A stretch of 35,257 nucleotides of DNA, taken from the IMG/VR virus record IMGVR_UViG_3300044730_000033, positions 1 to 35,257 of that record, one strand, 5' to 3'. Source of the DNA: a virus. Positions 1 to 35,257 of this stretch are shown piece after piece. Position numbers and translations under genes: made by a program. Numbering within the stretch: position 1 is the first letter of the stretch; each line of letters opens with the position of its first letter. The notes beneath the pieces were generated by a model, which saw nothing but the letters and a program-made list of their open reading frames with translations, was not told where the DNA came from and made no database searches.

Positions 1-2904
1 TCCGTCTGGTAAGACAGCCTCGTATCTAACCCAGTAGTCACCTTCACGGTACAGTGGGAGATATACCTGCAGACGCTTTTCTGCCCACAGTTTACGGATC
101 TCGTTAGCCGCTGAAGGAGAAAGGTTCTTAGTAATGAGATCAACATACTCATCACCCATTTCGCGGTAACTGTCCAACATCTGCTTGTAGACATTTTTAA
201 GGCTGTCCGGCAGGGCATTGAACTGTTTGGTCAACGGATGATTAGCAAATTTAGCAGAGTAGAAATCTACCTGAAGCCGTGTTGACTCATGGGCAATGAA
301 GTAGAACTTATCTTTTATAGCAGCGTTCTTTTTAACTTCTTGCTTAATGGCCCGCGTCCACCGATTGACATTTCGGTTTAACTTTTCTCTACGGGCTTTG
401 AGTCCAGACGCTTTGGCGTTAAGTACACGCAGCAAATACCTGAGTGCGGGCAATTCTTTACTGAAAATGTAGACCTGCTGCGGTATAGACGTAAACGCAT
501 AGATGCCCGCACGAAGATTGTCTTTTATCCTTTCCGAATCAAGGATGCGCCGAATGGCCCTACGAATCTCCTCGTTAGGCATCGGTAAGTTTTTAATTGC
601 ACGGCCTATAGCGTTACCAAGATCGTTAAGGTCAACACCTTCAAGATCTTCTACAGACTTAGGCGGCTTCGGTTTTTTCCGCTTTACAGTCGGAGTGGGC
701 TTAATACCCATCGCGGCGTCACGCGCTTCCATGGCTTCGTAGTACGCCCGAATCTCTGCATCGGTCGCGTCTTCACGAAGTTCCGGTATCGGCGGGAGTT
801 CAGCAGGGGCTGCAGCAGGTTCAGCGGCGGCAGGTTCTAGTGCAGTCGGGAGTGCCGCTTCTCTTCCAACAACATCGCCAGCAACTCGTGCAGCAGGCTC
901 CAGTCCTGCGCCCTCAACTCCTTCAACTGCTGGTCCTTCGGCAGGAGGTCCCGATGGAGGCAAGCCAACGCCTCCTCCAACTGGTTCACGCTCAACTTGT
1001 TCAGCAACGCCCTGTGTTGTTTGTTCGGCTGCACGGGTCTCCTCCGGGGCTGCCCCCATCATAACTTTACGCTTACCCGATTTATCAGGGCGGCTTACAA
1101 CGCCTTCAACCTCCATCTGCCTGATAAGGGCTCTAGCCCGGCTGTATGGGATATTAAGTTTTTCTTGAAGCGACGATATGCTGGTTTTGCCAGAAGTCGT
1201 CACAACCTCAACTGCCTGTTGGTAAACAGGATCGACTGGAACTTCCGGAGTAGGAGTAGGCAAAGCCTGTTGTGCAGCGGCACCTTGCGGTATCGGAGCG
1301 ACGGAAGGCGCAGCAGTCGTGGTCGGCTCAACAGATACAGTCGGTGCGGGTGCAGCGGTCTCGCCCAAGCCCAGTGTTTGCTGAGCAGTTCCAACCTGCG
1401 GAATTGGCGCAACCGGCGCGGCTTGTACCGTGAACGGCTGATCCTTGGGCGCAGCCTCTGCTCCCGGCAAGTTAAGTCCTTTAGCCAGAGCGGGGTCAAT
1501 CTGAATCGTCTGCTGAGCGGCAGCGGTCTGGGGTATAGGTGCTACGCCCGCACTTACTGTTTCTTCAGGCGGTTTGCTTAATTCTTCAAGACGATTACGG
1601 AAGATATCAAGACGAGTTGCCGTACTGTCGAAACTATCAGTAAGCCGCTGCACGCCTGTGTCGTAGTCACCGCCGACGCTTTCGATACGCTCTCTCAGTC
1701 CGTCCAAATCCGACAGCATTTCAGCACGTCGAGATTGAGCAGACTCCATCTTCAAGATTTCGTCTTGAATCTGCTTCGGATTTAAATTAAGAGGTTCTTG
1801 TCTAGCCTCAATTGGTGCGTTTTTAGCGCGAACTTTAGGCGGCTGTTCGTTAAGCGGCACCGGGGCTTCAGGCACCGTCTCTTCAATAACTGGCTTCTCT
1901 TGCGCCTTAACAAGTTCTTCGGCTTTAGCACGATCTTTGCGGGCTCCAACAGCACCAGCAGCACCGCCCATGACGGGGCCGAGAATAGCAGCGCCAATAG
2001 CCGCTTGGGTGTATTCGTCTACCGCTTCTTTATCACCAAGTGATAATCCTGCTTGCCACCGCTCAAGAGCGGTCTGTGCAACTTCCTGCGGTATTTCAAA
2101 CGCAGTGCCTTTTACCGCACCTTCAACAGTACCGCGTGCAGTAGTTTTCAGCGTACCGTCACGCGCAGCCTGTACAAGTTTTTTAGCCGATTCTTCCGCA
2201 AGTTCTTTACTTGGCGTGATAAGGTTTTTAAGGAACGGCGTTACTTCGACAATCGCTCTCAGTCGATTAAACCCAATGTAGTCAAGTCCTGCTGATGCAG
2301 CGCCCGCTGCAACGGCTTTGAGTGCGGAAGTTTCTTCAGGTGTACGACCTTCAGCCAACGCACGTTCCTGCTCCTGCGCTTGGCGCAAAAGCCCCTGAGT
2401 GGTGTATTGAGTCGTTGCTGTGCCGTAACCTGCGGCAATACCGCCCAACGGCGTTGTAGCAACAGATGCAACTGTACCGGCTGCGATAGGCGCAACCGCC
2501 TGACCTACCGTGCCACCAACAAGTTCCTTAAACGCTTCCCAGTTTTCGCCTTTACCAAACCCGCCGACAGACTGGAATTTGGACTCACCGGCAGCAAGAA
2601 GTTTGCGACGGTTCTCATCAGTTGGATTAGCAGCGAACTCGGCCGCTTCGTCAGCAAGACCAAGAGTCTGGGCAGACTCCATGAACGAACCCCAGAATCC
2701 GGGGCGTTCTTTGGGAGCAACCTGTTCAGCAGGTTGAGTCACAGATTTCGCTATCTGGCCTTCAGTAACCCAACGGCCGTTTACAAGAACGGCTTTTTCT
2801 CCGGTCTTTCTGTTGGTCGCAGTCTGCGTATAAGGGACCCACTGCCCGTTAATCAGGACAGCCTTTTCCCCAGTCTTGCGATTAGTGGCGGTTTGGAATG
2901 CCAT
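1..2904 (-). CDS. giant internal virion/polyvalent-type protein with FtsK-gamma-like domain (3' end beyond window)
   Basis: An uninterrupted frame of 968 codons runs from ATG at 2904 to base 1 with no stop, so the C-terminus lies outside the window. I checked every in-frame triplet. The N-terminus has two copies of a 20-residue unit (residues 4-23 and 27-46, NRKTGEKAVL core). Two Gly/Ala-rich hydrophobic stretches follow, at about 128-165 and 302-323, and could contact membrane. A Pro/Gln/Ala-rich linker holds three VAPIPQ...AQQ units (about 454, 498, 535). Residues about 558-615 match the FtsK gamma winged helix (DPVYQQAVEVV, SISSLQ, RQMEVEGVVS). A basic segment and long helices follow to 968. 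The architecture resembles phage polyvalent proteins thought to be injected with DNA. The start is 8 bases after the upstream stop, with a weak ribosome site. The internal-virion role is inferred from its place in the cluster. Confidence 0.85.
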   Translation of the reverse strand, partial: MAFQTATNRKTGEKAVLINGQWVPYTQTATNRKTGEKAVLVNGRWVTEGQIAKSVTQPAEQVAPKERPGFWGSFMESAQTLGLADEAAEFAANPTDENRRKLLAAGESKFQSVGGFGKGENWEAFKELVGGTVGQAVAPIAAGTVASVATTPLGGIAAGYGTATTQYTTQGLLRQAQEQERALAEGRTPEETSALKAVAAGAASAGLDYIGFNRLRAIVEVTPFLKNLITPSKELAEESAKKLVQAARDGTLKTTARGTVEGAVKGTAFEIPQEVAQTALERWQAGLSLGDKEAVDEYTQAAIGAAILGPVMGGAAGAVGARKDRAKAEELVKAQEKPVIEETVPEAPVPLNEQPPKVRAKNAPIEARQEPLNLNPKQIQDEILKMESAQSRRAEMLSDLDGLRERIESVGGDYDTGVQRLTDSFDSTATRLDIFRNRLEELSKPPEETVSAGVAPIPQTAAAQQTIQIDPALAKGLNLPGAEAAPKDQPFTVQAAPVAPIPQVGTAQQTLGLGETAAPAPTVSVEPTTTAAPSVAPIPQGAAAQQALPTPTPEVPVDPVYQQAVEVVTTSGKTSISSLQEKLNIPYSRARALIRQMEVEGVVSRPDKSGKRKVMMGAAPEETRAAEQTTQGVAEQVEREPVGGGVGLPPSGPPAEGPAVEGVEGAGLEPAARVAGDVVGREAALPTALEPAAAEPAAAPAELPPIPELREDATDAEIRAYYEAMEARDAAMGIKPTPTVKRKKPKPPKSVEDLEGVDLNDLGNAIGRAIKNLPMPNEEIRRAIRRILDSERIKDNLRAGIYAFTSIPQQVYIFSKELPALRYLLRVLNAKASGLKARREKLNRNVNRWTRAIKQEVKKNAAIKDKFYFIAHESTRLQVDFYSAKFANHPLTKQFNALPDSLKNVYKQMLDSYREMGDEYVDLITKNLSPSAANEIRKLWAEKRLQVYLPLYREGDYWVRYEAVLPDG
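1057..1233 (-). other. FtsK gamma-like winged-helix domain (within the giant protein)
   Basis: Encodes residues about 558-615. From memory, the E. coli FtsK gamma domain shares the DP-(L/V)-(F/Y) start, AV..V, K.SIS..Q, the Y.RA recognition helix, QME..G and VS. The residues I recall as making base contacts with KOPS in FtsK (Asn, Arg and Glu of the recognition helix) appear here as Ser, Ala and Arg. The fold therefore looks conserved but the DNA specificity may differ. Confidence 0.75.
2767..2895 (-). repeat. 23-residue-period duplication at N-terminus of the giant protein
   Basis: Residues 4-23 and 27-46 are nearly the same (TATNRKTGEKAVL, then I/V-NG-Q/R-WV), with a period of 23 residues. 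The DNA copies differ at many third positions, so the duplication is old and kept by selection on protein sequence. The function is unknown. Confidence 0.85.
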
Positions 2905-2912
2905 GGCTAATC

Positions 2913-4298
2913 TTAATCAGGAACCCAATCTTCGCCCGGAAGTTCTGCCGCACCCGCACTTTCCTGATCAGTAGGATAAGCATCCTGCAACGGCGAAATC
3001 CCCGGTATGTAATACCCCTGCACCACAAGGTCTTCTTTGACTTCGTTAAGGTCTCTCTGGGCATTAACTACGTCTGGGTGCTGCTTGTTAACATTGCCCT
3101 CAAAGTCCGTATGTCTTTTGATAGCGGCCTTCAAAACAGCCTGTTTGTCTCTTAATTCAGCCAAAGCCTCGGCCGGGATTCCTTTGGGCCCCGGCGTGAC
3201 ATCCTTCAATCTCTGTTGCAAATCAGAGTATTTGGGGTTTGGCTTACCGTCTGCCAAAGTACGCGGCGTACGTCCTAACTCTCTTCGCAGACGCTCCGCT
3301 TCGTTAGCCGCTGCGCCCTGAATTCCCTTCAACTTAACAGCACGCTTGAATGCGGTATCAGCCTTAGCCTCCGCAGCGGTAGCCTCAGTAATCTTGTCGC
3401 TCGCCTTCTCAATGTCGGCGTAGATCGTCTTCTTAAGTTCAGCAGCCTCTTTGAAACGCCCCGCCTTCTCAAGTTCTTTGACCTGCAGCAAGGCAATCTC
3501 AGCCAACTTCGCATCACGCGTGGCCTTCTTGACCTTTTCAGCAGTTGCTCTCTTACGCGATGCCTTACCTTTCTGGGCTTTTGCCAGTGAAGAGAGCAAG
3601 GTCGCCCCGCTCTCAGCAGCGTTAGCGGCGACATCACCCCAGTATTCGTCACGGTCGAGTCCGGCTTCTTCCTCAGCAACACGCTCAGCAGCGGCTTTGT
3701 CTTCAGCAAGAAGTTTCTCTCGCATAGACATTGACTGAGCGTACTCGCCCAGTCCGCGCTCTTGTTGCTCTCGTCTAATACGTTCTTCCTCAGTCTCGAC
3801 AAACTTAGTCGGGTCCTGACCGAGCCGTGCGATGTTCGCAGCCTGCATCTCCTCCCAAGTCTTGTACTTCGGGATGTCCGAGTACATCTGAGGAGCAGCG
3901 GTGTTCGCCGTACCACCTTCGTCAAACGCAACAATACCGCCACCGGCAAACGACGGGTTCTCCATCCTGCCTGCAGGTAGCCCACCAAGTCCCTGACTCA
4001 TCATGGCTTGCGGGTTTTGCGGAGGCATCGCAGCAGGAAGACCGGCCTGACCCTGCTGTGCCGATTGGAGCATGTTCATCTGCTCACGGATGTTCGGAGT
4101 CTGCAAAGCCGGAGTCGGCTGACGCTTCATCCGCTCAAACTGCTTCATCAGCGCATAGAGATCAACAAGCGGCGCAACGCCATCGTTTGCCATGCTCTTT
4201 ACATAGGCGATAGCCTGATCAACAGGCATACCTTTGCTCATCGCCTGTTGGAGCGAAGCCATCATGGTGCGACCTGTTTCGCTAACCGGACCGATCAT
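2913..4298 (-). CDS. internal virion-like protein, coiled coil
   Basis: 461 aa, with a clear GGGAG site seven bases before ATG. The N-terminal ~110 residues are helical and Met/Gln-rich. Residues 117-129 carry a double-glycine motif (FAGGGIVAFDEGG) that recurs in other proteins of this phage. Residues ~165-400 are highly charged heptad-like helix with many Ala, Lys and Glu, expected to form long coiled coils. There is no signal peptide or enzyme motif. It sits between the Gln-rich protein and the giant FtsK-gamma protein with gaps of 2 and 8 bases, so the three are probably co-translated. By position and composition it is a candidate ejection protein comparable to those following the tail hub genes of podoviruses. 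I do not recognise a named family, so the role is inference. Confidence 0.8.
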   Translation of the reverse strand: MIGPVSETGRTMMASLQQAMSKGMPVDQAIAYVKSMANDGVAPLVDLYALMKQFERMKRQPTPALQTPNIREQMNMLQSAQQGQAGLPAAMPPQNPQAMMSQGLGGLPAGRMENPSFAGGGIVAFDEGGTANTAAPQMYSDIPKYKTWEEMQAANIARLGQDPTKFVETEEERIRREQQERGLGEYAQSMSMREKLLAEDKAAAERVAEEEAGLDRDEYWGDVAANAAESGATLLSSLAKAQKGKASRKRATAEKVKKATRDAKLAEIALLQVKELEKAGRFKEAAELKKTIYADIEKASDKITEATAAEAKADTAFKRAVKLKGIQGAAANEAERLRRELGRTPRTLADGKPNPKYSDLQQRLKDVTPGPKGIPAEALAELRDKQAVLKAAIKRHTDFEGNVNKQHPDVVNAQRDLNEVKEDLVVQGYYIPGISPLQDAYPTDQESAGAAELPGEDWVPD

Positions 4299-4300
4299 AA

Positions 4301-5323
4301 TTAACTCCCGAGCGAACCGAAGAGCCCGCCAAGCCCACCCGTCGTACCTGCCAACATGCCAAGTGTACTAGGCGGTTGCTTGTAGATTTCAGTCGTCTTG
4401 TCAGTGGACGGAATACCACGGATGAGGTTCGACATGAACTCCAACTGCTTGTACGGGTACTGCATCTCGTCCATGAAGCGTTGATAGTTGGAACTGAGCA
4501 TCTGCTGCTTGAGTGCTTGCTGCTGTGCGCCCGCGCCGAGTTGTGCCTGAAGGATGCCCGCACGTTGACCGTACTGCTGCTGACCCAACTGGCCCAACTG
4601 ACCGGCTGCGGCCAACTGTTGCTGAAGTCCCTGCATACCAAGTCCAGCGCCGAACTGGCGAGACTGCTCACCCAACTGCGTTCCAGCAAGGCCATACTGA
4701 GCGCGAGTCGCCGCATCCTGCATAGCCTGTTGCGAGGCTTGCTGGTAGGCATTCTGAAGCCCGGTTGCTTGGATGTTCTGCAACTGCTGCTGAAGACCTC
4801 GTTGACCTTCGGCTTGGAGCAACGCTTCGCGGGTACCGCCTCGCGCACCAGACCGGATACCTTGCGCTTGCAAGCCGGGAATCTGACGAGCGTAGTCTTG
4901 AACCGCCTGCTGCTTTTGCTGATCAATGACGCTCTGCATGTAGGGCGACATGTATTTGTCGAGGCCGCCCGGTTGGTCAAACGCAGACTGAAAATACTGC
5001 TGTTGTTGAAGAGGGTTATATCGGGCAAGGTTTTGCGCTTGGAGCGCAGCGAGCCCCGTGAATCCTGCCGCCTGTCCGGTGTAGGGCGATACCTCCATAC
5101 CAGACAGATCGCCCATGGCTTTTTCTTGGAGCGGGCTCAGTCCTGCAACAAGGTCGCCTTGATAGGGCTGGAATCCCGTTTCGTATTTACCCGTTTCTTT
5201 GTTGAATTTTGGATAGGTCAGCGCCGCGCCGAAACCCAGAATGTCGGTGGCATATTTACGCGCCCACTCCGGAACATTAGAAGTGGCGGTTTCGGTGTAA
5301 CTGGGGGTGACTGTGTCTGCCAT
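4301..5323 (-). CDS. Gln-rich internal virion-like protein
   Basis: 340 aa, preceded by GGAGG nine bases before ATG. The middle (about residues 85-275) is unusually rich in Gln, Ala, Leu and Gly and should be one long amphipathic helix bundle. The ends are less biased; the C-terminus is Gly-rich and hydrophobic (LGMLAG, GGLGGLFGSLG). Such Gln/Ala-rich helical proteins are typical of podovirus ejection proteins, which form a conduit across the cell envelope. A similar protein commonly lies next to the giant internal protein in uncultured marine phages, as I recall. Neighbours on both sides are also internal-type proteins with gaps of 2 and 14 bases. No catalytic motif is visible. Confidence 0.8.
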   Translation of the reverse strand: MADTVTPSYTETATSNVPEWARKYATDILGFGAALTYPKFNKETGKYETGFQPYQGDLVAGLSPLQEKAMGDLSGMEVSPYTGQAAGFTGLAALQAQNLARYNPLQQQQYFQSAFDQPGGLDKYMSPYMQSVIDQQKQQAVQDYARQIPGLQAQGIRSGARGGTREALLQAEGQRGLQQQLQNIQATGLQNAYQQASQQAMQDAATRAQYGLAGTQLGEQSRQFGAGLGMQGLQQQLAAAGQLGQLGQQQYGQRAGILQAQLGAGAQQQALKQQMLSSNYQRFMDEMQYPYKQLEFMSNLIRGIPSTDKTTEIYKQPPSTLGMLAGTTGGLGGLFGSLGS

Positions 5324-5337
5324 GATCTACGCCTCCA

Positions 5338-8300
5338 TCAACGGCGCTTGCTGCGCGACGGTTGAGGTAAATACTTATCCGGATTGACGCGAGGAGCCTG
5401 CTTAGCCCGGCCCGTTCTGGCACGCCGAATCTGGTCCATCATCTTATACAGTTTTTTAGCACCGGCTTCCGTAGAACCGTTGCCGAGGTGCGATACCACA
5501 TCAGCCGGAATGACGAACTCGCCATCAGCCAAGGCAGCACGTTGAATGCCCTTTCCGCGAATCACAGCAGGAATGTCATCGGACATACCATCTCCGGGTC
5601 CTCGCAGGAGTTTACCACCGGCTTTGTATTCCGGCATCGCGGCCATGCCCCCCGTGGCAAACCCGAAGTTGTATCCATTAGCCGGATTAACCGCAGCGCC
5701 GGTACGAGGGCTACGAGTCAGGTCGGCAATACCGCCAGCCTGATACTTCTTAGTACGCTTCTTTTTCATATAGCGATCAAAGTCCTTAATAATGCCGCCG
5801 CGAGCGGCCGCTAGGGAAATTTCAGCCTCACCTTCTGGCACAAGTTCGGGGCCTAAACCAACGCCGCCTGAAGGAGGACTTTCTTCGTCTCCTCCAAGCC
5901 CTTTTTCCCACTCTTCAAAATTAAAGTCTTTAGTGAATCTTGGCGGCAGTCCCTTCCGCCATGTATACGGGTTCGGTTTAGGAGCGTTAGCCATGTCTTC
6001 TGGCAATACCCCGGTGTACATCGGGCGCTCACTGACAATTTTATACTTGGAGTCGTTCTTGACCTGTGCATTACTAATAGGACGGCCAAGCATGTAGTTG
6101 TAGATGATGTCAGTCATCATGAAGTCTTGGACATTACGGGCTGCGTCGTCAGACGGTCCTTCGCCCATTAGAGACAGCCAAGGTTTAACAACAGACTTAT
6201 AAATATCGTCGGCTGAAGCACCTTGTTTGACAATCCCTTGATCAACAGCCGAATTAATTAACTGCGTCATGTCATACAAAAAGTCTTCGTTACCAGTACG
6301 ACCGTAAGCCGCCTGACCACCGAAGTTATTTTTGTTGGTGCGATAGAAGTTGATAAATCCTTCAGCCAATTCTTGCGGCAGGGCCTGCCCAAAACCACGC
6401 CCTTGATCAATCGCTTTCCAATAATTACGCAGGGCTACGTCACCAAACTCTTTGGTGTTAACCATTGACGCGCCAATTGCTGCAATCGCCGCAAACGCAA
6501 GACCCATTGGACCTGCCCCGGCAAACGCAGTCCACCCCATCTGTGAAGCAACCTGCGAGAGGGCTACGCCAAGTCCATACCCACTTAGTGCCGACGCGCC
6601 TTCTTTACCAGAACTAATGTCTTTGTATGTGTCGTACGCAGCAAGCAGAGCGTTAAGGCCGGTACCAAATTTGCCACCAAATTGAATGTCGTTTCTGCTC
6701 AAGAATTGATTGAGCATCTGCGGATTTGGCGTCTTATCGCAGTTCTGCCACGCAAATACAAAGTCGCCGTTCGGGCAAACTTTGAAGAAGTCACGCAGCG
6801 GATTACGCGGGTCGTCCGGGCGATAAGTTTCCGGCGGGGCCGGAGCAGGGGCGGGAGCCGGAGCAGGGGCCGGAGCAGGAGCCGGAGTGGTATCTCCGCC
6901 CCTACAAGGTATTGGCTCCCCAATTCCACGGGTATAAGTCGCCCCGTCTGGGCACTGCCCGTAACAAATATCATCTGCTTGCACTTCATCCGGCGAGCAT
7001 CTCTGCTTTGGATCGGGTTCTGGAGCAGGGGCAGGGGCCGGGGCAGGGGCCGGGGCAGGGGCCGGGGCAGGGGCCGGGGCAGGGGCCGGGGCAGGGGCCG
7101 GGGCAGGGGCCGGAGCAGGGGCTGGGGCCGGAGCAGGAGGTGGAGCAGGGGCCGGAATAATGTCGCACAGTCCCGTTTCAGGATTGCGAGTAAAGCCCGG
7201 AGGGCACTCCAACGTTATCGGTGGGCGCGAAGGAGGGGGTGGTGGTGGCGGTGGCGGTGGTGGCGGCGGTGGCGGTGGCGGCGGAGCAGGGGCTGGGGCC
7301 GGAGGTTGGATAGGCGCACACTGCCCTGTTTCAGGATTAATAGCCTGACCTTCAGGGCATACCGGAACGCAACGAAGCCCGCGACCGTCTAACAAATCAT
7401 CTAAAACTTCGCCCGGAGGACATATTTTGCCGGGGGGCGCAGGCGGCGCTGCGACAGGCTCACATAACCCCTCTGCATTACGTGCGTAACCCTCCGGACA
7501 CGGTGTTGGCGGAGGTGGCGGCGGGGGTTCAACGGGCTCGTCCGGACAAACCTCCCCAAGATCTGGATAAATAATAGATCCGTCCCAGCAAACCTCAAAT
7601 TTAGGCGCAGGAGGCGGAGGTGGCGGTGGAGGCGGAGGCGGCGGTGGAGGCGGAGGCGCAGGGGCAGGAGGTGGGGCCGGTGCAGGCACCACATCACACA
7701 AGCCCGTTTCAGGATTGCGAGTAAAGCCCGGAGGACATTCTTCCGGAGGTGGCGGTGGAGGCGGAGGCGGCGGCGGAGGCGGAGGCGGAGGCGCAGGGGC
7801 AGGAGGTGGGGCCGGTGCAGGCACCACATCACACAAGCCCGTTTCTGGGTTGCGAGTAAAGCCCGGAGGACATTCTTCCGGTTCGGTCGGCCCCGGAGGT
7901 TCAGTTGGTCCCGGAGGACCGGTAGGGCCGGGGGGTTCAGTTGGTCCCGGAGGACCGGTAGGGCCGGGGGGTTCAGTTGGTCCCGGAGGACCGGTAGGGC
8001 CGGGGGGTTCAGTTGGGCCCGGGGGGCCTTCACCGCCCGGAGGACCGCCACCGTCGCCGTCACCCCCATCACCGTCGCCGCCATCACCGCCAATAGGGCC
8101 GCCGCACGGGTCTTGGCCCGTAAGAAAGTCTAACGGGCTGTACTCCATTCCCGCATTTTTAGTGCCGATAGGACACTTTATTTTGCTAGGTGGCGGAGGA
8201 GGCGGAGGTGGGGCAGGGGGGTAGCCCCACGGGTAATTAACGATTTCGCCAAAATTTGGAGAAGCCCGGTACGGCGTCGTCTTAAAGTATTCGGTTAAAT

Positions 8301-9702
8301 CAAGCGGAGCCGGTTCCGGCTTTGGGGGTTTTAGTAAAGATTGATAGTAATCAGCAAGTTCTGGGGAGAACGGCTGAACACCAGCGGGGTTTCCGCCCTG
8401 ATCTGACGCAGTGCTAGATGCACCGCTGCTGTAATAGTCAGACAGGGCGGGAGCGAAAGGGCGAAGGTTCTCGAAATACTTCTGCCTCCTTTCGTCTTCA
8501 CTCTCCGTGGTGCCGCCTTCTGCGTATGAAGCAACGCCTCCCGAAGCCATGTTCAGGCCATAAGGCCCCTGTGGTCCGTAAGTAGGTGGGGGGCGTTCAG
8601 GTTCTTCTCGCCTAGGAGGAGGCTGGTTACGTTGCTGCTGTTGTCTAAGATAATCTTGATATCCCGTATAGTCAGGGAACTCGGTCGTGTAGCCTTGACT
8701 TGGTGTATAGCCGCCTTCCAAAAAGTAAGGCTGACCGGGCTCGCCAAAGCGCGGGTTAACTTGTCCACGCGAGAATTGCACATTCCGATACTCGACCGGC
8801 TGCGACTTCGGCATCGCTTTCTGCTGGGCTTTCTGTTCGGCTCGGTTAATACCGTAAAGCGCGATGGCTTGCAGAAGCGGGTCATTACCGAACAAGCCGC
8901 CTTGTCTCTGCTGCCCTTGCTGACCGCCCTGCTGCTGTTGCGGCTGGCCCTGCTGCCTGCCACCAAATATCCCTCCCAAAATCGCGTCAAGAGCGCCGGG
9001 CTGTGCGGTAGTAGTCTTGGGTGCACCCGTTGCAGGTAGCCCTCCATAAATCGTATTAGTCAGGATGTCTTCGTCCGACATTTTGGAAAGGTCTGACGGG
9101 GTAACTCCTTTACTGGAGGCAATCGGGGGCGTTCTTCGTGCTTCCTGAGCAATACTTGTTAGCCCACCAATCAACTTAGTCCCGGCATAGGCTTTCATGC
9201 CCGCTTCAAGACCTTTTTGCAGGTCGCCTTTCACCGCACCGTAAGCGGCACCCGTAAGGAGAGCCGTAGTTTGCGGGTTTTGTACCGCCGTTTTTGCCAG
9301 CGAACTGATGCCCCGCCCGATTGAAGTCAAGAAGGTGGTTAAGAAGTTGGCTTGAGGTAGCCCCGTTACAGGGTTAATAGGAAGTTCAAACCCTTGCGCC
9401 CGTGCCATTTGCTGCAGCGCACGCACCTCGTCTTTATTCATGTGAACAAGGGATTTGTCTGCCCCTTGTCCTTGGGCTGCAACAAGCGAAGCAAGGCCCC
9501 TGATTGAGCCGCCTCCTGCAAAGTTGGCCTGTGGACGTTCTTGCCCCGTCATCGGGTTGATCTGAGCGTCATACCCACTAACCACCTCAGATGGGCGGTT
9601 AAAGTTAAGCGGGGCGGAGTACGTACTGCCCTGCATGTTCGACATGGGGTAAGACGGGACCTGATCTGGCTCATTCCCGTCAGTTAAAAAGTTACGATTC
9701 AT
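5338..9702 (-). CDS. giant proline-rich internal virion-like protein with Cys modules
   Basis: 1454 aa, start supported by GAGGG six bases upstream. N-terminal third: a double-glycine motif near residue 62, helices, and a Gln/Gly-rich run near 255-275. Residues ~480-960 are extreme low complexity: [12 protein letters not shown] units, long polyproline, (Pro-Ala)n, and at least five two-cysteine modules of the type [14 protein letters not shown]. Residues ~975-1260 are ordinary globular sequence with a hydrophobic Gly/Ala stretch at ~1034-1081 that might insert into membrane. The C-terminal ~150 residues are basic with more double-glycine motifs and a [12 protein letters not shown]...[14 protein letters not shown] block that I recall from internal or tape-measure-like proteins of many environmental phages. 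Function is inferred: carried in the virion and perhaps crossing the periplasm. Secreted proteins would suit paired cysteines. Confidence 0.85.
7019..7155 (-). repeat. 12-base repeats encoding (Pro-Ala)n, with GGGCAGGG octamers
   Basis: A 12-base unit reading GGGGCAGGGGCC on the plus strand is repeated in tandem. On the minus strand it encodes alternating Pro and Ala. Seven exact GGGCAGGG octamers sit at 7029, 7041, 7053, 7065, 7077, 7089 and 7101. The edges are less regular, with GAGCAGGG variants. Confidence 0.9.
7616..7879 (-). repeat. tandem duplication, polyproline plus two-Cys module
   Basis: Two head-to-tail copies, 7616-7744 and 7745-7879, differ by a 6-base indel in the polyproline tract and a few substitutions near the NPETGLC codons. 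Each encodes one polyproline arm and one [14 protein letters not shown] module. A third, more diverged copy lies near 7140-7225. Confidence 0.9.
7898..8040 (-). repeat. 36-base tandem repeat encoding [12 protein letters not shown]
   Basis: Units start at 7898, 7934, 7970 and 8006 at exactly 36-base spacing, nearly identical, with the last one partial. They code for 12-residue Gly/Pro/Thr/Glu repeats in the giant proline-rich protein. Confidence 0.9.
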
Positions 9703-9714
9703 AACGCCCTCACA

Positions 9715-9729
9715 GGGTCAATTTGACCC
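9715..9729. promoter_or_regulatory. perfect 15-base palindrome upstream of the proline-rich gene
   Basis: GGGTCAATTTGACCC is a perfect inverted repeat of 7-base arms around one base. It lies in a 39-base gap, just before the GAGGG ribosome site of the 1454-aa gene. It could be an operator or a small RNA hairpin (6-bp stem, 3-base loop). No T-run follows, so it is not an intrinsic terminator. Function unknown. Confidence 0.4.
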
Positions 9730-9741
9730 GATGGTATCACC

Positions 9742-10350
9742 TTAAACATTCTGATTTGAAATCCAAGCGACTGTGATGATGACGGACGGGATTTCAGGGA
9801 TGTTACCCGATGCCGCCTGTTCCAAAAGCACTACGTTAGTATCAGCGGACTGCCACGCAATCTCGAAATAGTCCCCAGCCGTCAAGGTCAGCATCCAGTT
9901 CCACGCCGCCACAATTTCAGAGTTCGGCCCGTCAATAACTATTTTACTAGCCGAGTGAGGTACATTGATTCCATTTACCCGAATCCAAATGTAAACGTCA
10001 CTTGCACTGCCGCCCGTCTTATCCAACTGGGCTGAGAACGCGATGTTATAGACGCCCGTTTCAGCAACGTAAATTTTATTGGTGTCTCGGGTAACGTTAA
10101 ACGCCGTTTCAGAAGAGTCATACGTACTGTTAACCTTCATCAGATTAACGGCGCTGGCTACTGGGTTCGTCTGCGTTGTGGTGTCGTAGAACGAGCCGTG
10201 CGGCTTCGGTGCGTTTAAAGCGTTCGTAACCAAATTAAAGAAAAGTCGCAAGACGTTGGCAAACTGATCCTGATAACGCTGCTGATACTCAACCGGTGCG
10301 ACCGGCAAGTTCGGCGGGACAACGTTACGAATTTTCTGACTGATTGCCAT
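9742..10350 (-). CDS. jelly-roll-type virion/fibre protein
   Basis: 202 aa from ATG at 10350, which shares its A with the TGA stop of the nozzle gene (TGATG). No ribosome site is visible, so translational coupling is likely. The frame also opens one codon earlier at TTG, which I did not choose. The N-terminal ~60 residues are helical and aromatic. The remainder is beta-rich with a pattern typical of C1q/TNF-like jelly rolls: TGVYNIAFSAQL, DVYIWIRVNG, LTAGDYFEIAW and a closing VIITVAWI strand. Such domains are common at the outer ends of phage fibres and form trimers. It follows the nozzle gene directly, so it may attach to the tail tip. I do not recognise a specific homologue, and the fold call is from pattern only. 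Confidence 0.75.
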   Translation of the reverse strand: MAISQKIRNVVPPNLPVAPVEYQQRYQDQFANVLRLFFNLVTNALNAPKPHGSFYDTTTQTNPVASAVNLMKVNSTYDSSETAFNVTRDTNKIYVAETGVYNIAFSAQLDKTGGSASDVYIWIRVNGINVPHSASKIVIDGPNSEIVAAWNWMLTLTAGDYFEIAWQSADTNVVLLEQAASGNIPEIPSVIITVAWISNQNV

Positions 10351-12656
10351 CAACGCTTGCCGTCTGGTCTAATATCCAAACGCATCGCGCCCATCTGCCA
10401 CGCTACGCCAAGCCCAGTTGAGGCCAAACGGAAGGTCATCTGCCTACCCCTGATGCGGGTGTAGACCTGCCCGGTATAAAGTTCGATGGGTATCGCAGTT
10501 GCCTCTTGCACTGTCGGACTATCGCCCTGTGCATACGGGGTACCCGAGTTCTGTCGGGCTTTAACGGTGAGCGTTACAGCCGGGTTGTTCGAGGTTGAGC
10601 CGCTGAAGGTTAAGTCAGGCAGGATGCGCCAGACAAACCCGAAGTTATGCCCATCGCCAATATCAAAGTCCGAAGTCTCAATATAGGCTTCGATAGGCAA
10701 AATCTCCGCCGTGGCGCGGTCGTCATTACCAATTTCGTGGTTCATGACTTGGTTCGGCACGCGGTACGTTACAGGGGTGTACTGAATGTGTGAGGTTGCA
10801 GTAGTGCCGTCATAGCCACGGATACACCCCGTCAGAGAGTTCGTCGTCTTACCGGTGTAGTAGATCTTTTCAGCGTTCGGCAGACTAAGTATGACTACGC
10901 CTTCGTTCGGATAAGACGCGGCGTTGACTATGGGCAGAATTGTGTCGGTGTCGTTGATAGCCGCTGACAGAAAAGACTTCTGGTAACTAAACGCCGCCAT
11001 CGGATACTGACGGAGCGGCGAGTCTAGCCAGTAAGACCGCTCCATGTTGCCGTAGTACCAGATACGCTCAAGATGGTTATAGATAACGTAACGATTGTTA
11101 ACAAGACTATTTGCTGAAGGGTAGAACCACCAGATCTCGTTGTAGCCTTCGTTAGTACCGCACACAATCTGTGCTAACTGATCTGTGTTGATATCGTCAA
11201 AAATAAATTGACGGAGGCTGCAAGGCAGTGTCTCAACGCGACCAGAGTACTGGTAGAACTTGTCCACGCCCATCCAGTACGTGACGTTGTTGACCGTAAT
11301 CGCTGAGTTCGGGGACGCAATGGAGACGTTCTCCATCAAAAGACTCACGCCCCACACGTACGGGGGACCGAGGTACTGCATCGAGAAGAGCGCAGCGTCC
11401 GTCCAAATCAAGATTTCTTGGCGGGTATCGATAGCCGTAACGATGTACGAACCATACGACAGGCGGGATTCACCAGACTGGTTCGTTACTTCAGGTACCC
11501 ATTCAAACGGGTTGTCTGCGTCGGACCAGCGCACAAGCAGCGGATCGAACGTCTCAGCAAAGTTAACAGGACTGTACGGGTTAGAGCCGAACGCGATACA
11601 GAAGTTGCCCGCGCTCGAAGTCGAAACTTGGTACGTGTTGTTCGGGACGTGCCGCCCCGCGTAACTGAACGAATAGGTACCTGACGAACCTGCCGTAGTA
11701 GCCACCGAAATTGGCACTGATAGGCTGCCGGGTATATACGCTGTTGTGACGTACGTGCCCGCTACGATCCCAGTACCCGACACGACCGCGCCTGAAGTAA
11801 TTCCCGTCGAGTCCGCCACTGTAATGCTGGTATCGCCCAGAATAAACGTAGCCGTAGTAGCCGTTTTAACTTGTGTGTTGGCGTAGGCGTTGAGCGTAAT
11901 AGCACGGCTCCAGAACGTCGTGTCTTTTGCCCAGTAAAAGATCGGCCCTGAACGAGGGTTAAAGAGTAAGTTCTCGTTGTCGTTGTCTTGTGACCAAAGC
12001 CGGATCTGGGTGGCTACCGTAGAGCCAATACCCCAACCACCGAAGCCCCACGGACCGCCGCCCCAACCAAGGCCGAGCGAGAACGTGGCGTTACCCGCAT
12101 TCAGTTCTACTGCAGCCACACATGATGCACCGCCGCCTGAGCCTGTAGAAGTCGCTACCTGCGAAGCAACAACTGTGAAGGTGGTGCTTGTTGGAACCGC
12201 GATGACTTCAAGATTAGCGTTAAGCGTTACACCATTTACTACGCCGCCGCCTGAGACGCCCGAGAACGTGATATACGTATTGACCGCGATATTGTGCGGG
12301 GTGCTAGTTGTAACTACTACAGCGTAACTACCGATTGTTGTTGCGAATGGGTTATTCGGCAGAGTAATAGTCTGCGAAAGCGGAGTAATGTCGTGGTAGA
12401 TACCATTCAGTTCGACGTAAAACTTTTGGTTCGTGCCGAGGCCCAGTAGGTTTTCACTGGTAAATGTAATCCAGTTAAAAAGTGACCGACAAACCCCTGC
12501 AAAGGTGTTGGTAGACTGATTGATCCAGCCCCCGATTTTCTCAGCATAACCTGAGCGAAATCGAACTTTGTCCCCCGCGAAGAAGCCGCCCTCGTTGGCA
12601 TACGTCGTGGACTCGCGGTTAACACCGGGACGAAGTTGAAGTTTTTGAAGCGGCAT
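10350..12656 (-). CDS. tail nozzle / P22 gp10- or T7 gp12-like hub protein
   Basis: 768 aa. The N-terminus (LRPGVNRESTTYANEGGF, DKVRFRSGYAEKIGGW) and the central WSDADNPFEW, YWMGVDKFYQYSGRVE and EIWWFYPS blocks match the family that caps short phage tails. These are the P22 packaged-DNA stabilisation protein gp10 and T7 gp12, a beta-propeller nozzle that keeps DNA in the capsid and binds fibres. Two Thr/Ser/Gly-rich inserts (about residues 115-165 and 265-335) look like added Ig-like or fibre-docking domains. The ATG overlaps the stop of the endopeptidase gene (TAATG), and the gene's own TGA overlaps the jelly-roll start. Family membership is recalled from motifs, and the inserts are unassigned. 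Confidence 0.85.
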   Translation of the reverse strand: MPLQKLQLRPGVNRESTTYANEGGFFAGDKVRFRSGYAEKIGGWINQSTNTFAGVCRSLFNWITFTSENLLGLGTNQKFYVELNGIYHDITPLSQTITLPNNPFATTIGSYAVVVTTSTPHNIAVNTYITFSGVSGGGVVNGVTLNANLEVIAVPTSTTFTVVASQVATSTGSGGGASCVAAVELNAGNATFSLGLGWGGGPWGFGGWGIGSTVATQIRLWSQDNDNENLLFNPRSGPIFYWAKDTTFWSRAITLNAYANTQVKTATTATFILGDTSITVADSTGITSGAVVSGTGIVAGTYVTTAYIPGSLSVPISVATTAGSSGTYSFSYAGRHVPNNTYQVSTSSAGNFCIAFGSNPYSPVNFAETFDPLLVRWSDADNPFEWVPEVTNQSGESRLSYGSYIVTAIDTRQEILIWTDAALFSMQYLGPPYVWGVSLLMENVSIASPNSAITVNNVTYWMGVDKFYQYSGRVETLPCSLRQFIFDDINTDQLAQIVCGTNEGYNEIWWFYPSANSLVNNRYVIYNHLERIWYYGNMERSYWLDSPLRQYPMAAFSYQKSFLSAAINDTDTILPIVNAASYPNEGVVILSLPNAEKIYYTGKTTNSLTGCIRGYDGTTATSHIQYTPVTYRVPNQVMNHEIGNDDRATAEILPIEAYIETSDFDIGDGHNFGFVWRILPDLTFSGSTSNNPAVTLTVKARQNSGTPYAQGDSPTVQEATAIPIELYTGQVYTRIRGRQMTFRLASTGLGVAWQMGAMRLDIRPDGKR

Positions 12657-12997
12657 TACGGTACCTTGCGCTCGAAATGCGGCACGTCTTTAAACGACTT
12701 CCAGTTGCCACCCCAGTTGTTCTTTTCGTTAAGCGATTCCCAGTAGTTACCGACGACCTGCAGTTGCTTAATGTCGTAGGTCAGTTTGCCGTCTTTAAAG
12801 AAGTTGAGGTCAATAGCGCACCGCTTTAAATGGATGCTGTTCATCGTTTTAGAACGGCCAGTCTTAACGTAAATCTGTTGCTGTTCGACCGTACGAGCGA
12901 GTTCGCCCCCCGTTACTACTAGGCCCTGTTCAGTGGCAAATTGAATAAGTTTGCAGACATCCAGTAGGAAGGCTGCTTGTTCTTGCACAAGACTCAC
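12656..12997 (-). CDS. M15-type peptidoglycan endopeptidase (endolysin)
   Basis: 113 aa. Zinc-site residues of the M15 (VanY/L-Ala-D-Glu peptidase) family are visible: H56 and D63 in SIHLKRCAIDL, and H107 with E109 in PHFE. The glycine usual at the third position after the first histidine is Arg59 here. TRTVEQQ-like sequence at ~35-41 fits the family's early helix. At 113 aa it is a single-domain enzyme with no cell-wall binding module or signal peptide, so it needs a holin. The start is GTG at 12997, overlapping the holin TGA (GTGA), with AAAGGAGG upstream. It would cut the cross-linking peptide of murein at lysis. Confidence 0.9.
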   Translation of the reverse strand: MSLVQEQAAFLLDVCKLIQFATEQGLVVTGGELARTVEQQQIYVKTGRSKTMNSIHLKRCAIDLNFFKDGKLTYDIKQLQVVGNYWESLNEKNNWGGNWKSFKDVPHFERKVP

Positions 12998-13536
12998 TTC
13001 ATTGCCTCCTTTAGTGCGTCAGTTTTGTCTTTACTGCTCTGACTACTGCCAAAGTAGTACGACACGATCTGCGTAGCAATGGCCGAGAGGACGCCCAGCA
13101 CGTAAATTAGAATGTCCTTGCGCGAGGGATCTACCGGCGTGTCGTCAAACATGACGATGGCAAAGAGGACAAAGGTGAGCGCGACAACACCCAGCGCGAG
13201 AACGGGGGTCACGATCTTATTAAGCAGAGGGGCTTTATCAGAGGTGGCGATCTGTACCTCCCGATCCCGCGCCGAGTCCACGTCCTTGAGCCGCAATTCC
13301 AACTCGGCCAAGTCTAGTTTGTCTTCCTCAATACGCAGTCGCATGAGTTCTTCTTCATGCTCCATCTGCGCCATCTGGATCTTAGCCATGTCCTCGGGCG
13401 ACATGTCGGGCTTTAACTCCACGCCCAACTTTTCTTCAACAACTTTCTTGCCTTTGGCAAGTACAGCATTTGCCACAAGACCGAGCCCGTTGGAGAGCAG
13501 GGGCTGGATAATTGGTAACAGCGCGGCAGGAATCAT
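12994..13536 (-). CDS. GTA-type holin (two C-terminal TM segments)
   Basis: 180 aa, with GAGGG upstream and an ATGA overlap with the preceding gene. An N-terminal hydrophobic segment (PAALLPIIQPLLSNGLGLVA) is followed by a charged coiled coil (about 45-100). Two transmembrane helices follow (about 108-128 and 142-162), ending in QIVSYYFGSSQSSKDKTDAL. The last block is characteristic of the holin family first named from gene-transfer agents (holin of 3 TMs). It lies directly before the endopeptidase, which supports release of that enzyme through the inner membrane. The family is best known in Alphaproteobacteria and their phages, a weak pointer to host. Confidence 0.88.
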   Translation of the reverse strand: MIPAALLPIIQPLLSNGLGLVANAVLAKGKKVVEEKLGVELKPDMSPEDMAKIQMAQMEHEEELMRLRIEEDKLDLAELELRLKDVDSARDREVQIATSDKAPLLNKIVTPVLALGVVALTFVLFAIVMFDDTPVDPSRKDILIYVLGVLSAIATQIVSYYFGSSQSSKDKTDALKEAMK

Positions 13537-13949
13537 TTGCTTGCCCTCACTACGTCATCACCTTTGGTCACAGTCACGTGGCCGCCTTCAACGTCCACAC
13601 GCATCGGCTGTTCTTTGCGGTCCAACTTGTCTAGTTTGGCTATAAGACTCTTAATGACAGCAAACTCCGGCTTCTGCTCCTTCTCCGTTGCCCCAGCGAT
13701 ATTAGCCAGCATAGAAATCAATGCCGTCAACGAAGCACCGAGCAAGCCCATCACTGCAGCAATCTTGTCCGAATCAAGCGCAAGACTTGAAAGAACTCCG
13801 ATCACCACGATAGCCGTGATGTACTTAAGTCCGTCCTTGCCGATAGCCTTGCCCGCCACGTCTTTAGCAGACGACTTAGCCTCAAGGCGGTTCAGTTCGG
13901 CCTGAACCTGTGCTTTAAACATTTCTATATCAAGCGGCTTCTCGTCCAT
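13533..13949 (-). CDS. two-TM membrane protein, putative second holin
   Basis: 138 aa from ATG at 13949, preceded by GGAG six bases away. A GTG at 13961 in the same frame would add four residues and overlap the oxygenase stop, and is less likely. The first ~45 residues form a charged helix. Then come two hydrophobic segments, YITAIVVIGVLSSLAL (about 43-58) and KIAAVMGLLGASLTALISML (about 62-81). A second charged helix and a short basic Val-rich end (GGHVTVTKGDDVV) complete it. Size, topology and position just before holin and endopeptidase suggest a role in lysis, as an alternative holin or an antiholin. No family recognised. Confidence 0.75.
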   Translation of the reverse strand: MDEKPLDIEMFKAQVQAELNRLEAKSSAKDVAGKAIGKDGLKYITAIVVIGVLSSLALDSDKIAAVMGLLGASLTALISMLANIAGATEKEQKPEFAVIKSLIAKLDKLDRKEQPMRVDVEGGHVTVTKGDDVVRASK

Positions 13950-13951
13950 CA

Positions 13952-14527
13952 CTATCTCCACTTGGGTCCATCAAACCACGCTGCAACCGAATACCGCTTG
14001 CCCTTTGTAACAGGCAGGGCGGCGTGACGGATGAACGATGGGAAGAAAACAACTGTTCCTTGCTCACGCATCTCGTCTTTATCAGGCGTGTTAGTCACTT
14101 GATCAAACTTCAAGTCCCCGCCTTCGTAAGTGGCCGGATCGCTTAATTGAATGACGCATGAGAGTTTACGGTGGTAGTACGGATCACCATTCATGTAAAA
14201 GATGTCGTGATGTGTCTTGTACTCACCTTTGTTCTCGCCGTCATATTCTGCAATTTGGTAGTAGTCCAGTTTGCTGATGTGGACATCGAACCAATCCTGA
14301 TTAGCGCGGATGGCGAGTTTCCACAGTTCGTCGAACAGGTGTCCGAGTTCAGCATCGCCCTTATTGACGAAACGGATTTTAGACCTGCGGTAGGACGTAT
14401 CTTCCTTAATACCGCCTTTCGTACCGATCTGAGCCTCACTTGAGTCTCGCGTCAGGGCCACATCGATAATTTGCTGACAGTACTCCGCAGGGAAGTACGA
14501 CTTGAAATAACACCATTCGCCTTTCAT
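13952..14527 (-). CDS. 2OG-Fe(II) oxygenase, prolyl 4-hydroxylase-like
   Basis: 191 aa; the ATG overlaps the stop of the WNGS protein (TAATG). The non-haem iron facial triad is visible: H106-x-D108 (KTHHDIF) and H168 (SFIRHAALPV), with R178 ten residues later for 2-oxoglutarate. Supporting blocks are LDYYQIAEY before the triad, LSCVIQLSDP, YEGGDLKF, and GTVVFFPSF before the second histidine. All are typical of the P4H/PiuC-like superfamily found in many aquatic phages. It is complete, with no signal peptide, so it acts in the cytoplasm. It lies between genes for Gly-Pro-Thr fibres and the lysis genes. The substrate is not proven: proline in the collagen-like fibres is the attractive inference, other protein targets being possible. 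Confidence 0.9.
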   Translation of the reverse strand: MKGEWCYFKSYFPAEYCQQIIDVALTRDSSEAQIGTKGGIKEDTSYRRSKIRFVNKGDAELGHLFDELWKLAIRANQDWFDVHISKLDYYQIAEYDGENKGEYKTHHDIFYMNGDPYYHRKLSCVIQLSDPATYEGGDLKFDQVTNTPDKDEMREQGTVVFFPSFIRHAALPVTKGKRYSVAAWFDGPKWR

Positions 14528-15066
14528 TACGGGGGGATTCCTACTTGTGCTTCAGAAGTCATATTTATAGCCACCGCCACAATGTCTGTTCCCGCACTAT
14601 TTCTTATTCGTAACGTTGACGACAGAGTCTTCGTTATTATTGAATTGTTAACAGAATTATCCGCGTCTAAAAACCACGATTGCGTAGTGTTTAGTTGAAG
14701 TGCGGTTCCTGTAGTTCCTGCGGTAAACGGATCTCCAGATGGCGCATCCATGTAAGCGTAGTAGTCAGAGTTTGACCCTGATAACAGCCATGAAAAACTC
14801 GTGGTACCGCCGGGGCTATCTGTGTAAGTCGCGGTCCCGTTAGAGTTCAAAGTAATTGAACACTGAGCATAAGCCGTGTTCGGAGAATTAACTACGTCAT
14901 AAGCAAGCAAAGTTGCGGGGTCTAAATAAACGCCCGGATGGAACTGTACCCACGAAGAGCCGTTCCAAACTTTACCTGCTGATGCGGGTACCCATGACGA
15001 GCCGTTCCAGACTTTAATCTGGGCTTGCACCTGCCATGCTGAACCATTCCATACCTTAAGCGGCAT
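14527..15066 (-). CDS. tail-associated protein with WNGS repeats
   Basis: 179 aa, AGAGG upstream of ATG. The N-terminus has three copies of a short unit, KVWNGSxW, at about residues 4-11, 18-25 and 32-39. The rest is Ser/Thr/Asn-rich beta sequence. The WNGSSW unit is common at the ends of phage fibre and host-adhesion proteins and may be a small carbohydrate- or protein-binding strand. It sits 9 bases after the collagen-like fibre gene, so it may be a fibre tip or a fibre assembly chaperone. Function is inferred from position and composition only. Confidence 0.8.
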   Translation of the reverse strand: MPLKVWNGSAWQVQAQIKVWNGSSWVPASAGKVWNGSSWVQFHPGVYLDPATLLAYDVVNSPNTAYAQCSITLNSNGTATYTDSPGGTTSFSWLLSGSNSDYYAYMDAPSGDPFTAGTTGTALQLNTTQSWFLDADNSVNNSIITKTLSSTLRIRNSAGTDIVAVAINMTSEAQVGIPP

Positions 15067-15075
15067 GACGACCTC

Positions 15076-17544
15076 TTAGATTTGGAACCAGATATCGCCT
15101 TGAGCCGCAGCCGTCGGAGTCGTGCTCGATACAAACACTTGGCCGCCGCTCGTATACCCCGTGCTTACATTACGTAAAACCGGGTTAGTGATACTTAGCG
15201 TACCGCTGGTTGTGATCGTGCCGCCGGTCAATCCAGTGCCGGTTGCAACGCTTGTAACAGTACCGTTCCCGTTACCCGTGCCTGCACCAATCGCCGTGCG
15301 GAACGTTGCGGCATCCAGCGCCGACACGGTGTTATCCGCATTGAATCGCGGAAAGGTAACGGCACTCGGGTTAGTGAGCGTGAAGAGGTTGCTACCAACC
15401 GTCGTAGCGCCAAGGCCCGTCCGCGCACCACTTTGAGTCGTTGAACCTGTACCACCGTTAGCAACCGCCAGCGTACCGGCAAGAGTAATCGTGCCGGAGG
15501 AGGTGATGGGGCTGCCCGTTACTGTAAGCCCGGTCGTACCGCCTGAAAGAGCAACGCTAGTAACTGTGCCCGCGCCAGCGCCAATTGCTGTACGGAACGT
15601 CGCTGCATCAAGGGCTGATACAGTGTTGTCCGCGTTAAACCTTGGGAAAGTGACTGCACTCGGGTTAGTAAGCGTAAAGAGGTTAGCGCCAACCGTTGTA
15701 GCGCCAAGACCCGTTCGTGCGCCGCTTTGAGTCGTCGAACCTGTGCCGCCATTAGCCACACTCAGCGCATTGGAAAGACTTAACGCATTAGCCGACAGCG
15801 TCGTACCGTTGAACGTCAGGTTAGCCGAACCTGCCGCAGAGCCAGCATTGTTATAGATGACCTGCGTAGTAGAACCAGCAATCGGACCCGGAGGACCAGT
15901 CGGACCCGCAGGACCAGTCGGACCAGTTAACCCAGTCGGACCATTCGGACCGGTCGGACCCGGAGGACCAGCCACAGTCGAAGCAGGACCCGTGGGACCC
16001 GTTGCGCCTGTAGGACCCGTAGGACCGGTGGGGCCAGTCGGAATCGTAAAGTTAAAGATCGCAGCCGACGTAGTGCCCGAGTTCGTAACCGAAGCCGATC
16101 CCCCGGCAGGGCCAGTCGTAGTCGTACCTACCGTAATCGTCGCCGCAGAACCCGTTGGACCAGTCGGACCAGAAGGACCTGTCGGACCCGCTGGACCTGT
16201 CGGACCTGCTATGCCTTGAGGACCTGTGGGACCGGTTGGACCTGTTGAACCTGTCGGACCCTGCGGGATAGTGAAATCGAACGTCGCTGCAGACAAAGTG
16301 CCCGAATTCGTCACCGCCGCAGGTGTACCCGCCGGACCCGTTGTCGTTGTACCAACAGTAACTGTCGCCGCAGCACCCGCAGAACCCGTTGGACCGGTCG
16401 GGCCCGGAGGACCGGCAACACCGGTAGGACCAGTAGGACCAGTTGGACCCGCAGCACCACTCGGCCCCGGAGGACCCGTCAAGCCAGTCGGACCGCTCGG
16501 CCCCGGAGGACCTGCGACCGTTGAGGCCGGACCAGTCGGACCAGTCGGACCAGTCGGACCAGTCGGACCCGCAGGACCCGGAGGACCAGCCACAGTTGAA
16601 GCAGGGCCCGTGGGACCAGTCGGGCCCGTCAAACCAGTAGGACCAGTTGGGCCGGTAGGGCCAGTCGGAATCGTGAAATTGAATACCGCTGCACTTGTTG
16701 AGCCCGAGTTCGTAATTGCTGCAGGGCTACCTGCAGGACCCGTCGTAACTGTGCCGAGCGTAAGTGTAGCGGCTGAACCCGTAGGACCAGTCGGACCTGC
16801 TGGACCAGTGGGGCCCGGAGGACCCGGCACTGTAGAAGCGGCACCTGTCGGACCTGTAGGGCCAAGTGGACCAGTCGGACCAGTCGGACCCGTTGCGCCA
16901 GTCGGCCCCGTGGGGCCAGTTGGGATCGTGAAGTTAAAGGTCGCTGCGGACGAAGTGCCCGAGTTCGTAACCGACGCAGACCCGCCAGCAGGACTCGTAG
17001 TTGTTGTACCTACAGCAATCGTCGCTGCTGTACCCGTCGGGCCAACAGCACCAGTCGGACCAGTCGGACCAATCGGTCCCGTCGCGCCGGTAGGACCAGT
17101 CGGACCAGTGGGTCCAGTAGGGCCCGTGGGGCCTATCAAGTTTGTCGCCGTTACAATGTCCGTACCGTTACAAACGAGAATGGTCTTGATGCCATTCGCC
17201 ACCGACACGCCGGTCTGGCCCGTGACCTTGACCGTGACAGCGTGACCGCCCGTGGTGTTGTTGTAAATAAAATACAGTTTTCTGTTGTTCGGCACCTCAA
17301 CCACGCGAGCGGCGGTCAAAGCCCCAGTCAACTCAATGTACATATTACGGGCAACGCCGGTTGCGCCGTTCGGGATGGTCAGTATCGTGGGCGAAGCCAC
17401 GTCCGTTACTGCCTGTGTGACATACCCTGCGATAGACTGCTCAAGCAGGGTGCCAAGATTGGTGTTAGTGGTGACGCCCCACGTACCGGACTGCTCGCCC
17501 GTTCCGATCAATTCGAGGCCAAGATTGGAACTAAAAGTAGTCAT
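15076..17544 (-). CDS. collagen-like tail fibre 2
   Basis: 822 aa; GGGG seven bases before ATG. Residues 1-~138 form the attachment domain seen in environmental phage fibres ([18 protein letters not shown] start, [34 protein letters not shown]). Residues ~139-530 are Gly-Pro-Thr collagen-like repeats broken by four copies of a 38-residue module with core VTNSGT.SAA.F.FTIP. Then comes [21 protein letters not shown], and two near-identical ~60-residue modules starting [18 protein letters not shown]. The C-terminus is short ([23 protein letters not shown]). Collagen triplets imply a trimeric rod. It is followed by the WNGS protein and the prolyl hydroxylase-like enzyme, which may modify it. Confidence 0.9.
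15880..17135 (-). repeat. collagen-like Gly-Pro-Thr repeat region (fibre 2)
   Basis: Long runs of GPT, GPP and GPA triplets separated by four FTIP modules. At DNA level this is 9-base periodic sequence of GGACCAGTC type on the plus strand. Proline is mostly in the X position of Gly-X-Y; GPP triplets also put it in Y. Confidence 0.95.
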
Positions 17545-17564
17545 GTCGTACCCCTAAAGACGGC

Positions 17565-18656
17565 TTAACCGTCCGGATCTAAATTGGTCCAAGTTGTTGA
17601 TTGCGAGTCGTTTACGGGCGTCCAACCACCTGACTGCGAGTCATTCACAGATTGCCATACCGTTCCTTGACTGTCATCTACGGAAGCCCAAACCCCCGAC
17701 TGGGAGTCATCCACCGTAGCCCACGTAGAGCCTTGGCTGTCATCGACCGGGTTCCATAGGTACGCCCCAAAGATCGTGTCGAACGCGGTAACAGAGTCAA
17801 AAACTGAGGATCTGAATACCGCCGAGGCCCTAAACGTATCGTAAACGTAGACCCCGCCATTAAATACAGCGGTGAAAATACCCTGAGCCGACATCGTTTC
17901 CGAGCCCGACCCAGTCTCACTAATCTGGACATTAAACGCCTGCAAGGCAGAGAAAGTGTCTGCCCCTGTGACAACGTCTGCGAAAAAGACATTAAGCGTT
18001 GTCGTAGAACTAATGGAGTCCTGCGCCGTGACCAGATCTGCGAAGTTAGAAACAAACGTTTGACTGGCGAATACGATATTGGACGCCGCCACAGTCTCGC
18101 TAATCTGGGTCGAGAAAACCTGCTTAGCACTTATCGTGCTATTGGCTGCTGTTAACTCGGAGACGCTTGCAACAAAGTCAATAAGAGACGACGTTGTGTC
18201 AGATCCGGCAGCGGCTTCATCTATAGAAGATACGTGCCCCTGCGTAGAGACTACAGTTTCAGACGCCGTGACAATATCAGAGATGTCTGCAGCGAACCCT
18301 TGGTAGGCATAAATCTCGTCGGCTGCGGTAAGGGTGTCCGACACCTGACTAGCAAAGATCTGTACCGCGCTGGCGATGTCAGCAGCCGTACCATACTCCA
18401 ACACGCTCGCCACAAAGTCAGTGACGGAGATTACAGTGTCTGCGCCAGTAGCCGCTTCAGATATATCAGCGTTTTGAACTTGAAGGGAAGAGACCGCGTC
18501 AGAAGCAGTTATTGTTTCTAGTAACGCGGAATTAAAAATATTGTTGGCTGTAGCAACAGCCTCGCTCCCATTAGCCGTTTCAGAGACGGATACGTTCCAG
18601 ACTACTCCAAGTAGCGAACTGAACGGCGTAGCCGATATGGGAGCAAGGCCGAGCAT
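17565..18656 (-). CDS. repeat fibre-like protein: 20-residue then 11-residue repeats
   Basis: 363 aa. After ~21 residues there is one 21-residue unit, then thirteen units of exactly 20 residues, to about residue 302. The pattern is roughly x-x-I/V-S-E/D-x-x-T-A-S/A-D-x-x-x-S/A-x-Q-x-F-x. Residues 304-358 are five exact 11-residue units, V-D/N-D-S-Q-x-x-x-W-x-x, then LDPDG. There is no Cys or transmembrane segment. Exact periodicity suggests a repetitive rod or solenoid followed by a Trp-rich patterned tail. No Shine-Dalgarno is visible before the first ATG. It sits between a small gene and collagen-like fibre 2, so a fibre or fibre-linker role is inferred. I do not recognise a named family. 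Confidence 0.85.
   Translation of the reverse strand: MLGLAPISATPFSSLLGVVWNVSVSETANGSEAVATANNIFNSALLETITASDAVSSLQVQNADISEAATGADTVISVTDFVASVLEYGTAADIASAVQIFASQVSDTLTAADEIYAYQGFAADISDIVTASETVVSTQGHVSSIDEAAAGSDTTSSLIDFVASVSELTAANSTISAKQVFSTQISETVAASNIVFASQTFVSNFADLVTAQDSISSTTTLNVFFADVVTGADTFSALQAFNVQISETGSGSETMSAQGIFTAVFNGGVYVYDTFRASAVFRSSVFDSVTAFDTIFGAYLWNPVDDSQGSTWATVDDSQSGVWASVDDSQGTVWQSVNDSQSGGWTPVNDSQSTTWTNLDPDG
17583..17747 (-). repeat. five 33-base repeats encoding VDDSQ...W units
   Basis: Residues 304-358 of the repeat protein: five 11-residue units with invariant DSQ and Trp. The spacing is exact. Confidence 0.9.
17751..18593 (-). repeat. fourteen ~60-base repeats encoding 20-residue units
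   Basis: Thirteen consecutive units are exactly 20 residues; the first is 21. Acidic residues at positions 5 and 11 and Phe near 19 are the most regular features. DNA copies have diverged, so the repeats are held by protein selection rather than being recent expansions. Confidence 0.85.
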
Positions 18657-18666
18657 TATTTAATGA

Positions 18667-18837
18667 TTAAGCATTCGGAGGCGGAGGCTGCTGCGACTGT
18701 TGCGGCAACTGAGCCTGAGCCTGCTGCTGAAGTTTGCCAAAAAGCCCTGCAACCTGTTCAAACGGCTGCTTAGCAAGGGCCATCATAATCACGTTAACTT
18801 CTTCGATCGAAAGATCGTCAAACTTAATCTTGTTCAT
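18667..18837 (-). CDS. small helical protein, Gln/Pro-rich tail
   Basis: 56 aa from ATG at 18837, which has a strong AAAGGAG site seven bases upstream. The frame is open upstream to 18897, but that start has no such site. An acidic amphipathic helix (MNKIKFDDLSIEEVNVIMMALAKQP, split here as MNKIKFDDLSIEEVNVIMM plus ALAKQP) is followed by FEQVAGLFGKLQQQ and a low-complexity Gln/Pro end. It resembles small phage proteins placed among fibre genes, whose roles are unknown. It could be an assembly chaperone for the neighbouring fibre-like proteins, but nothing in the sequence proves that. Confidence 0.75.
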   Translation of the reverse strand: MNKIKFDDLSIEEVNVIMMALAKQPFEQVAGLFGKLQQQAQAQLPQQSQQPPPPNA

Positions 18838-18893
18838 ATCTACTCCTTTGCGCCGGTTTACGACGTATTTATCTAGTTGAGGATTAGCCACAA

Positions 18894-19268
18894 TCAACCC
18901 TGTTGTTGAGAACGAGCAATCGCAGCCGCTATAAGGGTATCACGCTCCGCTTCAGGTAGTTGAGCGACCAAGGCTTCATAGACCCGGAACGACTTACTCC
19001 GCTCGGCCTTTTCGGTCTTGATCAGATAACGCAGACGGTCCCGATACTGGTACTCGGAAACGGTGTCGTCGTACTGATCCGGCACCTGATCAAGGGTCGC
19101 CGTCTTGTACTGTGCCAAGTGGCTCGGCCACTCATCGTCCGGAAGCGCCGCCAACATCGCCGTGTAGTTAGCAATGTTGATGTCGTAAGACATAATTTCC
19201 CTTTCCCGCATAACAATATTGTTAGCAAGAATGTTGTATTTATCTGCGTTTGATACTGAGTAAAACAT
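18894..19268 (-). CDS. small helical protein among fibre genes, putative chaperone
   Basis: 124 aa from ATG at 19268 (AAAGGTG upstream). A second credible start is ATG at 19193 (GGGAAA upstream), giving a 99-aa protein beginning MSYDINIANY. The body is helical and charged: ALPDDEWPSHLAQYK, YQYRDRLRYLIKTEKAERSK, then a VYEALVAQLPEAERDTLIAAAIARS tail helix (written here in parts: VYEALVAQLPEAER, DTLIAAAIARS). There are no transmembrane segments. It lies ten bases after the propeller gene. Small helical proteins next to fibre genes often assist fibre assembly, which is the best guess here, without a recognised family. Confidence 0.75.
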   Translation of the reverse strand: MFYSVSNADKYNILANNIVMREREIMSYDINIANYTAMLAALPDDEWPSHLAQYKTATLDQVPDQYDDTVSEYQYRDRLRYLIKTEKAERSKSFRVYEALVAQLPEAERDTLIAAAIARSQQQG

Positions 19269-19277
19269 ATTGCACCT

Positions 19278-20468
19278 TTAATAAAACGAGACTCTGTTCC
19301 CCGGTATACCCGGTAATGTGGCTGGGTCTGAAAATTTTGAGCCAAAACCTGAAGCGGTAGTCCAGTTATAGACCAGAACCCCCGGCGATGTATCAGAAAC
19401 TATAGCGACCGCATTTCCAGCGGGCGAGAAGTCAACCGCGTCAGCGTTACCCGTGGCTAAAGTCCCGGGGTCAGAGTACTTGGTACCAAATCCTGTTGAC
19501 ATACTCCAAACATACGCATGTATGTATGGCGAAGAACCGTTAGAAATAACAATCGCATTCCCAGATGGACTAAAATCTACCCATCTACTAATACCTGCTG
19601 CAATAGCCGTCGAAGGATTTGAAAATATAGTTCCGAAACCGCTACTCCACGGCCATACGGCTATTCTTGGGGCAGATCCAGTGCTCCTAGCCACAACAGT
19701 ACTACTACCAGAAGTAAAGAACTTAACTCCGTATGTAGTAGCACCGCCGGGGTTTGAAGCAGGGTCTGAGAATTTAGACCCGTAGCCACTAGCAGATGTC
19801 CACGCGTATACAGTTATGCTTGGAGCCGTCGTTATATTTCCTACAGCAAGTGCAGCAGAGTCTGCTTTAAAACTTACTGAATAAGAACTTCCTGCTGGCA
19901 GCACCGCAGGATTCGAGTATGTAGTCCCAAACCCCGTTGAATTGTTCCAAGGATAAGCCCTTGTATAGGGGGACGTAGTGGGAAAACTAGCGGCTATTGA
20001 AGCGTTGTCAGGACTAAACTCTAGCCCATACGGTGCGCTTTCAGTTTGAGTAGCAGGAAGCGCGTACTTAGTCCCAAATCCGCTAGATGACCACACATAA
20101 GTGGCAGTCCTACCTAAAGTGGTACCGCTATTATTAGTTCCTATAGAGATAGCGGTAGAAGTTGAATTTGTTGTTATTCCGTAGCCAAAAGTTGAAGTCC
20201 AGTTGGCTGGTATCGCGTATTTAGTACCGAATCCACTACCTGACCAAGGGTATGCGGATAGTCCTAAACTAGTGCCTTGAGACGCCCCCGTCGCTATATA
20301 TTTTGCCTGCCAAGTCTTTCCACGAAGGTCATTCATGGAAATCGTACCCGATGGGATACCTGCAAGAAGCCTCACATTCGTGTCGTTAAGCGATATCTGC
20401 GCGGTGCTGGACAAACCCAACTCCACGTTGACATCAGACATGGCAATTGTGCCGGTAGGTGTAGTCAC
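19278..20468 (-). CDS. predicted seven-bladed beta-propeller adhesin
   Basis: 396 aa from GTG at 20468 with GAGGTGG upstream. The first ~50 residues (GTIAMSDVNVELG, AQISLNDTNVRLL, GTISMNDLRGKTW) are three strands of a repeat used at the start of many phage fibre proteins. From ~53 to the end there are seven ~48-residue repeats. Each has a VDFSPxGNAxAI-like strand, an xxVYxWxxxxGFGTKYSDP strand pair and a proline-rich loop. The chain ends with a lone strand (GNRVSFY) that could complete blade one, as in closed propellers. Repeats resemble WD40-type FSPDG blades. A surface-binding role, perhaps to host glycan, is inferred from its place between two fibre sets. Confidence 0.85.
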   Translation of the reverse strand: MTTPTGTIAMSDVNVELGLSSTAQISLNDTNVRLLAGIPSGTISMNDLRGKTWQAKYIATGASQGTSLGLSAYPWSGSGFGTKYAIPANWTSTFGYGITTNSTSTAISIGTNNSGTTLGRTATYVWSSSGFGTKYALPATQTESAPYGLEFSPDNASIAASFPTTSPYTRAYPWNNSTGFGTTYSNPAVLPAGSSYSVSFKADSAALAVGNITTAPSITVYAWTSASGYGSKFSDPASNPGGATTYGVKFFTSGSSTVVARSTGSAPRIAVWPWSSGFGTIFSNPSTAIAAGISRWVDFSPSGNAIVISNGSSPYIHAYVWSMSTGFGTKYSDPGTLATGNADAVDFSPAGNAVAIVSDTSPGVLVYNWTTASGFGSKFSDPATLPGIPGNRVSFY

Positions 20469-20482
20469 CTAACCACCTCGAC

Positions 20483-20845
20483 TTACGGCGCGGGGGTCGG
20501 CCCCGGAGGTGCAGGCGGGCTCCACGGGAACTGAGTGGTCGATGTAACCGGGTCTTTCTTCAGAGCAATCTGCTTCATGATCTGCTCATTGACGTGGTCC
20601 CAGTAACCACCAACTACAACCGCCTGAATCCAACCAAGCACTTGCGCCTCAGTCAGTTGATCGTACGGGGTGAAGTCCGGCTGTGACGGATCGGGAGCAA
20701 ACGGGGTGGCACCTGAGAAAGTACCGGCATTCCCGTCTTCATCCGTACCCGTGCAAGTCCAACGCGACTGCACCACGTAGTCTTGGTGATCGCCCACCGT
20801 CGTCAGGGCCAACTCAGTGATTGCCCAAGTGTATGTAAGAGCCAT
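20483..20845 (-). CDS. small fibre-associated protein
   Basis: 120 aa; the ATG overlaps the stop of fibre 1 (TAATG). The N-terminal ~50 residues look like a beta sandwich (TYTWAITELALTTVGDHQDY, VVQSRWTCTGTDEDG). Next comes a helix with DFTPYDQLTEAQVLGWIQAV, and a Pro-rich tail (SPPAPPGPTPAP). I recall similar small proteins directly downstream of S74-type fibres in marine phages, of unknown function. The tight coupling suggests it works with fibre 1, as chaperone or tip cap. No catalytic residues are obvious. Confidence 0.8.
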   Translation of the reverse strand: MALTYTWAITELALTTVGDHQDYVVQSRWTCTGTDEDGNAGTFSGATPFAPDPSQPDFTPYDQLTEAQVLGWIQAVVVGGYWDHVNEQIMKQIALKKDPVTSTTQFPWSPPAPPGPTPAP

Positions 20846-23800
20846 TAATGCACCTTTGATTTCAAAGTTTTAACTTCAACCGTGAGTTCCTTGATCGCTT
20901 CAATGAGCAGAGGAACCAGCCGCTCGTAGTCAATCGTTAAGTATCTTGCATCAATCGGAGCGTCAGTGACAATCTCCGGCAAGACACGCTGAACCGCCTG
21001 TGCCGAAACGCCTACCTCGCGCTTGACCTTGTAGCCCAGTCTCTGAGCGAGTTCGTTGGCTTCATAGTAAAAACCTTCTAATTGATCCACCTTATCCAAG
21101 GCGTTCTCGATCTTGCCAAGGTGCTTTTTCAGCCGCTCGTCTGAGTAGTATGCAACGATGTTACCGGCAGCACGGATCGAATCGCCCGTAGCAGCGAAGT
21201 CGGCGTAAAACCCGGAATTGTTCCAGTCGTAGAAGATAGGCGCATCAATACGGGTCCCCGCAGCAAAACCCTTTGCGCCGTACGCGTTATAGTTAGCGTA
21301 CGTAGTCGAAGTACCAAAACCCCAGCAATCATCACTTACAAGATAGTACGCATACCAACGACCGTTAGCCTGACGATAGATACCGCCATTGCCAGCGGAG
21401 TCGTACATAATTCCGTTGACGCCGCTGTGTTGATCATAAATGCCCGCCCAGCCGCCTCTACTACCTCTAATGGCTATTTGACCGTAACTAGCCAAGTCAT
21501 TAGCGTGCAGATGTGCGCCGTTGTTATTCGGCCAATAGAGCCCGTAGGACCCATCGAACTGAATCCAAGTTTGCGGGCGGAAATATACAGAGCCAGAAAG
21601 AAGCAGACTGTAAAGGTATGTGGTGCTAGCCGGGTCTACGTAATAGCCGGTATTGTTGCTGTCGTAGAAGATTGGAGCGCGGAAGTCACCGGCTGCTGTA
21701 ATAGCGCCACCAGTTGAAAGGTAAAGGCGATCCGAGGCTTGATACGCAATTCTAAAATCGTTACTTGTCCCAGAATCTACTAACAAGTTCCAACGAATTG
21801 ACCCTCCAGAGCCGTAGAGATTTAGTCCATCATCCCAACTCGCACCTGAAGCAATAATATTTGTTCTTCTTATCTGCGTAGTACCATTCGGGTCTACGTA
21901 ATAGCCGGTATTGTTACTGTCGTAGAAAATGGGGGCGCGGGAAGAACCGGGCGCAAATACGTCGCCGCTACTATTAAAGTAAAACCAAGTTGTAGTTCTA
22001 GTCGCGTTATAGCCCGCACTAGTTCCACCAAACCATATTTGATTGCTCGTATCAATACCGAATCCCGTGCCGATCTGGCCGGAACGGGTCATGCCGAAGT
22101 AAGCGTAATTTGCTCCGGTGCCTCTAGTTACGGACACAAACCCATACGGGTCATTACCTACGCCATCTGCTATCGCACCTAAACCGCCAACCAGTAGTAG
22201 GTTATTTATATAAGATGTGCTCGCAGGGTCTGTGTAATAGGCGGTGTTGTTGCTGTCGTAGAAGATCGGACCGCGAACACTACTATTGGACTGAATAGTG
22301 TCTTCTGCAAGGAAAGCCTTACTGTTGTAGACACGCACCCATGTGCTGTCCGTCATGTAGATACCGCCAGCGTACGTGGCGTTGTACCAGCCGGTAGCGC
22401 CGCTTGAACGGAACCAATCACTGCACGAGAACGAGTTTGTTACACCCGAATCGTATCCAGCATAAGCACGCTGAACTCCGAGGATGTTTAAATTTGAAGC
22501 GCTAGCCGGGTCTAAGTAGTAGCCGGTGTTGTTAGCGTCGTACAGAATGCTTGTGTAAATAGCATTCGTATTGTTACTGCTTGAAGGCGGCGGGAAAACA
22601 GTGTGAGTTGAACTTATATTGTTATAAGTTGAAGCATCAAACCCAATTACCCAACCGTCGTCCCAGTTTGAATAACTGAAATCTGTATAGCCGACCTGTA
22701 CATCGGTAATAAATACCTGCGGGTAAGACCACGAAGAACCAAGTTCCCCGATGTATACAAAAACGCTACCGCCGCCGTACGTAAACCGCACGTTAAGCGC
22801 AGAACGGTTTTGCGTAGTCATGTACGCAAAAGTGTTATACCAAGTGCCGCTGCTAGTGTGGCCGCCGCAATAGATGTCGAAAGACAAGTTATCGTACGTA
22901 TACACCCGCACGGTAAACCTAATCATCGGATATATCGTGACAGGCAACGTAATTTTGATTGCGCCGCTTACGCTTGACGCACTAGTTACGTAAGTGCCTC
23001 CGCCCGGATTGACGTTACGCAACCCGTTCACGTTGTTACTTACGGCATTCTGCGTGTTGACAGTCGTGAGATTAGATAGCGAAGTCGGGTCTACGTAGTA
23101 AGCAGTGTTGTTGCTGTCGTAGAAAATGGGGGCGCGAGACGAAGATATCGCAGTAAAATCGCCACTCGAGTTTAATGATGCTCTGTCACCTACAGAGTCA
23201 AAGTGGAACACCAACGTGTTTGCATCATTGGCGAGCCATATCCCGTTTCCAGAAACTGAAGTATTCCAAAATCGACAGATATAACGCTGAGTGCTATGCA
23301 ACTCTAACGTATAACTCCCACCACTACTAAACAGTGATGCGCCGTTAGGATTTACGTACGTGCCGGTGTTGTTGCTGTCGTAGAAAATAGTCGCGTACAG
23401 CGAATCGGCATAGTTAATTCCGTACGAAGCCAACGCCCGCCAACTATTAAATGTAGCCGTATCACCGTTGCGAGTACGGAAAAATAAATTGTTGCCCCCA
23501 CTGTAGTTAGCGTTTAGCCATAAATCGTATCCGCCATTAGCACTAAACCGTACAATAGGTCCTGTGGCAGGCGCGTTTACTGAGTACGTGAACCCGGTTG
23601 AGTTCGTACCCATAGTATTGGCGTCTAAGGTAAACCCTTCGTAGTACATCGCATACGTAGTGCCTCGCCCGCCAAGAGTCAACGCGTTTAAATTTGATGT
23701 ACTAGCGGCGTCTACGTAGTAAGCAGTGTTGTTGTAGTCGTAATAAATTGGCGACTGGATAGAACCAAATACAAAAAGAGTGTTGTCAATTCTTACGTTG

Positions 23801-25902
23801 GTGTCTGTTTCACCAAACGACGCGATGCGAGAACTTAGAGACTCGTTGTTAAAAATACGGATACCGCCGTACTGCGCCTGAGCGCCCATACGGATGCCGG
23901 TGTGCCATCGAAGATCAAGTTTGGTGTAGTTACCACCATAATTCTCAAGGTTAGTACCAATAAAGTAAGAGCCTTGAGCATTGGCGTCACCGCCGCCAAA
24001 CATCAACCTCGTAGTGCTTACCGAGTTGTACGGGTTATTAGTAAAATTGCCGCCAATTACAGCGTAACCAGAAGTCTGATACTGGTTCATAGCCAGCGTC
24101 GTACCGTCAAACGTTAAATTTGACGAACCCGCAGCCGTACCGCCGTTGTTATAAATAACTTGTGTGTTGGACCCAGCAATCGGCCCCGGAGCACCAGTCG
24201 GGCCAGTGGGACCTGTCGGGCCTGTAGCACCCGTGGGGCCAATCGGACCCGGACCACCCGTGGGACCAGTCGGGCCAGTCGCACCAGTTGGACCAGTCGG
24301 ACCTACCGAACCCGGAGGACCAGTCGGACCCGTTGCGCCTGTAGGACCCGTAGGACCGGTAGGGCCAGTCGGTATCGTGAAGTTGAAAACAGCCGCGCTA
24401 GACGTACCGCTATTCGTAACGGAGGCTAATCCTCCAGCAGGGCTTGTCGTAGTCGTACCAACTGCAATCGTTGCAGCCGCGCCAGTAGGACCAGTCGGAC
24501 CAATTGGACCTGTTGGGCCCGTGGGGCCCGGAGAGCCAGTTGCGCCAGTTGGACCTGTTGGCCCCGGAGGACCGTTAGGACCGATTGGGCCCGTTGGACC
24601 TGTAGCACCGGTTGGGCCGATAGGACCTGTTGGCCCCGGAGGACCAATAGGACCCGTGGGACCGGTCGGACCAGAAACACCGGCAGCCCATACACCGTCG
24701 CCACGCCAGAACGTTGAGGCCGAAGCACTCGTGCCGCTATTAAGATTCGTAACCGGCAAGTTGCCCGTCACGCCCGTCGTAAGCGGAAGCCCGGTCGCGT
24801 TGCTCAGCGTAACTGAACTCGGGGTGCCCAGATTTGGCGTAGTCAGCGTTGGGCTGTTAGAAAGCACCACACTGCCAGAACCCGTTGAAGTCGTGACGCC
24901 CGTGCCGCCATTCGCAACAGCAACCGGGGTCGTCAGGCTAAACGTCGTACCGCTAAGAGTGAGTCCCGTACCCGCTGAGTAAATTTGAGCAGACGAAACC
25001 TGAGCAAAATTAATTGCCGTGACGCCAAACGTGATCGTGCCCACGGTATTGCAGACATACGTCTCGCCAGCGCCGGTATTACCCGATGTGATGAAGAACG
25101 CATCGCCGTTACCAAGGCTGTTAGGACTCTTTAATCCATAGGTATCTGCGTCACTAGCACGGGTCAGAACCCACGCGGTAGATCCGTCACCAACCACGCT
25201 TACGACATAAACGCCGTTCTCAAACGCGTTGGTCTGGTTGTAGATCAGGATTCGATCATTGACCGAGGCCGTGGGACCGTCCGGAGCAAACGCAGCGAGC
25301 GTGCCAGAATTAGTCAGCGTAGCGCCAACACCTGACGAACCGTTGTTATACGTAGCGGTCAGGTTGCCCGTCGTACTTGGAACTTCGTACTTAACCGGCT
25401 GGTGATACGTGATACCTGACGAGACGAGGTTGTCTACGTAGGTTTTATTAGTGATGTCGTTGCCGGTGGTCGGCGTAGTAGTGATCGTACCGCTCGTGGT
25501 TGCAAGCGAAGTAAACGTACCGGCAGCCGGAGTAACCGCGCCAATCGTACTGTTCTCAATCGCATACCCGCTGACCTTACCGGCTGCGTCTTCATAGACG
25601 GCTTTGCCTGCCGGGTAGTCAACGAATACGGACTTTGTTCCTGCTGAAAAAGTAACAATCAAGCCCCCGTTAGAGGAGGCTAGAATTGTGTCGCGGCTTA
25701 GTGTGGTACCCGACGCCGTATACGTACCGATGCCAACTTCCCACTCATTAGCGGTTTGATGGGCAATCGTGTAGTACGTGGTATTGCCGTTACCAACAAC
25801 AGTAAACGACTGATAACCGGATACAGCCCCGTTAAGAGTTACTGCACCGGTACCAGTAGTAGTTGTCGTCTCATAGACGCGGTCAGCAAGAATCAGAGCC
25901 AT
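20845..25902 (-). CDS. giant collagen-like tail fibre 1 with S74 chaperone end
   Basis: 1685 aa, GGGAG upstream of ATG. Residues 1-~330 are a virion-attachment and beta-rich region ([17 protein letters not shown] start, widely seen in phage fibres). About 405-570 are Gly-Pro-Thr collagen-like triplets with one FTIP module. Then the TQVIYNN module leads into a long beta region holding eight copies of an [13 protein letters not shown]-type unit (about residues 725-1570). The last ~100 residues are a Peptidase_S74 intramolecular chaperone: [11 protein letters not shown] opening with its Ser, then helices [32 protein letters not shown] and a C-terminal coiled coil. S74 domains guide trimer folding and cut themselves off before the SD of that opening. 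It is the main receptor-binding candidate. Confidence 0.92.
21195..23760 (-). repeat. eight FYDSNNT modules in fibre 1
   Basis: Eight copies of [25 protein letters not shown] units lie near 21210, 21650, 21900, 22240, 22530, 23100, 23370 and 23730. The DNA core (GTGTTGTTGCTGTCGTAG on the plus strand) is nearly identical in several copies. Spacing is irregular, with unrelated beta domains between them. Confidence 0.88.
24170..24690 (-). repeat. collagen-like Gly-Pro-Thr repeat region (fibre 1)
   Basis: GPT/GPP triplet runs interrupted by one FTIP module (24370-24480). The flanking DNA closely matches parts of fibre 2, including the TQVIYNN module. Confidence 0.93.
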
Positions 25903-25903
25903 T

Positions 25904-26074
25904 TCAGGCTCCCATCAATTGATCTTCCGTAAACCAGCGCTGCTGAGTGTTGCCTTCAGCGTCAGCCCATTCGACGAGGTAGTACACCACGCCTTCTTCG
26001 GTCATACGCATGGAAACAACAGGACCTTCCGGTACCACAGCCTTAACGCGAACCAAGTCGCCTTTCTTAAACAT
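25904..26074 (-). CDS. small SH3-like protein (YodC/DUF2158-like)
   Basis: 56 aa. ATG at 26074 has AAGGAG upstream, and the stop is one base before the fibre 1 start. The sequence begins [20 protein letters not shown], continues [20 protein letters not shown], and ends [16 protein letters not shown]. The GDLVRVK start, central beta strands with VEW, and a closing WF..DQL resemble the small SH3-like fold of the YodC (DUF2158) family, recalled from pattern. Its position, translationally coupled between a tail protein and the giant fibre, suggests a structural or assembly role. The function of the family is unknown. Confidence 0.8.
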
Positions 26075-26084
26075 AAGTTACTCC

Positions 26085-26666
26085 TTAAGCAGCGTCGAGG
26101 CTGAAAGTGTAAGTCACATTGAGCGTGTCGCCAGAGGCTACGCTGCGATCTCCCGGGGACTGAAAGTCCGAAGCCGAGAACAGTACGCCGAGTGTGCCGC
26201 CTTTGACGTTGTTGCTGATTAGAAACGCTCCGCCTACAACCTGCGTTGCATTGATGTTGAACTGCGCCGGAGAGAGGGAGTTCGTGATTACTGACGGGTC
26301 GGCATTCGTCGCGCTACCAAACACACACGCAGGACGCGTAGCGTTGCTGTACGGAGTTACTTCCGTCCAGCCCGGGTGAAGCGCAGCGGTGTCTGAAGCA
26401 GCCGGGTTGTTCGACGACGCAGCGCCATAGAGGCCGATGTACCAAGTCGCCGTGTAGGTGCTACCAAGAAAGTATTTGTCGTTCATGTCTTGGAGCCCCG
26501 CATTTACTACGAGGTTCGCGGACTCAGCGACCCACTTCAGGTTGCCGTCCTTATCCCGACACTCAACGCGGTACACGCCACCAGCCCGGGCGGTTTCCGT
26601 CGAACTAAACAAACGCTCAAGAGCAGCGCCAACTGCGTCTGCTGTCTTAGCCTTTTCTTTAAACAT
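26085..26666 (-). CDS. conserved tail-region protein
   Basis: 193 aa from ATG at 26666, which has AAGGAGA upstream overlapping the previous stop. The frame extends upstream to 26762 but inside the preceding gene and without that site. N-terminal ~30 residues: helix (MFKEKAKTADAVGAALERLF). Then beta sequence VYRVECRDKDGNLKWVAES, VVNAGLQDMNDKYFLG, TATWYIGLYGAA, and a jelly-roll-like C-terminus. I recall this pattern (an N-NAGL-D start, IGL, then WTEV) from small tail or baseplate proteins of many environmental phages. Its exact role is unknown. It pairs with the next upstream gene, which is also a small beta protein. Confidence 0.82.
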   Translation of the reverse strand: MFKEKAKTADAVGAALERLFSSTETARAGGVYRVECRDKDGNLKWVAESANLVVNAGLQDMNDKYFLGSTYTATWYIGLYGAASSNNPAASDTAALHPGWTEVTPYSNATRPACVFGSATNADPSVITNSLSPAQFNINATQVVGGAFLISNNVKGGTLGVLFSASDFQSPGDRSVASGDTLNVTYTFSLDAA

Positions 26667-26676
26667 ATCTATCTCC

Positions 26677-27090
26677 TTAAGTGAAGCGAAGCAGCGCAGA
26701 ACTAGACGAATTAGTGGGCATCTGCACCGTGAAGGTGTTAGTAGCGGTCTTGTCCGCGCCAAAACTCAGCACCGCTATCGACTTGTTACTCTTGCTTGCG
26801 TTGTAGATAAGGCCCCCTGCCGCTGTAAAAGCCGCCGGGTTCCATACAGCGTTGTTGAAATTGACGTAGACCACACTGTTTGACGTGTTAATAGTCACCC
26901 CGGTCAGGACTATGCCACCTGCCGAGTACCCCGTGCCGCTTACTTCGTTCGTTGTGGAGTACACCGTAGTGTTCTCGTCGAGCGTGGCGTTACTCGTGTA
27001 CAGAGCAAGTCTGATCGTATCCGTCAGAAGGTCATGCTGCCCCTTCAGGATTTGATCTTTAAAACTGAGCGTGAGCGTCTGGAAAATCAT
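26677..27090 (-). CDS. small beta-rich tail protein
   Basis: 137 aa, with an ATGA overlap with the stop of the preceding adaptor-like gene. After a short start (MIFQTLTLSFKDQILKGQHD) it is mainly beta: DTIRLALYTSNATL, TTVYSTTNEVSGTGYSAGG, VVYVNFNNAVWNP, GLIYNAS, and a NTFTVQMPTNSSSSALLRF end. The pattern (LALYTS.A.L, Y..TNEV.G.GY..GG) is widespread in environmental tailed phages, as I recall, with no assigned function. By context it is a tail or fibre-attachment protein. Confidence 0.82.
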   Translation of the reverse strand: MIFQTLTLSFKDQILKGQHDLLTDTIRLALYTSNATLDENTTVYSTTNEVSGTGYSAGGIVLTGVTINTSNSVVYVNFNNAVWNPAAFTAAGGLIYNASKSNKSIAVLSFGADKTATNTFTVQMPTNSSSSALLRFT

Positions 27091-27728
27091 GACGCGACCG
27101 GCAACCTAACCTGCCCAGAACGATACGAGTCACGGCGGTTGAGGCCGTCACCCATACGGAGGATCAACTGCAACGCTTCCTGATACTTCTGCTCGTAGTA
27201 CTGCATCATATCGGCCTCACCCTTCAGGTAAGTGTAGGCTTCACGCAGCGATCCGTATAACAGAACAGTCTCAAAGTTATCACCGACCCAAGATGTCCCC
27301 GCCGTAACGATGGACTCAGGGTAGTAGTAATAGTGCATCTCAACCTGATAGTTGCTATCAGGAGTCGGACCAAGAATGAACGTGTTCTTGTCGAAAATGG
27401 CGTAGTACTTGGGTACCCCTGAGTCATCCGGGTCTGGGAAAGACTGGCGGATGAAGTTCACGTCTTTATCGAGCAAAAACTCTTGAGCGTTCGTAACCGG
27501 ATTAATCACGGCCAAAGAGAACGTAGCAAGCCAGTCCGGCGGCATCGTTAGGTACTTATTGTTCGGGGTCAACGTACCGATCTGATTACGCCGAATGGCT
27601 GGGATCTGAACCGAGTTGTAGATCCGCTCTTCCGCAAGTTGTACAAAGGTAGGGATGTTCGCCACGAACGACGATTCCGTCGATTCGCAGTACTGCTGTA
27701 CCAGTGTTACAAGCGTTGCGTAGTTCAT
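27087..27728 (-). CDS. adaptor-type head-tail connector protein
   Basis: 213 aa; GGAG about ten bases before ATG. The start (YATLVTLVQQYCESTESSFV, NIPTFVQLAEERIYNSVQIP) is a helical bundle. The middle is beta (YLTMPPDWLATFSLAVIN, YAIFDKNTFILGPTPDSNYQ) with the aromatic VEMHYYYYPE strand. The C-terminus is helical (LREAYTYLKGEADMMQYYEQ). This layout matches the short-tail adaptor family of T7 gp11 and SU10-type podoviruses, which form the dodecameric ring below the portal. It is the second adaptor-like gene here, after 29225-28500. They could be two stacked rings. Confidence 0.85.
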   Translation of the reverse strand: MNYATLVTLVQQYCESTESSFVANIPTFVQLAEERIYNSVQIPAIRRNQIGTLTPNNKYLTMPPDWLATFSLAVINPVTNAQEFLLDKDVNFIRQSFPDPDDSGVPKYYAIFDKNTFILGPTPDSNYQVEMHYYYYPESIVTAGTSWVGDNFETVLLYGSLREAYTYLKGEADMMQYYEQKYQEALQLILRMGDGLNRRDSYRSGQVRLPVAS

Positions 27729-27734
27729 TAACTA

Positions 27735-27923
27735 TCAACTCCAGCCAGCACGAACCTTGCCGTTGTTCTGCAGATTAATCTGCGAAACAAACTTCTTACC
27801 CTTGGTGGCAGCGCCAGCGCCACGCATTTCCATGTGCGTAACGCCTTTGTTGACATCCTTCTCAGGATAGCCGTTTTCGCCGGTCGAATCCGTGTTCGGC
27901 TTAGTCTTGCCCATGTCTTTCAT
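27735..27923 (-). CDS. small basic Gly-rich protein
   Basis: 62 aa, with GAGGT before the ATG. Hydrophilic throughout (MKDMGKTKPNTDSTGENG, then THMEMRGAGAATKGKKFVSQ), ending in NNGKVRAGWS. The ATKGKKF piece is reminiscent of the KGKT tags further upstream but is weaker. It lies in a tight run with the next small gene and the adaptor gene. No fold or function can be assigned. Size and charge suggest a capsid-interior or connector-associated peptide. Confidence 0.7.
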   Translation of the reverse strand: MKDMGKTKPNTDSTGENGYPEKDVNKGVTHMEMRGAGAATKGKKFVSQINLQNNGKVRAGWS

Positions 27924-27928
27924 GTGGC

Positions 27929-28111
27929 TTACCTCGGGCCAGAAGAGCCACGCATCGGGCTGCGCTGGTTCATCACCTTCGCCATGCCACGACCGTACTT
28001 CTTCATCTCGCTATTGGTCTTACCGCCAGCACGCATCTTTTTCGCACCGTGCATGGAAGTCTCGTGCTTACGCACTTCTTCCTTAGCAATCTTACGCATA
28101 CCGTTCTTCAT
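27929..28111 (-). CDS. small highly basic protein
   Basis: 60 aa with a strong AGGAG site. It is very rich in Lys, Arg, Met and Gly (KNGMRKIAKEEVRKHE, KKMRAGGKTNSEMKKYGRGM) and includes a double-glycine motif (RAGGKTN). The charge suggests DNA or RNA contact inside the head. It sits five bases before the next small gene, so the two are likely co-expressed. No family recognised. Confidence 0.72.
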   Translation of the reverse strand: MKNGMRKIAKEEVRKHETSMHGAKKMRAGGKTNSEMKKYGRGMAKVMNQRSPMRGSSGPR

Positions 28112-28120
28112 CTCAATCTC

Positions 28121-28498
28121 CTAGGTCACTACGACCGTTACATTGCCTACCTCGCTTTTTGAGACGAGATAGTTAGGGGTCAACCCCGCATCATCTGCCC
28201 GAGCGCCACCAATCGGGTTCCAACCCCATTGGATCATTCTACTACCACCTGCACCGTCATTACCGGGCGCAAAATACGTCGTATCCGGTCTTGGGTTACG
28301 GATGGCTTGCGGGTCGTCTACCGGGTACAAACCGAGCGACAACTGCGGCTGATCAGGCTCCCAACATTCGATACAAACCAGAATATTAACGTTCTTAGTT
28401 TTAATAACGAGCGGTTTGAGATCCTTCAACTTGTAGCGCCACCCGCAGCGGTCACACTGCGAAATCGCGTGTTTGCCTGATGCAAACCTATTCGGCAT
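28121..28498 (-). CDS. zinc-ribbon-like virion-region protein
   Basis: 125 aa. Four cysteines, C15/C18 and C42/C45, form two CxxC knuckles (SQCDRCGW and LVCIECWEP) 23 residues apart, a classic zinc ribbon. The C-terminal half is Gly/Pro-rich and ends in a hydrophobic NVTVVVT strand. The ATG comes one base after the stop of the upstream adaptor-like gene. I recall this protein in the same place in other environmental podoviruses, without known role. A structural zinc-stabilised connector piece is more likely than an enzyme. Confidence 0.82.
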   Translation of the reverse strand: MPNRFASGKHAISQCDRCGWRYKLKDLKPLVIKTKNVNILVCIECWEPDQPQLSLGLYPVDDPQAIRNPRPDTTYFAPGNDGAGGSRMIQWGWNPIGGARADDAGLTPNYLVSKSEVGNVTVVVT

Positions 28499-28499
28499 C

Positions 28500-29225
28500 T
28501 CAGTACCCGCCTAAGAACGACTCACGCGGCACAAAGCGCACCGCTGCCTTCTCCCGATCCTCGCCAGCAGCCAAATCCCAAGCCTCGTCATATTGAGCCT
28601 TGAGTATCGCCGTCCGCACTTCAGCCCCCGGAATCTTCATTGAGAGCATGTAGGCAAGGCCCGCTACCAAGCAGGGCAAGAATCGGAACGGAATATCCTG
28701 ACCGTTGGAGCCGTTTCCAACATCGAACATTCGGCGTAAACGGGTGTAGTACAGGGTGTAAGTCGTGCTGTTGTCGGGCTTCGGCCACACCGTGAACTGC
28801 GGATAGACCACCGCCCCCGCTGAGTCCGTTGCTCCCGTACGACGGTTGATCCAAATCTGAATCGGACGGCCCGTCGCGTTCTTGTTCGGGATTGCTACGT
28901 AGGTGCTAGAGGAAATACGGCTGATGTTGATATCAACCTGATTCGTGCCCGTGCCTGTGCGGATCACGTGGTCAAGCAGGTCTACCGTATCGGCAGGGAG
29001 GTCGTAAGTCCCCGTGTTGTAGGACAGTGCGTGCGTCCCTTGCTCCAGCGTCCAGAGGTTAACGCCCCGATTTGCCCAGTCCATTAGCAGCAAGGACAGG
29101 CTCCGCTTCGACGTACGTAGGTCATAACCGGTACGCAATTCCGCACCACAACGCTCGAAAGCCTCCTCCACAATCGTGTTGAGGTCGAGATTAAAATCCG
29201 TTGTCGCTGTGGTTTTGTCAGCCAT
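28500..29225 (-). CDS. tail tubular / head-completion-like adaptor protein
   Basis: 241 aa; TAATG overlap with the preceding gene, with GGGGAA upstream. Helical N-terminus (DLNTIVEEAFERCGAELRTG, SKRSLSLLLMDWANRGVNLW), then a beta region (YDLPADTVDLLDHVIR, IQIWINRRTG, YPQFTVWPKPDNSTTYTLYY), then helices (FLPCLVAGLAYMLSMKIPGA). This arrangement fits the podovirus tail accessory/adaptor class (P22 gp4 or T7 gp11-like), which joins portal to nozzle. It is clearly related in layout to 27728-27087. It is the more conserved of the two in other environmental phages, as I recall. Confidence 0.85.
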   Translation of the reverse strand: MADKTTATTDFNLDLNTIVEEAFERCGAELRTGYDLRTSKRSLSLLLMDWANRGVNLWTLEQGTHALSYNTGTYDLPADTVDLLDHVIRTGTGTNQVDINISRISSSTYVAIPNKNATGRPIQIWINRRTGATDSAGAVVYPQFTVWPKPDNSTTYTLYYTRLRRMFDVGNGSNGQDIPFRFLPCLVAGLAYMLSMKIPGAEVRTAILKAQYDEAWDLAAGEDREKAAVRFVPRESFLGGY

Positions 29226-29470
29226 TACATTCCCCGCCGTCTATACGACCTTACTTTTTCTTTAACGCCTTTAGGCTGCGCGACAAACTGCTTGCCTTGC
29301 GCTTTACCTTTCCGCTTAGCGGCGGTGGTGCGGGCATACTCAGCAGGACTGAGAGCCTTGATCGCAGCCTCTGGAAGATACCTTTCACCCGTGTCAGAAG
29401 ATCGTTTACCACTTTTGGTTCTCCATTTTTGCTGCGTCCACGCTTTAAGAGACTGCTGGGGGGCTTTCAT
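29225..29470 (-). CDS. small basic conserved protein (DUF5872-like)
   Basis: 81 aa, ATGA overlap with the preceding gene. The sequence (SLKAWTQQKWRTKSGKRSSD, TGERYLPEAAIKALSPAEYA, RTTAAKRKGKAQGKQF) matches a short family I recall as DUF5872 in phages and large DNA viruses. It is rich in Lys/Arg, and likely binds nucleic acid or sits inside the capsid. It belongs to a run of five basic genes (30900-29225) translated in coupled fashion. Confidence 0.8.
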   Translation of the reverse strand: MKAPQQSLKAWTQQKWRTKSGKRSSDTGERYLPEAAIKALSPAEYARTTAAKRKGKAQGKQFVAQPKGVKEKVRSYRRRGM

Positions 29471-29763
29471 GACTTGTATCCGCCACCCTTAGACTTGTAC
29501 TGCTTTGCCAGCAACTGCGCTTTTCTTGCGCTCCACTGACCCGCCTTGGTACCCTGCACGGCCCGGCCCTTGATCGACTCAAAGAGCCGCTTACGCATAC
29601 CGGGCTTCGTATAATTCCCCGCCTCATTCACACGGCTCTCGCCGCCCTTGGCGAAGGTTTTGATAGGTTTCCCAGTCCCCAGTACGGGCTTATCATCCCC
29701 CCTGCGCTTCGCTCGGGGGATCTTTTTCGGCATCATGGCACCCATACCGCGAGAAGGCATCAT
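29467..29763 (-). CDS. small basic conserved protein
   Basis: 98 aa; starts at an ATGA overlap. A double-glycine motif (FAKGGESRVNEAGNY) leads into a conserved basic block (TKPGMRKRLFESIKGRAVQG, GQWSARKAQLLAKQYKSKGG). I recall this block from many cyano- and environmental phages as a family of unknown function. The net charge is strongly positive. It sits directly before the DUF5872-like gene; the two commonly occur together in my recollection. Confidence 0.8.
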   Translation of the reverse strand: MMPSRGMGAMMPKKIPRAKRRGDDKPVLGTGKPIKTFAKGGESRVNEAGNYTKPGMRKRLFESIKGRAVQGTKAGQWSARKAQLLAKQYKSKGGGYKS

Positions 29764-30254
29764 ACGAACTTGCCTCGGGTCTTACCCTTTTTGGCGACAC
29801 CATCACCACGACAGCAGGAAGACTTAATCTTGCCGCCAGAGGCTTTGCTTTCTATCTTAACCGTGCCTAGTCGTTCGCCCTTGCCTTTGTAGGAAGGGGG
29901 CTTGTTCTCTTCAGATTCGATCAGATAGTACTCGTTACTTTTCTGGTCGTACCCAATGATAGGCTCTCTAAAAGCCTTGCCGCTTCCACGATAAGGGCCA
30001 GTTTTGCCCCGCACAACCGCACGGTTACGCAGTCTTACGATGTCCTCATAAGGTACATCCATGCGCTTAAGTAGGTCGGCTACCTTTGGATCACGGGGAT
30101 CGTAGGCGACGACTTCCTCTTCTACCCTGCCACCCTCGTCAAACTTCTTAGGCTTAGGTGGCTTAGGCATACGGGGCATTTTCATAGAGGATGCCCCGAA
30201 ACGAGGCATCTTCCTTTTAAACATCCCAGCAGTGTATTTCGGGATGCGGTTCAT
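29760..30254 (-). CDS. basic protein with C-terminal KGKT tag (3 of 3)
   Basis: 164 aa. The N-terminal 45 residues are basic, Met/Pro-rich, with a double-glycine motif (KKFDEGGRVEEEV). The middle is a compact alpha/beta region (VAYDPRDPKVADLLKRMDVP, IIGYDQKSNEYYLIESEENK). The end carries SCCRGDGVAKKGKTRGKFV, the shared tag of three neighbouring genes. The stop overlaps the next start. No family is recognised for the middle. The tag suggests common localisation or nucleic-acid contact with its two neighbours. Confidence 0.75.
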   Translation of the reverse strand: MNRIPKYTAGMFKRKMPRFGASSMKMPRMPKPPKPKKFDEGGRVEEEVVAYDPRDPKVADLLKRMDVPYEDIVRLRNRAVVRGKTGPYRGSGKAFREPIIGYDQKSNEYYLIESEENKPPSYKGKGERLGTVKIESKASGGKIKSSCCRGDGVAKKGKTRGKFV

Positions 30255-30256
30255 AG

Positions 30257-30493
30257 TTAGACCATCCGACCTCGGGTCTTACCCTTAGTGGCGCAGCCAT
30301 CAGCACGCTTGGAAGCGGAAGAACGCGCCATGCCGCCCCCAGCCATTTTCTTTTTCGGCGGGGCCTTCTTAATGTCGTCGCCAAAACCAGCGCCCGGCTT
30401 AATCGTCGGGACATCCGGCAGCATATGTCGAGGAATTAAATCGTCGCGGGGCGACGTAGGCGGCATTGCAGGTTTACGAGCATTCTTAGACAT
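30257..30493 (-). CDS. small basic protein with C-terminal KGKT tag (2 of 3)
   Basis: 78 aa from ATG at 30493, sharing its A with the preceding TAA stop (TAATG) and with GGCGG about nine bases upstream. A start at 30499 would add two residues. Pro/Arg/Lys-rich N-terminus (ARKPAMPPTSPRDDLIPRHM), a double-glycine motif (KMAGGGMARSS), and the tag RADGCATKGKTRGRMV at the very end. Probably disordered. No family recognised. Confidence 0.72.
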   Translation of the reverse strand: MSKNARKPAMPPTSPRDDLIPRHMLPDVPTIKPGAGFGDDIKKAPPKKKMAGGGMARSSASKRADGCATKGKTRGRMV

Positions 30494-30900
30494 TAGCATT
30501 TACCGCCATAAGCCATTTTGACCATCTTGCCCTTGGTCTTACCCTTGGACGTGATGCCGTCGGCACCGCGACGGTACACCGAACCGCCTTCGCTGAACTT
30601 CATCATGGCTCGGCCAGCAGCGCCCTTCTTCTTAAGCGCACGGCCCATCTTGTCAGCCATTTCAGCCTTCTCATGTTTAATCATGGATTTCGGAGCGCCC
30701 TTCTTTTGCATGAAGGCCACTTCCTTCTTCATCATCGCCTTGGACTCTTTCATAGATCCTCCAGAACCAAATTTGCGGCCTTTATCGGCCTCAACGTAGT
30801 CACGACCCACAGATTGAGGGATTCCAAGACGCTTGGCTGCTTTGGGGTCATGAGCAACCATCGCCATCAAATTATGCTGTGCTTTGGACTTACTGGGCAT
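30493..30900 (-). CDS. basic protein with DUF3008-like start and KGKT tag (1 of 3)
   Basis: 135 aa; begins 11 bases inside the preceding gene and has no clear ribosome site, so coupling is likely. The N-terminus (MPSKSKAQHNLMAMVAHDPK, AAKRLGIPQSVGRDYVEADK) matches a short conserved block I recall as DUF3008. Then come Lys/Met-rich helices, double-glycine motifs (FGSGGSMKE, FSEGGSVYRRG) and the tag GADGITSKGKTKGKMV, followed by a ten-residue extension, KMAYGGKC. A positively charged capsid-interior protein is the best inference. Confidence 0.78.
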   Translation of the reverse strand: MPSKSKAQHNLMAMVAHDPKAAKRLGIPQSVGRDYVEADKGRKFGSGGSMKESKAMMKKEVAFMQKKGAPKSMIKHEKAEMADKMGRALKKKGAAGRAMMKFSEGGSVYRRGADGITSKGKTKGKMVKMAYGGKC

Positions 30901-31129
30901 TTGATTTAATTAGTTGATCAATTTTCTGATCCAACTTCTCCAGTCGGTCAATCAACTGCCGCATATCTTCACGAACTTCGGCTCTGGTAATGTGGTCTCT
31001 AGCCACTTCTTCCCGTGTCCTATTTAACAAAATGCCGAGCCTCTGTAACTCGGCAAATTTTTCTTTAACCACAAAACCAAGCATCGCCACGATTCCCGTA
31101 AGAACCATGTTCCAAACTAACATCTCCAT
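30890..31129 (-). CDS. single-TM protein with coiled coil
   Basis: 79 aa, starting three bases after the upstream stop. N-terminal hydrophobic helix (MEMLVWNMVLTGIVAMLGFV) is followed by a Lys/Glu-rich coiled coil (REDMRQLIDRLEKLDQKIDQ). The layout is that of small phage membrane anchors, and also resembles Rz-like spanin subunits or pinholins. There is no partner spanin nearby, and the lysis cassette is far away at 12656-13949. A virion-associated membrane role is equally possible. Function unknown. Confidence 0.72.
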   Translation of the reverse strand: MEMLVWNMVLTGIVAMLGFVVKEKFAELQRLGILLNRTREEVARDHITRAEVREDMRQLIDRLEKLDQKIDQLIKSNAQ

Positions 31130-31132
31130 GGC

Positions 31133-31387
31133 CTAACAGTTCCATGCTCTGAGACTTTTGTTAATACGACTATTTGGGTCGTTGGCGGTTTTGGCGCTCG
31201 TAAGTTTGCGCTTCATACCCGACATCCGGGCACAGAACGATTTCTTACGGGCACCGCCCTCGGGTTGAGGACGCTTGAGACCCGGCTTACCGGGATTGGC
31301 GCGGTTATAGGAAGCCCTGCCTTTAGCGTTTAAGCCGCCAGCAGGGTTTTTCCCTTCCTTGCGCTGCCACGCAGGGGTTTTAGGCAT
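31133..31387 (-). CDS. small basic conserved protein (DUF6321-like)
   Basis: 84 aa; the ATG overlaps the last 8 bases of the preceding gene. The pattern WQRKEGKNPAGGLNAKGRAS, then GARKKSFCARMSGMKRKLTS and ANDPNSRINKSLRAWNC matches a conserved short family of phages and giant viruses, which I recall as DUF6321. It has two cysteines and a strongly basic composition. Function unknown; presumed packaged with DNA or bound to the capsid. Confidence 0.8.
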   Translation of the reverse strand: MPKTPAWQRKEGKNPAGGLNAKGRASYNRANPGKPGLKRPQPEGGARKKSFCARMSGMKRKLTSAKTANDPNSRINKSLRAWNC

Positions 31388-31685
31388 AGAACACCATCAC
31401 CGAAACAACGTCTGTCAGATCGACATAAATGTTGTTCTGGAACAGCAGACCCTCGCCCGGCAGGAGGATGTAGTCCGGCGTCGTAGACGAAGCAAGGGTA
31501 TTAATCGTCATCCGGGTCGTGCCGGAAGCCCCGCCGTCCTTAAACACCACACTCCCCGCACCAGTATCGGGAACGATGTAGATAGCCTTTACACGAGCGC
31601 GGCCAAGATTATTCGTGGCCTGATCCTGCAAGAGCCCGTCTGTCGTTCGTACCGCACTGGCTAAGACATCTGTTTGCATAGCCAT
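31380..31685 (-). CDS. small head-region beta protein
   Basis: 101 aa with AGGAG upstream (spacing somewhat long). Mostly beta: RARVKAIYIVPDTGAGSVVF, TRMTINTLASS, YILLPGEGLLFQNNIYVDLT, VVSVMVFYA. The compact beta-sandwich character and place two genes downstream of the capsid gene suggest a capsid-surface protein or a stabiliser. I recall similar small proteins from uncultured marine phages without a name. No Cys or TM segment. Confidence 0.78.
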   Translation of the reverse strand: MAMQTDVLASAVRTTDGLLQDQATNNLGRARVKAIYIVPDTGAGSVVFKDGGASGTTRMTINTLASSTTPDYILLPGEGLLFQNNIYVDLTDVVSVMVFYA

Positions 31686-31699
31686 TTATGCGGCTCCTA

Positions 31700-32029
31700 T
31701 TAGGTCAGCAAACCGAGGTTACGCAGCGCTTTGACAACCTGACCAATCGTGTAGCCATCGAAGGTAGCCGTATCGTCCGCGATGCCGCTCGTGTTAGCCA
31801 CAAAGGTGGCGGCGGTCACAGCAGTGGTCGGGCGAACGATCTTAGTAGCGCCGTAGAAACCAATCGTGTCGGTACCGGCGTTGCCCACGCCCGTGTTGCC
31901 CGTGATTTCCACGTTGTTGAACGTAGACGTGCCGGTGGTGGCCGTGACGTTACCCGTCACATTGCCTACGACTACGCCTTCAAAGCCATTGTCCGAAGCA
32001 ACCGGACCAGAGAAAGTAGTACGTGCCAT
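31700..32029 (-). CDS. head fibre-like protein
   Basis: 109 aa, GAGG upstream of ATG. Gly/Val/Thr-rich N-terminal half (TFSGPVASDNGFEGVVVG, NVTGNVTATTGTSTFNN) typical of short fibres on the capsid surface. The C-terminus (YTIGQVVKALRNLGLLT) is a conserved small block also seen, as I recall, in phage head-fibre attachment proteins. It is the first gene after the capsid terminator, so it would be made at a lower level than the capsid protein unless transcribed from its own promoter. Confidence 0.78.
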   Translation of the reverse strand: MARTTFSGPVASDNGFEGVVVGNVTGNVTATTGTSTFNNVEITGNTGVGNAGTDTIGFYGATKIVRPTTAVTAATFVANTSGIADDTATFDGYTIGQVVKALRNLGLLT

Positions 32030-32054
32030 TTTTATATCCTCACATGCGAGTTGC

Positions 32055-32097
32055 GCTTATCAGTCTGCATGTCGTCAGTCGGGTCTGTCTGATAAGC
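32055..32097. promoter_or_regulatory. inverted repeat in the capsid to head-fibre gap
   Basis: GCTTATCAG at 32055-32063 and CTGATAAGC at 32089-32097 are perfect 9-base inverted arms, 25 bases apart, between the capsid terminator and the next gene. A smaller GATAA(5)TTATC palindrome overlaps one arm. They could be an operator, an RNA hairpin or a processing site. I see no convincing -35/-10 pair here. Confidence 0.4.
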
Positions 32098-32136
32098 AAT
32101 TTATCCCGATGAACGACTATATACGCTTACAAATCT

Positions 32137-32167
32137 AAAAAGGAAAGGGGGCCGAAGCCCCCCTTCC
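32137..32167 (-). terminator. intrinsic terminator after the capsid gene
   Basis: On the minus strand, an 11-bp stem (one G-U pair) is closed by the ultrastable C(UUCG)G loop, with stem core GGGGGC/GCCCCC, followed by a run of five T. It starts nine bases after the capsid stop. It is the only strong intrinsic terminator I see in the window. Confidence 0.85.
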
Positions 32168-32175
32168 CAGTCTCA

Positions 32176-33084
32176 TCAGGACGAACCCGGCGATCCAAAG
32201 ATGCCAAGGGGATCCGACCAACCGAACGAGTAACGCTCGCGGCTCTTGTACCGCACGTTGCCCGTGTCGAAGTCACCGTCCATCGAGTTCGCCAGCGGCG
32301 TACGGACAAAGTGCTTCATACCGTTCGGAACGTCGGTTCGGAGGAACCAAGCATTCGTGTCGGTAAGATAGTGGTTGACCGTGTAGCCTTCCGGAATCGA
32401 ACCCATTGCCTTGAGGGCGTTGATGTCGTTATCAGCGGTCGCAACACGGAGTTCCGTGTCGAGGAGTCGCTTGGCAACGAACATAAGCGCCGGGGGGACG
32501 ATGAGTTTGCGCGGCTTCGCAGCAATGAGCAGACCACGTTCGTCGGTCCAGCCCGCGATCTGAATCACCGCAGCCTCAAGCGAAGTCTCGTTGAGGTCCG
32601 AAGCCGTCAGACGGTTGCTGTTAACACCGCCCGAGACGAGCGGGTGGTTGGCATTACAGAGCGACACGCCGTCACCACCGGTCACACCGGCAGCGAAAGC
32701 ATTGTTGAGCACTGCAGCAGCCTTAACCTGCTTCGTGTACGCCATGGCGCGAGCAAGAGCCTTCGTGTAGCGCTTGCTGAGCGAGTCGTACAGATTGTCT
32801 TCCACAGCCTCTTCCGTGATGGAGAAGCCGAGAGCAATCGTCTCGTGGTTGTAGCGAGCCGTCCAAGCCTCTTGCGCGTTATCGTACGCAATCGCTTGGC
32901 CTTCCGGCTTCACCGGGGCAGCGGAGAATCCGCTGAGTTTCGTCTCTTCTTCAAAGGAACGCTCGGAGGTCTCAGTCTCGTAGATCTCCTTGTGCTCCTC
33001 ACCATACTGCTTGTACTCAAGACCAAACAGGGCATTCAAGCCGGGGAGGAGTTCCTTAAGAAGTTGTGCGCGTGAAATAGCCAT
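32176..33084 (-). CDS. major capsid protein
   Basis: 302 aa; AGGAG upstream. The pattern MAISRAQLLKELLPGLNALF, EYKQYGEEHKEIYETETSER, YNHETIALGFSITEEAVEDN, NANHPLVSGG, TDERGLLIAAKPRKLIVPPA, NDINALKAMGSIPEG and the basic/aromatic end (YKSRERYSFGWSDPLGIFGS) matches the HK97-fold capsid group related to Mu gpT, as I recall. It would form the icosahedral shell. The terminator just after it sets this gene as the end of a highly expressed unit that includes scaffold and decoration genes. Confidence 0.9.
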   Translation of the reverse strand: MAISRAQLLKELLPGLNALFGLEYKQYGEEHKEIYETETSERSFEEETKLSGFSAAPVKPEGQAIAYDNAQEAWTARYNHETIALGFSITEEAVEDNLYDSLSKRYTKALARAMAYTKQVKAAAVLNNAFAAGVTGGDGVSLCNANHPLVSGGVNSNRLTASDLNETSLEAAVIQIAGWTDERGLLIAAKPRKLIVPPALMFVAKRLLDTELRVATADNDINALKAMGSIPEGYTVNHYLTDTNAWFLRTDVPNGMKHFVRTPLANSMDGDFDTGNVRYKSRERYSFGWSDPLGIFGSPGSS

Positions 33085-33099
33085 TTCTTACAACTCCTA

Positions 33100-33732
33100 T
33101 TAGGTGCCAGTCGCGTTGTTATACGCGTGGTAGCCAGCATTGAACTTCACGATGAACTCGACGAAGTTGCCGCTGCTGTTTACCGAATCGGTCACAACAT
33201 CAACCACACGCAACGGCAATGACGACGTTACGTTGTTGATGAAGACGCCCATCTTGCTGTTACCGGTCGTCGCTGAGCCCGTGTTGAGCACGAGTTCCGC
33301 GTTGGTGCCAAACGAGTTGGCACGGGTAACATAAGCCGGGAGAAGACCGCCCGAGGCGTTGTTCGCAACGTTGCTCGTCACGTTGACAACCCTGTACAGC
33401 GCGTTCGGATCATCCGAAACGTAAGCCGTAATGTCGTCAGCAGCCACGCTTCCCGGGTAGTACTGGGAGAACAGTTTCTGCTTCGTGGTCGGGTTCGTGT
33501 ACGAACAGCCGAGGAACACGCCGATGATGCCCGCAATCGGGGAAGCATCGTTCTGAAGGGTCGTAATGATGACATTTGCCGACGAGTTCAACTGAACGAC
33601 ATCGCCGTTGTAGATGGCAGTGCCGTAGTTGTTCCCAATCGGAATCTGTCGCGTAGCACCAGCGAACGGAAGGCCGCCAACCAAGTTGACCGGCTTCAGT
33701 CCATAAGGTGCATCAACAGTGGGATAAGCCAT
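33100..33732 (-). CDS. capsid decoration/structural protein
   Basis: 210 aa, AGGAG upstream. Beta-rich: MAYPTVDAPYGLKPVNLVGG, ATRQIPIGNNYGTAIYNGDV, IAGIIGVFLGCSYTNPTTKQ, FVEFIVKFNAGYHAYNN. The combination of a GL.PVN start, a YNGDVV strand and a GV..GC.Y block is characteristic of a structural protein found beside the capsid gene in many environmental tailed phages, as I recall. By position (between scaffold-side genes and the capsid gene) it is likely a decoration or minor capsid protein. Confidence 0.82.
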   Translation of the reverse strand: MAYPTVDAPYGLKPVNLVGGLPFAGATRQIPIGNNYGTAIYNGDVVQLNSSANVIITTLQNDASPIAGIIGVFLGCSYTNPTTKQKLFSQYYPGSVAADDITAYVSDDPNALYRVVNVTSNVANNASGGLLPAYVTRANSFGTNAELVLNTGSATTGNSKMGVFINNVTSSLPLRVVDVVTDSVNSSGNFVEFIVKFNAGYHAYNNATGT

Positions 33733-33752
33733 TTGATACTCCTAAAGTGAAT

Positions 33753-34202
33753 TTATTTACCTTTACCGAACGAGGTCGTGGAGCGTCGTTCATTGAACAG
33801 CGGCATCCTCTCGTCGTTCAGCCTCATGAAGTTGTTGTCTACAGACTGAATCTGAGCCTGTGCTTGCTTGGCGTAATAGTCATCACGCTGCTTCATCAGG
33901 GCTTCAGGAGCCTTACAGAGCAACAACCCGCCGATCTCGATGTTTCCTTTAAATTTGGAATTCGGGTCGGCTTGTAACATCAACTCCGGGTGGTCTTCGG
34001 CCTTTACAGGCTCCCAACCTTCACGAAGTTTTGCGGACGTATTCGTAGGGTCTGCTTGACCCATGATGCTAGTCCGGATCCAGCGATAAACCCAACCTTC
34101 CTCTTGCCTTGGTTCAGGAAGCGTTTGAGGCGGGGTCCATGCCATTTTGCGTTGCGCTGATTCTCGATTTTCGAGTTCACGAGCGAGTCTGTTCTCAGCC
34201 AT
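33753..34202 (-). CDS. conserved head-region protein
   Basis: 149 aa; GGAG upstream, overlapping the scaffold gene end by 8 bases. N-terminal basic helix (AENRLARELENRESAQRKMA), then a conserved centre (EEGWVYRWIRTSIMGQADPT, KLREGWEPVKAEDHPE, GNIEIGGLLLCKAPEALMKQ), a helix (RDDYYAKQAQAQIQSVDNNF), and a basic tail (RRSTTSFGKGK). I recall the YRW.R, REGWEPV and IGGLLLCK blocks from many environmental phages between scaffold and capsid genes. Function unknown; a head-assembly factor is plausible. Confidence 0.82.
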   Translation of the reverse strand: MAENRLARELENRESAQRKMAWTPPQTLPEPRQEEGWVYRWIRTSIMGQADPTNTSAKLREGWEPVKAEDHPELMLQADPNSKFKGNIEIGGLLLCKAPEALMKQRDDYYAKQAQAQIQSVDNNFMRLNDERMPLFNERRSTTSFGKGK

Positions 34203-35205
34203 TGTCGTTCTCCAGTTGTAACATTGCTTTTGCGTACTGTTCGTTGCTCAACCCAAGTTTTTTGGCTATCGCAACTTGAGACGATGTCAGGCGGACCTGA
34301 CGCGGCGCGGTTCCCCGCGTGACTGGCGCTACAACAGTAGCCGGTTTTGTGCGAGCAGGTTTTTGGGCCTGCTTCGTTTGAGGCTTCTCCTCCTCTTCAG
34401 CATCGTCAAATGCCTCGGGGAATCGCTTCCTCATAGTTTCATCGACTCGGCGGTAATACTCGTCAGTGCGAGGATCAATACCGGACCGGACCAATTTCTC
34501 ATGCAGGCCGAGTGCGAGGGCGGTCATTTCCTCGTCCACACCAAACCAAGTGTTTTTATCCCGCCATGCCGTAGCCTTTGGATCGGCTTGCGGCTCAGGG
34601 GCACTTTGCGGTGTCGCTACCTGTTGTGTTTGTTCTACTCTCTCTTCAGATTCTTGTAAAGAGGGCTGATATCGTTGGAGATTTTGTAGTCTGAGTTTAG
34701 CGTCGGTCAGTTTTTCCTGAGCATTGGTAATAAGTTCGGAATCGCCCGACTCATAAGCCTGCTTCAGTTTGTCTTTGGCAACCGCAAGTTCGTAGTCGGC
34801 ATATTTAGCCACCTCACGAAGGAACGCTTTCTCGTTCTTGGTTGCCCGTTCTTTGACCTGACGAAGTTCCTGATCACGGGCTTGAGCAAAGCGCAGGGCT
34901 TCCTCTTTCTCCCGCATCGCGGCTTCCTTCTCACGACGCTCGTCGTGCCAGACCTTTTTCATTTGGGAAAGGCGCTTCTTAACCTTCTCGGAATACTCCT
35001 CAAGGTCATCGCCTTCCAACTCCTCTACCATCTTCTTGGGCAGAGGCTTACGACCCCGATCTTCCGGCGGGGTGTCATCTTCAACCTGAATATCTAAATC
35101 GTCGCTAACGTCTTGTTTAGCCTCGACTTTTTCTTCAGACGACTCGGCTGCATTTTCAGCCTCTATCTCGTCTGGAAACTTATATTCTTCGCGTTCAACG
35201 GCCAT
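34195..35205 (-). CDS. scaffolding-like protein
   Basis: 336 aa, GGAG seven bases before ATG. Strongly acidic N-terminus (PDEIEAENAAESSEEKVEAK, DDLDIQVEDDTPPEDRGR). Residues ~70-205 form a charged coiled coil (KKRLSQMKKVWHDERREKEA, EAMREKEEALRFAQARD). A Gln/Pro linker is followed by a short conserved region (YYRRVDETMRKRFPEAFDDA) and a basic C-terminus with LTSSQVAIAKKLGLSNEQYA. Acidic coiled coil with a small basic C-terminal end is the usual build of phage scaffold proteins, the end binding capsid protein. It lies three genes upstream of the capsid gene, as expected. Confidence 0.82.
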   Translation of the reverse strand: MAVEREEYKFPDEIEAENAAESSEEKVEAKQDVSDDLDIQVEDDTPPEDRGRKPLPKKMVEELEGDDLEEYSEKVKKRLSQMKKVWHDERREKEAAMREKEEALRFAQARDQELRQVKERATKNEKAFLREVAKYADYELAVAKDKLKQAYESGDSELITNAQEKLTDAKLRLQNLQRYQPSLQESEERVEQTQQVATPQSAPEPQADPKATAWRDKNTWFGVDEEMTALALGLHEKLVRSGIDPRTDEYYRRVDETMRKRFPEAFDDAEEEEKPQTKQAQKPARTKPATVVAPVTRGTAPRQVRLTSSQVAIAKKLGLSNEQYAKAMLQLENDNG

Positions 35206-35214
35206 GATTTACTC

Positions 35215-35257
35215 CTATGCGCGACGGATGCCACGGGGGTCATCAACCACCGCTTCC
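35215..35257 (-). CDS. C-terminal end of an upstream gene (portal by position)
   Basis: The last codons of a minus-strand frame, reading EAVVDDPRGIRRA then TAG at 35217-35215, ten bases before the scaffold start. The rest lies outside the window. A portal gene normally precedes scaffold in this layout, but 13 residues cannot prove identity. Confidence 0.5.
   Translation of the reverse strand, partial: EAVVDDPRGIRRA

Follow-up and report, generated by a model that had tools for sequence, protein, structure and literature searches.

An FtsK gamma winged helix without the KOPS- and XerD-reading residues in a giant polyvalent-type protein of a podovirus

The window, a viral DNA of 35,257 nucleotides, encodes at its left end a giant protein of polyvalent type, and we confirmed that this protein contains a genuine member of the FtsK gamma family, in which the residues that read KOPS and activate XerD in FtsK are replaced. 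The domain has therefore probably been adapted to bind DNA other than KOPS. Coordinates of the features are listed in Table 1.

Table 1. Features of the giant protein and of the two genes upstream of it
Feature	Position in window	Strand	Residues (aa)	Basis
Giant polyvalent-type ORF, first 968 aa; start at 2904, open at left edge	1..2904	-	1-968	ORF and orthologues
LPD39 (large polyvalent protein associated domain 39)	82..519	-	796-941	Pfam PF18858, 30.7 bits (cut-off 27)
FtsK_gamma winged-helix domain	1057..1233	-	558-616	Pfam, PDB sequence matches, AlphaFold/Foldseek to 2ve9/2ve8
Recognition helix SRARALIRQME	1111..1143	-	588-598	S588/A592/R595 at FtsK N1296/R1300/E1303; E598 = E1306, kept
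Peptide EKLNIPYSR	1138..1164	-	581-589	Counterpart of XerD-activating FtsK 1289-1297 (RQFRIGYNR); R1289 replaced by E581
Pro/Gln/Ala linker, three APIPQ..QQ repeats (aa 455, 499, 536)	1264..1542	-	455-547	Repeat analysis
Conserved N-terminal Gly/Ala-rich module, common to whole phage family	1936..2718	-	63-323	Orthologue comparison
N-terminal tandem repeat QTATNRKTGEKAVLxNGxWV, two copies	2767..2895	-	4-46	None of 100 shuffles scored as high
Late 461-aa gene, next to giant on its upstream side	2913..4298	-		ORF of comparable size and position in L002, L006, L021
DNA ejection protein, 340 aa	4301..5323	-		phrog_4287, E 1e-12; ORF of same length and place in L002, L006

The Pfam profile FtsK_gamma (PF09397) matched residues 558–616 with 66.6 bits (E 1.6e-18 by hmmscan; cut-off 30.6), and every match of a phmmer search against PDB sequences was an FtsK gamma or a gamma-containing chain (E 2e-11 to 2e-9). 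We modelled the domain with AlphaFold from the sequences of the window and of two related loci, L002 and L021 (mean pLDDT 82.5). The best 13 PDB matches of this model in Foldseek were all FtsK gamma, the top one being the KOPS complex 2ve9_A (E 1.4e-5, TM 0.83), and the first match to a non-FtsK structure had an E of 0.03. As both the profile and the fold searches point to FtsK gamma, a generic winged helix is ruled out, and the assignment of 1057–1233 to this domain in a preliminary description, made from the letters alone, is upheld at the same coordinates.

FtsK gamma (PF09397; PDB 2VE8/2VE9, 2J5P and 5DCF) and the window domain are alike in fold, in length and in their place after a Pro/Gln-rich linker, with ∼45% identity in the structural alignment. 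This linker, noticed earlier, is real and is built on three repeats. On the other hand, the window protein differs from FtsK in having its gamma mid-protein rather than at the C-terminus, in having S/A/R for N/R/E and E for R1289, and in having no motor. The earlier observation that no FtsK motor is visible holds, as far as orthologues show, beyond this part of the protein: motor/Walker (RecA-like) families of the FtsK/SpoIIIE translocase type were found neither in the 968 visible residues nor in the full-length L002 and L021 proteins, and the same is true of a terminase domain.

The triple change N1296A/R1300A/E1303A abolishes KOPS recognition by the E. coli and V. cholerae FtsK (PMC2533119), and R1300A or E1303A singly impairs KOPS reading (PMC2680272). 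At these positions we observed S/A/R in the window, N/T/K in L002 and R/E/N in L021; E1306 is conserved in all three. The Asn to Ser, Arg to Ala and Glu to Arg changes of the preliminary description therefore lie at the published KOPS-reading positions, and its view that they point to altered specificity or another use is sustained. XerD activation depends most on R1289, at which R1289E is worse than R1289A and is the most damaging interface change; a nine-residue peptide, RQFRIGYNR, is enough to activate XerD, and it is the same FtsK surface that touches XerD (PMC5052618). Position 1289 is E in the window and in L002, and S in L021.

For comparison, we took 50 cellular gammas from 80 genomes of one phylum, using both high- and low-scoring matches. 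This phylum-wide sample was centred on an Acinetobacter FtsK; a scan with that FtsK itself gave Moraxellaceae only. N1296, E or D at 1303 and R1289 were each present in 50/50 cellular gammas, and R at 1300 in 35/50. Other phage gammas (n = 11, from 10 records) had R1289 in 10 cases and an FtsK-type triad (NRE, NRD, NRQ or NSE) in seven. The window, L002 and L021 gammas stand apart from the sampled cellular and other phage gammas at the triad and at 1289, and the published mutants predict that the changes in the window gamma should abolish both KOPS reading and XerD activation. A second, solo gamma with an N/S/E triad was also seen in a bacterial genome (G020 contig 15, 57040–57207; L172), in a 145-aa open frame outside the main FtsK.

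The part of the giant beyond the left edge, which the preliminary description had proposed to read, was read in orthologues. The L002 orthologue has 1637 aa; full-length orthologues with a gamma have ∼1,640 aa, and complete orthologues in IMG/VR range from ∼1,400 to 2,480 aa. In L002 and L021, the last ∼700 aa match the C-terminal ends of the 'DarB-like' giants (phrog_10089; E 3e-71 and 1e-63), and by tblastn the same module was found in ∼60-kb phages, for example Erwinia PEp14, Vibrio douglas 12A4 and Agrobacterium Atu_ph08 (24–27% identity). The DarB-like giants carry methylase/helicase or lytic annotations, whereas no enzyme domain of this kind was found in L002 and L021, which have gamma and LPD39 before the common module. 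The AlphaFold model of the C-terminal part was poor (pLDDT 55), and no fold search was based on it. LPD39 in the window, ART-PolyVal in one orthologue, the DarB-like C-terminal module in orthologues and the position of the gene among late/virion genes together identify a phage-type polyvalent protein, as had been proposed. A contig scan of bacterial genomes with the N-terminal module found no relatives.

Some relatives of the giant have other domains. The L005 giant (3188–9613) has ART-PolyVal (an ADP-ribosyltransferase, 60.8 bits) just before LPD39 as well as the shared C-terminal module, without gamma, and the L007 giant (9911–16177) has a MORN-repeat match at residues 514–536 plus LPD38. 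A doubled N-terminal peptide is also present in L002, L003, L007, L033 and L036, and many relatives have no doubling. The doubled peptides of different subgroups are unrelated to one another (QTATNRKTGEKAVLxNGxWV, GPWTQYQ, VPxxxLPxGLR and LLEAERRGMLP), and the doubled peptide could serve as an exchangeable tag for docking or packaging.

The capsid protein of the window is 63–74% identical to those of the pelagiphages HTVC023P and HTVC027P, of DSL-LC04 and of Synechococcus phage MinM2, and its structural genes are related, which places the phage with the HTVC023P-like genomes. Genomes of this type are described as podoviruses (PMC9599517). The gene for the giant, the last visible one of the late operon, comes after genes for ejection, tail and head proteins. 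Judged from the sizes and order of the ORFs, L002 and L006 have the same arrangement of ejection protein, ∼450-aa protein, giant and convergent genes, and in L021 the order agrees from the ∼450-aa gene onward, within the limits of its contig. In DSL-LC04, the last late gene lies at the syntenic position and is annotated 'DNA transfer protein'; HTVC027P has a 'putative structural protein' there, with a convergent helicase nearby. The window and DSL-LC04 have homologous ejection proteins (BLASTP E 7e-10). For the giants of DSL-LC04 and HTVC027P we claim synteny alone, because hhalign gave no sequence homology between either of them and the window giant; tblastn of the window giant ORF against cultured phages also gave no match.

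We consider the chances about even that the giant is a virion-packaged, ejection-type protein and that its gamma is a module for binding DNA, either at sites other than KOPS or largely by way of the backbone. The virion role is inferred from the position of the gene and from what is generally seen in phages, whose polyvalent proteins are encoded among virion genes (PMC5512222). Under this proposal, the giant would be delivered with the genome of the podovirus, and the winged helix would be an exchangeable module on a flexible Pro/Gln (APIPQ-repeat) linker. Having lost the KOPS- and XerD-reading residues, gamma would bind dsDNA either with another specificity or mainly through the backbone; binding of dsDNA has been predicted for the FtsK wHTH of polyvalent proteins (Iyer et al. 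2017, PMC5512222). It could thereby keep the giant, whole or as a processed part, attached to the phage genome while this is packaged and enters the cell; alternatively, the attachment would be to a host DNA site after injection. The earlier suggestion that the domain guides the phage's own DNA during entry would come close to the most likely of these readings. The net charge of gamma is +4 in the window against +1 in E. coli, and its wing and helix are basic in the window and L002. The L021 gamma has a net charge of −1, which weakens a general backbone-binding model.

A strong gamma is present in three of the 23 family members compared (the window, L002 and L021), which group together in a single clade in a tree built on the N-terminal module (support 97/98); when viral contigs were searched with the gamma alignment, L002 and L021 again came up and no other locus did. 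L003–L006 are without the domain. L005, the one of these four scanned against Pfam, has ART-PolyVal instead, and L003 retains, without the domain, the linker found after gamma in the window. A second clade (L010/L012-type) has a diverged gamma-like winged helix (hhalign probability 88, E 3.3e-6), near which an IclR-type HTH lies in L012 and L046. With strong gammas in three carriers only and absent or weak ones in the other relatives, the domain is dispensable to the core function of the protein, which counts against the proposed role.

Between the window and L002, DNA identity is 88–98% in aa 451–740 and 55–78% elsewhere in the compared part, and dS drops from about 1.2 to 0.03 in the same segment. 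From this rise in identity and fall in dS, the linker–gamma–linker piece has probably been swapped between phages. Within gamma itself, dN is 0.044 and dS 0.50 (dN/dS about 0.09), values that indicate purifying selection on the domain with a variable reading face: five of 59 residues differ, including all three KOPS positions and 591, and the scaffold is conserved. By counting, five random positions would include all three KOPS positions with a P of 3e-4, for this one pair. Between L002 and L021, gamma is 40% identical, a value as low as that of no other conserved part (57–84%) except the linker after it. Likewise, gamma is the most variable part of the FtsK-like proteins of cluster J mycobacteriophages (20% versus 4%; PMC3706429). 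The variable KOPS positions suggest but do not prove re-specification, because exposed positions vary more in any protein; as the DNA-facing positions are solvent-exposed, their variability could be relaxed constraint.

The same data bear on a possible, albeit less than probable, explanation that gamma has lost DNA binding and is a protein–protein module or a near-neutral, exchangeable spacer. It would account for KOPS residues that are gone and different in each carrier, for the mosaic exchange of the domain with its linkers, for the linker left without a domain in L003 and for an L021 gamma diverging faster than most of its protein. However, the fold is fully kept under the low dN/dS of the window/L002 pair, the wing and helix are basic in these two, E1306 is retained in all three carriers, and relatives, too, have winged helices in their middle regions.

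That the giant acts in the cell rather than in the virion, as a late-expressed DNA-handling factor whose gamma helps packaging, appears quite unlikely. This use has a precedent in Bacillus phages Sam46 and Sam112, in which a gamma is fused to the small terminase (PMC8190038), but the visible part, L002 and L021 are without a terminase or motor domain and the neighbours of the giant are ejection and tail proteins. Several PHROG phage families match the window gamma, and phages make use of the domain in RdgC-gamma, phrog_13700, the Sam46 small terminase and the FtsK-like proteins of cluster J, whose gammas are also the most variable part. Most of those sampled, in contrast to the window gamma, keep an FtsK-type triad and R1289, and they occur in a DNA-metabolism or packaging context and not in a late giant.

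Two further possibilities of the preliminary description do not agree with the residue data; both are unlikely, as judged from the FtsK and XerD of the bacteria studied or sampled, because the reading residues are replaced. Binding of gamma to host KOPS (GGGNAGGG), by which the protein or the phage DNA would be targeted to the chromosome terminus or septum, is very improbable. Although the domain is of the same family as FtsK gamma and L002 retains N at 1296, the window has S/A/R where the alanine triple mutant fails, N1296 and E/D at 1303 are invariant in the cellular sample, and the window has no KOPS enrichment once one Pro-Ala coding repeat is set aside. This repeat, a 12-bp tandem array at 7028–7128, encodes a long Pro-Ala stretch in a 1454-aa late protein; its antisense strand reads as seven tandem GGGCAGGG (KOPS) at 7029–7108, which we took as a codon coincidence and rejected as a real signal. 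The late protein itself (5338–9702) has an imperfect 135-bp repeat, whose encoded units consist of 16 residues followed by (V/I)(V/I)PAPAP, and long polyproline stretches, and gave no match in Pfam or PHROG.

Least probable of all is FtsK mimicry that would activate, recruit or poison XerCD, since, for all that the homologous surface contacts XerD and a nine-residue peptide suffices for activation, the key R1289 (kept by all 50 cellular gammas and by 10 of the 11 from other phages) is E in the window and L002, the same change as in the worst published mutant (PMC5052618), and S in L021, and, with no giant relative found in the bacterial genomes scanned, there is no sign of dif-linked integration.

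It is already known that the FtsK wHTH occurs in polyvalent proteins (PMC5512222) and that a small terminase can carry a fused gamma (PMC8190038). In the survey by Iyer et al. (2017, PMC5512222), the FtsK wHTH is named among the DNA-binding domains that polyvalent proteins contain infrequently; their example, Cupriavidus WP_029307715, places the same family in a large phage/mobile-element protein. In the portion of that work concerned, it is one example in one sentence, without residue analysis; the window case adds a family of podoviruses, the gain and loss of the domain within it and a rewired reading surface. As far as we could find, three points are new: at the level of residues, this gamma has lost both functions known for FtsK gamma; a pattern of swaps is seen between close relatives; and the setting is a podovirus with a DarB-like giant.

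A DNA-reading head with a known DNA-complex structure and known reading residues is thus present in a giant of a type thought to enter the cell first. As its reading code is known, the altered residues allow a direct test of whether the phage has re-tuned it to new DNA sites, and the options are narrowed with KOPS targeting and XerCD interference becoming unlikely. A bolder proposal, which we hold to be unlikely at present, is that phages use the gamma fold as a DNA-reading head that can be exchanged, and quickly given a new specificity, on the giants that they inject, with a stable scaffold and with the three base-reading residues swapped from one close relative to another; if true, the entry protein of each phage would recognise a particular dsDNA site of its own or of its host.

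Elsewhere in the window, a 2OG-Fe(II) oxygenase-like gene lies in the late region (13952–14527; phrog_61, E 2e-28), and DSL-LC04 and HTVC027P have one nearby. Two long collagen-like/tail-fibre-like proteins of 822 and 1685 aa are encoded near each other (15076–17544 and 20845–25902).
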